Positions 1-51,903 of a DNA stretch of 51,903 nucleotides are shown here, piece after piece. A program made the position numbers and the translations under genes. The stretch spans positions 1 through 51,903 of the forward strand of contig JAVHLM010000041.1 in the NCBI GenBank assembly GCA_031082125.1, written 5' to 3'. Source of the stretch: Candidatus Eremiobacterota bacterium (GTDB taxonomy: Bacteria > Vulcanimicrobiota > CADAWZ01 > Ess09-12). How positions within the stretch are numbered: position 1 is the stretch's first letter; each line of letters starts with the position of its first letter. Below the pieces are notes generated by a model. That model saw nothing but the letters and a program-made list of their open reading frames with translations. It was not told the DNA's origin and searched no databases.

Positions 1-106
1 GACCCATCTGTCCACCGCCGCCACCGCCGCCGGGACCCATCTGTCCACCGCCGCCGCCACCGCCGCCGGGACCACCCATCATGGCACCGCCACCGCGGCC
101 GCCACC
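1..106. repeat. In-frame tandem repeat encoding Gly-rich units
   Basis: The motif gacccatctgtccaccgcc starts at positions 1 and 34, and a related unit starts at 70, so unit lengths are 33 and 36 nt (11 and 12 codons). The repeat preserves the reading frame of the leftward Gly-rich gene and encodes GQMGPGG followed by a Gly run. Copy number is therefore likely to vary between strains. The array continues beyond the window edge. Confidence 0.75.
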
Positions 107-208
107 GCCGCCGCGGCCTCCTGCGCTACCGAATATGAGATAGAACCCTTCGGCAAGTATTACGAGCACGAGAAGACCAATTATGATATGGACAAATCTT
201 TTTTCCAC
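1..208 (-). CDS. Membrane-anchored Gly-rich repeat protein, 3' end outside window
   Basis: I do not recognise a named family. About 69 codons are visible from a GTG start at 208; an AAAGGAG Shine-Dalgarno lies 8 nt upstream. A short basic start (EKRF) is followed by one hydrophobic helix (roughly residues 6-27) and then an almost pure Gly tract with Arg, Met, Pro and GQMGPGG units, so it is a single-pass or signal-anchored protein with an extracytoplasmic Gly-rich tail. It begins 21 nt after the stop of the upstream radical SAM/SPASM gene, so the two are almost certainly one transcript. That position suggests it is the substrate or target of the maturase, as Gly-rich repeat precursors are in GrrM-type systems; this is inference. 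No aromatic residue is visible in the repeat so far. The C-terminus is cut off by the window edge. Confidence 0.7.
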   Translation of the reverse strand, partial: MEKRFVHIIIGLLVLVILAEGFYLIFGSAGGRGGGGGRGGGAMMGGPGGGGGGGGQMGPGGGGGGGQMG

Positions 209-229
209 TCTGCAACTCCTTTCAAGTGT

Positions 230-1684
230 TTATGCACTCAGCAGTTCAACCATGTCGGGCCTTTCATGGATCTTCCAGAACAGTTCATGATAAACTTTCT
301 GATAAAAACGGCACATAGGGCTCTCCCTCATGAACGACCCGAACCATGTAAAAGTCTTGGTTGTACACCCCCCTCCACAGAATCTTTTGTAGGTGCACTT
401 TCTACATTTCGGAATATTTTCTACAGTACGCTCATATAATCCTCGTAAAATTAAATTTTCGTCCACCATATTTTTTAACGACGGAACCTTGAAAATATTG
501 CCCACCCTGAAATCTCCCAGACCTGCCACCTCCTCGCAGGCATAGATGCCGCCGTCAGTCCCGAAGCCGAGTATTGATCGCCCAGCCCCGCAGGGGGAGC
601 GGTCACACATGAAAGGTCTTTCCCTGGTGACTATGTTCCTTATCTGGTTCGTGAGATCTTCTATCTTGAGCCTGACGCCATGCTCCTTTGCAAAGTGGTA
701 AGCCCTGTCCACCATTTCAAGGTAATGAGTTGCGAACTCCTCGGCCCTCGTGAGGGAGAACTCCAGCTCATCCTCGGCTCTCCCGATGCACGAAGAAAAA
801 TTGATGCGGAAGGACCTGATCCCCTTCGAGACAAAGAAATCAAAGACATCATTGTAGAAGAGTGGATCATCGACGACAGCAAGGACTCCCGGCGGCTTCC
901 ACTGCTCCCTTACCCGCTCGAAATTCTCCCATACTTTCCTGAACGAGCCTCTCCCATCAGAAAATACCCTGTGGCGGTCATGGATCTCCTCGGGACCGTC
1001 AATGCTGAATCCAAGCTCTGTATCATACTGCCTGAGCCAGTCAATGTCCTCACCGGTGACAAGTGAGCCGTTGGTCTGAATGCAGAAGGTGACCTTTTTC
1101 CTCCCTTCCCTGCCAAGCCGGTGAGCCCTGTCTATGAGGCGCTTCACTTCATCGATGACAAGAAAGGGCTCACCGCCGTGAAAATCTACGCAAAGGTGCC
1201 TCAGAGGCAGCTCTGTCAATATTTTGTCAATTATCTTCTCCCCGGTGGCAAGGGGCATCTTCTCCCGGTGAAGACCTGCCCTCGACAGGCAGTAATGGCA
1301 GCCGAAATTGCACTGCTCCGTGGGGTGCAGACAGAGAAATCCCGGATAGGTGTAGGTTTTTGAATGATCCCACAGGCTGCGCACATTACAGAAGTGCCTG
1401 CCGTTACTCTCAATAATGCCTTTCAGATAAAGCCTTGCCGCAAAATCGGCGGCCCTGTCACTGTCATCAATACCGTGCCCTTTTGCAAGGGAGATGAAAT
1501 CCGGGAAGGCGAGGGGCCTCGTGAACTCTTTAAAAACCTGCCGTTCCCGGCCTTCGAGGACCATCCAGGAGGCTGATTCTTTTTCAATCACAAGGAGGCG
1601 CTCATCCCTTGGAAAGGAAGAGAGCCCCGGAGCCCTGGAGAGAATGGCATTGGCAGGTATCACCATAGTATCTTTGAGCGACAT
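230..1684 (-). CDS. Radical SAM/SPASM peptide maturase-like protein
   Basis: 484 aa. An N-terminal region of about 95 residues looks like a PqqD/RRE-type winged helix that could bind a leader peptide. The radical SAM site CNFGCHYC (C125, C129, C132) follows, with a GGEP motif. The C-terminal SPASM region carries the spaced cysteines CDRSPC, an EGxxxAC-like segment, CRKC, FCGGGC and a last Cys, enough to hold two auxiliary Fe-S clusters. This architecture is typical of enzymes that build thioether or C-C cross-links in ribosomally made peptides. The start is set by GAGGAG about 9 nt upstream. It lies between the cluster-less SPASM gene (24 nt gap upstream) and the Gly-rich protein gene (21 nt gap downstream). 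Substrate assignment is inferred from position only; an anaerobic sulfatase-maturase-like role is a less likely alternative. Confidence 0.85.
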   Translation of the reverse strand: MSLKDTMVIPANAILSRAPGLSSFPRDERLLVIEKESASWMVLEGRERQVFKEFTRPLAFPDFISLAKGHGIDDSDRAADFAARLYLKGIIESNGRHFCNVRSLWDHSKTYTYPGFLCLHPTEQCNFGCHYCLSRAGLHREKMPLATGEKIIDKILTELPLRHLCVDFHGGEPFLVIDEVKRLIDRAHRLGREGRKKVTFCIQTNGSLVTGEDIDWLRQYDTELGFSIDGPEEIHDRHRVFSDGRGSFRKVWENFERVREQWKPPGVLAVVDDPLFYNDVFDFFVSKGIRSFRINFSSCIGRAEDELEFSLTRAEEFATHYLEMVDRAYHFAKEHGVRLKIEDLTNQIRNIVTRERPFMCDRSPCGAGRSILGFGTDGGIYACEEVAGLGDFRVGNIFKVPSLKNMVDENLILRGLYERTVENIPKCRKCTYKRFCGGGCTTKTFTWFGSFMRESPMCRFYQKVYHELFWKIHERPDMVELLSA

Positions 1685-1708
1685 GGCTCTCTCCTCATCC
1701 TTGCACCA

Positions 1709-3082
1709 TCAGCAGTTACTCAGTATTTTTTCTATAAGCGGGTTATTGTCAAGCTCCCAGAAGACCTGCTCATAGAATCTCTTGAGAGTCCGGCAGAGGG
1801 GATCTTCCCTTTCCACCTCATCATATGCAAGCGCAGTCCTCCTCGCACAGCCCCCTCCGCAGAAGGCTCTCACCTCGCATCGCCTGCAGCGGGGCACAAG
1901 CTCTTTATTTCTTGAGCACAACACCGCGAGAACCCTGTTTTTTTCCACAAACCGGGAGAGATCAGGCACTTCATCGATATGTCCAAGAAACACCGGCGAG
2001 GAGCTTCCCATATTCTGTAAGCCGCAGGAGTAGATATTTCCTTCACAGTCAAAGGACAGGGCTGAAATCCCGCAGGCACAGGGGACAGAGAAGCAGGGAT
2101 GAGGTGAGGAGCCTGCGGGTGCACCGCGGTGAACCACCCGGCTCACCCTGTGAGAGAGCTCGTTGATTACCAGCGGCATACGGTGCTCCCAGCCGCACTG
2201 CGCAGCATGCCGAAGCATCTCAACGGAGCAGAGAGAAAAATCATCATCAGGTGAGCAGTGGCTCCCTGGACGAGTATCGGCAGATATTATCACTGCTCCA
2301 TATCCCTCGCACACCAGAGCCGCAAGGGCACTCATGGATTCCTCGCGGTTCTTCGTCAGTGCTCTTGGTACGATGGTCAAACCTCTTTCCCTGGACTCCC
2401 CCATGAAACGCAGGGCACTTTCCCACTGGGCAGGGCTGCCGCGCAAGGAGCAGCAGACCTCTCCTGAGTGATCCTTAAGATAATCCCTGTGGCGCTCTTC
2501 AAAGAGCTTTTCCAGTGAGAGGGTGCTATGGACCTCTCTCTGGTGAGCTCTTGCCTTCTCTTCTATCACTGCCATGAAAGCACGGAACTCATCAAAGCAT
2601 TTCCCCAGATCATCGATATGAATGTGCAGATGGAGCTTTTTATGGCAGGGTGCTCCCAGAGAAGCGCCGATGATCTTTTCAGCGAGAGCCTTTTCAAGAA
2701 TATGGTGATCGCTTCCCGCACCGCCGCTTTTCATGAATTCAATGGTTATCCACCTGAATCCCTGCCGCTCTCTGTGTATCCCGTGGTCACCGGCAGATCT
2801 GCCTTTGCCGTTCAGAGTCACTATTCCCCTGTGATAGAGCCTTTGCACCAATGCCTCAAGGCCTTTCACCTCATAGGGCTCTTTCCCCAGAACAAGGCTG
2901 CTCCATAGCACAGGCTGCTCCAGCCTGGCGAGAAATGAAGCCTTGGTACTGTCAATGATATCCCATGCGCCGGTCTCCGGAACAAGCACAAGTATTTTTT
3001 CACCTTTTCTTGCAAGGATGCTCCCCGGCTTTTTCCCGATAAATACATTCTCCTTCCCCTGCGGTATCACGCTGATGCTCAT
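1709..3082 (-). CDS. SPASM-domain protein lacking the radical SAM site
   Basis: 457 aa from the ATG at 3082. It is laid out like the downstream radical SAM/SPASM protein: an RRE-like N-terminus (KILVLVPETGAWDI), a TIM-barrel-sized middle, and a complete C-terminal SPASM region (CFSVPCAC, CRRC, FCGGGC, final Cys before the tail). The CxxxCxxC site is gone (the region reads FMKSGGAGSDHH) and so is GGEP, so it should not cleave SAM. I infer a non-catalytic partner that binds peptide or relays electrons; GeoRSP systems are known to have a similar SPASM-only component. A longer reading frame reaches a GTG at 3166, but alignment of the N-termini with the partner and a promoter at 3130-3158 favour 3082. 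Confidence 0.8.
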   Translation of the reverse strand: MSISVIPQGKENVFIGKKPGSILARKGEKILVLVPETGAWDIIDSTKASFLARLEQPVLWSSLVLGKEPYEVKGLEALVQRLYHRGIVTLNGKGRSAGDHGIHRERQGFRWITIEFMKSGGAGSDHHILEKALAEKIIGASLGAPCHKKLHLHIHIDDLGKCFDEFRAFMAVIEEKARAHQREVHSTLSLEKLFEERHRDYLKDHSGEVCCSLRGSPAQWESALRFMGESRERGLTIVPRALTKNREESMSALAALVCEGYGAVIISADTRPGSHCSPDDDFSLCSVEMLRHAAQCGWEHRMPLVINELSHRVSRVVHRGAPAGSSPHPCFSVPCACGISALSFDCEGNIYSCGLQNMGSSSPVFLGHIDEVPDLSRFVEKNRVLAVLCSRNKELVPRCRRCEVRAFCGGGCARRTALAYDEVEREDPLCRTLKRFYEQVFWELDNNPLIEKILSNC

Positions 3083-3129
3083 AATATGGTTCCCTGCGGC
3101 CTGGCTTGTAGGATCATTGCACCTCTCAT

Positions 3130-3158
3130 ATTCTACTATGGAAAGTCTCTTTATACAA
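3130..3158 (-). promoter_or_regulatory. Promoter of the SPASM/radical SAM/Gly-rich operon
   Basis: On the minus strand TTGTAT (3153-3158) and TAGAAT (3130-3135) are separated by 17 nt. It lies just upstream of the ATG at 3082 and downstream of the alternative GTG at 3166, supporting the shorter protein. Confidence 0.5.
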
Positions 3159-3204
3159 GGCATCACGGGAACATCTCTTCATGCGGGATTCGCCGTCCGG
3201 AAGG

Positions 3205-3233
3205 TTGACTTCCCTTTTCAGTTCTGATACAAT
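3205..3233 (+). promoter_or_regulatory. Promoter of the radical SAM-recF-dciA operon
   Basis: TTGACT (3205-3210), a 17-nt spacer and TACAAT (3228-3233) lie 23 nt before the ATG at 3257. It is divergent from the maturase-operon promoter, so both could be controlled from the same roughly 100 bp. Confidence 0.6.
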
Positions 3234-3256
3234 TAACGGTTGTATGAGGTTATTAT

Positions 3257-4210
3257 ATGCCTTCAAGCCATATGATGTTTCTCTGCACCACACGATGCAA
3301 CCTGAAGTGCGCCCATTGCCTGAGAGGCCATTCACCTTCACCCCTGGACATCCCCCTGCCCCTCTTTGAGAGAATCCTCAGGGAGGGAAAGGAACTCGGT
3401 TTTACCACGGTAAGCCTTACCGGCGGGGAGCCCTGCCTTCATCCCCGCTTTGACGACCTTCTTGACGCTGCAGTCTCTCAGGGCTATACCTTCTCTGTCG
3501 CATCAAACGGAATTTTATGGTACTTTTATGCCCACGCCGCGGAAAAATATGGCAAGACGTTCTCCTCGATAAAAATCAGCATCGACGGCTTGAAAAGGGA
3601 GCATTCCCTGATGCGCGGCATAGATAATCTCGAAGATTTGCTCTCATCCATCACCCACCTCAGGAAAAGCGGCCTCGAGATAATTGTCGCCCTGTGCCTC
3701 ACCAAATTGAATTACGAGTGCATCGAATATTACCTGGAGATGTGCATAAAAAACTCTCTGTCTCATATCGAAATAAGTAATACCATCATGACAGAAAAAA
3801 ACAGGCATCTTCTCCTGAACATGGGAGAGATGGAAAAGGTAAGGAAGGCACTTGCCCGGTTCAAAGAGAAACACAAGATCTACCCGATAGAGCGCTTTCT
3901 TGAAATGAGCCCTCAGAATGGCTCCATCATATTCTGCTCTGAGCTGGGCGATCCCTCGCTCACCATCAATGCAGAAGGCGAGGCGATATTCTGCTGTGCC
4001 ACGCTGGAGCATGGAGCGGCAGTCGGGCACATGGAGGACATGACCATCACAGAAGCCTACAATAAGCTCCTTGAGGTAGGAAAAAAGATAGTCCATCAGA
4101 GAATCATGGACATGAAAGAGAACAGACGGTTTATCGGCTTCAACAGCTGCAATTACTGCAACAGGGTGGTGAGCGATATGATCAGCAGAGTGGGCAGGAA
4201 TCCGTCATGA
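3257..4210 (+). CDS. Radical SAM protein with C-terminal Cys-rich tail
   Basis: 317 aa. The SAM-cluster motif CNLKCAHC (C14, C18, C21) sits very near the N-terminus and is followed by GGEPCLH and the SNG and SIDG strands of a radical SAM barrel. The C-terminal third has a CSE...FCC segment and a terminal CNYC, suggesting one auxiliary Fe-S cluster (SPASM/twitch-like). A TGAGG site precedes the ATG. The last bases overlap the next gene in an ATGA junction, so the two radical SAM proteins are translated together. The substrate cannot be told; position opposite the maturase operon allows, but does not prove, action on a peptide. Confidence 0.8.
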   Translation: MPSSHMMFLCTTRCNLKCAHCLRGHSPSPLDIPLPLFERILREGKELGFTTVSLTGGEPCLHPRFDDLLDAAVSQGYTFSVASNGILWYFYAHAAEKYGKTFSSIKISIDGLKREHSLMRGIDNLEDLLSSITHLRKSGLEIIVALCLTKLNYECIEYYLEMCIKNSLSHIEISNTIMTEKNRHLLLNMGEMEKVRKALARFKEKHKIYPIERFLEMSPQNGSIIFCSELGDPSLTINAEGEAIFCCATLEHGAAVGHMEDMTITEAYNKLLEVGKKIVHQRIMDMKENRRFIGFNSCNYCNRVVSDMISRVGRNPS

Positions 4211-5217
4211 AAAAGGTTGACATCAAGCTCGGATACTCGTGCAACAATGACTGCATCCATTGCGTGATCTCCGACAACAGGGACATGTGCCTTGGGAAAG
4301 GCTTCTCTGAGGATCTCTCCACGGAGAGGTATATCGAGGAAATGCGCGACAGCAGGGAGAGAGGCGCAGAGGTTATCGTGTTTACGGGAGGAGAGCCTTC
4401 CATCAGGAGCGACCTGGTCACGCTCATCACCCATGCGCGGCAGATGGGATACACCATAATGATGCAGACCAACGGGAGGGCATTCCACTTTGCTGACTTT
4501 GCCAGGAAAGTAACGAAAACGGCCCCTGTCAACTATTGCGTGGCCCTCCATGCCGACAGGGAGGAGCTCCACGACGCCATTACCAGAAAAAAGGGGAGCT
4601 TCAGGGAGACCGTCATGGGGATTAAAAACCTTGTGAACCTGGGAGCAGAGGTTTCAGGGAAAATCGTTCTTTCCAAGGTGAACCTCCCGCGGCTTGAGCA
4701 CACCTCGGAGTATCTCGTGGCTCTTGGTGTCAGTGCAGTGAGTATTGTATTCCCCCATGCATGCGGCAATGCGAGAAAGCTCTTTGCCGACGTGGTCCCT
4801 TCCTATACCTCCCTTGTCCCTGCCCTCCACCGCGCCATTGCTTCTCTTGAGTCCTATGGAATACCGGTGGACGTCGAGGCCGTCCCTTTCTGCCTGATGA
4901 CAGGCTTTGAGCGCTATGTCCAGGATCTGACGTACTTCTTAAGCGACGAGACAGAATTGAAGCAATACGGCCTGGAGCCCATCATGGACTGGGCACGGGA
5001 GAGAAAGAGGATAAAGAGGAAATTCACCCGGTGCAGAGAGTGCCGCTTTGATCTCCTCTGCGAAGGCCCCTGGATGGAGTACCCCGAGCACTTCGGCGAC
5101 GGCGAGTTTATCCCCGTGAGGGGGGAAAAGCTCAGAGATGCCGCCGTGGTGCTGCGCGGAGCCCCCTTTTTCACAGGCCCCGCCACCCTTCTCACCCACC
5201 ATGCGCTCTCCTGGTGA
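4207..5217 (+). CDS. Radical SAM protein with CxxC...C auxiliary-cluster tail
   Basis: 336 aa. It has CNNDCIHC (C12, C16, C19), TGGEPS, a TNG strand, and a C-terminal CRECRFDLLCEG region followed by WMEYPEHFGDGEF. That tail form recurs in a large group of radical SAM proteins of mostly unknown function. It overlaps the preceding radical SAM gene by 4 nt and ends 7 nt before recF, so the two radical SAM genes, recF and the DciA-like gene form one operon. I cannot name its substrate. Confidence 0.78.
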   Translation: MKKVDIKLGYSCNNDCIHCVISDNRDMCLGKGFSEDLSTERYIEEMRDSRERGAEVIVFTGGEPSIRSDLVTLITHARQMGYTIMMQTNGRAFHFADFARKVTKTAPVNYCVALHADREELHDAITRKKGSFRETVMGIKNLVNLGAEVSGKIVLSKVNLPRLEHTSEYLVALGVSAVSIVFPHACGNARKLFADVVPSYTSLVPALHRAIASLESYGIPVDVEAVPFCLMTGFERYVQDLTYFLSDETELKQYGLEPIMDWARERKRIKRKFTRCRECRFDLLCEGPWMEYPEHFGDGEFIPVRGEKLRDAAVVLRGAPFFTGPATLLTHHALSW

Positions 5218-5224
5218 GCCGGTC

Positions 5225-6346
5225 ATGAGAATAAAGAGCTTTTCCATCAAAGATTTCAGGAACATCACCCGTTTGGAGCTGGAGCCCCATGAAGGAATCA
5301 CTCTCTTTTTCGGGGAAAATGCCCAGGGAAAAAGCAACATCCTTGAAGCACTGGGGCTTCTCTCCACGGGGCGCTCTTTCCGCACCATGCGGGAGGCTGA
5401 GCTTATCGCCTGGCAAAGCTCATGCTCCAGGGTGGAAGCAGAAGTGTCGCAGGGCGGGCTGAATTCAGAGGTAACCTTTGTGCTGATAAGGGAAAAAGAT
5501 CACTCACTGAGAAAGAAGATCGTCCTCAACGGCGCTCCCTTGAAAAAGCTCTCCCAGTATATCGGCAAAGTGAAAAACGTGATATTTTCCCGCCATGACC
5601 TTGCCATCATCACCGGAGCTCCCTTTTCCAGGAGGCGCTTCCTGGATCACATGCTCTGCCTGATAAATCCCTCTTATCTCTTCAGTCTCCAGCGCTACTA
5701 CAGCACCCTCAAGGAAAGAAACCACTGGCTTAAGTCGGCAAGACCTGAGAAAAACCCTGAGATGGAGGGGGTCTGGAAAGAACAGCTCACCCGTTACGGG
5801 ACACCACTCCTCAAAGAGAGAAAGGAGCTCCTTGAAAAGTTTTCTCTCACCCTGGCCTCACTCTATCATGACCTCACCGGTGAAAAGGAAAAGCTCACCA
5901 TAGGCTACTCCCCCTCCTTCGGTCTCCAGGGAAGCGATGAGAGCACCATTCACCGGCATTTCCTGGCGGTCATGGAAAAAAGCAGGAGCCTCGAAAAGGC
6001 GAGGCGTACCACCTTGTACGGCCCCCACCGCGATGATTTTAATGTCATGCTTGAGAATATCCCCCTGAGGGCCTTCGGCTCCCAGGGGCAGCAGCGCTAT
6101 GCGGCCATTGCACTGAAGCTTGCCGAGAGCGAGACCATTGAGGGCTCCACGGGCGATCTGCCGGTACTCCTCATGGACGATTGCTTTTCCGAACTCGACG
6201 AGGCAAGGGCCCGGCATCTCTGGCGGCACCTCGGCACAAGGGGGCAGGTCTTTCTCTCCTCCCATTTCATCCCTGTGCCCCGCACCCTGCAGGAGGGATG
6301 CACCATTTACACCGTCAGGGAGGGAAGGATTACCGCCTATGAGTAA
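5225..6346 (+). CDS. recF: DNA replication and repair protein RecF
   Basis: 373 aa, normal for RecF. An SMC-like ATPase that binds gapped DNA and helps load RecA with RecO and RecR. The Walker A region reads GENAQGKSNILEA near residue 35; the N-terminal IKSFSIKDFRNI strand is typical. The ABC-signature region (FGSQGQQR) and Walker B (LLMDDCFSELD) lie near the C-terminus. The ATG at 5225 is chosen because it begins the family N-terminus; the frame is open further upstream but that part is antisense-like sequence over the preceding gene. It overlaps the dciA-like gene by 8 nt. Unlike the usual dnaA-dnaN-recF order it is on the opposite strand, 5 kb from dnaN. Confidence 0.95.
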   Translation: MRIKSFSIKDFRNITRLELEPHEGITLFFGENAQGKSNILEALGLLSTGRSFRTMREAELIAWQSSCSRVEAEVSQGGLNSEVTFVLIREKDHSLRKKIVLNGAPLKKLSQYIGKVKNVIFSRHDLAIITGAPFSRRRFLDHMLCLINPSYLFSLQRYYSTLKERNHWLKSARPEKNPEMEGVWKEQLTRYGTPLLKERKELLEKFSLTLASLYHDLTGEKEKLTIGYSPSFGLQGSDESTIHRHFLAVMEKSRSLEKARRTTLYGPHRDDFNVMLENIPLRAFGSQGQQRYAAIALKLAESETIEGSTGDLPVLLMDDCFSELDEARARHLWRHLGTRGQVFLSSHFIPVPRTLQEGCTIYTVREGRITAYE

Positions 6347-6929
6347 GCTCCTCAGAGAGATTATTGAAAAGTCCATGCAGAGGCTCCGGAGCGACAATCA
6401 TTTCCAGGCGCAATGGATATTTCTCCAGTGGTCGCAGTCGGCGGGCCACGAAATAGACAGAAAAACTCAGCCCTTCAAGTTTTCCGGCGGCACGCTCTTT
6501 GTGCACACCACAGACTCTGTCTGGGTAGCACACCTCACGGGACTCAAGAAGGCGCTCCTCGAGGAGCTCAACAGGCACTGCGCCCCCCTTGCGGTGAAGG
6601 ACATCAGATTTTCCGCAGTATTTCCCTTCCGGAAAATCAGGGTACAGAAGCCGGCCCCGGAAGAGGAGGAACCTGAGGTGACGCTCTCGCAGGAGGAGGA
6701 ACAGGCCATAGACGCCATCGCCTCGGAAGTGAGCGACGAAGCTCTCAGGGCCCGTCTCGCGTCGATCATGAGGAAGGAGAGAATCTCCCTGGGCAGGAAA
6801 AAGGCCAGGGGGGGGAAACCCTGCGCCGGGTGCGGGGTCATTGTTGAGAGGGGAACACTGTGTCCCTTTTGTGTGCTTGAGGAGGCTTCCCGGCAGCCTC
6901 CTGTTCCACGTCGTCCCGAAGATAGCTGA
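6339..6929 (+). CDS. DUF721/DciA-like protein with C-terminal zinc ribbon
   Basis: 196 aa. The first roughly 100 residues match the DUF721 pattern (SKLLREIIEKS, then the W..W..AG.EI.. block and a TDS.WV.HL..LK.ALL strand). DUF721 proteins include DciA, the loader of the replicative helicase in bacteria that lack DnaC, and often sit beside recF or gyrB. An acidic linker follows, then a CxGC...CPFC pair (about residues 165-183) that could bind zinc, an addition not universal in the family. The ATG overlaps the recF stop. The 3' end overlaps the convergent membrane-protein gene by 92 nt. Confidence 0.8.
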   Translation: MSKLLREIIEKSMQRLRSDNHFQAQWIFLQWSQSAGHEIDRKTQPFKFSGGTLFVHTTDSVWVAHLTGLKKALLEELNRHCAPLAVKDIRFSAVFPFRKIRVQKPAPEEEEPEVTLSQEEEQAIDAIASEVSDEALRARLASIMRKERISLGRKKARGGKPCAGCGVIVERGTLCPFCVLEEASRQPPVPRRPEDS

Positions 6930-7350
6930 AGTAGCGGTCCTCTATCCTCTGGCCGATAAAGGGGATCTTGAAGTATTCGCCCTTCCAAGCTTTATTTGAA
7001 TAATAAAGGATAAGGGAAAGCCCGACAAAGAAGAGCAGAAGAAAGACCAGAAATACTGCCACCATGAAAAAACCCTGAGCCATGTAGCCTTTCCATACAA
7101 ATCCCTGCTCATGGATTATCTTCCTGAGAGAGGGGACACAGTGAAAAATCCCCACCAGCATGAAGATAAGGAGCAGGTACCCGGCACTCATGGCCAGGCC
7201 GAAGGCGATGGACTGGATGGTATGGAACTTGACGAAGGGCTCATCCTTTTTCCTGGAAAAAAACACGAACCAGGCTGTCACATACCAGAAAGGATACGAG
7301 AGAGCCGAGAGCATGGTGTCTTCTTCTTCCAGAGGAGGAAGTATTTTCAT
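6838..7350 (-). CDS. DUF4870-like membrane protein
   Basis: 170 aa with about three hydrophobic segments. The YPFWYVTAWFVFF start, the KDEPFVKFHTIQSI amphipathic block and the YFKIPFIGQRIED end fit the DUF4870/Tic20-like group of small membrane proteins, whose role is unknown. AGGAGG lies 7 nt before the ATG at 7350, which is better spaced than the ATG two codons upstream. The hydrophilic tail (residues about 150-170) is encoded in DNA shared with the convergent DUF721 gene. It follows the M23 peptidase gene by 53 nt on the same strand. Confidence 0.65.
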   Translation of the reverse strand: MKILPPLEEEDTMLSALSYPFWYVTAWFVFFSRKKDEPFVKFHTIQSIAFGLAMSAGYLLLIFMLVGIFHCVPSLRKIIHEQGFVWKGYMAQGFFMVAVFLVFLLLFFVGLSLILYYSNKAWKGEYFKIPFIGQRIEDRYFSYLRDDVEQEAAGKPPQAHKRDTVFPSQQ

Positions 7351-7403
7351 CGCCATACCTCCTGAGGCTCCCCGGCGGTCAGAGGTCCCTGAGAGAAGGG
7401 GCT

Positions 7404-8414
7404 TCAGTTGATGCCGAACCTCTTTTTCAGCTGCGCGAGCTTCATCCCTGAATACTCAAGGTACGGTTCGGGGTTCACCGGCGACCCGGCCATCTGAACC
7501 TCATAGTGCACGTGGGAGCCCGTCGAGACTCCCGTGGAGCCCATCTGGGCAATGAGCTGGCCTTTTCTCACCACATCGCCCTGCTTGACCATGAGGGCGG
7601 AGCAGTGGCCGTAGAGAGTCGTGATACCGTTCCCATGATCTATCAGGACGGTGTAGCCGTAGCCGGAATAATAGTCGCTGTAAGTGACAGTTCCGTAAGC
7701 GGTGGCATAGATCGATGACCCGTAGGGAGCGGCGATGTCGATGCCGGAATGAAACCTTTCGTATCCGTAAATCGGGTGCATCCGCATCCCATATCCCGAC
7801 ATGAATGCGCCTGAAGCGGGCCACTGCGACGGAATGGCCTCAAGCATCCTGAGCATCCTTTGCCGGTCCTGCTCCTTCTTGAAGGCCTTCGCCTCCACCT
7901 CAAGGAGGCTCATTTCCCTGGTCTGCGCTGACAACTTGTGACTGAGCACCTTCATCTCGTTCCTTATTTTGAAGACGCTCGCATTTCCGCCTCTTGATCC
8001 CCGCAGGGGACGCTTCCTTGAGGCAATAGACTTGGAATCTGTTTTTATCCCTACTATTTTCCGCACTTCGTTGCTTTTCTTCTCGAGGGCTTCGAGTTTT
8101 GCCGACATCTCGTGGTTCTGCTTCTCCACGAGATTCGATATCTGCTTTTTCTCCACCTTGAGGGTGTCAATAATCTGTTCCTGCTGAACGCTGGAATCCT
8201 TGAGAGCCACAAGCTGTTCTTCTTTTGCTTTTATCTTCTGGGTGTTATGCCTTACAAGCGCCATGGCTGCGGAAAAGATCAGCACAAGGGCAAGAATGAT
8301 GTGCATCGGTTTGATCTTTACTACGTGGGTGTGCCGTGAACTGGAAGATACGAATCTGACAGTCCAGGCCTTTTTCAAAAAGCTTTTCTGTGTCGCCTTT
8401 CTTCTTCCCTCCAT
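7404..8414 (-). CDS. Membrane-anchored M23 (LytM) peptidoglycan peptidase
   Basis: 336 aa. A basic N-terminus leads to one transmembrane helix (about residues 37-52), then a long coiled-coil (LVALKDSSVQQEQ to EVRKIVGIK), and a C-terminal LytM/M23 domain. Zinc ligands are visible in FHSGIDIA (His and Asp) and HVHYE. It probably cleaves peptidoglycan cross-bridges from the periplasmic side, or regulates amidases as EnvC-type proteins do; the intact H..D and HxH motifs favour an active enzyme. AGGAGG 7 nt before the ATG at 8414 decides the start over an upstream in-frame Met. Confidence 0.88.
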   Translation of the reverse strand: MEGRRKATQKSFLKKAWTVRFVSSSSRHTHVVKIKPMHIILALVLIFSAAMALVRHNTQKIKAKEEQLVALKDSSVQQEQIIDTLKVEKKQISNLVEKQNHEMSAKLEALEKKSNEVRKIVGIKTDSKSIASRKRPLRGSRGGNASVFKIRNEMKVLSHKLSAQTREMSLLEVEAKAFKKEQDRQRMLRMLEAIPSQWPASGAFMSGYGMRMHPIYGYERFHSGIDIAAPYGSSIYATAYGTVTYSDYYSGYGYTVLIDHGNGITTLYGHCSALMVKQGDVVRKGQLIAQMGSTGVSTGSHVHYEVQMAGSPVNPEPYLEYSGMKLAQLKKRFGIN

Positions 8415-8523
8415 CAAGACCTCCTTTTCATGTCCTTCGGGCTCTCTTTCTTTCTCCCGCAAAAAACGAAAAGATTTCAGACAATTCTACAAAATTTTTC
8501 AAACTCCTCCTTGGGATCATATT

Positions 8524-8794
8524 TTTGTGCACTTACCCTTGAGGCTACCCTTCACAGCGTTACTGCCGCAGTTAGCTCCAACCAGGTGAATCTGCGGCAC
8601 ATGGTAGTGCTTACTTACCGCTGCTTCCTTCCGGACCTGACGGGGTTCATAAGTTACCATTGCGCAGAGCCCGATCTTCAACACCACTTGCGACAGGCAG
8701 TCCTGGAAGCGTAGATCCCCTCAGGCAAGTTTTCAGCCCTGCTATAGCGGATTGCAGGCAGAGGGAACCGCTACCTCCCCACCTAGCACAAAAA
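8524..8794 (-). ncRNA. ffs: Signal recognition particle RNA, large bacterial type
   Basis: The minus strand carries the SRP core TCCGGAAGGAAGCAGCGGTA (8616-8635), the Ffh-binding helix 8 region with the tetraloop side, and at the 5' end GTGCTAGGTGGGGAGGTAGC with GCAATCCGCTATAGCAGGG, as in the Alu domain of Bacillus-type SRP RNA. The ends pair (TTTGTGC at 5' with GCACAAA at 3'), which sets the limits at about 270 nt. This is the long form with an Alu domain, not the short 4.5S RNA. It begins 13 nt after tRNA-Ser(GGA) and is probably cut from the same transcript. Confidence 0.93.
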
Positions 8795-8807
8795 TCCGTT
8801 TACTAAG

Positions 8808-8904
8808 TGGCGGAGAGAGAGGGATTCGAACCCTCGAGACAGATTATACATCCGTCTACACGATTTCCAGTCGTGCGCTTTCAACCAAACTCAGCCATCT
8901 CTCC
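8808..8904 (-). tRNA. tRNA-Ser(GGA)
   Basis: A class II tRNA with GGAGAGA acceptor, long variable arm, TTCGAATCC T-loop and anticodon GGA in the GACTGGAAATC loop. CCA is encoded (8808-8810), unlike in the neighbouring tRNAs. It lies directly upstream of the SRP RNA. Confidence 0.95.
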
Positions 8905-8918
8905 AAAAGTTACCTTTT

Positions 8919-8947
8919 ATGATACAAGGAAATCTTCCATAAGTCAA
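8919..8947 (-). promoter_or_regulatory. Promoter for tRNA-Ser(GGA) and SRP RNA
   Basis: On the minus strand TTGACT (8942-8947), a 17-nt spacer and TATCAT (8919-8924) lie 15 nt before the tRNA 5' end, at the right distance for a stable-RNA promoter. Confidence 0.65.
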
Positions 8948-9097
8948 CTTTTCAGAACCTCAATAAAATTGCATAGCCCCTGAGAGCAGTGAACCATAGA
9001 GAGAAGGTGTGAGAAAAACACCAGATGTTAACAATTATGTAATAATTCCACGCCCTCCATGCCCCATGCCGTTTTTCAGCTCTCCTGGTCATGACCG

Positions 9098-9133
9098 CAA
9101 AAAAGACAGCCCCCTTCACGAAGAGGGCTGTCT
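9098..9133 (-). terminator. Rho-independent terminator after tRNA-Ser(CGA)
   Basis: Reading leftward, AGACAGCCC and GGGCTGTCT form a stem around a short loop and are followed by six T. It lies 8 nt past the tRNA 3' end and closes the tRNA/tadA transcript. Confidence 0.85.
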
Positions 9134-9140
9134 GTAAGAA

Positions 9141-9229
9141 CGGAGAGAGAGGGATTCGAACCCCCGAAGACCTCACGGCCTTACTCGATTTCGAGTCGAG
9201 CGCTTTCAACCAGGCTCAGCCATCTCTCC
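9141..9229 (-). tRNA. tRNA-Ser(CGA)
   Basis: A class II tRNA with GGAGAGA acceptor, long variable arm and anticodon CGA (GACTCGAAATC). CCA is not encoded. Its 5' 24 nt are also the last codons and stop of tadA: the D-stem sequence GGCTGAGCCTGGTTGA supplies the tadA stop. Confidence 0.95.
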
Positions 9230-9712
9230 TTCATGTGCCCGGGATGCCCTGAGACGCTCCCTGAAGAAGCGCTCAAGCACCATGCGGCACTCCCCTTCAA
9301 GCACGCCGGCCTTGACCCTGACAGTTCTCCCGAGACCGGGATAGTCCGCTATGTTCAGCACCGAACCTACGGCGCCTATTTTTTCATCGTGAGCCCCAAA
9401 CACAACCCTTTCCACGCGGGCTTCCAGGAGAGCTCCGGCACACATGGGACAGGGCTCGAGAGTCACGTAGAGGGTGCACCCCTCAAGACGCCAGTCCCCA
9501 ATCACCTCGGCGGCCCTTTTTATCGCCGTCATCTCTGCATGGCCGAGGGGATCACGGCAGGTCTCCCTTGTGTTGTGAGCCCTGCTGAGCACTTGCCCCC
9601 CCTTCACTATGAGGGCCCCCACGGGGATTTCACCTATATCGAAGGCTGCCCGAGCCTCGCAGAGGGCCTCTCTCATATACAGACTGTCAACGCTTTCCAT
9701 GCCGTTCAACAT
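9206..9712 (-). CDS. tadA: tRNA-specific adenosine deaminase TadA
   Basis: 168 aa. TadA converts A34 to inosine in tRNA-Arg(ACG). Zinc and catalytic motifs are intact: HAEMTAI and PCPMCAGALL. The N-terminus LYMREALCEARAA and the GAHDEKIGAVGS block are typical. Two starts are possible, ATG 9712 and ATG 9700, neither with a strong ribosome site; the frame is open further upstream but that sequence is tRNA-Arg. The C-terminal residues EMAEPG and the stop are read from the tRNA-Ser(CGA) gene. The gene sits between its tRNA substrate tRNA-Arg(ACG) and tRNA-Ser, so it is probably expressed from a mixed tRNA-mRNA transcript. Confidence 0.93.
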   Translation of the reverse strand: MLNGMESVDSLYMREALCEARAAFDIGEIPVGALIVKGGQVLSRAHNTRETCRDPLGHAEMTAIKRAAEVIGDWRLEGCTLYVTLEPCPMCAGALLEARVERVVFGAHDEKIGAVGSVLNIADYPGLGRTVRVKAGVLEGECRMVLERFFRERLRASRAHEGEMAEPG

Positions 9713-9722
9713 TTTTCCAAGG

Positions 9723-9796
9723 CGCGCTCGAGAGGGCTCGAACCTCCAACCTTCGGCTCCGGAGGCCGACGCTCTATCCAGTTGAGCTACGAGCGC
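9723..9796 (-). tRNA. tRNA-Arg(CCG)
   Basis: A 74-nt cloverleaf with GCGCTCG acceptor paired to CGAGCGC, anticodon CCG in GCCTCCGGAGC and T-loop TTCGAGC. CCA is not fully encoded. It ends 10 nt before the tadA start. Confidence 0.95.
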
Positions 9797-9802
9797 AGGG
9801 AG

Positions 9803-9876
9803 CGCGCCCGAGAGGATTCGAACCTCCAACCTACAGATCCGTAGTCTGTTGCTCTATCCAGTTAAGCTACGGGCGC
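9803..9876 (-). tRNA. tRNA-Arg(ACG)
   Basis: A 74-nt cloverleaf with GCGCCCG acceptor, anticodon ACG in GACTACGGATC and T-loop TTCGAAT. A34 is the site deaminated by TadA, whose gene is the next protein gene downstream. CCA is not encoded. A 6-nt spacer separates it from tRNA-Arg(CCG). Confidence 0.95.
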
Positions 9877-9885
9877 ATAAGCCTT

Positions 9886-9956
9886 TTTCATCATCTGCGC
9901 TCCCGCAGATGATGAAAGAAAAAGTTATAGGACGGTTCTCCCCTGCCCTATAACTT
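9886..9956. other. Two perfect stem-loops in the tRNA spacer
   Basis: The first has a 14-bp stem (9886-9899 with 9904-9917) and a 4-nt loop; the second a 10-bp stem (9922-9931 with 9947-9956) and a 15-nt loop. Neither is followed by a T-run in the leftward direction of the tRNA genes, so they look like processing or transcript-stabilising structures between tRNA-Ser(GCT) and tRNA-Arg(ACG) rather than standard terminators. Confidence 0.6.
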
Positions 9957-9968
9957 GGTATCGGCAAG

Positions 9969-10061
9969 CGGAGAGACTGGGATTCGAACCCAGGGTAAGG
10001 GCTTAAAAACCCCTACAAACGCTTAGCAGGCGCTCGCCTTCAGCCACTCGGCCATCTCTCC
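9969..10061 (-). tRNA. tRNA-Ser(GCT)
   Basis: A class II tRNA with GGAGAGA acceptor, long variable arm and anticodon GCT in the CCTGCTAAG loop. CCA is not encoded. It lies 72 nt downstream of dnaN. Confidence 0.95.
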
Positions 10062-10133
10062 ATCACACAAAGAGAACTGTTTTTGATATTTTATCACATT
10101 TCCCTTCTCTTTGCAATATGTCCGGCTGAACCG

Positions 10134-11261
10134 TCATTCCACCGCAGCCTCTTCTTTTATCCTCACCGGCATTACGACATAGAGGTACTTGTCCTTCCCC
10201 TTTGGCTTTATCACGCCGGGGCTCTCGTTATTGCTCACCTCAAATATCACCGTCTCATCCTGAAGAGTGGCAAGCACATCAAGAAAATACTGTCCATTGA
10301 AGGCAATCTCCACCTCGTCACCCTCAAGTGAGCAGGGGACCTCCTCATAGGCACTGCCCACGTCAGGTGTATTGGCCTTCAGAATAAGCCTGTCACTCTT
10401 GATAAAAGTCTTCACAAGAAAAGGGTTGTTTTTTTCCTGGGCCATGATGAGAGTACGTCTCATCGCGGAGAGAAACTTCTGCCTCGATATGGTGATTTTT
10501 TTGCTTGAACGCTCGGGAATCACCTGTTCAAACTGGGGAAACTTCCCTTCAAGAATCCTCGAGAGGATAAAGACGCTTCCCGTGTCAAAGAAGACCTGCC
10601 CGCTTTTCACTCCTATCCGGACCTTGTCGTCGGTATCCTTGAGAAACTTCGATATTTCGGAGAGGGTATGGCCTGGAATAACAAATTTCAGCTCTTTTGG
10701 TGAATCCCTCTCAATATCTTCCTTCATCATGGCGAGCCGTCTGCCGTCAGTGGCAATGAAGTCGGCGGTGTTGCCTTTCACTATCACCAGCACGCCTGTA
10801 AGGACCGCCCTCGTCTCCTCCTTTGAAGCTGTCGCGAATATGACGCTCCTTATAGTCTCCTTGAGATTCCTCTGCGATATCACGATGTCAGGCTTCTCGT
10901 CAAACCTCGGGATGAGGGGAAATTCATCGGGCGGGAGCGTCATGAACCGGTAATTAGAGGAGCTGCATTTCACCTCGAGCTCCTCTCCATCCTTCTGAAG
11001 GGAGAGATCCTCATCGGGAAGCAGCTTCACTATATCCTTGAACTTGTCGGCAGGAGTAGTAAAGGAGCCCTCTTCAATCACCTGGGCGTCTGTGACGCAC
11101 TCAATTCCCAGCTCCAGATCCGTCGCTGATACCTTAAGCCTTCCTGTCTCGGCATTGATGAGAAAATGCGAGAGGATGGGAAGGGGGCTCTTCTGGCTTA
11201 TTGCGTTGGAGGCAATGGATATGGCGTTTTCAAGATCCTTTTTGTGGATGGTAGCTCTCAT
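10134..11261 (-). CDS. dnaN: DNA polymerase III beta sliding clamp
   Basis: 375 aa, the usual size. The three repeated clamp domains are recognisable: MRATIHKKDLENAI start, KSPLPILSHFLI, TDLELGI, FIATDGRRLAM in domain 2, and a C-terminal YLYVVMPVRI. It forms the ring that tethers polymerase III to DNA. AAGGAGAT 9 nt before the ATG at 11261 sets the start; the frame continues upstream into the origin element but without family sequence. It follows dnaA on the same strand across a 258-nt gap holding DnaA-binding sequences. Confidence 0.96.
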   Translation of the reverse strand: MRATIHKKDLENAISIASNAISQKSPLPILSHFLINAETGRLKVSATDLELGIECVTDAQVIEEGSFTTPADKFKDIVKLLPDEDLSLQKDGEELEVKCSSSNYRFMTLPPDEFPLIPRFDEKPDIVISQRNLKETIRSVIFATASKEETRAVLTGVLVIVKGNTADFIATDGRRLAMMKEDIERDSPKELKFVIPGHTLSEISKFLKDTDDKVRIGVKSGQVFFDTGSVFILSRILEGKFPQFEQVIPERSSKKITISRQKFLSAMRRTLIMAQEKNNPFLVKTFIKSDRLILKANTPDVGSAYEEVPCSLEGDEVEIAFNGQYFLDVLATLQDETVIFEVSNNESPGVIKPKGKDKYLYVVMPVRIKEEAAVE

Positions 11262-11519
11262 TCTAGTGATCTCCTTTTCTGGTAGTGGGGAGGTGAAAGT
11301 CTTTGTCACCAGCCTCTATAAATCCATGCAATACAAGTACATGCCATGTAGTAGTAGTAGTAAGAGCTGTGGATTCTGTGGAAAAGGCGCACAAGGCCGC
11401 AGCCGCAGGGGTTTTGGCGCAGCATGTGCTGTGGGAAGTCTTGTGAAAACCTACGAACATGTGTTCCCTCTTTCCTCATGGCCTTCCTTTGTTCTCTTCT
11501 TTTCCCTTTTATCCACAGG
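11262..11519. other. oriC part in the dnaA-dnaN gap: DnaA boxes and DnaA-trios
   Basis: Two abutting DnaA boxes in minus orientation, GAATCCACA (11368-11376) and TTTTCCACA (11377-11385), are followed leftward by GC-rich GCTC and then tandem trinucleotides (TAG x4 plus TAA on the plus strand, 11349-11363). Box, GC step and trio repeats are the arrangement of the Bacillus basal unwinding element, where DnaA spreads on single-stranded DNA. A consensus box TTATCCACA lies at 11509-11517, next to the dnaA stop. The rest of the gap shows no gene. Confidence 0.75.
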
Positions 11520-12908
11520 TTACGAGCGATCTTTTAACTGGTTTTTAATATTTTCAATATTGTTTTTTGTGGAAGGATCGTCGAGGAGTCCTGTCACCTT
11601 GTTGTAGGCATGAATGACCGTGGAGTGGTCTTTTTTTCCAAAGGCTTTTGCCGTATCAGGGTAGGAGAGGTTGGTAAGCTCCTTGGTGAGATACATGGCG
11701 ATATGGCGGGGATAGGCAAATCTCTGGTCCCTCCTTATGCTGATGATGTCAGTAGCCTTTATGCCGAAGTATTCGGCAACCTTCTTCTGGATTATCTCAG
11801 GGGTGAGAAACCTGTCCTGAGTGTCAGGCAGGATGCTCTTGAGAGCGTCCTGGGCTATCTGGAGATCAATGTTCTTCTTGTGAAACGAAGCGTAAGCCAC
11901 GACGCGGATAAGGGCTCCCTCGAGCTCCCTGATGTTTGACGTGATTTTCTCCGCGATAAAGGCGATAACCTCGAGGGGCACCTTTATCTTTTCAGAATCA
12001 GCTTTTCTCCTGAGGATGGCCTCCCTTGTCTCTATGTCAGGCGACTGGATGTCGGCGATGAGGCCCCATTCAAAGCGGGATCTGAGCCTGTCGGAGAGGG
12101 TGGGTATCTCCTTGGGAGGCCTGTCACTTGTGAGCACTATCTGCTTTCTTTCATCATGGAGGGCGTTGAAGGTGTGGAAAAACTCGTCCTGGGTCCTCTC
12201 CTTGCCTATCAGGAACTGGATGTCGTCGATGAGGAGCACGTCCACGTTCCGGTACTTGTCCTTGAACTGCACCATCTTGCGCTCTTCAAGGCACCGGATA
12301 AGCTCTGAGGCGAATTTTTCCGTCGAGATGTAAAACACGTTGAGGGTGTTCCTGGTGCCCATTATCTCATTGCCGATTGCCTGGAGAAGGTGGGTTTTGC
12401 CAAGGCCCACGCCTCCGTAAATGAAAAGGGGATTGTATGACGATCCGGGTGAGTCCGAGACGGCGCGGCAGGCCGACCAGGCAAAGTTGTTGCTGTTTCC
12501 CACGACAAAGGTATCAAAGGTATAGCGTGGGTTCAGAAAGAATGCCTGCGGCGCCGGTTGCTGGAGCTCTCTGGAAGGGGACGCCTGGGGCGCCTGGAGA
12601 AGTCCATGGGGCTCTTCCTTCGTTGACCCGTTTCCCTGGGGTTCCATGGCGGTGATGCTGAGGGTGTACCGTTCGCCGCTGAGGCCGGAAAGGGTGTCGG
12701 TGATGAGCTTCTTGCACTCGCTTTTCCTTTTGAGGAGGTTTTTTGCGAAGGGCGTTACTCCAATGGTAAAGGTGTTCTTTTCCAGCGAAAGGGGCTTTAC
12801 GTCCTTGAGGCACATTTCGAAGGTGGGCTTTTCGACGGAATTCTCAAGAATCTTCAGGCACTCTTTCCAGAGCAGCTCAATGTCAGGTGATTTAACAGAC
12901 TCGTTCAT
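11520..12908 (-). CDS. dnaA: Chromosomal replication initiator DnaA
   Basis: 462 aa. Domain I (ELLWKECLKILENSV), a variable linker rich in Pro and Gln (about residues 95-125), AAA+ domain III with Walker A GGVGLGKTH and Walker B VLLIDDIQFL, and the DNA-binding domain IV ending in DHSTVIHAYNKV. It binds DnaA boxes and opens the origin. AAGGAGAT 8 nt before the ATG at 12908 sets the start over upstream in-frame codons. DnaA boxes occur on both sides of the gene, allowing autoregulation. Leftward orientation matches transcription away from the origin. Confidence 0.97.
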   Translation of the reverse strand: MNESVKSPDIELLWKECLKILENSVEKPTFEMCLKDVKPLSLEKNTFTIGVTPFAKNLLKRKSECKKLITDTLSGLSGERYTLSITAMEPQGNGSTKEEPHGLLQAPQASPSRELQQPAPQAFFLNPRYTFDTFVVGNSNNFAWSACRAVSDSPGSSYNPLFIYGGVGLGKTHLLQAIGNEIMGTRNTLNVFYISTEKFASELIRCLEERKMVQFKDKYRNVDVLLIDDIQFLIGKERTQDEFFHTFNALHDERKQIVLTSDRPPKEIPTLSDRLRSRFEWGLIADIQSPDIETREAILRRKADSEKIKVPLEVIAFIAEKITSNIRELEGALIRVVAYASFHKKNIDLQIAQDALKSILPDTQDRFLTPEIIQKKVAEYFGIKATDIISIRRDQRFAYPRHIAMYLTKELTNLSYPDTAKAFGKKDHSTVIHAYNKVTGLLDDPSTKNNIENIKNQLKDRS

Positions 12909-13204
12909 TGTCGGGATCTCCTTATAAGGGATAGTCTGGTTGGTATGGGGAAAAACGGTCTTTTTCTCTTTCATCATGCTCTTCGAAGTCTTTTAAAAAT
13001 CTCCTCTTCATGAGTTTTCCACATATCCACAGAATCGCAGGTCTCCCTGTGGATAACTTTTTCCGATAAGCCTGCCATCGTCATAGAGACTCAAGAAAAA
13101 AAATATGGTGGAAAATGTTTTCCCCACATGGGACTCCGGGGGTGCCTCCCGGCGCTCCGGGGGGCCGAAAGCATGAAAGGCATGCCATGACAGGCTTTCT
13201 GAAC
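12909..13204. other. oriC part upstream of dnaA: DnaA-box cluster
   Basis: Within about 40 nt lie TTTTCCACA (13015-13023), ATATCCACA (13023-13031) and an exact TGTGGATAA (13048-13056, minus orientation). The flanks contain AT-rich tracts (about 12992-13000 and 13094-13119). No gene is visible in this roughly 300-nt gap. Together with the boxes between dnaA and dnaN it makes a bipartite origin, and transcription diverges around it. Confidence 0.7.
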
Positions 13205-13233
13205 TTGACATTCACCATGGGGCAAGGTATAAT
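13205..13233 (+). promoter_or_regulatory. Consensus sigma-70 promoter of rpmH
   Basis: TTGACA (13205-13210), exactly 17 nt, then TATAAT (13228-13233): a full match to the housekeeping consensus, 60 nt before rpmH. It probably drives rpmH through yidC and jag. Confidence 0.88.
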
Positions 13234-13293
13234 ATCACCCATCCGATAGTGCGGTCTTTTATGTGAAAATACTGGCGAAGAGGAAACGATCCG

Positions 13294-13428
13294 ATGAAAA
13301 GAACATATCAGCCCAAGAAGCGCATAAGAAAGAAAGAGCATGGATTTCTGAAGAGAAGCGCGACAAAAAGCGGCAGGAATGTATTGAAGAGAAGGATGCA
13401 GAAGGGAAGGAAGCGCCTTTCCGCGTAG
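13294..13428 (+). CDS. rpmH: 50S ribosomal protein L34
   Basis: 44 aa, [14 protein letters not shown] start, HGFLKR middle and KRLSA end, the standard L34 form, nearly all basic. The stop TAG is followed immediately by the ATG of rnpA, the classic rpmH-rnpA junction. A consensus promoter lies upstream. Confidence 0.97.
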
Positions 13429-13776
13429 ATGCACGAAGCCTCAACTCTCAAGCACACGTGGGAGTTCTCCCGGATAATCACAGAGGGGAGAAGCGTGTCC
13501 CATCGCCTGCTTGTGCTCTATATTTCCAGTGCCGGGCCGTCTATCCGCTTCGGCATCTGCGTAGGCAAGAAAATAGGATCTTCAGTGGCAAGAAACAGGA
13601 TAAAACGGAAGCTCAGAGAGATTGTAAGGCTCAACATAAACAGGATAAGCCCTGGATGGGACTTTGTGCTTGTCGCAAGAGCACCGAGCAGCAACGCGGC
13701 CTTTCACCTTCTGCAGGAAGGCTTTCTTGAGGTCTGTGCCAGAGCGGGGATCTTGAATGAAAGGCAGGAGAGGTGA
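13429..13776 (+). CDS. rnpA: Ribonuclease P protein component
   Basis: 115 aa. The protein subunit of RNase P, which trims tRNA 5' ends. The key RNR region reads SSVARNRIKRKLREI (about residues 52-66), preceded by FGICVGKKIG. The ATG directly follows the rpmH stop. The 3' end may overlap an alternative yidD start. Confidence 0.95.
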   Translation: MHEASTLKHTWEFSRIITEGRSVSHRLLVLYISSAGPSIRFGICVGKKIGSSVARNRIKRKLREIVRLNINRISPGWDFVLVARAPSSNAAFHLLQEGFLEVCARAGILNERQER

Positions 13777-13780
13777 CGGA

Positions 13781-13987
13781 GTGAGAGAACTCGTAATCCT
13801 TATGATAAGGCTCTACCAGTTCCTCAGGAAACCCTTTCCTCCCGTGTGCCGCTTTACGCCGAGCTGCTCCCAGTATACCCTGGAGGCAGTAGCGGCCTAT
13901 GGATTCTGGAAAGGTACCTCCATGGGAGTGAAGAGAATATTGAAATGCCACCCCTTTCACAAAGGGGGCTACGATCCGGTGAAATAG
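13781..13987 (+). CDS. yidD: Membrane protein insertion factor YidD
   Basis: 68 aa from GTG 13781. YidD assists YidC in inserting inner-membrane proteins. Diagnostic blocks are IRLYQFLRKP, CRFTPSCSQYTLEA and CHPFHKGGYDPV. AGGAG lies about 9 nt before the GTG, and the family N-terminus starts here; an upstream ATG at 13757, inside rnpA, would add eight residues. The gene sits in the conserved rpmH-rnpA-yidD-yidC order. Confidence 0.93.
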   Translation: MRELVILMIRLYQFLRKPFPPVCRFTPSCSQYTLEAVAAYGFWKGTSMGVKRILKCHPFHKGGYDPVK

Positions 13988-14011
13988 CAGGCCGGGCCGG
14001 GGAGGATTGCA

Positions 14012-14701
14012 TTGCAGTATATCCAGCAGTTTTTGATGCAGGTCATAGATTTCCTCTATGAGCTCACGGGAAATTACGGGTGGTCCATCGTGATCCTTTC
14101 GGGTCTGATAAAGGTCGCCCTTTATATTCCCACCAACCAGCAGTACAAGGCCATGAAGGACATGCAGGCCATTCAGCCTGAGATAAAGAAGCTGCAGGAG
14201 AAGTTCAAGGACGATCCCCAGAAGATGAACGCCGAGATGATGCTTCTTTACAAGAAGCACAAGGTGAACCCCCTGGGGGGCTGCATTCCGCTCCTGATCC
14301 AGATGCCCATCCTGTGGGGAATCTGGCAGACCATCTCAGGCTACAATGAAGTCTTTGCGAGGGCTTATTTCCTCTGGATCGGAAGCCCTCTCTCCTACAA
14401 GTATCCCGCGGTGTTTGCAAAGAGCCTTGCGGGCCATGACATGCCCCTTCTTATCCTCTACGGGTTCAGCATGTATCTCACCCAGAAAACGAGCACCTCC
14501 GACCCCGCAACAGCGAAAGCCCAGATGGGCATGAGCATCTTCATGCCCATCTTTTTCACTTACATGATGTGGCAGTGGAAGTTTCCCTGCGCACTTATCC
14601 TTTACTGGCTCATGTTCAATCTCCTGAGCGTCTTCCAGCAGGCCATGATCATGAAGTCTTCTAAGCCTGCGCCTGCCGTGGAAAAGGGAGCCGCCTTGTA
14701 A
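14012..14701 (+). CDS. yidC: Membrane protein insertase YidC, short form
   Basis: 229 aa, the short Oxa1/SpoIIIJ type without the large periplasmic domain of proteobacterial YidC. It starts at TTG 14012, set by GGAGG 6 nt upstream. About five membrane helices; the conserved core includes GWSIVILSGLIKVALYIP (with the groove Arg replaced, Lys present), PEIKKLQEKFKDDPQKMN and NPLGGCIPLLIQMPI. The absence of an obvious Arg in the first helix is a detail to check. The C-terminus is short and not strongly basic. Confidence 0.92.
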   Translation: MQYIQQFLMQVIDFLYELTGNYGWSIVILSGLIKVALYIPTNQQYKAMKDMQAIQPEIKKLQEKFKDDPQKMNAEMMLLYKKHKVNPLGGCIPLLIQMPILWGIWQTISGYNEVFARAYFLWIGSPLSYKYPAVFAKSLAGHDMPLLILYGFSMYLTQKTSTSDPATAKAQMGMSIFMPIFFTYMMWQWKFPCALILYWLMFNLLSVFQQAMIMKSSKPAPAVEKGAAL

Positions 14702-14734
14702 GCAAACACTCTGAAGATATAAGGGGGGCACTAC

Positions 14735-15367
14735 ATGAAAGTAGTCGAAGAATACGGAAGAACAGTCGAGGAGGCAAAGAAGGCCGCTCTTGAAAAGCTT
14801 GGCGCATCAGCCGACGACAAGCGCATCGAAGTGGAGGTCATTGACGAAGGCTCCAAGGGAGTCCTCGGCTGGGGAACCAAATTTGCGCGCGTGAGGGTGA
14901 AGTTCAAGGAAGAGGCCGAGGATAAAGCGGAAGAAGTCATTTCCACGGTACTGAAGATTCTGGATCTTACCGGGGAGATCGAGAAGGAATCCGTTGAAGG
15001 CCAGCTTCATTTCAATGTCGTGGGAGGCGACCTGGGGCTTCTCATAGGGAGGCGCGGCCAGACCCTTGAAGCCCTCCAGTTTATTGTGAACCTTATTGTG
15101 AACCGTGACAGCAAGGAAAAAATGAAAATCGTCCTTGATGTCGAGGGATACCGCTCCAGGAGGGAGAAAAGCCTCCAGGACCTTGCGAGGCGTCTTGCTG
15201 AAAAAGCTCGTCAGGAAAGGAAAAATGTAGTGCTCGAGCCGATGATGGCCAATGAGAGAAGGTTAATCCACCTTGCCTTGCAGGACAATCCTCATGTGAG
15301 CACTTTTTCACAGGGCGAGGAGCCTCTGAGAAAAGTGGTCATAAGTCCCAAGAAGACGGCGTCCTGA
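14735..15367 (+). CDS. jag: RNA-binding protein KhpB/Jag
   Basis: 210 aa. Jag-N domain (about residues 1-50: VVEEYGRTVEEAKKAAL, VLGWGTKFARV), a KH domain with GRRGQTLEALQFIVN, and a C-terminal R3H domain (RERKN-like helix, then NERRLIHLALQDNPHVSTFSQGEEPLRKV). It binds RNA and is linked to cell elongation and division. It ends the rpmH-yidC run and is followed by a strong terminator. Confidence 0.95.
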   Translation: MKVVEEYGRTVEEAKKAALEKLGASADDKRIEVEVIDEGSKGVLGWGTKFARVRVKFKEEAEDKAEEVISTVLKILDLTGEIEKESVEGQLHFNVVGGDLGLLIGRRGQTLEALQFIVNLIVNRDSKEKMKIVLDVEGYRSRREKSLQDLARRLAEKARQERKNVVLEPMMANERRLIHLALQDNPHVSTFSQGEEPLRKVVISPKKTAS

Positions 15368-15397
15368 AAGGCGCCATGGATACTCTGCGTTTCTATG

Positions 15398-15427
15398 TCC
15401 CGGGATCCCGTGATCCCGGGATTTTTT
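15398..15427 (+). terminator. Rho-independent terminator after jag
   Basis: A perfect 10-bp stem (TCCCGGGATC with GATCCCGGGA), 4-nt loop CCGT and six T. It separates the rpmH-jag operon from mnmE. Confidence 0.93.
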
Positions 15428-15466
15428 ACGGGGCGCCTCGAATTCTGACCATATCGGGTGAGTGCC

Positions 15467-16852
15467 ATGATCTCCTGCTCCCGCGATGACACCATTACCG
15501 CCATTGCCACCCCCCAGGGGGAGGGAGGCATTGGCATTGTGAGGATCAGCGGAAGAGAGTCCCTGGTCCTCGCTTCCCGCATTTTCGTGCCTTCGGGACC
15601 GCCGGGATTCAGAAAATATTCCATTCACTACGGATATGTCCGCGATCCCGGCCATGGAGGCATGATCGATGAGGTCCTCCTCATGGTGATGAAAGCCCCT
15701 CATTCCTATACAAGGGAGGATGTGGTGGAGATCCAGTGCCACGGGGGCATGGCACCCCTTTCCAGGATCCTGGAGGTGCTTCTCTCTCTTGGAGCCCGGA
15801 TGGCCATGCCTGGTGAATTTACCAGAAGAGCTTTTCTGAACGGGCGTATTGATATGATCCAGGCCGAGGCCGTGCTGGACATGATACGCGCGCGGTCCGA
15901 TAAAGCCATGGAACTGGCTTTTTCACAGCTTTCAGGGAAGGTGTCGCGGGAGCTTTCACTGTTCAGGCAACGGCTCATTGAGGTGCTTGCCCTGGTGGAA
16001 GGGCCCATGGATTTTCCCGATGAAGCCATTCCCTCCCTTTCCCGCGGAGAGCTCACAAAAAGGCTCGGGGCGCTCCATGACGAGGCCGTGGCCATGGTGG
16101 AGCTCTCAAAGGCGGGGAAGATTTACCGCGACGGCGTCCGCGTAGCCATCCTGGGAAAGCCTAACGTGGGAAAATCATCGCTTTTCAACGTGCTCCTCGG
16201 CGAGATGCGCGCCATCGTCACCGAGTTCCCCGGCACGACGAGGGACTCCCTTGAGGAGAGCTGCCTCGTATCGGGCATTCCCCTTGTGCTCTCTGATACG
16301 GCAGGCATCAGGAGGACCGATAATTTCATCGAGCGGAAAGGCGTGGAGAAAAGCGAGGAGGCCCTGGAGAAAGCCGACTTCGTGCTTCTGGTCGTGGACT
16401 CTTCCTGCGAGGCCGACAGGGAGGACCGCGAGATTTACGAGATGGTGAGGAACAGGGGCACGGAGTACCTTGTGGTGCTGAGCAAATCCGATCTGCCCCG
16501 GAGGGTGTCCCGGGAGCAGATAAGGGCCATGGAGGGCCAATGCCCTGCAGTGGTGGTTTCGGCCCAGAGCGGCGAGGGAATGGAGGAGTTGAAGAAATGC
16601 CTCCATGGGAGGATTGCATGCCATGCTCCCCTTGAAGGCTGCGTCATGGCAGGGATACGGCAGAGAGAGAGCCTCCTGAAGATAACAAAGGCTCTGGATG
16701 AGGCCCTGAGGACCCAGGAAGGGGGATTTCCCCACGATCTCCTGGCCATCGACCTTTCAAGAGCTCTTCACTTCCTGGGTGAGCTCCTGGGTGAGCACTT
16801 TGACGAAGAGGTTCTCGATATGCTTTTCAGCCAGTTCTGCGTAGGGAAGTGA
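15467..16852 (+). CDS. mnmE: tRNA modification GTPase MnmE
   Basis: 461 aa. With MnmG it makes the cmnm5U34 modification of tRNA. The N-terminal folate-binding domain begins DTITAIATPQGEGGIGIVRISG; the GTPase has P-loop GKPNVGKSS, the potassium-loop/G2 region ending GTTRD, DTAGIR, and SKSD; the C-terminus is FCVGK with its catalytic Cys. The ATG at 15467 starts the family N-terminus; GTG at 15458 is an alternative. mnmG, usually the next gene, is absent here and rsmG follows after 3 nt. Confidence 0.95.
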   Translation: MISCSRDDTITAIATPQGEGGIGIVRISGRESLVLASRIFVPSGPPGFRKYSIHYGYVRDPGHGGMIDEVLLMVMKAPHSYTREDVVEIQCHGGMAPLSRILEVLLSLGARMAMPGEFTRRAFLNGRIDMIQAEAVLDMIRARSDKAMELAFSQLSGKVSRELSLFRQRLIEVLALVEGPMDFPDEAIPSLSRGELTKRLGALHDEAVAMVELSKAGKIYRDGVRVAILGKPNVGKSSLFNVLLGEMRAIVTEFPGTTRDSLEESCLVSGIPLVLSDTAGIRRTDNFIERKGVEKSEEALEKADFVLLVVDSSCEADREDREIYEMVRNRGTEYLVVLSKSDLPRRVSREQIRAMEGQCPAVVVSAQSGEGMEELKKCLHGRIACHAPLEGCVMAGIRQRESLLKITKALDEALRTQEGGFPHDLLAIDLSRALHFLGELLGEHFDEEVLDMLFSQFCVGK

Positions 16853-16855
16853 GCC

Positions 16856-17590
16856 ATGGCTTCAAGTTTTGACGGCGATCCAGTGAGGTTTCTCCGAGAG
16901 GGCGCCAGGGGCCTTGACCTTGAACTCTCCCGAGGCGAGGCGGACGTGCTTCTGCGCTTCTGCGACGAGGTGATGTTCTGGAACCGCATAATCAATATCA
17001 CCTCTTTTCGCAGCCTTCATGATATTCTGGTCCATATGTTCCTGGATTCCCTTGCCTCGGCACCCCTTCTTGCCACACTTCCATGCCATGAGGGTGCCGA
17101 TCTGGGCACGGGCGGAGGTTTTCCCGGCATACCTCTTGCCGTGGTGAGGCGCGATATGAGGATTACTCTTATAGAATCGAGCAACAAGAAGGCCGATTTC
17201 CTTGTGAAGCTCACAAGGCTCCTGTCGCTCGACCATGTAAGGGTCGTGGAGGAGCGCGCCGGGTCCCTTCACGCCTCGACCGCTGAAGATCTCTATGAGG
17301 TGGTCTTCTCAAGGGCCTGCGCTCCCCTTTCTCTGCTTATCTCCCTTGCCTTCCCTCTGCTGAGGGAGGGGGGAAGGCTTTTGGCGTGGAAAGGCCCCGC
17401 CCTCTCAAGAGAGCTGAGGGACGCCGGGGAAACTCTTCTCATCTACAGGGGAGAAGTGGAAAAGCTCCACAGCTATAGTCTTCCCGGTACAGGGGCGCGC
17501 TCCATCCTTGTGGTGAAAAAATGCGGCTCTCCTCCCGGAAGGGTGCCTGGAAAGCCTTCCAAAAAGAGGAATTCTCCCCACCATGTGTAA
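16856..17590 (+). CDS. rsmG: 16S rRNA m7G527 methyltransferase RsmG
   Basis: 244 aa. A Rossmann methyltransferase with SAM site ADLGTGGGFPGIPLA (about residues 82-96) and a NITSFR N-terminal block. It methylates G527 of 16S rRNA. A basic Pro/Lys-rich tail extends the usual length slightly. It starts 3 nt after mnmE and ends 6 nt before parB. Confidence 0.94.
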   Translation: MASSFDGDPVRFLREGARGLDLELSRGEADVLLRFCDEVMFWNRIINITSFRSLHDILVHMFLDSLASAPLLATLPCHEGADLGTGGGFPGIPLAVVRRDMRITLIESSNKKADFLVKLTRLLSLDHVRVVEERAGSLHASTAEDLYEVVFSRACAPLSLLISLAFPLLREGGRLLAWKGPALSRELRDAGETLLIYRGEVEKLHSYSLPGTGARSILVVKKCGSPPGRVPGKPSKKRNSPHHV

Positions 17591-17596
17591 TTTTCA

Positions 17597-18532
17597 ATGA
17601 TGCATTCCTGGGGCCTGTGGTCTCAGGAAAAGTACCTGAAGAGGAGTCTGCTGAGAGTGGCGGTACAGGACAGCGGAAATAATCTCCAGGCAGGCGCCCG
17701 CGGGCCGGACCATACCCTCGTGCTGGTGGCTCTCGAGGAGATCACCGGGAATCCATTTCAGCCCCGGCATTCCTTTGACGAGCAGAAGCTCAGGGAGCTC
17801 AGCCTTTCCATGGCCCACCATGGAGTCATTCAGCCCCCCGTCGTCGTGAAGAGGGAGGGGCGCTACCAGCTCGTGATAGGGGAGCGCAGGGTGAGGGCGG
17901 CGCGCCAGGCCGGCATCAAGGCAATCCCCGTCATTGTCAAGGAGCTTGATGACTCGGGGCTCCTGGAGATGGCTCTCATCGAGAACCTTCACCGCGAGGA
18001 CCTCAACCCCATTGAAGAAGCCCAGGCATACCATGCGCTTATGGAAGAGTACCACTACAGCCAGGAGCAGCTCTCCCAGAGGGTGGGCAGAAGCAGGCCC
18101 ACCATCACCAATGCCCTGAGGCTTCTCAGGCTTCCCGATGAGATCCAGGAGGCTCTGGCCTCGGGCGGGCTCACTGCGGGACATGGCAAGGCTCTTCTCT
18201 CCCTCGAAGATCCCGCCCTCCAGAAAAAGGTGGCCCTCAAGGTCCTGGAGAGCCGCCTCTCGGTCCGCGAGACCGAGGAGCTCACAAGAAGGATTCTGGA
18301 GGGGAAGACGGCCCTCCCTGCGCCCTCAGGGGGTGAATGGAAGGAGATGGAGGAGGCTCTCGGATCGTACCTGGGAACGAAGGTCACGGTCCGCGGGGGA
18401 AAAGGCGGAAAAGGCACCATTGTGATACATTATGGCTCTGACACGGAAATGAACAGGCTCATGGAACATCTTATGGCCGATATGCCGGCCATAAGGTCGC
18501 ACAGCGCGCCCCTTGAGTCCAGTCTTTTATAA
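17597..18532 (+). CDS. parB: Chromosome-partitioning protein ParB
   Basis: 311 aa. The N-terminal CTP-binding domain has NPFQPR, GVIQPPVV and GERRVRAARQAG; a helix-turn-helix follows (QLSQRVGRSRPTITNALRLLRLP), then a C-terminal dimer region. It loads on parS and spreads as a CTP clamp. The normal partner gene parA, usually directly upstream, is missing, and I found no parS-like TGTTTCACGTGAAACA in the window. The first 40 residues (MMHSWGLWSQ...) are longer than usual, so a later start is possible. Confidence 0.9.
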   Translation: MMHSWGLWSQEKYLKRSLLRVAVQDSGNNLQAGARGPDHTLVLVALEEITGNPFQPRHSFDEQKLRELSLSMAHHGVIQPPVVVKREGRYQLVIGERRVRAARQAGIKAIPVIVKELDDSGLLEMALIENLHREDLNPIEEAQAYHALMEEYHYSQEQLSQRVGRSRPTITNALRLLRLPDEIQEALASGGLTAGHGKALLSLEDPALQKKVALKVLESRLSVRETEELTRRILEGKTALPAPSGGEWKEMEEALGSYLGTKVTVRGGKGGKGTIVIHYGSDTEMNRLMEHLMADMPAIRSHSAPLESSLL

Positions 18533-18555
18533 GGCCGTACTGCGGGAGGCATGGC

Positions 18556-20187
18556 GTGGCGGAAGAACATATGGCTCTTTACAGGAGATGGCGCTCTCAG
18601 AGGTTCTCAGAGGTCATCGGCCAGGAGCATGTGGTAAAGACTCTCCAGAACGTGGTGAGGAACAAGAAGCTTCTCGCCCATGCCTATCTTTTCTGCGGTC
18701 CCAAGGGAACGGGCAAGACAAGCGTCGCCAGGATCTTCGCCAAGGCCCTCAACTGCCTTGAGGGCCCCTCCGATGAGCCCTGCAACCGCTGCGCAAACTG
18801 TCTGAAGATTACCGAGGGGAACTCCCTGGACGTGATGGAGATTGACGCTGCCTCCCATACCTCGGTGGAGATGGTCCGGGAGCATATCATTGACAAGGTG
18901 AATTTTGCCCCCATTGAGGGGAAGTTCAAGATATATCTCATCGACGAGGTCCACAAGCTCTCCAACCATTCCTTCAACGCCCTTCTCAAGACCCTTGAAG
19001 AGCCGCCCTCTCATGTGATATTCATTCTTGCCACGACCCATCCCCACGAGCTCCTTCCCACGATCCTCTCGCGGTGCCAGCGCTTCGATTTCAGGAGGAT
19101 CTCGCAGCAGGACATCATGAGGAGGCTCCGCATGGTGTGCCAGGAAGAGGGCTATGCCATAGAGGAGGGGGCCCTCGGTATCATTGCTCAGGCTTCAGAT
19201 GGCGCGCTCCGCGATGCCCTCGTGGTCCTTGAGCAGAGCTTCTCTTTTTCCGAGGGGGAGGTGACGACGGCGCAGGTGGCGTCACTTCTGGGTCTCACCG
19301 AGGAATCGCTCCTCTTCACCTTCAGCCAGCTTATCGGCGAGGCTAAGGTGTCGGCGGTGCTGCAGCTTTTAGACAAGCTTGTAAGAGACGGCAAGGACAT
19401 GCTGCAGTTTGTCCATGAGCTCATAGAGCATTACCGCAGGCTTCTTATCGTGAAGGTGAGCAAGGAGGCCCCCCTTATCCTCGAGATTGCCGAGGACGGC
19501 TATGAGAGGCTGCAGAAAAACGCCGGTATCTACGAGCCCGGTGACATCCTGCGTATCATCAAGATTCTCTCTGATCTCATGGTGGAGATGAAAGATGCCA
19601 CCTGTGAGCGCGTTCTGCTCGAGGTTGCCCTTATAAAAATGTCCACGAAAAGGCTTGATCCCTCCCTGAGCGCTCTCAAGCAGAGGCTTGATTCCCTGGA
19701 GAAGAGGATTTTTGACGAAAAAGGTGAACTGAAAGAAAAAGCTTCTCCCCCGGAGGTGAAACAGGAGGTCTCCCCGGCGGCTGAGGCGCCGAAGGAAGCG
19801 CCGCCCCCTCCCGAGGAGAAGAAGGATTCCCATGAGGGTCACGGCGGCGGGCTGTGGGAGCATTGGCCCCGGATCCTGCAGGCCGTGAAGAACGAGAAGA
19901 TGCCCCTTTACGCCGTCCTCGTTGACACGAAGCCGAGGCTCGCCGAGGGGGACAGGGTGATCATAGGGGTCAAGAAGGGTTTTAACTTCCACAAGGAGCA
20001 GGTGGAGACTCACAGGGCCCTGATTGGGAGCATCATCTCGAAGTTCCTGCACCGCCCCATCTCTGTCGAGGCGGGGGGCATCGAGGGAGAGGACGGCCAG
20101 GGCGAGCTCTTCAATGACGATTACGCCGAAGAGCACAGGAAATTTGTGAAAGACGTGATGGACGTTTTTGGGGGGCGTATCATCTAA
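18556..20187 (+). CDS. dnaX: DNA polymerase III subunits gamma/tau
   Basis: 543 aa. Clamp-loader AAA+ ATPase: ALYRRWRSQRF start, Walker A GPKGTGKTS, a zinc module with C, CNRCANC, Walker B IYLIDEVHKL and the SRC sensor (ILSRCQRF). After about residue 370 a Pro/Glu-rich linker leads to a C-terminal region (ILQAVKNEKMPLYAVL) as in tau proteins. GTG 18556 has GGGAGG 7 nt upstream; ATG 18571 is an alternative. No obvious frameshift slip site was examined in detail. Confidence 0.95.
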   Translation: MAEEHMALYRRWRSQRFSEVIGQEHVVKTLQNVVRNKKLLAHAYLFCGPKGTGKTSVARIFAKALNCLEGPSDEPCNRCANCLKITEGNSLDVMEIDAASHTSVEMVREHIIDKVNFAPIEGKFKIYLIDEVHKLSNHSFNALLKTLEEPPSHVIFILATTHPHELLPTILSRCQRFDFRRISQQDIMRRLRMVCQEEGYAIEEGALGIIAQASDGALRDALVVLEQSFSFSEGEVTTAQVASLLGLTEESLLFTFSQLIGEAKVSAVLQLLDKLVRDGKDMLQFVHELIEHYRRLLIVKVSKEAPLILEIAEDGYERLQKNAGIYEPGDILRIIKILSDLMVEMKDATCERVLLEVALIKMSTKRLDPSLSALKQRLDSLEKRIFDEKGELKEKASPPEVKQEVSPAAEAPKEAPPPPEEKKDSHEGHGGGLWEHWPRILQAVKNEKMPLYAVLVDTKPRLAEGDRVIIGVKKGFNFHKEQVETHRALIGSIISKFLHRPISVEAGGIEGEDGQGELFNDDYAEEHRKFVKDVMDVFGGRII

Positions 20188-20212
20188 CACTATTTGCAAG
20201 GAGGGTGCACCC

Positions 20213-20617
20213 ATGGATGATGCCGGGAACAATAAGGAGCTGGTTCTTCTTGTCGATGATGATGAACATATCCTCCGCTCCCTGGAGATCTATCTGAAGA
20301 TGGAAGGTTTCAGAGTCATCACGGCAAACAGCGGGAAAAAAGCCCTGGAGATCCTGCACGAATCCCGTCCCGATCTGATCGTGCTGGATATAATGATGCC
20401 CGAGATGGACGGATTCGAGGTCCTTGGCCATATCAAGAATGACCCTGAGAGAAAGACGATCCCCGTGATCATGCTCACGGCGAAAAGCCAGGATATTGAT
20501 GTGCTGAAAGGTTACCAGGAGGGCATTGCCTCGTATATGACCAAGCCTTTCAATCTCAATGAGCTGGTGGATAATATCAACCTGATCCTGGAATCGGTGA
20601 CGGAAGGCCGAAAATAG
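20213..20617 (+). CDS. Single-domain response regulator
   Basis: 134 aa, a receiver domain alone. The acidic pocket (LVDDDEH), phospho-acceptor Asp in IVLDIMMPEMDG, Thr in MLTAKS and Lys in MTKPF are all present, so it should be phosphorylated. AAGGAGG upstream sets ATG 20213. There is no output domain and no kinase nearby, so it acts by protein contact. Its place between dnaX and ybaB-recR is unusual and makes it part of the replication-repair operon. Confidence 0.88.
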   Translation: MDDAGNNKELVLLVDDDEHILRSLEIYLKMEGFRVITANSGKKALEILHESRPDLIVLDIMMPEMDGFEVLGHIKNDPERKTIPVIMLTAKSQDIDVLKGYQEGIASYMTKPFNLNELVDNINLILESVTEGRK

Positions 20618-20632
20618 CGAAGGGGTGTGGCG

Positions 20633-20968
20633 ATGCAACGACAGATGATGCGGCAGATGCAGAAAAAGATGGGAAATCTCGGGGGCCTCGGGAACCTGGG
20701 GAAGGTCCAGGAAAAGCTCCAGGAAGAGCTTGCCGCCAAGGTCATCGAGGGCACCTCCGGCGGCGGTGTGGTGAAGATCGAGATGAACGGCAAGCAGGAA
20801 GTGCTCTCGGTGAAAATCGATCCTTCGGTGGTCAATCCCGAGGAGGCCGACGTGCTTGAGGATCTCGTGATGGTGGCCATGAAAGACGCCCTCTCAAAGA
20901 GCCAGGCCCTGGGGGCCGAGATGATGAGTTCTCTCACCGGCGGGCTCAACATTCCAGGTCTTTTCTGA
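20633..20968 (+). CDS. YbaB/EbfC nucleoid-associated protein
   Basis: 111 aa. YbaB/EbfC proteins bind DNA as dimers and are typically encoded between dnaX and recR, as here. The pattern QKKMGNLGGLGNL, KVQEKLQEELAAK, GGGVVKIEMNGKQEVLSVKIDP and DLVMVAMKDAL is diagnostic. ATG 20633 is chosen; GTG 20627 would add two residues. It is 10 nt from recR. Confidence 0.92.
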   Translation: MQRQMMRQMQKKMGNLGGLGNLGKVQEKLQEELAAKVIEGTSGGGVVKIEMNGKQEVLSVKIDPSVVNPEEADVLEDLVMVAMKDALSKSQALGAEMMSSLTGGLNIPGLF

Positions 20969-20978
20969 AGGGGAATGA

Positions 20979-21584
20979 ATGGACGTCTTTGAGAGACCTG
21001 TTGAGCGCCTTATCAGGGAGTTTATGAAGATGCCGACCGTGGGGCCCAAAACGGCCCAGAGGCTGGCATTTTTTATCATAAGGCAGCCCCGTGAAGAGGT
21101 GGAGCAGCTCTGTGCCGCCATGGCCGAGGTGAAGGAGACGATAGGGCAGTGCTCCCGGTGCTTCAACCTTTCCGAGGGCGACCTCTGCAGGATCTGCCGC
21201 AATGAAAAGAGGGATCATCAGATCCTCTGCGTCGTTGCTGATTTCAGGGACCTTGCGGCCCTTGAGCGCTCCGGTGAATACCGCGGCGTCTATCATGTCC
21301 TCGGGGGACTCATATCCCCCGTTGACGGCATAGGCCCCGACGATCTCACCATCGCTTCCCTGGTGGAGCGGGTAAAGTCTGATCCATGCCGGGAAGTGAT
21401 AATCGCCACGAGCCCCACCATTAACGGCGAAGCGACGGCTCTCTATATCATGAAGGTCCTGGGCTCAACTGGCGTGAAAGTCACGCGGATTGCCTACGGA
21501 ATCCCCGCAGGAGGGAACCTTGAATATGCCGACGAGGTCACCCTTGCCCGGGCCATGGAAGGAAGGAGGGAGATGGGGGGATAG
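20979..21584 (+). CDS. recR: Recombination protein RecR
   Basis: 201 aa, full length. Helix-hairpin-helix MPTVGPKTAQRLAF, a Cys4 zinc finger (CSRCFNLSEGDLCRIC), and a Toprim domain (LCVVADFRDLAALE, YHVLGGLISPVDGIGP). It works with RecF and RecO in gap repair; recF is also in this window. Confidence 0.96.
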   Translation: MDVFERPVERLIREFMKMPTVGPKTAQRLAFFIIRQPREEVEQLCAAMAEVKETIGQCSRCFNLSEGDLCRICRNEKRDHQILCVVADFRDLAALERSGEYRGVYHVLGGLISPVDGIGPDDLTIASLVERVKSDPCREVIIATSPTINGEATALYIMKVLGSTGVKVTRIAYGIPAGGNLEYADEVTLARAMEGRREMGG

Positions 21585-21695
21585 GTTTTTTTTCCCCATG
21601 AAGGATATTTTTTCATATCGTTGAATATTCATCCAATTTGAGTGACGGCAAGCAGACTCAAAAGACTCAAAAATTTATTAGGAAAGGAGTGGAAA

Positions 21696-22433
21696 ATGTT
21701 GAAAAAAATTTTTATCGGGGTTTTCGCGCTTGCTTTGATGATGCTGATGTTCCAGCCTCTGATGGCTCAGGAGTACCAGAACGACAACCTGAAGATCGAG
21801 CTCAAGTACTCTCCCATGAACCTTGCTGGCGACAACGGCATCAGTGCCGATCTTGCCTGTTTCAAGGCGGGTGTTGAGGCACGGGTGTATCGCGGGATGA
21901 AGATTGGTGTAGGGTATCAGGGAGCCAGCGGAGGCGGCGGAACCTTCCTCGGAAGGTCGAACAGCAACGTGGATTATTCCAACATAGATGCCTATGTGAA
22001 GCTGCCCATGAACCTTGCAAGCCTCTCAAATTCCTACAACACGAGTAGTCCTACACCGGCCGAGAACGACTTCTTCTTCACCCTCGGCTACAAATGGCAT
22101 GCTCTGAACAGCTCAGGCTCACCTCTCAACCAGGGGCGCACCTGGGAGAACGGGAATGGAGTCGGCGTAGGCATCGGCTATGACGGATATTTCGAAGGCG
22201 TGGGGCTTTACGTCCTCGGCGCCTACTACCCGTCAATGAACGCGAACAGCGTCCCCAATGCGGTAGCGGGAGCAAGTTACACGTTCAAGGATTATGTGTA
22301 CAAAGCCGGATTGAAATTCAAGCTCAGGGAAAATATTGGAATCCTGGTTGGATATGAAGGCGAGACACATGAGTACTCGAACGGAACTCTTCGCTACAGC
22401 GGAGCGGTAGGCGGACTGGAGTTCAGGTTCTAA
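21696..22433 (+). CDS. Outer-membrane beta-barrel-like secreted protein
   Basis: 245 aa from ATG 21696 (AAAGGAG 8 nt upstream). A signal peptide (KKIFIGVFALALMMLMF, cut near MAQEYQ) is followed by alternating strands rich in Gly, Tyr and Asn, and the protein ends GGLEFRF with a terminal Phe, as in proteins inserted by BamA. A small porin- or OmpW-like barrel is plausible but I recognise no family. It points to a diderm cell. A terminator follows. Confidence 0.65.
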   Translation: MLKKIFIGVFALALMMLMFQPLMAQEYQNDNLKIELKYSPMNLAGDNGISADLACFKAGVEARVYRGMKIGVGYQGASGGGGTFLGRSNSNVDYSNIDAYVKLPMNLASLSNSYNTSSPTPAENDFFFTLGYKWHALNSSGSPLNQGRTWENGNGVGVGIGYDGYFEGVGLYVLGAYYPSMNANSVPNAVAGASYTFKDYVYKAGLKFKLRENIGILVGYEGETHEYSNGTLRYSGAVGGLEFRF

Positions 22434-22460
22434 AAGGTAGCCTCAAAGCATAAGAAAAAG

Positions 22461-22489
22461 GGCGGGTCTTTCGAGACCCGTCTTTTTTA
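22461..22489 (+). terminator. Terminator between barrel gene and TPR gene
   Basis: GGCGGGTCT and AGACCCGTC pair around TTCG, followed by six T. It serves the rightward gene and lies 28 nt from the convergent TPR gene end. Confidence 0.9.
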
Positions 22490-22516
22490 ATTGGGAGCAG
22501 GTTCCTGCGTTCGCGT

Positions 22517-23494
22517 TCAGAGCTTTATCTGGGATTCCACCTTCTTGTCTTCCTTCTTGGGCTTTATCTTCTCCTTGAGATCATCGAGCTTGGTTTTATC
22601 GTCCTTCTTGGGAGGCTCCTCGTCTTTCGGAGGGGCCTTGGCCTTGGTGAGCATGGTCTTCGCATAGGAGTTCTCAGGCCCCACTCTCAGGGCCTTTTCA
22701 TAATACTCCACCGCTTTGGGGTAATTTTTCAGGCCATGGTAATAGATGTCGCCGATTCTCTCGGCGGCGTAATAGCCCTTGGTGAGGCCCAGCGGATCGA
22801 GTGCTCCCGCCTTCTCATAGTTCTCGATGGCCTTGTCGAACTCGCCCAGCGCTTTCGAGGCCGAGGCATAGTAGAAATACCCGTCGGGATAGCTGGGGTA
22901 AAGCTGGATGATGTTCTCAAAAAGGGTCTGGGCGGTGCTGTAATTCTTGTCGTCGAGGAGGAATATCTCCCCCAGGCGCTCCAGGGCCACTACGTCATTG
23001 GCGTTGAGCTTTGATGCCTTCATGAAATAGCTTCTTGACCGGGGGATCATCCTTTTCTTGTAATACACAATACCCATGCCCAGGTAGCCCATGGAAATGT
23101 TTTCATCAACCTTGAGGGCTTCCTGGAACTGCGTGAGGGCATCATCGAAATTTTCACCCTTCTTGAGGAGGGCTGAGGCAAAGTACCCCATGCCCAGATG
23201 GCACATGAGGGGCGCTGAGTTCTTGTTCGCCAGGGCCTGCTCTTCAAGCTCGTTCAGGATGGGCTGGAGGTTCCTGTCCTGGGCGTAGCAGTCCAGAAGA
23301 TAGAGAAGGGCAAGGCTGTTCTGCGGATCCTGGGAGATTACCTTCCTGAAAAGCTCCTTGGCCTTGGCAAAATCCTTTTCATAGAAGCACTTCATGGCAT
23401 CCTTCATGTCAGGCGTCTCCTGCGCCAGGGCAGGTCCCGCCAGCAGGCACGCAATAAAGAGCACCAGCACGAGAGAGAAACTACATTTCTTCAT
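22517..23494 (-). CDS. Secreted TPR-repeat protein
   Basis: 325 aa. Signal peptide (KKCSFSLVLVLFIACLLAG...ALAQ), then about six tetratricopeptide repeats (for example YFYYASASKALGEFDKAIENY), and a Lys/Glu/Asp-rich tail (KDDKTKLDDLKEKIKPKKED). It is probably a periplasmic or surface scaffold. AAGGAG before ATG 23494 sets the start; a TTG 18 nt upstream is weaker. Transcribed toward the barrel gene, with a shared terminator region. Confidence 0.82.
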   Translation of the reverse strand: MKKCSFSLVLVLFIACLLAGPALAQETPDMKDAMKCFYEKDFAKAKELFRKVISQDPQNSLALLYLLDCYAQDRNLQPILNELEEQALANKNSAPLMCHLGMGYFASALLKKGENFDDALTQFQEALKVDENISMGYLGMGIVYYKKRMIPRSRSYFMKASKLNANDVVALERLGEIFLLDDKNYSTAQTLFENIIQLYPSYPDGYFYYASASKALGEFDKAIENYEKAGALDPLGLTKGYYAAERIGDIYYHGLKNYPKAVEYYEKALRVGPENSYAKTMLTKAKAPPKDEEPPKKDDKTKLDDLKEKIKPKKEDKKVESQIKL

Positions 23495-23553
23495 TTTTTC
23501 GCTCCTTTTCAATCAGGCCTTTCAAGATCACTCCGTGGGAGGGAGGATGATCA

Positions 23554-23567
23554 TATACATTATATAC
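23554..23567 (-). promoter_or_regulatory. Putative -10 region of the TPR gene
   Basis: The minus strand reads TATAAT at 23559-23564 inside GTATATAATGTATA. The same 14-mer recurs upstream of the RHH antitoxin gene at 51164-51177. The -35 region here is poor. Confidence 0.4.
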
Positions 23568-23681
23568 ATTACATGTACCTGAGAACCTCATGGGGTCCTC
23601 CTGGTGATATTCTTGCTTGGGCGTTTTTATTCCTATATTTCTCTTTTCACCTCAAATCTCTACCCCGGAGTGGCCCCTGCC

Positions 23682-24545
23682 CTATCCTTTCAGAGCCCCC
23701 TTCGTAAGGCCCTCGACAAGGAAACGCTGGAGGGCCAGAAACACGATCAGGATCGGGAGGGCCCCCAGCACGGAGGCTGCCGCGAACTGCGCCCACTCCG
23801 TGCTGAATTTCCCGCTTATGAATCCCCGCAGCCCCACTGCAAGGGTGTACTGCGAGGAGTCCTGGAGCACGATGGAGGGGATGAGAAAGTCATTGTAGGC
23901 CCCTATGAAGCTGAAGATGCCTATGACGGCCATGATGGGGCCCATGAGGGGGAGCACTATCATGGTGAAGGTCTGCCATTTCGAGGCGCCGTCGATGTAG
24001 GCGGATTCCTCGAGCTCCCTGGGGATGCTGTCCAGGTAGCCCTTGATGAGCCACGAGTTGAAGGGAATGTTCCCCCCCGTGTAAATAAGGACAAGCCCGA
24101 GCAGATTGAAGCCCACTATGCCCCCGGTGAACTTGTCAAAGACGTCCAGCAGGTTGTAGAGGGCCACCATGGCCATCATGGCCGGGAACATCTGGATGAT
24201 GATCATGAACATGAGGCCTTTCTTTTTCCCGGGGAAGGTGAAGCGCGAGAAGGCATAGCCTGCCGTGCAGGTAAAGATGAGGGAGAAGAGCGTGCTCGAT
24301 GCGCAGACAATGAAGCTGTTCTTTATCCAGAGGAAGAAGTCGGAGTGTTCGATGAGCTTCCGGTAGTTGCTCACTGTGAGGCCCATGAGGTTGAGCTGCT
24401 GCCCCGAGAAGAGGTTGCCACCCTCCTGGAGCGATGTGTTCACGATCCAGAAGACCGGCGTGAGCACCAGCACCGTGAGAATGACCAGGATCCCGTGAGT
24501 CTTGACAGTATCAAAGATATCAAAAATTTTCCTGAGCGCTTTCAT
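23682..24545 (-). CDS. Sugar ABC transporter permease, MalG type
   Basis: 287 aa with six membrane helices. The EAA loop that contacts the ATPase reads EESAYIDGASKWQTFTMIVLPL (near residue 190). MalG-like in length and in its C-terminal GLTKGALKG. Partner of the MalF-type permease 18 nt upstream. AAAGGAGG precedes the ATG. No ATP-binding subunit is encoded nearby, so a shared MsmX-like ATPase elsewhere is expected. Confidence 0.92.
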   Translation of the reverse strand: MKALRKIFDIFDTVKTHGILVILTVLVLTPVFWIVNTSLQEGGNLFSGQQLNLMGLTVSNYRKLIEHSDFFLWIKNSFIVCASSTLFSLIFTCTAGYAFSRFTFPGKKKGLMFMIIIQMFPAMMAMVALYNLLDVFDKFTGGIVGFNLLGLVLIYTGGNIPFNSWLIKGYLDSIPRELEESAYIDGASKWQTFTMIVLPLMGPIMAVIGIFSFIGAYNDFLIPSIVLQDSSQYTLAVGLRGFISGKFSTEWAQFAAASVLGALPILIVFLALQRFLVEGLTKGALKG

Positions 24546-24563
24546 GGAAGGTGCCTCCTTTCT

Positions 24564-25571
24564 TCATTCCTTAAAGGCCCCCGTGAGCTTGAAATTCACC
24601 ATGCTGATGCTCCCTATGAGGAGGAATATCAGGACGGCATAAGCACAGGCCAGGCCGTACTGCGAGAGGTTGAAGGCAAGCTTGTACGTATAGCTCACCA
24701 GGATGTCCGTGGCGCCTGCGCGGCTCCCGGCCACTGCCGGCCCTCCCGCCGTGAGCAGGTAGATGCCGACGAAATTGTTGAAATTGAAGGCAAAGCTTGT
24801 GATGATGACGGGCAGCATGGACGAGCGGAGCATGGGGAGGGTGATTCTTCTGAACTGCTGCACTTTTGAAGCACCGTCAAGAGACGATGCCTCGTAGAGC
24901 TCTGCAGGGATGCCCTGGAGGGCTCCCAGGCTTATGGACATCATATAGGGGAAGCCAAGCCAGAGGTTTACCATGAGGACCGATATTTTTGCCCAGGGCC
25001 CCTCGGTGAGCCAGGGAACGAAGCCCCGGCTGTCCATCTTGAACGTCTCCAGGTGGAGGTGCCCTATTCCCAGCAGGTAATTGAGCGCCTCAATGAGGTG
25101 GTTCACCCCATTAATCATGAAGTTGATGAAGGAGCACAAAATCGGTGTTCCCGTGATGGACTTGTTGATGAGGCCAAAATCGGTGTTCAGGAGCCCCGTC
25201 CACATGAGGACCGTGATGAAGCTTGGCACGGCCCAGGGGATGATGAGGAGGGTGCGGTAGAGGTTTTTCCCCCAGAGGTGCGGCTTGTTGAGGACCAGCG
25301 CGAAGGCAAGGCCCACGACGACCTGCGAGAGGACCCCCACGGAGGCCCAGATAAAGGTCCACCAGAGGACGGAGAGAAAGGTGGAAAGCTCAGCGGAGAG
25401 CAGTATCTCCTTGAAATTATCGAGCCCTATGAATGAGAAGGAGGTAAAGTGATAGAGGCTGTAATTGGTGAATGCCAGGTAAAAGCTGTAGAGGCAGGGG
25501 AACAGCACGATAAGGGTCACGAACACGATGGCCGGGAGTATGTAGGGATAAGGGGAGAATTTTTCTTTCAT
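24564..25571 (-). CDS. Sugar ABC transporter permease, MalF type
   Basis: 335 aa, six or more membrane helices, with the EAA loop ELYEASSLDGASKVQQFRRITLP near residue 230. A larger periplasmic insertion (about residues 120-185) follows the third helix, as in some maltose/maltodextrin permeases. It starts 3 nt after the binding-protein gene and is coupled to it. Confidence 0.92.
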   Translation of the reverse strand: MKEKFSPYPYILPAIVFVTLIVLFPCLYSFYLAFTNYSLYHFTSFSFIGLDNFKEILLSAELSTFLSVLWWTFIWASVGVLSQVVVGLAFALVLNKPHLWGKNLYRTLLIIPWAVPSFITVLMWTGLLNTDFGLINKSITGTPILCSFINFMINGVNHLIEALNYLLGIGHLHLETFKMDSRGFVPWLTEGPWAKISVLMVNLWLGFPYMMSISLGALQGIPAELYEASSLDGASKVQQFRRITLPMLRSSMLPVIITSFAFNFNNFVGIYLLTAGGPAVAGSRAGATDILVSYTYKLAFNLSQYGLACAYAVLIFLLIGSISMVNFKLTGAFKE

Positions 25572-25574
25572 GGC

Positions 25575-26930
25575 CTACCTCATCATCCTCCTGATATCCT
25601 GCTCGATGCGATTTTTCGCCTGGGTGAGCGCCTCTTCGGGGGGTATCTTCTCCATCACGATGAGCTGCAGCGCTTCCTTCATGGGCTGCCACACGGCGGT
25701 GAACTCAGGGATGTTGGGCATGGGTGTCCCCACGGCAGCGGCGTCAATGATTCCCTTCACCTCGTCATTTTTCACGGAGGCAAGGGAGAAGACAAGCGCC
25801 GGTCCTCCCGGCTGCTCCCCCGGTGATCCTCTGAGAATGGCCTTTTCAGAGATCCGGCTGTCCTTCTGGGCATCAAACCTTGAAGGGATGCGGCCGCCTT
25901 CCAGGTAGATCTCCACCTGCCCCTCGGAGCTTGTGATCTCTTTCATCAACTGGAGGGCCAGATCCTTGTGAAATGACTTGCTGTTGAGCATGACGCCCTG
26001 GACGCCCACGAGGGGCGACGGCGCTTTCCCGTTCTCAAGCTGCGGGATGGGGGCAAAGCCGAATTCCACTTTCTTGCGGAAGTCCACCAGAGCCCAGGGG
26101 CCGTTGATGGTCATGGCGAGCCTGTTCTCGAGGAACCGGGCGTTGGCAATGTCCTTGGTGACACCCTGGGGGATAATCTGGTATTTCTTCTTGAGATCGA
26201 GGATGAACTTTGTAGCCTCCACGGCCTCGGGACAGGATATGCCCACATCAAGGGGATCGAGGCCCCCCGGGGTCTCCTTGAAGATATAGGCGCCGTAGCC
26301 GCCTATGAAGGACCATGAAAAGTAGAAGTCTTCTATTTCGTAGAGAAAGCCGCTCATCTTCTCTCCCGTGAAGGCATCAAAATTCAGCATCGAAGAGAAG
26401 TTCCCCACCGTGCGGAGCTCGCCGGTGGTGCCCTTGTTGATGTGGTCCGCCACGGTGATGAGCTCCTGGAAAGTCCGGGGAGGGCTCTTGATGAACCTCT
26501 TGTTGTAGATGAGGCCAAGGGTTTCAAGAGAGAGAGGGAGACCGTAGAGCCTGCCCTTGAAGGACATGACCCTGAGGGCTACGGGCAGATACCCCTTCTC
26601 CTCGTCGGGGCCTATCTCGATGGGGGCGATGAGCCCCGCGGTGGCAAAAGGGCCGATCCAGTTGTGGGGGCCCGTGATGAGATCAGGGCCATGGCGCACC
26701 GGTGCCGCCACCTGGAATTTGGGCTGCAGCTCCTCGAAGGGCACGCGCACGATCCTGACGGGAAAGCCGGTTTTCCCGGTGAACCTTGATGCGGCGTTCC
26801 GCAGGGCCACCGTCTCGGTCATGTCCGTCCAGATGATAAGCTCCTTTTTCTCTTTTGGGGGGCCACCGCAGGACGGCAGCAAGGCTATAAGAAAGAGAAG
26901 CACAGTGAGGAGCCTTGCCCTTGATGCCAT
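25575..26930 (-). CDS. Extracellular solute-binding lipoprotein, maltose/maltodextrin-like
   Basis: 451 aa. A lipoprotein signal with lipobox LPSCGG anchors it in a membrane. The family-1 binding fold shows in LIIWTDMTETVALRNAASRF, LPLSLETLGLIYNKRF and AMTINGPWALVDF, closest to maltose or cyclodextrin binders. AAAGGT precedes the ATG. First gene of the three-gene importer. No glycoside hydrolase or regulator is adjacent, so the sugar is not proven. Confidence 0.9.
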   Translation of the reverse strand: MASRARLLTVLLFLIALLPSCGGPPKEKKELIIWTDMTETVALRNAASRFTGKTGFPVRIVRVPFEELQPKFQVAAPVRHGPDLITGPHNWIGPFATAGLIAPIEIGPDEEKGYLPVALRVMSFKGRLYGLPLSLETLGLIYNKRFIKSPPRTFQELITVADHINKGTTGELRTVGNFSSMLNFDAFTGEKMSGFLYEIEDFYFSWSFIGGYGAYIFKETPGGLDPLDVGISCPEAVEATKFILDLKKKYQIIPQGVTKDIANARFLENRLAMTINGPWALVDFRKKVEFGFAPIPQLENGKAPSPLVGVQGVMLNSKSFHKDLALQLMKEITSSEGQVEIYLEGGRIPSRFDAQKDSRISEKAILRGSPGEQPGGPALVFSLASVKNDEVKGIIDAAAVGTPMPNIPEFTAVWQPMKEALQLIVMEKIPPEEALTQAKNRIEQDIRRMMR

Positions 26931-27091
26931 GAGATTACCTTTCTCTAGAAGGCCTATGGGGAGAATTGGTAAGTATTTTGTACCGCAGGGAAAAAATCCT
27001 TCATAGGATCTCGTCTCCCCTGTGAGAGGCGGCAGGGAGAAAGGAATTTCAGGAGCCGCAAAGAATTGTACAGAACACTCTGGAGGATTTT

Positions 27092-28378
27092 ATGACACGG
27101 GCAAAGAGCGCCCCCCGAGAGCACTTCTCTCTCAAGATGCGGGATGCCGAGATCGTGATAGTAAACGGCGATGAGTATGCCTGTGCCCTCAGGTATGCCC
27201 CCGGTGAGACACCGGTAGTGCTGCTCAAGGGCAGGAAGGCTGCAGCGAAGGATATTATCTGGTCCGCCCAGGAACTGGAAGTCCCCATCGTTGAGATGAC
27301 GTCCTTCGATGAAGAGTATTATTCCGGGCTCACCCCCGATGAGGTGATTCCCGAGAGCCTTTTCAAGCCCGTATCACAGGCGATGGCCTTTCTTTACCGG
27401 ACCAAGGCGTCGCCTCATCTGCTCCGTTTTGTAAAGACTCTCAGGAAGAGGCCCGGCATCCTCACGACAAGCACTGAGGAGCTCGTGGAGCGTTACAGCT
27501 CCTTTCTCGAGGTGTCGCTCGTGAGCCTTGAACTGGGCAAGGGCCTCTATGGAGAAGTGGAGATCCTCAGGGAGCCCCTTGACACCTTCAGGCAGAGGAT
27601 CGCCCTTGAGATAGGCCTTGTGATTCCCGAGATAAGGGCCCATTACAACTCAAAGCTCGGTGCACTCCATTACAGTCTGCGCCTGAGGGATGTCCCCGTC
27701 TATGAGGGCAACGTGGAAGGCACCCTGGAGCCCAATGAGTACGTCCATCAGATCATAAACAGGCTGCGCACCCTCATTGTGAGACAGTCCTGGCAGCTCC
27801 TGGGCTATATTGAGGTGAATGCTCTCCTCGAGAGGATGAAGAAATACAATCCCCTTCTCTTCAGGGATCTTTTCCCCGAGTATTTTTCCGTGCCTTCACT
27901 GCGCTTTGTGCTGCGGAACCTTCTCAAGGAAGGCATATCCATAAGGGATTTGTCGAAAATCTGTGAGGTTATCAAGGAAAATCTCCATATTACCCGGGAT
28001 CCCGACGTTATCACCGAATTTGTCCGTGCCGCCTTTGCTCCCTATCTCTGCCACAAGTACAAGAACAGCGAGGGGGGCCTCGAGGTGCTTCTTCTTTCGC
28101 CTGAGATGGAGAAGATGATAGGGGGCTCCGTGAAGGAGGCTTCCCATGTGAGATGGCTTGATCTCGAGCCTGAGAACGGTTACAGGCTTCTCACCTCCCT
28201 GGGAGATGAGCTCAAGAAGGCCCAGAGCATAGGCCTTGATCCCGTGCTTCTGGTGACGCCTGGACTGAGACGCTTCATCAAGAGGCTTCTTGAGAACTCT
28301 TTTCCCGACCTTCCGGTGATTTCTTACAATGAGATAGTTCCCTTTGCTGATGTCCGCTCGGTGGGGGTAGTCGGTTAA
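27092..28378 (+). CDS. Soluble fusion of FlhB and FlhA cytoplasmic domains
   Basis: 428 aa with no membrane helix. Residues about 17-100 follow the FlhB/YscU cytoplasmic domain: AEIVIVNGDEYACALRY, VVLLKG, ELEVPIVE, IPESLFKPVSQAMAFLYR. The autocleavage motif NPTH is replaced by NGDE (25-28). Residues about 130-428 follow the FlhA cytoplasmic domain: LELGKGLYGE, IALEIGLVIPEIRA, LEPNEYVHQIINRLRTLIVRQSWQLLG, IRDLSKICEVI, and the ending LPVISYNEIVPF..VRSVGVVG. The stretch around the usual FGLPAVWI segment is missing. In normal type III or flagellar export these domains belong to two membrane proteins. GGAGG lies before the ATG. No flagellar gene is nearby. Its job is unknown; chaperone or cargo binding is a guess. 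Confidence 0.82.
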   Translation: MTRAKSAPREHFSLKMRDAEIVIVNGDEYACALRYAPGETPVVLLKGRKAAAKDIIWSAQELEVPIVEMTSFDEEYYSGLTPDEVIPESLFKPVSQAMAFLYRTKASPHLLRFVKTLRKRPGILTTSTEELVERYSSFLEVSLVSLELGKGLYGEVEILREPLDTFRQRIALEIGLVIPEIRAHYNSKLGALHYSLRLRDVPVYEGNVEGTLEPNEYVHQIINRLRTLIVRQSWQLLGYIEVNALLERMKKYNPLLFRDLFPEYFSVPSLRFVLRNLLKEGISIRDLSKICEVIKENLHITRDPDVITEFVRAAFAPYLCHKYKNSEGGLEVLLLSPEMEKMIGGSVKEASHVRWLDLEPENGYRLLTSLGDELKKAQSIGLDPVLLVTPGLRRFIKRLLENSFPDLPVISYNEIVPFADVRSVGVVG

Positions 28379-28423
28379 TACACAGGCCTTAAGAACCCCC
28401 GGTTGATCCACGAGGAGCTGATA

Positions 28424-29530
28424 ATGAGAATTAAAAACAGGAAATCTGGCGAGACTTCCATCTATCTCCCCAGTGATGCCAATAAGGATATGGGCATCTT
28501 CTTTGTCTTTGTGGGAGTTGTTGTCGTTCCTCCCGCGTACTGGCTCCTTTTCTGGTACAGGCAGCTCCAGTTCACAAGCTGGGAGCCGAGCATCTTCATC
28601 GGGAGCATCTTTGTGCTCGTGGGCCTCTACCTCATAATCTTCTCAAGAAAAGAGATCCTCGTGGCGAAAGATCATATCAAGATCATTGACGGCCTTTTCA
28701 AAAAGTCTTTTACCATAACGTGGAAAAATCCCCCCCGGGTAAAGCTCAAGTATGATGAGGAAGAGCGCAAGGGAAAGACGATGGAATTCTGGGAGACCTC
28801 CCTTGTGGACGGCAAACTGGAATACACCATTGAGCGGCGCCCTCTCCAGCTCCTTGAGGCACGGGCCCTGGGCGAGCGCGTGGCCCGCATCCTGGAGTGC
28901 GATTTCATCGAAAAGGACGATGACGGCAAGGAGACCGTCTTCGCTGCCGCCGACCTTGACCTCCCCTTCCGGGACCGCGTGATGAAATACCCCTCTCTCA
29001 TGAAGAATCCCGTGGAGGCCCCGAAGAAAACCAATCTCTCCATCAAGGAGAGGAACAAGTCTCTCGTGGTAAAATGGGGCATTGACTCCACGGGAATCCT
29101 GGTGGACATAGTGGTATGCACGGCGATGGTCTTTCTTTTCACCATGCTCTCCCTCCAGGAGGGGAGCCTCTCGTTCTACCAGCAGTGCGCCAAGAGGGGG
29201 GATTTCATAGTCTACTATATCGCTTCCGGTCTTGTGCTGCTTCTGATCCTTGCCGTGCTGGGATACCGCGCCAACATGCTCCTCAGTGTCCACGGCGCCG
29301 CGTTCTTTGTCACCATCTGGTGGATTCCCCTCAGGAGAAAGCATATATCGATGGACAAGATAGAGGAAATCCGCCTCACTCCCAGCATGAGGGGGCCAAG
29401 GATACAGATTGTCTCTGACAGGGAGCTCATCTCCTTCAAGCTCTCTGACAGGGCGGCGGCCCGGTGGCTTTCCTACAAGATGCAGCAGTATATGCTCGCC
29501 GACATTCAGGGAGCGCAGGCGTCGCCGTAA
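28424..29530 (+). CDS. Four-helix membrane protein, function unknown
   Basis: 368 aa. Two N-terminal membrane helices (about residues 20-70) are followed by a cytoplasmic beta-rich region (KEILVAKDHIKIIDGLFKK, PH-domain-like), a Lys-rich stretch, two more helices (about 215-285), and a second PH-like segment (RRKHISMDKIEEIRL). The pattern resembles bPH-containing membrane proteins but I do not recognise a family. GAGGAG 8 nt before ATG 28424 decides the start over an upstream TTG. It lies between the FlhB-FlhA fusion and ispH and could function with the fusion. Confidence 0.62.
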   Translation: MRIKNRKSGETSIYLPSDANKDMGIFFVFVGVVVVPPAYWLLFWYRQLQFTSWEPSIFIGSIFVLVGLYLIIFSRKEILVAKDHIKIIDGLFKKSFTITWKNPPRVKLKYDEEERKGKTMEFWETSLVDGKLEYTIERRPLQLLEARALGERVARILECDFIEKDDDGKETVFAAADLDLPFRDRVMKYPSLMKNPVEAPKKTNLSIKERNKSLVVKWGIDSTGILVDIVVCTAMVFLFTMLSLQEGSLSFYQQCAKRGDFIVYYIASGLVLLLILAVLGYRANMLLSVHGAAFFVTIWWIPLRRKHISMDKIEEIRLTPSMRGPRIQIVSDRELISFKLSDRAAARWLSYKMQQYMLADIQGAQASP

Positions 29531-29535
29531 GGCCT

Positions 29536-30399
29536 ATGAATATCACCATATCGGAAGGTTCCGGTTTCTGCTTCGGCGTGAGGAGGGCCCTCAGGCTCGC
29601 TCATGAGACCATAGAGAGAGCCCATGGAGCCGGCAGCCTTCCCGTCTATTCTCTGGGTCCCCTTGTCCACAACCGCGTGGTGAGCCACGACCTTGCCTCC
29701 CGGGGGGTGGTGCAGCTTGACAGGCTCTCAGAGGTGCCGAGGGGATTTCTCCTTGTCAGGTCTCATGGCATTGCCCCGGCAGTGAGAGAGGAGGCCCGGG
29801 CAATGGGCTTTTCCCTTGTGGATGCCACGTGCCCTCTTGTGAAAAAAATCCACCGCATCGTCGAGAGGCTCAAGACCGAAGGCTTCCCCGTCGTGGTGGT
29901 GGGCCACCGGGAGCATCCCGAGGTGGAGGCCATCATGGGCCATTGCGGCAGCCGCTGTTGCGTGGTGCACGCAGATGCCGACGTGGCGGGCCTTCCTCCA
30001 TGGAGAAGGGCGGGGGTGGTGGTGCAGACCACCATGGAGCACGGGCACTTTCTTGCCCTGGTACCGAAGCTTCTCGGGAAAATGCTTGAGTGCAGGATAC
30101 ACAACACCATCTGCTTTGAGACTGAGCGCCGGCAGCACCGCACCGGTGAGCTTGCCCGGCATGTCGAGGCCATGGTCGTCGTCGGGGGAAGGGAGAGCTC
30201 CAACACGGCGAAGCTTGTCGCCATCTCCCGGAGGGCGGGAAAGCCCGCTTACCTTGTCGAGGGGCCTGACGAGCTGAGAGCGGAGTGGTTCCGGGGCTTG
30301 AAGGAGATAGGTATTACGGCCGGCGCCTCGACGTCCCGGGAGCATCTTGAGGCCGTTGCGGGGGAGTTGTTGCGCATGGGGAACAAGGAGGTACGATGA
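29536..30399 (+). CDS. ispH: 4-hydroxy-3-methylbut-2-enyl diphosphate reductase
   Basis: 287 aa. The last enzyme of the MEP pathway, a [4Fe-4S] enzyme making IPP and DMAPP. The three cluster cysteines are in GFCFGVRRAL, VDATCPLV and NTICFETERRQ; the SHG, GHREHPEVE and SSNTAKL motifs are present. ATG 29536 starts the family N-terminus (MNITISEGSGFCFG); the upstream open frame lies over the previous gene. Its stop overlaps the ATG of the ClpX-like gene by 4 nt. Confidence 0.95.
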   Translation: MNITISEGSGFCFGVRRALRLAHETIERAHGAGSLPVYSLGPLVHNRVVSHDLASRGVVQLDRLSEVPRGFLLVRSHGIAPAVREEARAMGFSLVDATCPLVKKIHRIVERLKTEGFPVVVVGHREHPEVEAIMGHCGSRCCVVHADADVAGLPPWRRAGVVVQTTMEHGHFLALVPKLLGKMLECRIHNTICFETERRQHRTGELARHVEAMVVVGGRESSNTAKLVAISRRAGKPAYLVEGPDELRAEWFRGLKEIGITAGASTSREHLEAVAGELLRMGNKEVR

Positions 30400-31619
30400 A
30401 GGAAGTCGATATCACGAGCGTTCCGGAGAGCGAAGAGGAGCCGCCGGAGAAGACGCCGACACTGGCATCGCTCGCCGTGGCAGCAAGGAACATGGCGAAA
30501 AGGCTCCCTCTTTACTCACCACGGGAGCTCTTTGTCGCCCTTGAGAAGCGGGGTTACCGGGGGCAGGTGAAGGGAAGGAAATCACTCTGCCTCATGGCTT
30601 ACCGCCACCTCAAGAAGGTGAGACGGGTTCTGGAGGAGGGTGAAAAGAATCCTCCCTATGAAAACCTGAATACACTCCTCATAGGCCCTACAGGCTCAGG
30701 CAAGACCTTCCTGATCGAGCAGCTTTTCAGGGAGGTCATCAAGGTGCCTACCGTTATCGTTGACATCACCAACTACTCGGAGACGGGCTATGTGGGCGAT
30801 GACGTGAAAACAGTCCTCACGCGCCTCATCTACGAGGCGAAGGGGAATATTTACTGGGCCGGCGCAGGGATAGTGTGCCTTGACGAGTTCGACAAGCTCG
30901 CGTCGGCCCAGAGCAACGTGCGCTTCGAAGGCCAGGGCACCTCGAAGGACGTGACAGGCTTTGGCGTACAGAAGGAGCTTCTCAGAATGCTGGAGGGGGG
31001 CGAGATCATGGTTCCCCTTGATTACGGTTTCTCCCAGTACGGCTCCAAGGTGAAGTTCTCATGCCGGAACCTCTCTTTTGTCGCAAGTGGCGCCTTTTCC
31101 GGCTTCAAGGCTCTGGCGGAGACCAGGGGCCGCGATGGGAAGATGGGGTTCCGCTGGACGCCCAAGAAGAAGTTCCATGAGAAGATCGCCGTTGAGTACG
31201 ACGAGGAGGACGTTGAAGACATAGAGAATTTCCAGGTCTACGGCTTTCTCCCCGAGCTCCTGGGCCGTTTCACCAGGATTGTCATCTTTGATCCCTTATG
31301 CGAGGAGACTCTCAAGGACATCCTGAAGAGCGGCACCCTCTCCCGCTTTGAAAGAGAGTTCACCAGCGAAGGCCTCACCCTCTCTGTCGATGAGTCCGTG
31401 CTTGACTTCATTGTGAAGGAGAGCATCAAGCGGCAGACAGGGGCGAGAGGACTGGGGACCGTCCTCACCGGCTTCATCGAGGATGCGGCATACCGCACCT
31501 TTGCAGGCGGCCGCGAGGCCCGCGTGGCCATCGCCATGGAGCACAAGAAGGTGAGGGTCACCGTGGACCCTCCCGTCGAGGGGCCCATCCCCGGCTGTGA
31601 AGAGGAGATCAGGAGTTAG
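30396..31619 (+). CDS. ClpX-like AAA+ ATPase without zinc finger
   Basis: 407 aa. It matches the ClpX motor: Walker A GPTGSGKTF, pore loop GYVGDDV, Walker B IVCLDEFDKL, GAFSGF, and C-terminal RQTGARGLGTVL. It lacks the N-terminal Cys4 zinc-binding domain, which is replaced by an unrelated acidic and helical region of about 90 residues, and lacks the RKH pore loop. The ClpP-docking IGF appears as MGF. It is therefore a diverged unfoldase, possibly with its own substrates and not necessarily ClpP-linked. No clpP or tig is adjacent. Coupled to ispH by a 4-nt overlap. Confidence 0.85.
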   Translation: MKEVDITSVPESEEEPPEKTPTLASLAVAARNMAKRLPLYSPRELFVALEKRGYRGQVKGRKSLCLMAYRHLKKVRRVLEEGEKNPPYENLNTLLIGPTGSGKTFLIEQLFREVIKVPTVIVDITNYSETGYVGDDVKTVLTRLIYEAKGNIYWAGAGIVCLDEFDKLASAQSNVRFEGQGTSKDVTGFGVQKELLRMLEGGEIMVPLDYGFSQYGSKVKFSCRNLSFVASGAFSGFKALAETRGRDGKMGFRWTPKKKFHEKIAVEYDEEDVEDIENFQVYGFLPELLGRFTRIVIFDPLCEETLKDILKSGTLSRFEREFTSEGLTLSVDESVLDFIVKESIKRQTGARGLGTVLTGFIEDAAYRTFAGGREARVAIAMEHKKVRVTVDPPVEGPIPGCEEEIRS

Positions 31620-31641
31620 GCGCTTCCCCGGCCTCATCATG

Positions 31642-33174
31642 CTACTGGGAGATCATCTTGCGGTAGCTTCCGTACTGCTTTATCTTGAAGAGGGTGAGCT
31701 CTCCGTGGGTGAACATCTCCCAGGCCACCTCAAGCATCCTTATGAGGTTGCAGAACTTCGCGAAGCTGAAGAGGGGGCCCGGGTGAGACCTCAGCCACGA
31801 GGAGTGCGAGAGCCACCTTATCAGGGAGCGGGGAATGAAATTCTTGGAGACAAGAAGGTAAAGGGAGAGCCAGAAAACTTCCTCCTTCGGGCGGGGATAA
31901 TCCATGCTCACCCGGAACTGGCGCCATGACTTGGTAGCAAAGCCTTCCACATCCTCCTCCCTGATGATCCCCTTGGCGAGAAGCTCCTCGGTGAGCTTGG
32001 TGCCGGGGAAATAGTTGAGGGAGTAAAGGTAGAGCTTGTAAGGCCTCGGAATCACAAGGAGGAACTCCAGCATCTCTCGCTTGTCCTCCTCGGTGGCAAA
32101 GGGGTTGTCAATGATGGCGTCGTACACCACCTCTATCTTAAGCTCCCTGTTGAGCTCGCCGAAGCGGAGAATCTGCGCGTTGCCGGGCGTCCTGTTGAAG
32201 ATCTCCCTTGTCTCCCTCTTGGAGCCGCTCTCGATGCCCACCTGGATCTTTACAAGCCCGGCCGATTTCAGGCTCTCCAGGATGTCCCTCTTGAGAAGGT
32301 GGGGATTCAGCAGGCACTCGAGGGGTACGGCTATCTTCTCGCGGTACTCCTTGCAGAACTCGTCTATCCATACATGGTCGAGGGCAAAGGCCGTGTCATC
32401 GTCAAGCTTGACACGCTTGAGGCGCGGGAAGCGCTTTTTTACCTCGAGGAGCTCGCCGATGAGGTATGGCACGCTCTTGTGGCGGTAATATTTTCCCTTC
32501 CCCTTGTAGATCCTCCTCAGTATGCTGTTATAGCAGTAACTGCAGTTGTAGGGGCATCCCCTCGTGGCGTAGATGCGGTACTCGGCGCCGCGGAGAGTGG
32601 GCTCGCCGGAGGTGACCCTGCCCTCATCGACAAGATATTTTCCCTCGTCGTCAATGTCGGGATAGGGAAGCCTGTCCAGGTCCTCCACAAGGGGCCTCAT
32701 GGAATTTTTCACGATCTGCCCCTCGCGCCGGAACCAGAGGTTCTCAATGGCGGTGATATCCTCACCCTTCTCCATCTTCTCCACGAGCTCCACGATGGCA
32801 TCGTCGCCCTCGCCGATGCAGATCATGTCGGCCGTCTCAAGGCATTTCTCGGGGGCCGACGTGGCATGGATGCCTCCCCATATGACGGGGATGGCGAGCT
32901 CCCGCTTCACCCTCTCGGTGAGGGACTTGGCGATGGAATACATGGGGGAGATGAAGGAGAGGCCGAGGAGGTCTGCCCCGAGGTCCTTCACAAGCTTGAG
33001 ATAGAGGTCGAACTCGCTCTCGGGGGGAAAAGTGACGTTGTTGTTGCGCCATTCGCGGAAGAAGACGATGAAAACCTTATGGCCCGCTTTTCTGAGGGCT
33101 GCCGAAAGATAGCGGATCCCCGCGTTCTCAGCGCCGTAGAAGGTGGTGAGGACCGTTGTGAACTCTTTACCCAT
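31642..33174 (-). CDS. Cobalamin-binding radical SAM protein
   Basis: 510 aa from ATG 33174 (GGGGAGG upstream). The N-terminal B12-binding-like fold shows in VLTTFYGAENAGIRYLSAALRKAGHKV and LGADLLGLSFISPMY; the radical SAM site is CPYNCSYC, with VGIESGS later. The C-terminal third contains a Trp-rich basic region. Such enzymes often transfer methyl groups or rearrange carbon skeletons. Last gene of the 31.6-44.3 kb cluster, overlapping the preceding radical SAM gene by 8 nt. A canonical DxHxxG is not obvious, so cobalamin binding is inferred from overall architecture. Confidence 0.8.
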   Translation of the reverse strand: MGKEFTTVLTTFYGAENAGIRYLSAALRKAGHKVFIVFFREWRNNNVTFPPESEFDLYLKLVKDLGADLLGLSFISPMYSIAKSLTERVKRELAIPVIWGGIHATSAPEKCLETADMICIGEGDDAIVELVEKMEKGEDITAIENLWFRREGQIVKNSMRPLVEDLDRLPYPDIDDEGKYLVDEGRVTSGEPTLRGAEYRIYATRGCPYNCSYCYNSILRRIYKGKGKYYRHKSVPYLIGELLEVKKRFPRLKRVKLDDDTAFALDHVWIDEFCKEYREKIAVPLECLLNPHLLKRDILESLKSAGLVKIQVGIESGSKRETREIFNRTPGNAQILRFGELNRELKIEVVYDAIIDNPFATEEDKREMLEFLLVIPRPYKLYLYSLNYFPGTKLTEELLAKGIIREEDVEGFATKSWRQFRVSMDYPRPKEEVFWLSLYLLVSKNFIPRSLIRWLSHSSWLRSHPGPLFSFAKFCNLIRMLEVAWEMFTHGELTLFKIKQYGSYRKMISQ

Positions 33175-34279
33175 GGGCCACCTCCCCGCGGCTGCCCTTC
33201 GCCGTTCCATTCACCCTTCCCCGGCCCCTTCCCTGCATTACGAGGGCCTCCAAAAAGCTCGATGCCTCGGTGAAGACAAGGGACACCTCGCTCCAGCAGG
33301 GCCTCAGGCACCCCGGGCACGCGGCTATGGTCTTCCGGCATGCCTTGAAGTACTCTTCCGACTTGAAAAGCTCAAGGACCTCGTCGCTGTCGGCAGCGAT
33401 TTCCATGGGCTCTTCTTTGTAGCCCTTGAACCGGTGGCAGAGAGAGAAGAAGCCCTCAGGGCTCACGGAGAAGTAAAGCATGCCCGCCAGGCAGCGCCAC
33501 CGGGGCTTCTCGCCGAGGAGGTACCTCCTCGAGCGTTCGAGGAATGCCGTGCTGTTGAAGATGTGCTTCCCCTTCCTTTTCATGGCAATGAGCATCCTGT
33601 AAGTTTCTTTGATGGTCTCGTGGTCGTCGGGCGAGAAGTTGAGGTCCTGCTGAGCCTCGGAGCAGCTCAGGGCCTCGCCGCCGTAATGGTGCACCTCCAG
33701 GGGCACGAAGGAGCAGTAAAAGCCATATTTTTCCGCCAGGCCCACGAAAGCGGGGATCTCGCCGATATTGAGCTTCGAGACGACGGTGTTGATTATCCCC
33801 AGGCCGCCTGTGCGGGCGAAGTGCTTCCCGAAGAAGTCCAGGGACTCGCTGGCCCGCTCCCATGCGTCGTCCCTGTTGCAGATATAGGCCTGCATTTTGG
33901 CGTCGCTCGTGTCAAGTGAGATGGACACGTGGCGCAGGCCCGTGGCGAGGACCTCGTCGAGGAGCTTCCTGTCGGTGATGATGCCGTTGGAGAGGAGCCT
34001 CACCGTGATGCCCTCGTCCATGAAGGCCTTGATTATCATGGGGAGGTCATCGCGCATGAAAGGCTCGCCGCCGCCCAGGGAGATGAACGAGACGCCCAGG
34101 GAGCCGAAGTTTCTGGCCATCTTCCTGATGCGCTCGAGGGGAAGCTCCAGAGAGCGCTTCGCCGTCTTCCAGAGGCCGCACATGCGGCATGTGAGGTTGC
34201 AGCGGTGCGTGACGCCATAGTGGACATAGACGGGAGTCCGCTTGAAGAGGAGGGCTTTCGTAAGTGGCACTGGTCTCAT
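33167..34279 (-). CDS. Radical SAM protein with SPASM-like tail
   Basis: 370 aa. The radical SAM site is CNLTCRMC, with GGGEPFMR, SNG and SISLDTS strands. A C-terminal C..C group (CLAGMLYFSV, SLCHRF, CPGCLRPC) suggests an auxiliary cluster. The MRPVPLTKALLFKRTPVYVHY start is slightly reminiscent of HpnH-type enzymes, but this is not firm. ATG 34279 follows the stop of the preceding gene by 2 nt. The long open frame upstream of it is antisense overlap. Substrate unknown. Confidence 0.8.
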   Translation of the reverse strand: MRPVPLTKALLFKRTPVYVHYGVTHRCNLTCRMCGLWKTAKRSLELPLERIRKMARNFGSLGVSFISLGGGEPFMRDDLPMIIKAFMDEGITVRLLSNGIITDRKLLDEVLATGLRHVSISLDTSDAKMQAYICNRDDAWERASESLDFFGKHFARTGGLGIINTVVSKLNIGEIPAFVGLAEKYGFYCSFVPLEVHHYGGEALSCSEAQQDLNFSPDDHETIKETYRMLIAMKRKGKHIFNSTAFLERSRRYLLGEKPRWRCLAGMLYFSVSPEGFFSLCHRFKGYKEEPMEIAADSDEVLELFKSEEYFKACRKTIAACPGCLRPCWSEVSLVFTEASSFLEALVMQGRGRGRVNGTAKGSRGEVAHG

Positions 34280-34281
34280 CG

Positions 34282-35700
34282 CTACCCCCGGGAGCAGATA
34301 ATGCCCACACCGGCCCTGAGCTTGCGCATGAGGTCCGGGAGGCTTTTCACGTCGCGGAGCTTCTTCATCATCTGCCCCGGCCTGAAGTAGAACTTCTTGT
34401 AGGCAATGTCCACGAGACGGTAAAGCTCCTCCCCCGTCATGAACTCCGTCCACACTTCCGGCACGAAGCCTTCCTCGGGGGAGGTCACGAAGCGCTCCCA
34501 CGACTCCTTTTTAAGGATGCCCCGGGCTATCCCCTCGTCGTAGAGGGCGGTGCCGGGATAGGGAGTGAGGACGCCGAAAAGGCAGTAGTCAGGGTCAAGC
34601 GAGCAGGCGAAGCTGATGGTTTTCATCACGTCCTTCGGCGATTTTTCGTGGGGCGAGCCTATCATGAAATAGGCCACGGTGGTGATCTTCTTTTTCCGGA
34701 GCATGGCGAAGACGGCCCTGATCTCCTCGACGGTGATGCCCTTTCCCAGGGCCTTGAGGCCCTCGTCGGTGCCCGTCTCGACGCCGAGCTGTATCCTTGT
34801 GCAGCCTGCGGCGATGAGGCTGTCTGTGAGCTCCTCGGAGATGAGGTTGATGCGGGCCCTCACGTTCCAGCTTATCCTGATACGGCGCTTCACAATCTCC
34901 GCGCAGAGGTCCAGGGCCCTTTTCCGGTCTACGTTGAAGGTGTCATCGACAAAGTAGATCTCCCTGATGCCCAGCTTCTCGCATTGCTCCATCTCGTCGG
35001 CCACGTCTGCCGCCGAGCGCGCCCTGAAGGTGGAGCGCCCCGGCGTGGAGCAGAAGGTGCAGCGATAAGGGCAGCCGCGGCTTGAGACCAGGCTTGTGGC
35101 CGTCACCTCGTGGCCTATCACGTAGTAGTATTTCCTGTAATCGATCACGTCGCGCCGCGGGTGCGGGAGGCTGTCGAGGTCCTCGATGGCGCGGGGCGGC
35201 CCCGTGTTCACCACTTTCCCGTCGCGTCTGTGGAGGATGCCGGGTATTTTATCCAGGGGCTCTCCCTTTTCATGGGCGGCCACCACGTCGGCAAAGGATT
35301 TCTCTCCCTCGCCGACGACGACACCGTCAACGTCCTTGAAGGTCATGGAGGCTTCGGGAAAGGCCGAGGCGTGGGCTCCTCCCCACCAGACCTTGGCCTC
35401 GGGGAAGTGTGCCTTCACGAGGGCGCTCACCTTGAGCATGTCGATGAGGTTGTGGGTGTGGCCCGAGATGCCGGCGATGTCGGGTTTTTCTTCCTTTATG
35501 CGCTCCTCGATCTTCTCGTATGTGAGGCTGTCGCCCGGGGAGTCGATGATGGTGACCTTGTGGCCCCCGAGGCTTGAAAGGGCGGCCTCGAGGTAGAGGA
35601 GGCCCAGGGGCGGGAGGCTCGCCACTTCCTCGCCCACGCGGTGGGGCACCTCGGAGTAAATCCTGTGATCATTGGGGGGATTGATGAGAAGGATGTTCAT
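34282..35700 (-). CDS. Cobalamin-binding radical SAM protein (BchE-like class)
   Basis: 472 aa from ATG 35700. N-terminal cobalamin-type fold: ILLINPPND, GLLYLEAALSSLGGHKVTIID, DIAGISGHTHN, WWGGAHASAFPEA. Radical SAM motif CPYRCTFC, then VGVETGTDE and LTPYPGTAL in the C-terminal part, as in the large class including BchE and HpnR-type methylases. It is 7 nt downstream of the U32-like gene. A methyl transfer or ring-forming role is likely; substrate unknown. Confidence 0.86.
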   Translation of the reverse strand: MNILLINPPNDHRIYSEVPHRVGEEVASLPPLGLLYLEAALSSLGGHKVTIIDSPGDSLTYEKIEERIKEEKPDIAGISGHTHNLIDMLKVSALVKAHFPEAKVWWGGAHASAFPEASMTFKDVDGVVVGEGEKSFADVVAAHEKGEPLDKIPGILHRRDGKVVNTGPPRAIEDLDSLPHPRRDVIDYRKYYYVIGHEVTATSLVSSRGCPYRCTFCSTPGRSTFRARSAADVADEMEQCEKLGIREIYFVDDTFNVDRKRALDLCAEIVKRRIRISWNVRARINLISEELTDSLIAAGCTRIQLGVETGTDEGLKALGKGITVEEIRAVFAMLRKKKITTVAYFMIGSPHEKSPKDVMKTISFACSLDPDYCLFGVLTPYPGTALYDEGIARGILKKESWERFVTSPEEGFVPEVWTEFMTGEELYRLVDIAYKKFYFRPGQMMKKLRDVKSLPDLMRKLRAGVGIICSRG

Positions 35701-35707
35701 CGATGCC

Positions 35708-36493
35708 TCACAGGGGGATCTCGGGCTCATGGACGAGCCTGTCGATGGAGAGCTTCTCGAGCTCCCCGGGGAGCTTCTCGTTCACGAAGAACTGGGAGTT
35801 CCCCGCGAGGGTCACCGTGACGGGCATGTCCTTGTGGGAGAGGCTGAAGTGGAGCTTCTGGCATTCCCTCCCGCAGGGAAAGATGGCCCTCAGGGACTCG
35901 GTGCGGTTCGTGCAGGAGTTCGACAGGCACAGGCGCGTCGTGGTGATATAGCCGTAAGGATAGTAAATCGATGCCGGCAGCTCGTTTTCCCGCTCGATGC
36001 CGTGGAGGAGGTTGTCAAGCTCGATGCGCCGGAAGCCCATCTTCTTGAGAAACTCCACCGTGACGGGCACGTCGGAGGTGGAGCGGCGGAAGTGATCCAC
36101 CATCGTGGCGGGGACCTTGTCCAGGATCCTCAGGATCTGGGGCCCCCTCTTCTGCTTCGAGAGGAGTCTCCCCAGAAGGTACGGGTGCTTTGTGCCGAGG
36201 CTCCTGAGCTTTCTTAAGAATCCCCAGTCATTGATGACTATCTCGAAATCACCCAGGAGCCCCTCGAGAGCCTCGGCGAGGGCCACCCACCGGGGGAACT
36301 GCTCCTCCGTGAGGTAGGGCGTCACGAGGGTGAAGGCCATGGAGGCCTTCCCTGCGTGGTCCACGGCCTCCTTGAGAGCGTCTTTGGAGGGGATGAGGCG
36401 GTCGCAGAATTCCTGGCCGAAATAGAGCCTCCCGTACCCGTTTTTTGCGAGGGCGAGGCTCTCCGGCCTCACAACAAACACCGCTTTTTCCAT
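35708..36493 (-). CDS. U32-like Fe-S protein, small partner
   Basis: 261 aa. Barrel-like protein containing Cys at NSCTN, RLCLSN and FPCGRECQKLHF, the spacing expected for a [4Fe-4S] site. It resembles the smaller partner (UbiV-like) of paired U32-family proteins, with the large U32 gene immediately upstream and joined by a 1-nt TAATG overlap. UbiU/UbiV pairs hydroxylate ubiquinone without oxygen, taking the oxygen from prephenate. Whether this one does so is inference. Start ATG 36493. Confidence 0.6.
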   Translation of the reverse strand: MEKAVFVVRPESLALAKNGYGRLYFGQEFCDRLIPSKDALKEAVDHAGKASMAFTLVTPYLTEEQFPRWVALAEALEGLLGDFEIVINDWGFLRKLRSLGTKHPYLLGRLLSKQKRGPQILRILDKVPATMVDHFRRSTSDVPVTVEFLKKMGFRRIELDNLLHGIERENELPASIYYPYGYITTTRLCLSNSCTNRTESLRAIFPCGRECQKLHFSLSHKDMPVTVTLAGNSQFFVNEKLPGELEKLSIDRLVHEPEIPL

Positions 36494-37596
36494 TACGTCG
36501 TCACCTTCTCCCTTTGTGAGCCCGTCCTGGGGTAGTAGCACCAGTCAAGGCAGTTTGAGCCGATGACTTTTCTGTAATGCTCGCGGCAGAACTTCTCGTA
36601 ATCTCCCTGTGACGGCCTTTTCTCCACCAGGTGATCCAGGCAGCCCCTCAGGAACCTCACATCGCGCTCCTTTTTCCAGAGCGGGTTTTCACGGCCCACG
36701 ATCTTCACCGACACGACGCCGGCACGGTGGAAGCGGTACAGGTCGCAGGCACCGCAGGGATCAAGGCCCGAGTAAACGTTGAAGGTGGACTCGAGCCACT
36801 TTATCGCCGCCTCTTCCTCCTCCTTATTCCCGCTTCCCTTCGCTATCGCAATGTCGTAGTTGAGAAGGCACGCCGAGTCGGGGCTTCCCCCCAGGGCCCT
36901 TGTAAACTTTACGGCCATCTGCGGCGTAAGGGCACGGAGTGACTTGAAAAAAGCCTGATCGATGCCGAACTTCTTGGGGAGCTGCCAGCTCCCCTTGTGG
37001 AGAATCTCGTTTGTGCCATGCTGGTAAGTGCAGAAGCCGTCGATGTTCTTGCATCCCGCGTTGAAGATGAAGGCTTCCACCTCCATGAAGTCGATTGTCT
37101 TCGCAAGGTGCACGATCTCGTCGGCGGTATGGTGGCGTGGAAGCACGATGCGCTCGGCCCCGAACTCCTCGTGGTAGAAGCGGGCCGTCTCGCTGTTGAA
37201 AGTCGTCCCCCCCGTGGAGATATGGATCTCCGTGGGCCACTTCATCTCCTTCAGGGTGAGCAGGAGCCCCAGGTCGGCAACGATGAGGGCGTCAAGGGGA
37301 ACAGCCCTTATACGGTCCAGATGCTCGAGGAGCTGCTCATACTGGGGCTTCGTGTAAAGGGCGTTAAGGGCGAGGAAGACGCGGGCCTTGTGCTCATGGG
37401 CTATCCTCACCACCTCTTCCAGGTCTTCATAGCTTTCTATGTTTGACGATGACCATTCCCTCCTGTTGATGGAGGCGATGTTGGTGTACTTCTTTCTCCA
37501 GTCCGACGCAAGGACGCCCACGTAGAGCTCTTCGGCCCCGGCCTCGATGAGAGGGAGAATCTCAGCGGGACCCCGGGCAGGCGAAAGGATCTTCAT
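36493..37596 (-). CDS. U32 peptidase-family protein
   Basis: 367 aa. U32 signature: ILSPARGPAEILPLIEAGAEELYVGV at the start, ALNALYTKPQ, and DALIVADLGLLLTLKE. Cys residues NAGCKNIDGFC, SACLLNY, CGACDLYRF and NCLDWCY form possible Fe-S ligands. U32 proteins include UbiU, TrhP and RlhA, acting in hydroxylation of quinones, tRNA or rRNA. Paired with the next small gene, which argues for a UbiU/UbiV-like job. The context points to a small-molecule substrate. Overlaps the Tes-like gene by 4 nt. Confidence 0.82.
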   Translation of the reverse strand: MKILSPARGPAEILPLIEAGAEELYVGVLASDWRKKYTNIASINRREWSSSNIESYEDLEEVVRIAHEHKARVFLALNALYTKPQYEQLLEHLDRIRAVPLDALIVADLGLLLTLKEMKWPTEIHISTGGTTFNSETARFYHEEFGAERIVLPRHHTADEIVHLAKTIDFMEVEAFIFNAGCKNIDGFCTYQHGTNEILHKGSWQLPKKFGIDQAFFKSLRALTPQMAVKFTRALGGSPDSACLLNYDIAIAKGSGNKEEEEAAIKWLESTFNVYSGLDPCGACDLYRFHRAGVVSVKIVGRENPLWKKERDVRFLRGCLDHLVEKRPSQGDYEKFCREHYRKVIGSNCLDWCYYPRTGSQREKVTT

Positions 37597-38942
37597 GCTT
37601 TTCCCTCCTTCTCAAGTGCCTCTTGGTACCAGATTTTCTCGCGCTTGATGTTGGCCCTTGAACCCGACTCCTCATAGCCCACGTCGATTGAGAGCTCGCC
37701 CTTGCCGCAGTGCTCGGCGATTGCCTTGTCGAAGATATAGGGATCGCAGGCGGTGATGAACCCCAGGATGAGAACCTTCGTGGGGAGCTTGGAGAGATCG
37801 AAGCCCACCAAGAGGCGTATCTTGAGGATCAGAAACTCCAGGAAGAGCCCTATGGAGTGGCTGTTGAGCATTGAAAGGCCCAGGCCGAGAAACCAGAAGA
37901 GCCTCCCGAGACCGTTGCTCCTGGGGATCCCGGCAAGCCTGTCAAGGTGCTTTTCCACCCTGTCCCAGTTGAACATCTTCTCGATGGGGAGGTAGCCCTT
38001 TTTAGTTCTCACCAGGATATAATGCTGGACGTAGAGGCACTTTCTGACACCCATCAGCGAGAGGAGGGCGAAGTAGAGCTTCTGGAACTGGAAGACCCCC
38101 TTCCTGGTGATGAGACCTCCTGACTTTTCTTCCACTATATCAATGACCTCGTCAGGCGTGAGGCAGTGGTCATGGGCTGTCTCGCGGGCATAGCCCAGGG
38201 AGCGGAGCCCCAGGAAGAAGAGCTCCCGCACGTAGGGCTTGTCCCGGAAGAAGTCCAGCATTTTCTTGATCTCATCTTCATTCACCTTCGGCACCACCAC
38301 CATGACGAGATCGGTGGCAAGGTTGTATTTCTGGAGGTTATCCAGGACTTTCAGCTTGTTCTCCGTGAGCTTCGCTCCCCTGATCTTCATGTAGGCCTCG
38401 TCGGAGAAGCCGTCCATCTGCAGGTGGACCTCGTCGCAGCCGGCCTCGGAGAGCATTTTGCAGTAGCTCTCATCGGCAAGCTTGATGCCGTTGGTATGGA
38501 GGGCCGCGATATGACCCCTTTTTTTGATGGCCTTGATGATGTCGGGGAGATCGTCGCGCACAGTGGGCTCAGCCGAGATAAGGTCGATTTTGAGCTTCCG
38601 CTTCTGGTCCATGAATTTCTCGAGGTCCTCGAGAGAATACTCCGAACGCTCGTTCATGTTGGCGCTTGCAAGGCAGATAGGGCATTTCAGGTTACAGCGC
38701 TCGGTGAGGCGCACGAGAAAATCCCTCTGGGGCAGGCGCTCCTTCATCACGGAGAAATAGTAGCGGTCAAGCTCCCCATGGTACCAGGGATGGGCCGAGA
38801 GCTTCACCTCCGTCATGCCGTGGGAAGGGCACCTCTTGACGAGGAATACCCCTTCATCTCTTGATACCAGAGTAGCCGGTACTTCATCGATGCAGGTGGG
38901 GCACACGCTCTGTGTCTCCCTGAGCACGGTATCATTTCCCAT
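37593..38942 (-). CDS. COG1964-type radical SAM protein (Tes-like)
   Basis: 449 aa. An N-terminal Cys-rich site (C14, C17, C38, with HG after it; SVCPTCIDEVPATLV, VKRCPSHG) precedes the radical SAM motif CNLKCPIC (C83, C87, C90). Both the N-terminal motif and the order are characteristic of the COG1964 group that includes tetraether-lipid synthase Tes. GGEP reads SAEP. The C-terminal half has a hydrophobic region (FWFLGLGLSMLN) that could contact lipid. A role in joining or altering lipid chains is plausible but distant; orthology to Tes is not shown. 13 nt from the aminotransferase gene. Confidence 0.75.
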   Translation of the reverse strand: MGNDTVLRETQSVCPTCIDEVPATLVSRDEGVFLVKRCPSHGMTEVKLSAHPWYHGELDRYYFSVMKERLPQRDFLVRLTERCNLKCPICLASANMNERSEYSLEDLEKFMDQKRKLKIDLISAEPTVRDDLPDIIKAIKKRGHIAALHTNGIKLADESYCKMLSEAGCDEVHLQMDGFSDEAYMKIRGAKLTENKLKVLDNLQKYNLATDLVMVVVPKVNEDEIKKMLDFFRDKPYVRELFFLGLRSLGYARETAHDHCLTPDEVIDIVEEKSGGLITRKGVFQFQKLYFALLSLMGVRKCLYVQHYILVRTKKGYLPIEKMFNWDRVEKHLDRLAGIPRSNGLGRLFWFLGLGLSMLNSHSIGLFLEFLILKIRLLVGFDLSKLPTKVLILGFITACDPYIFDKAIAEHCGKGELSIDVGYEESGSRANIKREKIWYQEALEKEGKA

Positions 38943-38955
38943 AGTGAGCTCCTTC

Positions 38956-40188
38956 TCAGGCCTTTATCTTTCCATGGGCGGCTTTCAGGCTTTTCGCGAT
39001 ATGATCGATAATTCCTTCGGTCATCGAGGGATAGAGGGGAAGGTGAAGCTGCCTCGTGGCGGCTCCCTCGGCCACAGGGCACTCGCGCCTGAAGGAGGAA
39101 AGCTCCGGGAGCAGGAAACAGGCCTTGAGATACCCGGGCGACGTGTCCACGCCGAGCTTGAGGAGCTCGGCAGCAAGCGCCCCCCTGTTTTCGCACTTGA
39201 TGACAAAGCTCAGGAAGATATGGAAAGCCTTTTCAGGGATGACGGGAAGGGTGATTCCCCCGAGATCCCCGAGCTTCTCGATGAGGAGCTTCCCCCACCT
39301 GTGGCGCGCCTCGTTCTTCCTGTCAAGATCTTTGAGCTGCGAGAGGCCGAGCCTCCCCTGGAGGTCCGAGCACAGGAGCTTTTCAATTGAAGGCTTCTCC
39401 ATCGAGACATGCTCTTCAAAGGCTTCATGGAGCGGGTCTTTTCCTCCCTTTGCAAAGAGCCTCAGGAAGGGATAAAGGGTGAGGCTGAAGATGAAGGGCT
39501 CGGTGCCGCATTTGAAAGCCATCGCCTTGATAAGGGGGGCGAGCATTTTCGCTCCTGGCGACCTTGCGGCCAGGGAGGCCCTGAGCTTCTCCGCAAGGCC
39601 CGGGTCGGAGGTGGCTATCATGCCTCCTCCCATGGTGGTGAAGTTCTTGGTGAGGGAAAAGCTGAAATAGCTCGCGTCGCCCAGTGAGCCCACGGTTTTC
39701 TCGCCGTAGCGGGCACCGCAGCCCTGGGCGCAGTCCTCGATGACCTTGAGGCCAGAGGACCTTGCCTTTTCGAGGAGGGTGTCCATGGGACAGGGGCAGC
39801 CGTAGAGGTGGGTGGGAACTATTGCCGAGGCCTCCCTGAGGGCTTCATCAGGGATGGCTTCTGGATTCATGTTGAACGTGCGGTCATCAACATCGACGAA
39901 ACAGGGTACAAGGCCGCAGGCCCTCGCCATGGCAGGCACCGAGGCATGGGTCCATGCGGGGATGATGATCTTTGACCCCTCGGGGAGCCCCATGCTCTTT
40001 ATGATGAGAAAAAGCCCCAGGCGCGCCGAGGGCACGAAAAAGGCGTGCTTTGCGCCGATGTAGGTCGCAAAGGCTTTTTCAAGCTCCTCTATGGGCCCCA
40101 TGGTATGCCCCGCCGAGGGGAGCCCCGAGAGCATCATGAAAAGCTCGCCGGTGGAAAGGGCCAGGGAAAACCTGGGAATCACCGCCAT
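38956..40188 (-). CDS. DegT/DnrJ/EryC1 aminotransferase
   Basis: 410 aa. A PLP enzyme of the sugar-aminotransferase fold: AFFVPSARLGLFLI, VFVDVDDRTFNMNPE-like block (FVDVDDRTFN), EDCAQGCGARYG, and the PLP lysine in FSFSLTKNFTTMGGGMI. Members transaminate keto sugars or cyclitols. A long insertion (about residues 215-260) is atypical. The start ATG 40188 lies 11 nt after the oxidoreductase gene. An amino sugar or amino-alcohol headgroup may be a product of this cluster. Confidence 0.88.
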   Translation of the reverse strand: MAVIPRFSLALSTGELFMMLSGLPSAGHTMGPIEELEKAFATYIGAKHAFFVPSARLGLFLIIKSMGLPEGSKIIIPAWTHASVPAMARACGLVPCFVDVDDRTFNMNPEAIPDEALREASAIVPTHLYGCPCPMDTLLEKARSSGLKVIEDCAQGCGARYGEKTVGSLGDASYFSFSLTKNFTTMGGGMIATSDPGLAEKLRASLAARSPGAKMLAPLIKAMAFKCGTEPFIFSLTLYPFLRLFAKGGKDPLHEAFEEHVSMEKPSIEKLLCSDLQGRLGLSQLKDLDRKNEARHRWGKLLIEKLGDLGGITLPVIPEKAFHIFLSFVIKCENRGALAAELLKLGVDTSPGYLKACFLLPELSSFRRECPVAEGAATRQLHLPLYPSMTEGIIDHIAKSLKAAHGKIKA

Positions 40189-40199
40189 AGGCTTCTCCT

Positions 40200-41528
40200 T
40201 TACGGTTTTTTCTCACCGAGGAACCTGTCGGTGACCTCGAAGACATTCTCGATGGAATGATCCATGTTATTATACCAGAAAAGCCCTGTTCTTCCAAAAA
40301 GGGTGAGGTTTTTAAAGGGGGCCAGAGTTTCCTTTGCTTTTGCCAGGTGCTCCTGGTAGTCAACGCGGTACACGGGGTAAGCGGCGGGAATGGGCTCTAT
40401 ATGCACAGCCTGGACCTCATCGCGACTGCCGATCATCTTCACCTTCACAAGGTCCGAAATGACGCGGTCTTTGAACTTTTCAGGGTCTCTCCAGACCTCG
40501 TTTCCCTCGCTCGCCGTGACCTCGACACAGAGCCCTCCCTTCCCCCGGGGCGCCGTGTCAGGCGAGAAGAGGAGGGGATCGGTGACCCTTGAGAAGATGA
40601 TGTCCTTGGCGCCGAAATAGCACCACTGGAAGCGGTAGCGCGGGAGCTTCCGGAGCTCCACGTTGTAGAGCATGAGGGAGAGGTACGAAAGGCTCAGGCC
40701 TTCAAGGCCCAGGAGCCCGTAAAGATCGTCAAGCCTTCCCGACCAGAAGAGGGTGTCCACTTCAAAATCCGAGCCTGCGGCCGTGACGGAGGTGACCGTT
40801 CCCCCCTCGCGTGTGATCTTGACCGGCGCTGCCGAGAGATGGACCTCGCCTCCCTTTGCCCTGATTTTCTCCCTCAGGTTGTCGCAGAAAACCTGGCACC
40901 CTTTCCTGGGATAGATGAACTTGGTCTTTTCAGGAAGAGGCAGGAGCATCGTGCGCAGGATCAGGAAAAGGCTTCCCGTGGTGATTTTCTTGCTGATGGT
41001 GGCCCGCTCCACGCCTATCTTGGCCCAGTCGGCATGGGTCTCATGGCCTGCGATACCTATGAATTTCTGTGTGTAGTCACGGAAGAAGGTGCTATAGAGA
41101 GTTTTTCCATATTTCCTGAGAACATAGTCCTCGAAGCTCTGCTCCTCGCCCGGGGGATGGGCGGCAAACTCCTTGGCAAAGATGTCGATAAAGGCCTGCA
41201 CCGCCACGAGGGGAGGAAGGAGAAACACGCTCTTGAGCCTCAGGGGCCAGAGATGGTACTGGCTGAGAAAGTGCACGCCCGAGCGGCGGTCTATGGTCAG
41301 GTAGTCGTCGTCCAGCGTGTCGGTGATGAAGCGCAGAACCCGGTCATTGGTCGTGAAAAAGCGGTGGGGGCCGATATCGAAGATGAAGTCGCCGTAGGTG
41401 AAGGTCCGCGCCAGTCCCCCCGTGTCCCTCTCCTTCTCGAGGATCACCACGGGGAAGCCCGCCTCGGCAAGTATGTGCCCGCAGGAGAGCCCCGCCACGC
41501 CGCCGCCTACTATCACTATCTTTTTCAT
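40200..41528 (-). CDS. FAD-dependent oxidoreductase (amine-oxidase/UGM fold)
   Basis: 442 aa. A dinucleotide-binding start (KIVIVGGGVAGLSCGHILAE), then RDTGGLARTF and FDIGPHRFF, which are typical of protoporphyrinogen-oxidase/phytoene-desaturase-like and UDP-galactopyranose-mutase-like FAD proteins. The C-terminal LTLFGRTGLFWYNNMDHSIENV resembles the mutase-like branch. Substrate unknown; together with DegT and the flippase it could belong to sugar-lipid formation. Starts 36 nt after the flippase-like gene. Confidence 0.85.
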   Translation of the reverse strand: MKKIVIVGGGVAGLSCGHILAEAGFPVVILEKERDTGGLARTFTYGDFIFDIGPHRFFTTNDRVLRFITDTLDDDYLTIDRRSGVHFLSQYHLWPLRLKSVFLLPPLVAVQAFIDIFAKEFAAHPPGEEQSFEDYVLRKYGKTLYSTFFRDYTQKFIGIAGHETHADWAKIGVERATISKKITTGSLFLILRTMLLPLPEKTKFIYPRKGCQVFCDNLREKIRAKGGEVHLSAAPVKITREGGTVTSVTAAGSDFEVDTLFWSGRLDDLYGLLGLEGLSLSYLSLMLYNVELRKLPRYRFQWCYFGAKDIIFSRVTDPLLFSPDTAPRGKGGLCVEVTASEGNEVWRDPEKFKDRVISDLVKVKMIGSRDEVQAVHIEPIPAAYPVYRVDYQEHLAKAKETLAPFKNLTLFGRTGLFWYNNMDHSIENVFEVTDRFLGEKKP

Positions 41529-41564
41529 AGTCTTTTCATCTTCTTTCCTGGCATCTTTTGGGGA

Positions 41565-42569
41565 TCAAGAGAGGGCTGCCTGTTCCTTCTGCGGTTCTTC
41601 GTCGATCTCTGCCAGGGGGGGAGGGCACTCCTTGGCGCCGTGGCATGCAATGGTTCCGTGGAAGTAATAGGCTGCCCCAATCATGGCGGAAGCGAACTTC
41701 CCTGCATAGCTTAAAATCGAAAGGGAGAAGATCCCTTCCAATGGAACGTCAAGCGGCCTGAACACGGCGAGGAAGCAGGCTTCCTGGACGCCGATGCCGG
41801 CGATGGAGATGGGGATCTGCGAGATGATGAGGATGAAAGGCACGGTGAAGTAATAGACCTGGAGAGGAACGGTGAGGGAAAGGGACTGGGCGAGGAGCTG
41901 GAAGTACCAGATAATGAGGAGGGGCTGGGGCAGGGTGATGATAAGAGCCTCTATGACGAGCCTCAGATTTTTCCTGAAATGGGGGCCGATGCGCTCCAGG
42001 CTCTCCACGATGCTTTTCAGGGCTTCAAAGCGCTTGAGCTTCCCTACAAGGCCGAAGGCGCCGAACATGACACATGAGCCAAGAATCCCGGCTCCTCCCA
42101 CGATGGCGAGGATCGAGGGGAACTGCGTGTGCCTGAAATTCTCGTAGTCGATGGCAAGTCCCACCGACGCCATCAGGAGCAAGGCCATGAAGCCTGTCCA
42201 ACGCTCCAGGACCACCGATATGAAGGAGGCCACGTATTCCTTGTTGTCCTTCGAGAGGTCCAATGTCCGCTTGATCTCCCCTGCGCCTGCAGGGAGGAAC
42301 GTGTTGATGAAGGCACCCACCATGTAGATGCGGAAAGCTTTCCTGAAGCTCACCGTGATTCCCAGGGAGTGGGCGATCATCTGCCACTTGTAGACGTTCA
42401 TGACATTTCCTGCCATGAAGATGACGAGAGCCAAGAGGACATAGGAAATTTTAGCATGAACGAGGAGCTTTATCCATTCGGTGTTCTTGAACTGCGAGAT
42501 GATGAGCCACAGGAGGCCTATGCTGATGGCTATTTCTAGAACCTTGCGCCATTTCTTCAAGTTTTCCAT
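41565..42569 (-). CDS. LPG_synthase_TM flippase-like membrane protein
   Basis: 334 aa, about eight membrane helices (ISIGLLWLIISQF, VLLALVIFMAGNVMN, and so on). The pattern FINTFLPAGAGEIKRTLDL and ISIAGIGVQEACFL marks the LPG synthase TM/UPF0104 family, which includes flippases and proteins in glycolipid assembly. Start is uncertain: ATG 42569 lacks a clear ribosome site; an in-frame ATG at 42680 would add 37 residues. Its presence indicates that the cluster product is membrane-linked. Confidence 0.78.
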   Translation of the reverse strand: MENLKKWRKVLEIAISIGLLWLIISQFKNTEWIKLLVHAKISYVLLALVIFMAGNVMNVYKWQMIAHSLGITVSFRKAFRIYMVGAFINTFLPAGAGEIKRTLDLSKDNKEYVASFISVVLERWTGFMALLLMASVGLAIDYENFRHTQFPSILAIVGGAGILGSCVMFGAFGLVGKLKRFEALKSIVESLERIGPHFRKNLRLVIEALIITLPQPLLIIWYFQLLAQSLSLTVPLQVYYFTVPFILIISQIPISIAGIGVQEACFLAVFRPLDVPLEGIFSLSILSYAGKFASAMIGAAYYFHGTIACHGAKECPPPLAEIDEEPQKEQAALS

Positions 42570-42686
42570 GGGGATGATGTCGGCCTTCTGTCCTGATACT
42601 CTTACTGTATATTCAGATATACTTAACCACGACAAATGTTTCTCCTTCAGAAGGGACAGGAAATGGGAAAAATTCCCCACCTGCCT

Positions 42687-43226
42687 TCAGGAGGCGGCGA
42701 GCATTCCGGCAATGGCCTCCCGCGCTTCATACCGGTAGTCAAGCTTTCTCCTGTCAAGCTCTTTTGAAATCTTCTCAAGCATGGCGTAATGGCACTTCCC
42801 GGCTCCCAGTTCCCTGTAAAGGGCCATGACATGAGGAAAGTTGAAAAGGATCATGGCGCCGTAAGGGTTTCCCAGGTGATGAAGCGCAAAGGCCAGGTCC
42901 AGCCAGCTGTCAAGGTTTCCGGGATTCTTCGCGACGCTCTGGAAGAAGCACCCCGCCGCTTCGCGGTAATTCTCGCCGAGATAATGAAGGTAGCCCTCCA
43001 TGGCATGGAAGAGCTCCTCGTCATAGCGCTCGCGCCATGTGCGCACCCTCATGAGGAGTCCCGGGAGGGCTCCCGGCTTTTCGAAGAGGAAATCGGCCAG
43101 GGAGTGAAAAAGGGTATCGGCGCGCATCCTCCCCTCTGCAATAAGGTTTGTCTCCCGATCCTCGAGAGGGATACCCGTGAGAGAGAAGAAAGTGCGCTGA
43201 ATTTCTCTGAAATCGCTTTGCTCCAT
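42687..43226 (-). CDS. TPR-like helical protein
   Basis: 179 aa, soluble and mostly helical. Residues about 80-125 contain one clear tetratricopeptide-type pair (EGYLHYLGENYREAAGCFFQSV and LDLAFALHHLGNPYGAMILF). Function not recognised; probably a protein-binding adaptor. AAGGGG before ATG 43226. It opens the leftward run after the Cys-motif gene and could be part of the same cluster. Confidence 0.6.
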   Translation of the reverse strand: MEQSDFREIQRTFFSLTGIPLEDRETNLIAEGRMRADTLFHSLADFLFEKPGALPGLLMRVRTWRERYDEELFHAMEGYLHYLGENYREAAGCFFQSVAKNPGNLDSWLDLAFALHHLGNPYGAMILFNFPHVMALYRELGAGKCHYAMLEKISKELDRRKLDYRYEAREAIAGMLAAS

Positions 43227-43342
43227 GGTGGTCTGCCCCTTTTTCTCGCCGGGAATCACAGCACTATTCTACCACGAATTGCATGAATTACCATAAATCT
43301 CAAGAGTGATTTTTCGAATATAAAAGGGCTCTTGTGGCCACG

Positions 43343-44296
43343 TTATTTAAACTGGATAAGAAAGGGCTTTTCAAGCGTGCTGTTCCCTTGGAGGTCGGCG
43401 AGGTGATCCTTTCCCTTGAATACCTTCACGGTCTCTCCTTCCACCACCAGGCTGTCCCCCTCCCTGAGCTGCGGAAGGTAGCTCTGGGGCGCCGTGACAA
43501 GGTCAGCAGAATAGGCTTCCTGGTAATGTAGACGGTTCCCTTTGATTACTCCCCTGAAGCCATAGATGTGCCGCTCGTAGAAGACAAGGTAAGGAAGGCG
43601 GAGGGCCTTGTCAGTGCGCCTCACAAACTCCGGCTCAAGGGCCAGGAGTGCTTTCCTGAAGGCTTCAGCCTGCCTGATGGTGGCCCGGCACCGCCATGAG
43701 CATGGCATGTGATAGATGTAGGAATAGACAGAGTCCTTGGTGAGAGGGTTGCAGAGATAGTGCGGGGGGGCCCCGCCCCTGGTGTTCCTGTGTATCTCAT
43801 AGAGGAAGCTGTAGCGCTTCCAGTTGTTGTAGAACCTGAAGAATGAAATGCAGCACTCGGGATATCCCAGGTAAGAGCCGTAGCGGAGGGTGTCGGCGCG
43901 GGGCTGCTGGATGACGCGCCCCCTGATGATGAGGGGATACCACATGCCATGGAGAAGAAGCTCTTTGCGCTTTGAGAGGAACACATGGGCCTGTCCCTCT
44001 ATGTCAGCCTCTACAGGGGCCCCGAAGGCCGATGTGGAGGTGATGTACTCCCTGCCGACGATAGAATCGGGGATGCGGGTTCGCGGGACCCCCACAAAAA
44101 GGGCGTCCACCCTGGCGTGAAGGCCGTAGCGCGCGCAGATCTCCAGGTAGTCCGGGAGCGCCTCACGGGGGACCCAGTCATCCATGAGGGGCTTATGGCC
44201 CAGGACTGTGGCCATGATGAGGGATATCTGCGAGCTGTTCCTCTTCACTTCCACAAACTCGCGGCAGAATTTCTCGGGCACATAAGGTGAATACAT
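43343..44296 (-). CDS. Cys-motif protein of unknown function (DUF483-like)
   Basis: 317 aa from ATG 44296; a GTG at 44326 would add ten residues and has a GAGAGGA site, so the start is open. The diagnostic feature is LGYPECCISFF with a later CSWRC, a Cys pattern resembling DUF483 proteins, whose function is unknown. The C-terminus is beta-rich. It may be the first gene of the cluster, though 116 nt separate it from the TPR-like gene. DUF483 assignment is from the motif only. Confidence 0.5.
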   Translation of the reverse strand: MYSPYVPEKFCREFVEVKRNSSQISLIMATVLGHKPLMDDWVPREALPDYLEICARYGLHARVDALFVGVPRTRIPDSIVGREYITSTSAFGAPVEADIEGQAHVFLSKRKELLLHGMWYPLIIRGRVIQQPRADTLRYGSYLGYPECCISFFRFYNNWKRYSFLYEIHRNTRGGAPPHYLCNPLTKDSVYSYIYHMPCSWRCRATIRQAEAFRKALLALEPEFVRRTDKALRLPYLVFYERHIYGFRGVIKGNRLHYQEAYSADLVTAPQSYLPQLREGDSLVVEGETVKVFKGKDHLADLQGNSTLEKPFLIQFK

Positions 44297-44386
44297 GGTG
44301 ATTCCCCACTTCTCGGCCCGGGCCACCCGTTCCTCTCACCGGCGACATATGCCGCCTCCGCTCCGCCCGCGCCAGGCCATGCATTG

Positions 44387-44514
44387 TGTCATGACCTCTG
44401 GTGGCTCTATGTCATGTCAGGCACCTATGTCATATGTCATGGCCTGTGTCGGTCATGCACCACTGTCTTGCCGGGAAGTATGTCGCCCTGTGTCGGGCCT
44501 TCTCTCGATATGTC
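44387..44514. repeat. TGTC-rich tract in the divergent intergenic region
   Basis: Ten TGTC tetramers start at 44387, 44410, 44415, 44428, 44435, 44447, 44464, 44481, 44491 and 44511, many inside TATGTC or TGTGTC. Random expectation for 128 nt is about half a copy per strand. The tract lies between the leftward Cys-motif gene and the rightward queT promoter, a place where binding sites for a regulator would be expected. Spacing is irregular. Confidence 0.6.
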
Positions 44515-44529
44515 ACTGAGGACTTCTGC

Positions 44530-44558
44530 TTGACGATACGATTGTTTCATGCTATGGT
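44530..44558 (+). promoter_or_regulatory. Promoter of queT
   Basis: TTGACG (44530-44535), 17 nt, TATGGT (44553-44558), 34 nt before ATG 44593. A small hairpin GGCAT CTT ATGCC lies in the leader. I see no preQ1 riboswitch motif. Confidence 0.6.
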
Positions 44559-44592
44559 ACCAGGCATCTTATGCCGAAATTCAAGGCACCTT

Positions 44593-45072
44593 ATGGACAG
44601 GAAAACTCATTATATCGCTGCCGCATCGATAATAGCGGCCCTTTATGCCGCCCTTACCTTCATGATGGAGCCTCTGAGCTTCGGCCCCCTTCAGTGCAGG
44701 GTGAGCGAGGCTCTCGCGGTGCTCCCCCTGTTCACTCCTGCGGCCATACCGGGCCTTTTTACCGGGTGCCTCATCGCGAACCTCCTCGGCCCCAACGGCA
44801 TGCCTGACATCGTGGCGGGCTCCCTTTTCAGCCTTCTTGCCGCAGCGGGCACATGGAGGTTCAGGAGGCACCCCTTTGCCGCGCTCCTCTTTCCAGTAGT
44901 CATCAATGCTTTCGGGGTGGCGGCAATGCTTCACCTCGTGGCGAAGGTGCCCTTCTGGCTCACCGTGATCTCCGTGGGCCTCGGCGAAGCAGTGGCAGTC
45001 TATGGAATCGGCATGATCATCTATACGGCATTGAGGAAGGCTGCCCTTTTCGAGGGAAAAGAGCAGCAGTAA
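44593..45072 (+). CDS. QueT-family transporter
   Basis: 159 aa, five or six membrane helices. The QueT pattern is visible: LSFGPLQCRVSEALAVLPLFTPAAIPGLFTGCLIANL and DIVAGSLFSLLAA. QueT proteins are thought to be membrane components importing queuosine precursors. ATG 44593 is the start of the hydrophobic N-terminus after AAGG; the frame is open upstream through the TGTC tract but that reads as unrelated. Convergent with the SelW-like gene. Confidence 0.85.
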   Translation: MDRKTHYIAAASIIAALYAALTFMMEPLSFGPLQCRVSEALAVLPLFTPAAIPGLFTGCLIANLLGPNGMPDIVAGSLFSLLAAAGTWRFRRHPFAALLFPVVINAFGVAAMLHLVAKVPFWLTVISVGLGEAVAVYGIGMIIYTALRKAALFEGKEQQ

Positions 45073-45088
45073 GCCACCACGCAGCCGG

Positions 45089-45373
45089 TCAGAACCTGAA
45101 GTTGTTCCTCATGGCGTCGATGTTCGACCTCTTCTCGCCGTGCTTTCTTATGATCGTGAGAATCTCTTCGTCTGTCGGGAATCTTCTCTCGTCGAGCTTT
45201 GAGAAGATGATGCTTCCCTCAAGGTAGATTTCAAAAGCGCCGCCGGCGCTTGCCACGAGCTTGACCTCAATGTCGGAGAAGTGCTCCTTGATGAGCTCAG
45301 CCATCTTCGTGGCCTTGGCGATGAAGTTTCAAGGGACGCAGTATTCTATCTTGATCTTTATCATGTCTGACAT
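45089..45373 (-). CDS. SelW-like (Rdx) selenoprotein with in-frame UGA
   Basis: 94 aa when TGA at 45329-45331 is read as selenocysteine. From ATG 45373 (AAGGA 7 nt upstream) the frame reads MSDMIKIKIEYCVP-U-NFIAKATKMAEL, then VKLVASAGGAFEIYLEG and FPTDEEIL, the Rdx/SelW thioredoxin-like fold with a CxxU redox site. In Cys homologs this is CVPC. Reading stops at a second TGA (45089). A later in-frame ATG at 45304 would give only 71 residues without the active site, so conventional annotation would truncate it. It requires SelB and tRNA-Sec elsewhere in the genome, not seen here. Confidence 0.82.
45303..45328 (-). promoter_or_regulatory. SECIS-like hairpin after the UGA
   Basis: Directly after the UGA, CTTCATCG and CGAAGAT form an imperfect stem (one internal A-A mismatch) around the loop CCAAGGCCA. 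The GG in the loop starts 12 nt after the UGA. A stem just downstream of UGA with G in the loop is what SelB recognises in bacteria. It was folded by eye only. Confidence 0.45.
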
Positions 45374-45559
45374 GACGGGTCCTTTCCGAGGCCCGGGGAG
45401 GGTCTCCTGGGATAATAAGTTCCTTGTATTATTTTAGCAGGTATGGAGGAGGCGATCAAGAGGCCCCCTCCATGCAGGAAGGAGCGCTTTGCAGCACTCC
45501 TTCGAGGTGTTTTCACACGACCGGCGAGAGGATGTCCCATCCTCCCAAGCTCAGTCTTA

Positions 45560-45745
45560 TCACCCGCCGCCCACGGAGCATTTGTCCTCGCAGCCGCCGA
45601 CTTCGGGCGCCTGCTGTCCAACATCCTGTGGAGCCTGGATCGGGCTCTGGGCCTTGGTATCCTTGGGCTCCTCGATCGGAGTCCTCCAGAGCTTGGAGAG
45701 GTCGTCAGTCTCCTTCTTTTCACCTATCTTCCCGATTTCGTCCAT
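45560..45745 (-). CDS. Small acidic peptide with CxxxC and Gly tail
   Basis: 61 aa: MDEIGKIGEKKETDDLSKLW, a Pro/Gln-rich middle, and the ending GGCEDKCSVGGG. AAAGGAGG lies 10 nt before ATG 45745, and a promoter is visible upstream. A charged, leader-like front and a short Cys/Gly core resemble precursors of modified peptides; no modifying enzyme is adjacent, but the radical SAM/SPASM enzymes at the window start or in the cluster are candidates. It may equally be a small metal- or redox-active protein. Unrecognised. Confidence 0.6.
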   Translation of the reverse strand: MDEIGKIGEKKETDDLSKLWRTPIEEPKDTKAQSPIQAPQDVGQQAPEVGGCEDKCSVGGG

Positions 45746-45784
45746 ATTGGGCACACCTCCTTTCCTGCATACTTTCCCAAGTTA

Positions 45785-45813
45785 ATAATAGCAGATCGGG
45801 CAGAATTAGTAAA
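45785..45813 (-). promoter_or_regulatory. Promoter of the small peptide gene
   Basis: On the minus strand TTTACT (45808-45813), 17 nt, TATTAT (45785-45790), 39 nt before ATG 45745. Confidence 0.55.
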
Positions 45814-45925
45814 GTTTCTCCTGCTCCCCGGAGGGCTCAAGGGGGCGCCTCTTCAAAGGTTCTCACTGTTCCGGGATGCCATATCGAGGTAGCCTCCCGC
45901 AAAGTGAAGGCCCGGGAGGGAGGGT

Positions 45926-45954
45926 TTGTCGGCATTTCTCAAGAAATGTTAAAT
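45926..45954 (+). promoter_or_regulatory. Possible promoter of the ankyrin gene
   Basis: TTGTCG (45926-45931), 17 nt, TTAAAT (45949-45954), about 95 nt before ATG 46050. Weak match. The remainder of the 304-nt gap from 45746 to 46049 holds the divergent peptide-gene promoter and nothing else I can identify. Confidence 0.35.
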
Positions 45955-46049
45955 TATATCGCATAGAGATCTTATCCATGGCGCAGCGCGTGATACAGGC
46001 CTTTCTCGGCCTTGTCATACCGCTCCGCCGCATGAAGGGGGGATTTTTA

Positions 46050-47099
46050 ATGGAGTGCCCATGGAGGGAAAAAAGGGGGTTTCTTTCTCTTGCTGCACTG
46101 GTTTTTCTCTTTCTTGTCCTGCTGAATGCGCAGGCTGCCGCCAAAGATATCTTCCAGGCCGTGCAGGACGGTGACCTGGCCACGGTCAAGGCGCTTCTCA
46201 GGAAGAACCCTTCGCTTGCCAGGACAAGAAATGCCGCAGGGGAGACGCCGCTCCACCGGGCTGCTGCCGGCGGCTTTGACAAGGCGATCACCTGTCTTTT
46301 ATCTTCAGGGGCCGGCATCAATGAAAAAGACAGGAAAGGCAACACGCCGCTCCATTCTGCCATACCTGCCTGTTCTGACAGAGGCGTCGCTTCACCTGAG
46401 ATCGCGGAGTTCCTTATAAAAAAGGGAGCTTCTCTCAATGAAAAGAATCTCGACGGCCTCACGCCTCTTCTGCTTGCTCTTGAAAAAGGAGAATTTCTCA
46501 TCGCCGCGTTTCTTGTCAAATCCGGCGCTGACGTGCATACGGCAGATCGGGAAAAGAATACGCCGCTCCACCATGCGGCTGCGGCTCTTTATGATGACAT
46601 AGTCATCATGCTCGTCAAGAAGGGAGCTCAGGTGAACAGCCGGAACCTTGCCGGTGACACCCCCCTTATGATGGCGGCACATAGCGGGCCCAGTGAAGTT
46701 GCCACCTTTCTTCTCTCCCATGGCGCCAGCAAAGACATATTTTCCTGCGCCGGTCTTGGCGACACGAAAACCATGGCGGTACTGCTTAAGAAAGCGCCTG
46801 ATCTGGCAAGGGCCCGCGATGGATCAGGCGACACCCCTCTTCATTACGCGGCCTACGCCGGCCAGAAAAGCGCGGTGAAGCTCCTTCTCTCGCAGGGGGC
46901 TGATGTAAATGCGCAGAGCAAGAGCCTATGGACTCCCCTTCATAATGCAGCCCTCAAAGGTGACAGTGAGACGGCCTCTTTCCTTCTTGAGAAGGGAGCG
47001 AGGGTGGATATCAAGAACGCCGATGGCGAGACACCCCTCTCATTGGCAGAGATGAACGGCCACGGGGAGCTGGTGAAGCTTATGAGCGGAAGAAAATGA
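46050..47099 (+). CDS. Secreted ankyrin-repeat protein
   Basis: 349 aa. A signal peptide (GFLSLAALVFLFLVLLNAQAAA) is followed by about nine ankyrin repeats, with units such as GETPLHRAAAGGFDKAITCLLSSGA and DTPLHYAAYAGQKSAVKLLLSQGA. ATG 46050 is set by GGGGGA 6 nt upstream; open frame upstream lacks a signal. Ankyrin repeats bind proteins; an exported copy probably acts in the periplasm or outside. No neighbour suggests a partner. Confidence 0.86.
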   Translation: MECPWREKRGFLSLAALVFLFLVLLNAQAAAKDIFQAVQDGDLATVKALLRKNPSLARTRNAAGETPLHRAAAGGFDKAITCLLSSGAGINEKDRKGNTPLHSAIPACSDRGVASPEIAEFLIKKGASLNEKNLDGLTPLLLALEKGEFLIAAFLVKSGADVHTADREKNTPLHHAAAALYDDIVIMLVKKGAQVNSRNLAGDTPLMMAAHSGPSEVATFLLSHGASKDIFSCAGLGDTKTMAVLLKKAPDLARARDGSGDTPLHYAAYAGQKSAVKLLLSQGADVNAQSKSLWTPLHNAALKGDSETASFLLEKGARVDIKNADGETPLSLAEMNGHGELVKLMSGRK

Positions 47100-47120
47100 A
47101 GAGCCATCTGGTGCTTCCCC

Positions 47121-47163
47121 CCTGAAAGGAAAGAGCCTCCCGGGGAGGCTCTTTCCTTTCAGG
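47121..47163. terminator. Long perfect hairpin, bidirectional terminator
   Basis: A stem of about 20 bp (CCTGAAAGGAAAGAGCCTCC with its reverse complement) around a very short loop. It lies between the ankyrin gene and the convergent tiny peptide gene, and the T-rich arm suits termination in either direction. Unusually long and perfect for a terminator. Confidence 0.7.
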
Positions 47164-47183
47164 CCTGGAGAGCCCGCTTCAGA

Positions 47184-47282
47184 TTAGGGCATGTTGGTCG
47201 CGAGAAGCACCACGTTTGCCAGGCACCACCAGCAGGAACCTTTTCCACAACCACCGTTTCCGCCATACATCCTGGTTATCAT
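47184..47282 (-). CDS. 32-residue Gly/Cys/Trp peptide
   Basis: Reads MITRMYGGNGGCGKGSCWWC followed by LANVVLLATNMP. GGGAGG lies 9 nt before ATG 47282, a TATAAT box lies upstream (47319-47324), and a long hairpin follows. All features of a real gene are present despite its size. Three Cys, a Gly run and WW make it a plausible precursor of a modified or metal-binding peptide, with a hydrophobic tail. An inner ATG at 47270 is an alternative start. No known family. Confidence 0.6.
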   Translation of the reverse strand: MITRMYGGNGGCGKGSCWWCLANVVLLATNMP

Positions 47283-47318
47283 TTTCCTTTACCTCCCTTT
47301 CCTCTTTTTCACACTTTC

Positions 47319-47324
47319 ATTATA
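47319..47324 (-). promoter_or_regulatory. TATAAT box of the 32-residue peptide gene
   Basis: A perfect -10 box on the minus strand, 36 nt before the ATG. No good -35 at 17 nt. Confidence 0.5.
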
Positions 47325-47430
47325 ATCTCCCGGTATGAAGAAACGGGGAAGGCCCTGTGAAGATCCGGTGAAGACGGCCCCCTCTTTCTGAGCAGTGTTT
47401 CGCTTTTCATACTTCCATGAGGAGCAGAGG

Positions 47431-47508
47431 ATGAAGAGGCGGAAGAAGCTCGATAATGTCCGGCAGGGCGTCCTTGAAGCCCATGGAGCCGATGGTAGTA
47501 ACGCTTGA
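47431..47508 (+). CDS. Possible 25-residue ORF upstream of higB
   Basis: MKRRKKLDNVRQGVLEAHGADGSNA after GAGGAG. It could be a leader ORF or a remnant of a regulator N-terminus. Its stop overlaps the -35 element of the higBA promoter. Weak. The rest of the gap from 47283 to 47539 carries the peptide promoter and shows no other gene. Confidence 0.25.
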   Translation: MKRRKKLDNVRQGVLEAHGADGSNA

Positions 47509-47533
47509 CGATACTAACGCGTTATGATACCAT
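47499..47533 (+). promoter_or_regulatory. higBA promoter/operator
   Basis: TTGACG (47505-47510), 17 nt, TACCAT (47528-47533). Between them is the palindrome TAACGCGTTA (47515-47524), flanked by direct GATAC repeats, a likely HigA operator. The -10 ends 6 nt before ATG 47540. Confidence 0.55.
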
Positions 47534-47539
47534 AGAGCC

Positions 47540-47821
47540 ATGATACTGTCTTTTCGCACCAAAGAGACCCGGAAGATTTTTGACGGCGAAGCTTCAAGAA
47601 AGATCCCCGGTGAGATTCAGGCTCTTGCAAGGAGAAAATTGAGGATGCTCAATAATTCATCGACCCTCAAGGATCTCATGGTACCGCCCTCGAACTGTCT
47701 GGAGCCTCTCAGTAAAGAGCGCAAGGGGCAGTACAGCATAAGGATAAATGAACAATGGCGTATCTGTTTTCAGTGGGCTGACGGCCATGCTTCCCTGGTG
47801 GAGATAGTGGACTATCACTGA
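47540..47821 (+). CDS. higB: RelE/HigB-type toxin
   Basis: 93 aa. The HigB pattern IDGEASRKIP-like start (FDGEASRKIPGEIQALARRKLRML), L..PPSN.LE.L...R.GQYSIRINEQWRICF, and a final VEIVDYH. Such toxins cut mRNA on the ribosome. The toxin-first order with higA 27 nt downstream is typical of HigBA. No ribosome-binding site is visible before the ATG. Confidence 0.93.
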   Translation: MILSFRTKETRKIFDGEASRKIPGEIQALARRKLRMLNNSSTLKDLMVPPSNCLEPLSKERKGQYSIRINEQWRICFQWADGHASLVEIVDYH

Positions 47822-47848
47822 GCAGGGTATGAAAGGAAAAGTGAGGAT

Positions 47849-48157
47849 ATGGAGAGACTTCCCAATATTCATCCCGGCGAGATTCTTGAAGAGGAGTTCC
47901 TCAGGCCTTACAGAATCTCCGCCTACCGTCTCGCAAAGGAGACAAGGCTTCCGCAGACGAGGATATCGGAGATAATAAGGAAAAAGAGAAAGATATCCGC
48001 TGATACGGCCCTGAGGCTCAGCGCCTATTTCGGCACCTCCCCCTCGTTCTGGCTTGGCCTTCAGAACGACTATGACCTGGAGGAAGAAAGGGCGCTCATC
48101 AATGACGAGCTCAAGGCCATCAGGGCCTTCGAGGGGCCGAAGGCCTCCTCTTTCTGA
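47849..48157 (+). CDS. higA: HigA antitoxin
   Basis: 102 aa. Xre-type helix-turn-helix beginning IHPGEILEEEFLRPYRISAYRLAKETRLPQTRISEIIRKKR, then the AYFGTSPSFWLGLQNDYDL block of HigA. It neutralises HigB and represses the pair. Confidence 0.93.
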   Translation: MERLPNIHPGEILEEEFLRPYRISAYRLAKETRLPQTRISEIIRKKRKISADTALRLSAYFGTSPSFWLGLQNDYDLEEERALINDELKAIRAFEGPKASSF

Positions 48158-48450
48158 AATAGTCTCCGCCTCTGCCCTCCCCGGGGCGCTTCCACGAAGA
48201 TTCCTGAGCGCCTGTTTCGGTAAATCCCCCTTATTCCGGTCGGGCTCTCAGCACGAAAAAATTTTTCATTCAGATCCTTTTCCGAGGAACACTCTCCGCG
48301 CCTTCAGGGGAGGGCCTTATCTCTGCGCTGGCAGGGCTTTCAGGGCCTTTTAATTAAAAAATCACCCGGCAGGCCCTTTCGGCCCTTTGCGGGGCATTCC
48401 ATGATGGCCTCCAATGCCAATAAAATCAAGCATTTCTGCAGGTTACTGTT
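48158..48450. other. Non-coding gap after higA
   Basis: About 290 nt without a credible gene. It holds several GGCCCT/AGGGCC-type short inverted runs (around 48333-48400), some terminator-like, and AT-rich stretches. Nothing else recognised. Confidence 0.4.
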
Positions 48451-48479
48451 TTGACATGGATCTTTTATTCTTGTATAAT
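48451..48479 (+). promoter_or_regulatory. Perfect consensus sigma-70 promoter of the HNH gene
   Basis: TTGACA (48451-48456), 17 nt, TATAAT (48474-48479), 60 nt before GTG 48539. Confidence 0.88.
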
Positions 48480-48538
48480 TGTTATAGGATACACAAGTAT
48501 CCAAACTTTCTCTGAAAATCCATGAAAGGAGTATTATT

Positions 48539-50782
48539 GTGAATACCGGTGTGATCCGCGAGTATCCCGGCTACGAGGCCACCATGGAGGGCGGGCAGGT
48601 CTTCAAGGCCATCCCAGGCCTCCCGCTGGTCACGTACGGCGCCGACGAGGTCCTCTCGCGCTCGAACTGCCGCCATATTTTCCGTGATCTCACGGCCGAG
48701 GTCCTGGACTGGAACCTCTGGTGCCTCTCTTCCGCCGGGATCAGGCTCGATCTCCTCATCGGTGAGGCTCTTCTCTCTATAAATGGGAAGCTTGAGAAGC
48801 TCGGCTACGTGCGGGTTTCAGACTTCGTGCGCGAGGAGCTGGGCATCTCGACCAGGAGCGGCTATGAGCTCATGCGGAATGCGAAGGCCCTTCAAAAGCT
48901 CCCTCTCATCAGGGAGGCTCTTGAGCAGGGGCTTCTGCGCAAAAGCGCGCTGCGGTATCTTTTCCAGGCCGTGACGCCCGAGACCGAGGCGGAGTGGCTC
49001 CAAAAAGCCATGCAGTCCACCATCAGAGAACTGGAGGAGGAGGTGAGGAGTTATAAATCAGGTGCCGGGGAGGCCGGTATCGATTCTTTTATCGCCGGGG
49101 ATGACGATGAAGATGAGCAGAGGAGCCTCGCCGTGAACGTGCGGGTTCCTTTTTCCGTTGCTGCGAAATGGGACCGGGCGCTGGAAGTCTTCCAAAGGTG
49201 TGAGGAGGCGGAGCTCCCTTCGGAGAGCTTCATTGAGGCCCTTCTCGCCGAGTTCGCCGCTTCGGCACCCCTCGAGGGGCTCGGGGCGCAATGCCTGGAG
49301 GCCTCTCTTAATCACGGCACAGGCGCTCTCCGCAGTGGTGCCTCCGATGCTCCCGGCACCAAGGCAGCAGAGAGGCAGGAGCCTCAGAGCCATTCCGGCA
49401 TCGGGGATAAAGTGCTTCTCCTTGGCGCCCTGGCGGGTGCCATCGCTTCCCTCGATGACGAGGCCTCTTTCGGCGAGCGGGAAAAAGAGCTTGCCCGGCA
49501 GGTCCACAAGGACCTCGAAGAGGTGTCGCACCTGTGGGGATTTCTTCCCTGGAAGCCCGTCACGGTGGAGCTTCCCCCGGAGTTTCAGGCCCCGGCAAGC
49601 CACAGGCTCGACGCCGATACCTCTGTCACCCCAGACAAGATACTCGTGCGCCCTCCCGCCGATCCCTTCGAGACGGTCGCCCGCCTGAGGTCGATGGCGG
49701 CGCTGCGCAACTCTCTCTCCTTCTACCAGGGCAGGCTCCTTCGGACCCTCAACAATTTCAGCCTCTATAAGGACATGCTCTTCCTCTCCCTCGGGCACTA
49801 CACCAGGGAGCGCCTCGGAATGTCCCGCAGCACCGCGTATTCCTTAATCAAATTAGAAAGGAGTTATTTGGAGTATCCCGATATGCTGGACCTCGTGCAG
49901 GCGGGGAAGCTGAGCCCCGAGCAGGCGCGCCTTCTTTCCAGGGTCTTCAATGAGGGGACCCGCGTCAATGGGGCGTGGCTCTCCTACGCCCAGGAGGTTC
50001 CTGTCGCCACTCTCATGGATGCCGTCGAGGCGTTCCTCCGCTTCGCCAAAAGGGCGGTCCACAAAAAGTGGGACATAGAGCCCGAGGCCTTCGAGGTGGC
50101 CGTCACGGGGAGGTCCGTCAAGAAGGCCGACCAGGCAGATTCAAATGCCATGGAGCCCAGTGGTGATAAGGGTTTGGATGCTCCAGTCCAGATGTGCGCA
50201 CACGAGTCTGGGGTCACCCATAGCGGGCTTGCTCCCGCAATCTGGCAGATTACCGCGGGCGGGGAGCACCCGGAACTCCCCGAGATTCTCTCCATCCTCT
50301 CAGGGGACCCCCACAAGGCGGGAACCTTCGGGTCAAACCCCCAGGACAGGAGTGCCCTCATACGCTTCTTCCTGAAAAGGGACCTCATCCCCCTCTGGAA
50401 CCATGCCGTGAGGCTCTGGGCCGCCGGCAGGCCGGAAGCAGCCGCTGCTGGCGGGCAGGACCCCGCCCTCTTCATCGAGGCCCTCCTTGACACCTTCCTC
50501 GCCGCCTGGGACCATCCCGAAAAAAGGGATCTCCACAGCCGCGTCCTCGCCCGGGATCATTATCAGTGCCAGGCCCCGGGCTGCCGCTGCCGCCGCAATC
50601 TCCACGGCCATCATATCAGGTACCGCTCCCATGGCGGCCCCACCACCGAGGGCAATCTCATCACCCTCTGCATGGCCCACCACCTCAGGTGCCTCCACGA
50701 GGGCCACCTCATCATCAGGGGTACGGCGCCCCATGATCTCACCTTCATCTTCTCCCGCGGCAGAAGAATCACTCACCGATAA
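48539..50782 (+). CDS. Large HNH endonuclease with duplicated N-terminal module
   Basis: 747 aa. GTG start, set by AAAGGAG 7 nt upstream. The C-terminal HNH nuclease domain (about residues 670-725) has CQAPGCRCRRNLHGHHIRYRSHGG, GNLITLC and HH. Two related helical modules precede it: near residue 88 (DFVREELGISTRSGYELMRN) and near residue 417 (HYTRERLGMSRSTAYSLIKLER), suggesting an internal duplication of a DNA-binding-like unit. Large solitary HNH proteins of this kind occur in many free-living bacteria; the target is unknown. Strong promoter. Confidence 0.85.
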   Translation: MNTGVIREYPGYEATMEGGQVFKAIPGLPLVTYGADEVLSRSNCRHIFRDLTAEVLDWNLWCLSSAGIRLDLLIGEALLSINGKLEKLGYVRVSDFVREELGISTRSGYELMRNAKALQKLPLIREALEQGLLRKSALRYLFQAVTPETEAEWLQKAMQSTIRELEEEVRSYKSGAGEAGIDSFIAGDDDEDEQRSLAVNVRVPFSVAAKWDRALEVFQRCEEAELPSESFIEALLAEFAASAPLEGLGAQCLEASLNHGTGALRSGASDAPGTKAAERQEPQSHSGIGDKVLLLGALAGAIASLDDEASFGEREKELARQVHKDLEEVSHLWGFLPWKPVTVELPPEFQAPASHRLDADTSVTPDKILVRPPADPFETVARLRSMAALRNSLSFYQGRLLRTLNNFSLYKDMLFLSLGHYTRERLGMSRSTAYSLIKLERSYLEYPDMLDLVQAGKLSPEQARLLSRVFNEGTRVNGAWLSYAQEVPVATLMDAVEAFLRFAKRAVHKKWDIEPEAFEVAVTGRSVKKADQADSNAMEPSGDKGLDAPVQMCAHESGVTHSGLAPAIWQITAGGEHPELPEILSILSGDPHKAGTFGSNPQDRSALIRFFLKRDLIPLWNHAVRLWAAGRPEAAAAGGQDPALFIEALLDTFLAAWDHPEKRDLHSRVLARDHYQCQAPGCRCRRNLHGHHIRYRSHGGPTTEGNLITLCMAHHLRCLHEGHLIIRGTAPHDLTFIFSRGRRITHR

Positions 50783-50871
50783 AGCTTTCTCATTTTTGTC
50801 GCCTTGTATATCAGCTTGAAAATGTCAGAGCATCCCTCTGTAAAAGGCATACAGATAATTTGTGTCAATGA

Positions 50872-51135
50872 CTACTCGTTCTTCCATTCTTCACCGTATC
50901 TGCTCTCCATTATTGCTGCAATCAGATCTTCCTCTTTCAGGCCCCTCTCTTTCGCAAATTTTCTTGAGAAAGCCACAGCCTCCTGGAATTTCTTTTTCCG
51001 GTGCTCCTGCTCTTCTTTTGCCACAAGCTCTCGAATAAGGTCGCTGATGGTTTTTCTGTTTTCAAGTGCAAGTTCCTTGAGCAGTTCATAATCTTTTTCT
51101 GACAGTCTTATGTTGAGTTGTCTTGTGTGCGGCAT
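50872..51135 (-). CDS. Ribbon-helix-helix (CopG-like) antitoxin-type regulator
   Basis: 87 aa from ATG 51135 (AAAGGTGG upstream). The RHH pattern RQLNIRLSEKDYELLKELALENRKTISDLIRELV is clear, followed by a charged helical tail. No toxin gene is visible beside it within the window, so it may be an orphan, or its partner has decayed. The promoter is overlapped by the AT-rich symmetric sequence 51164-51177, a likely operator. Confidence 0.8.
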   Translation of the reverse strand: MPHTRQLNIRLSEKDYELLKELALENRKTISDLIRELVAKEEQEHRKKKFQEAVAFSRKFAKERGLKEEDLIAAIMESRYGEEWKNE

Positions 51136-51168
51136 GGCGTTCACCACCTTTTGTATAGCTCTGTATAC

Positions 51169-51197
51169 ATTATATACGATATATAAGATAATGGCAA
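51169..51197 (-). promoter_or_regulatory. Promoter of the RHH gene
   Basis: On the minus strand TTGCCA (51192-51197), 17 nt, TATAAT (51169-51174). The -10 lies in GTATATAATGTATA. Confidence 0.65.
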
Positions 51198-51426
51198 GTG
51201 ATGACCTGCTGATATTCTTCGTGCATGACCACGAAGAAACTTTATGTCCCATGATCGCATCTGCAGGCACAAGCGCGCCACAAAATAGTAACAATAATGC
51301 GCTTTTCTTTTACATCGGCGACATCACACTGCAACAGCATCTCTTTATACTTAAATTGCAGCAGGTGAGACGGCACTCTCTCTTGTCTCACCCCTTCGCT
51401 GATGATATAATGAAAGAGGTGGCGCT
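51198..51426. other. Gap without recognised gene
   Basis: An open frame runs through on the plus strand but reads as low-similarity sequence without a ribosome site. It probably belongs to the decayed nuclease locus that follows. Confidence 0.35.
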
Positions 51427-51555
51427 GTGGCTGGAAAAGCACGCTCCCGCGGTCTCTACCTCTTTATCGACTGGCTGCTGGCCCTGCCTGAGCCTCTTGA
51501 GATGGAGTTTGTCGAAGTAATGAAGAAACACGAGGAGGGGAAGCTTTCATGGTGA
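51427..51555 (+). pseudogene. Fragment of Rpn/PD-(D/E)XK transposase-like protein
   Basis: A 42-codon frame reads RGLYLFIDWLLALPEPLEMEF and a Lys/Glu tail, like a short stretch of Rpn-family (recombination-promoting nuclease) proteins, which are normally around 300 aa. No nuclease core is present upstream, so it is a remnant. Its end overlaps the DUF433 ATG by 7 nt. Confidence 0.45.
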
Positions 51556-51791
51556 ATTGGAGAGAGCATATTCATTCAGATGATGATATCCTGAGGGGCA
51601 AGCCAGTGATCAAGGGCACCAGGCTGAGCGTGGAGTTTGTGCTGGGCCTTTTTGCCCAGGGATGGACCGAGAAACAGGTGTTTGAGAACTATCCCCAGCT
51701 TACAAAAGAAAGCCTTCTTGCAGTATTCTCCTTTGCGTCAGAATGCATGAAGGATGAAAATCTTTACAGCATCTCAAGCGAGGCGGTGTGA
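51549..51791 (+). CDS. DUF433 antitoxin-type protein
   Basis: 80 aa. DUF433 pattern WREHIHSDDDILRGKPVIKGTRLSVEFVLGLFAQGWTEKQVFENYPQLTKESLLAVFSFA, a winged-helix-like protein that is usually paired with a DUF5615 PIN-like toxin. Its stop overlaps the next ATG (TGATGA), as in intact pairs. Confidence 0.9.
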   Translation: MVNWREHIHSDDDILRGKPVIKGTRLSVEFVLGLFAQGWTEKQVFENYPQLTKESLLAVFSFASECMKDENLYSISSEAV

Positions 51792-51883
51792 TGAGCTTCC
51801 TTGCTGATGAGAATTTCCCGCTTGCGAGTGTCATTCTTTTGAGGGAAGCGGAACATGTCAATAGATTTGAGACACTTTCTTGA
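51791..51883 (+). pseudogene. Truncated DUF5615 PIN-like toxin
   Basis: Only 30 codons: MSFLADENFPLASVILLREA fits the start of DUF5615 (Mut7-C/PIN-like, normally about 110-120 aa with Asp at residue 6), then the sequence departs and a TGA stops it. Either a frameshift or an insertion broke the toxin. The sequence after the break is AT-rich with two TTTGAGA(C/T)A units 29 nt apart. Confidence 0.7.
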
Positions 51884-51903
51884 AAGAAATTAGGTTTGAG
51901 ATA

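What the first reader, a model, noticed from the sequence alone, without database searches (positions are those of the whole stretch)
31642..44296. Candidate novel biosynthetic cluster: four radical SAM enzymes, U32 pair, DegT, FAD oxidoreductase and flippase
Most genes overlap or are separated by a few nucleotides and all read leftward. Two cobalamin-type radical SAM enzymes, a Tes-like one, a SPASM-like one and two oxygen-independent hydroxylase-like proteins suggest extensive anaerobic tailoring of a carbon skeleton; DegT and the UGM-like flavoprotein suggest an amino-sugar part; the flippase suggests membrane transfer. ispH lies close on the other strand. I know of no described pathway with this set.
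Basis: partly seen in the sequence, partly recalled or inferred. Interest (0 to 1): 0.82.

Follow-up and report, generated by a model that had tools for sequence, protein, structure and literature searches.

The report
Conserved radical-SAM lipid-or-sugar operon
An eleven-gene operon from an uncultivated bacterium, most of which is conserved in distant relatives but matches no described pathway, probably builds an unknown modified sugar or lipid of the cell envelope without using oxygen.

Summary
Window 31642-44296 holds eleven minus-strand genes, mostly overlapping or a few bases apart: four radical SAM enzymes (two with B12 domains), a U32 pair, DegT, a FAD protein, a flippase-like membrane protein and two unknowns. 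No gene reaches a family-specific (equivalog) NCBIfam cut-off; only the flippase passes a general subfamily-domain one. The set is a real evolutionary unit. In five families of the same phylum the block FAD-DegT-(second radical SAM, X)-B12rSAM-radical SAM-B12rSAM recurs in order, partly or whole, and the two B12 enzymes occur in the same 10 of 149 genomes. The Tes-like gene co-occurs (8 of 10), but is unlinked where the U32 pair is missing. The U32 pair is an insertion found in three of these genomes; it is UbiU/UbiV-like with the Fe-S cysteines kept. Related B12 enzymes sit beside PMT-type glycosyltransferases, sugar-nucleotide genes and flippase homologues, which favours a membrane-linked (amino)sugar or glycolipid product. 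The product is unknown. Novel as a gene set; mechanism inferred.

The parts
43343..44296 (-). A: DUF483-like protein (PF04467, below gathering score) with many invariant Cys/His/Trp residues
   Evidence: Pfam 19.1 bits vs 25; homologues about 49% identical beside the cluster in G015, G030, G034, G040
42687..43259 (-). B: small TPR-like protein
   Evidence: weak TPR_17; homologues about 40% identical beside A in G030 and G034
41565..42680 (-). C: LPG_synthase_TM / TIGR00374 flippase-like membrane protein
   Evidence: PF03706 126.9 bits; TIGR00374 53.0 vs cut-off 43.2; homologues beside K-prime in four paralogous loci
40200..41528 (-). D: FAD oxidoreductase, PRK07208 / UDP-galactopyranose-mutase-like
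   Evidence: orthologues 43-47% identical start the block in f11/f13 genomes
38956..40188 (-). E: DegT/DnrJ/EryC1/StrS-type PLP aminotransferase
   Evidence: PF01041 226.5 bits; best solved relatives perosamine synthetase and scyllo-inosose transaminase; conserved in G008, G015, G024, G030, G034, G040, G042
37593..38942 (-). F: radical SAM with HMPTM-type Zn ribbon, Tes/TrsS superfamily, own subfamily
   Evidence: in 10 of 149 genomes of the phylum
36493..37596 (-). G: U32 protein, UbiU-like
   Evidence: PF01136 108.6 bits; UbiU model 96.5 vs 440; hhalign to E. coli UbiU 99.3% over residues 1-192
35708..36493 (-). H: UbiV-like U32 partner with four conserved Fe-S-type cysteines
   Evidence: no Pfam/NCBIfam hit; hhalign of a 14-sequence alignment to E. 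coli UbiV 92.5%; C34/C193/C211/C215 align with UbiV C39/C180/C193/C197
34282..35700 (-). I: B12-binding radical SAM, BchE/HpnJ/AprD4-like
   Evidence: orthologues in 10 of 149 genomes; clade support 97/95
33167..34279 (-). J: radical SAM with five extra conserved C-terminal cysteines (SPASM-like)
   Evidence: alignment; always beside I where a J orthologue was found
31642..33174 (-). K: B12-binding radical SAM, own subfamily
   Evidence: orthologues in the same 10 genomes as I; clade support 97/98

Best explanation
The operon encodes one O2-independent pathway that makes a modified, probably amino-sugar-bearing, membrane-linked molecule (a polyprenyl- or lipid-linked sugar, or a glycolipid) of the cell envelope. 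Shown: the genes form one operon-like unit; D-E-X-I-J-K is an inherited block; F and the U32 pair are linked additions in three lineages; I and K evolved together, including as a paralogous I'/K' set. Inferred: E adds an amine to a keto-sugar or cyclitol; D is a flavoprotein acting on the sugar or lipid; B12 radical SAM enzymes I and K, with J (and X elsewhere), rearrange, deoxygenate or alkylate the skeleton, by analogy with HpnJ (glucosamine to cyclitol on a lipid) and AprD4; F acts on a hydrophobic part at an unactivated C-H; G/H put in hydroxyl groups without O2, as UbiU/UbiV do; C moves the product across the membrane.
For: Gene content and spacing. Conserved order D-E-X-I-J-K in G024, G030, G034, G040 and G042; D-E-I-J-K in G015; E-X-F-G-H-I-J in G008 and X-F-G-H, then I two genes on, in G012. 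I and K in the same 10 of 149 genomes; F with each in 8 of 10. Co-duplicated I'/K' clades. Paralogous I'/K' loci carry an aldo-keto reductase, large membrane proteins (some PMT_2 by Pfam) and C-like flippases. The acidobacterial K relative in L173 lies among genes that read as GDP-sugar dehydratase/reductase, GT2 and GT-C by their N-termini (by eye). DegT relatives are sugar and cyclitol transaminases; I's best solved relative is AprD4. The U32 pair keeps the Fe-S cysteines of UbiU/UbiV (PMC6747719).
Against: No substrate or product is known, and no gene reaches a family-specific equivalog cut-off. The window operon itself has no glycosyltransferase and no sugar-nucleotide gene. The sugar link is strongest for paralogues, not for this operon. 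D is far from known UGM (52.8 bits vs 303.75). C's family is called flippase-like from a few members only. G000 lacks X, so the core is not invariant.
Confidence: 0.45

Rival explanations
1. Membrane-spanning or ether-lipid pathway: F couples alkyl chains as Tes or Mss do, and the other genes make or decorate the head group.
For: F aligns with Tes (7TOL) over residues 8-284 with the same Cys3His ribbon and CxxxCxxC. F has hydrophobic C-terminal stretches. Bacterial Tes homologues are proposed to make brGDGTs (PMC8941075).
Against: 136 bits vs the Tes cut-off 450 and 191 vs 490 for TrsS; no CPxxCGLC motif; in f13 genomes F lies away from the block; F is absent at the threshold used from G015 and G048, which have I, J and K.
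Confidence: 0.2
2. Hopanoid side-chain pathway: X and I act like HpnH and HpnJ on a hopanoid or hopanoid glycoside.
For: I scores 197 bits with HpnJ and X 54-56 bits with HpnH. f13 genomes G024 and G030, which carry the block, have true squalene-hopene cyclase domains.
Against: G000, G008 and G012 have no true squalene-hopene cyclase (best hits 20-30 bits inside long ORFs). Scores are far below cut-offs (577.6 and 225). X is absent from G000. No other hpn gene was found beside the block.
Confidence: 0.08
3. Quinone-type pathway: G/H hydroxylate a prenylated ring as UbiU/UbiV do, and the radical SAM enzymes modify it.
For: UbiU-like G and UbiV-like H with conserved cysteines.
Against: The U32 pair is absent from 7 of the 10 genomes that hold I and K; no UbiA, UbiT or methyltransferase gene is in the operon; DegT and the UGM-like protein are unexplained.
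Confidence: 0.08
4. Peptide (RiPP-like) maturation: J, X and the B12 enzymes modify a precursor peptide.
For: J and X have SPASM-like extra cysteines; another G012 cluster with PaaK, B12 radical SAM and a U32 gene carries a PqqD-like small ORF (L094, by eye).
Against: No conserved short ORF was seen in the blocks (not searched below 90-100 aa); DegT, UGM-like and flippase genes do not fit.
Confidence: 0.06

Closest known systems
Hopanoid cyclitol-ether branch (HpnI-HpnK-HpnJ) and HpnH
   Same: B12-type radical SAM (I) related to HpnJ; a lipid-linked amino sugar is a plausible substrate
   Different: I 197 bits vs 577.6; no squalene-hopene cyclase in the window genome; DegT, U32 pair and UGM-like gene are not part of hpn clusters as described
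Tetraether lipid synthase Tes (7TOL) / TrsS
   Same: F shares the Zn ribbon and radical SAM core (alignment over 277 residues)
   Different: far below both model cut-offs; lacks the CPxxCGLC cluster; own C-terminal motifs RKCLYVQH and TACDP..CGKGE
UbiU-UbiV anaerobic ubiquinone hydroxylase
   Same: paired U32 proteins with matching Fe-S cysteine patterns
   Different: sits in a biosynthetic operon with radical SAM enzymes, not beside ubiT; UbiU model 96.5 vs 440; H below detection by single models
AprD4 (apramycin radical SAM dehydratase)
   Same: best solved relative of I (109 bits, residues 180-406)
   Different: low score, no aminoglycoside cluster around it
UDP-galactopyranose mutase
   Same: D aligns with UGM (T. 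cruzi-type 4dsg nearly full length) and PRK07208 proteins
   Different: 52.8 bits vs 303.75 for the UGM family; a different subfamily
DVU_1551-1557 (TrsS) system
   Same: G008's cluster has DVU_1553-like AMP ligases next to the Tes/TrsS-like F
   Different: the rest of that system is not seen beside F; the window has no such ligase; a better TrsS-system candidate is a separate locus (L016)

Membership tests
Tes (NF045702) | score above the equivalog cut-off | tested here: not met
   136.5 vs 450 bits
Tes (NF045702) | N-terminal Cys-rich ribbon and CxxxCxxC radical SAM motif | tested here: met
   C14, C17, C38, H41 and C83, C87, C90
Tes (NF045702) | CPxxCGLC auxiliary-cluster motif seen in the solved Tes | tested here: not met
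   the segment is missing in F (alignment)
TrsS (NF045646) | score above the equivalog cut-off | tested here: not met
   190.8 vs 490 bits
UbiU (NF047963) | score above the equivalog cut-off | tested here: not met
   96.5 vs 440 bits
UbiU-UbiV type U32 pair (works like) | two adjacent U32 proteins, four Fe-S cysteines each | tested here: met
   H: four cysteines align with UbiV; G: C182 and C189 align with UbiU C169 and C176, with further invariant C243, C281, C284 (PMC6747719)
UbiU-UbiV type U32 pair (works like) | O2-independent hydroxylation activity | not testable with these tools
   needs biochemistry
HpnJ (TIGR03471) | score above the equivalog cut-off | tested here: not met
   I 196.8, K 99.4 vs 577.6 bits
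Hopanoid pathway | squalene-hopene cyclase in the genome | tested here: not met
   only 20-30-bit partial hits in G000
B12-dependent radical SAM | B12-binding domain plus radical SAM core above Pfam cut-offs | tested here: met
   I and K: PF02310 and PF04055 both above cut-off
UDP-galactopyranose mutase (TIGR00031) | score above the equivalog cut-off | tested here: not met
   52.8 vs 303.75 bits
DegT/DnrJ/EryC1/StrS | Pfam gathering score | tested here: met
   226.5 vs 19.8 bits; substrate not testable

The most novel reading that the evidence does not exclude
A dedicated anaerobic pathway, with at least one paralogous sister system, in which a pair of B12 radical SAM enzymes with SPASM-type radical SAM and U32 partners builds a previously undescribed class of membrane-linked carbocyclic or branched amino sugar (or glycolipid) in a poorly known bacterial phylum.
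Probability: 0.35. Interest if true: 0.78.

Novelty: new variant of a known kind. Interest (0 to 1): 0.58.

Why it matters
Several uncharacterised subfamilies (F, H, I, J, K, X, A) can now be tied to one pathway by order and co-occurrence, so a single product analysis would assign many enzymes at once. It links the new O2-independent U32 oxidases, so far known from quinones and RNA, to a radical SAM biosynthetic operon. The same core without the U32 pair in f11/f13 genomes gives a natural comparison for what the pair does.

Tried and rejected
F as Tes, TrsS or Mss: below Tes and TrsS cut-offs; Mss sequences not available here. Hopanoid link: rejected for the window genome. Wider spread: U32b in Acidobacteriota gave 7 genomes, all of a more distant pair in other contexts; the Bacteroidota/Ignavibacteria sample gave none; K in Acidobacteriota gave one near full-length relative in a different context. 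The single genome-contig scan returned only distant Zn-ribbon radical SAM proteins, mostly Flavobacteriaceae. Viral contigs and plasmids: nothing close. Long open frames at F in G030/G034/G036 looked like fusions but are high-GC read-through. Literature searches for this gene set found nothing.

Full report
What is there. The stretch 31642-44296 holds eleven minus-strand genes (A to K, see parts). The window is one whole contig of a 7.43 Mb genome, 97.6% complete. Spacing is operon-like: most neighbours overlap or lie within 13 nt; A-B (83 nt) and C-D (36 nt) are wider. The next genes are on the other strand: a ClpX-like AAA+ gene, then ispH, downstream; a QueT-type gene upstream.

What each gene resembles. 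No gene reaches a family-specific equivalog NCBIfam cut-off. F is closest to TrsS (191 of 490 bits) and Tes (136 of 450). Ten F sequences share a Cys3His ribbon, the radical SAM motif, and own C-terminal motifs RKCLYVQH and TACDP..CGKGE, but not the CPxxCGLC motif of the solved Tes. G is UbiU-like (hhalign 99.3%). H has no library hit, and a six-row alignment did not detect UbiV, but a 14-row alignment did (92.5%), and its four conserved cysteines align with the four Fe-S cysteines shown for UbiV in PMC6747719. I and K are B12 radical SAM proteins; I's best solved relative is AprD4. J has five extra conserved cysteines shared with X. E's relatives are sugar and cyclitol transaminases. D is UGM/PRK07208-like. 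C is PF03706.

Is the set conserved? Yes, as a core with accessories. In G015, G024, G030, G034, G040 and G042 the block runs D-E-(X)-I-J-K (X missing in G015; D cut by the contig end in G042), and G048 has I-J-K. A homologues lie near the block in G015, G030, G034 and G040, with B in G030 and G034. In G008 the order is AMP ligase-E-X-F-G-H-I-J-AMP ligase; in G012 it is X-F-G-H, two small genes, I. There K lies elsewhere. Among 149 genomes of the phylum, I and K orthologues are in the same 10; F is in 10, of which 8 overlap. Hypergeometric p is 4e-10 for F with I and 9e-16 for I with K; relatedness of genomes inflates this, but the positives span five families. The U32b gene H is in four genomes, clustered with F and I in three. 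G036 and G046, which have F but no full I or K, are 72% and 61% complete.

A sister system. I and K each have a paralogue (I', K'; 34-40% identical) in many of the same genomes. Trees put I and I', K and K' in separate, supported clades. I' and K' lie together, with an aldo-keto reductase (the G008 copy carries Fe-S domains), in G012, and K' lies beside that reductase, large membrane proteins and C-like PF03706 proteins in other genomes. In G008, K' and K are flanked by large membrane proteins, one of them PMT_2 by Pfam. One acidobacterial genome has a K relative among genes whose N-termini read as GDP-sugar enzymes, GT2 and GT-C proteins (read by eye). This is why I favour a membrane-linked sugar over a pure lipid, while noting that it is evidence from relatives.

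How it may work. See Best explanation. The steps are inferred. Precedents for radical SAM enzymes acting on a lipid-linked sugar exist (HpnJ on glucosaminyl-bacteriohopanetetrol, PMC12583986). U32 oxidases hydroxylate without O2, with prephenate implicated as donor (PMC11574389). The same core without the U32 pair in f11/f13 suggests that hydroxylation is either optional or done there by another enzyme; I could not test this.

Who is it? A phylum with 149 held species, including a family with genomes near 8 Mb, would fit Eremiobacterota/Vulcanimicrobiota, whose family Ca. Eudoremicrobiaceae has 8 Mb genomes (PMC9259500). This is inference only.

Limits. Only one phylum gave clear blocks; other phyla could be reached only through Acidobacteriota and Bacteroidota-type samples. 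Gene calls in high-GC loci were made by a simple longest-ORF rule and checked by tblastn. No structure model was usable.

Noticed in passing
window 27092-28378 (+): A protein joining the C-terminal parts of FlhB (PF01312, profile 242-334) and FlhA (PF00771, profile 455-654): an odd fusion of two flagellar/type III export cytoplasmic domains.
   Followed up: no
window 233-1684 (-), 3257-5217 (+): Three further radical SAM genes at the left end of the contig, two of them overlapping.
   Followed up: no
window 11520-20187: dnaA, mnmE, parB and dnaX close together: probable origin region of the chromosome.
   Followed up: no
L066 (G008:C43:77000-96000): At least four U32 gene pairs, an AMP ligase, a B12 radical SAM and a nitrilase within about 16 kb: another U32-rich cluster.
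   Followed up: partly
L067 and L094 (G012): Clusters with AMP ligase, U32b-type gene and B12 radical SAM; L094 also has a small PqqD-like ORF and a longer ORF that looks like an S24/signal peptidase.
   Followed up: partly
L123/L196 (G024:C118): The D-E-X-I-J-K block lies divergently next to what reads as the division and cell-wall gene cluster (mraW, ftsI, murE, murF, mraY, murD, ftsW, murC) (by eye).
   Followed up: no
L014 (G000:C45) and L012 (G007:C50): Other Tes/TrsS-like Zn-ribbon radical SAM genes lie next to B12 radical SAM genes, in the window genome too.
   Followed up: no
L027-L056: Flavobacteriaceae carry a conserved 464-aa Zn-ribbon radical SAM related to F (about 28% identical) after a prolipoprotein-transferase-like membrane gene.
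   Followed up: no
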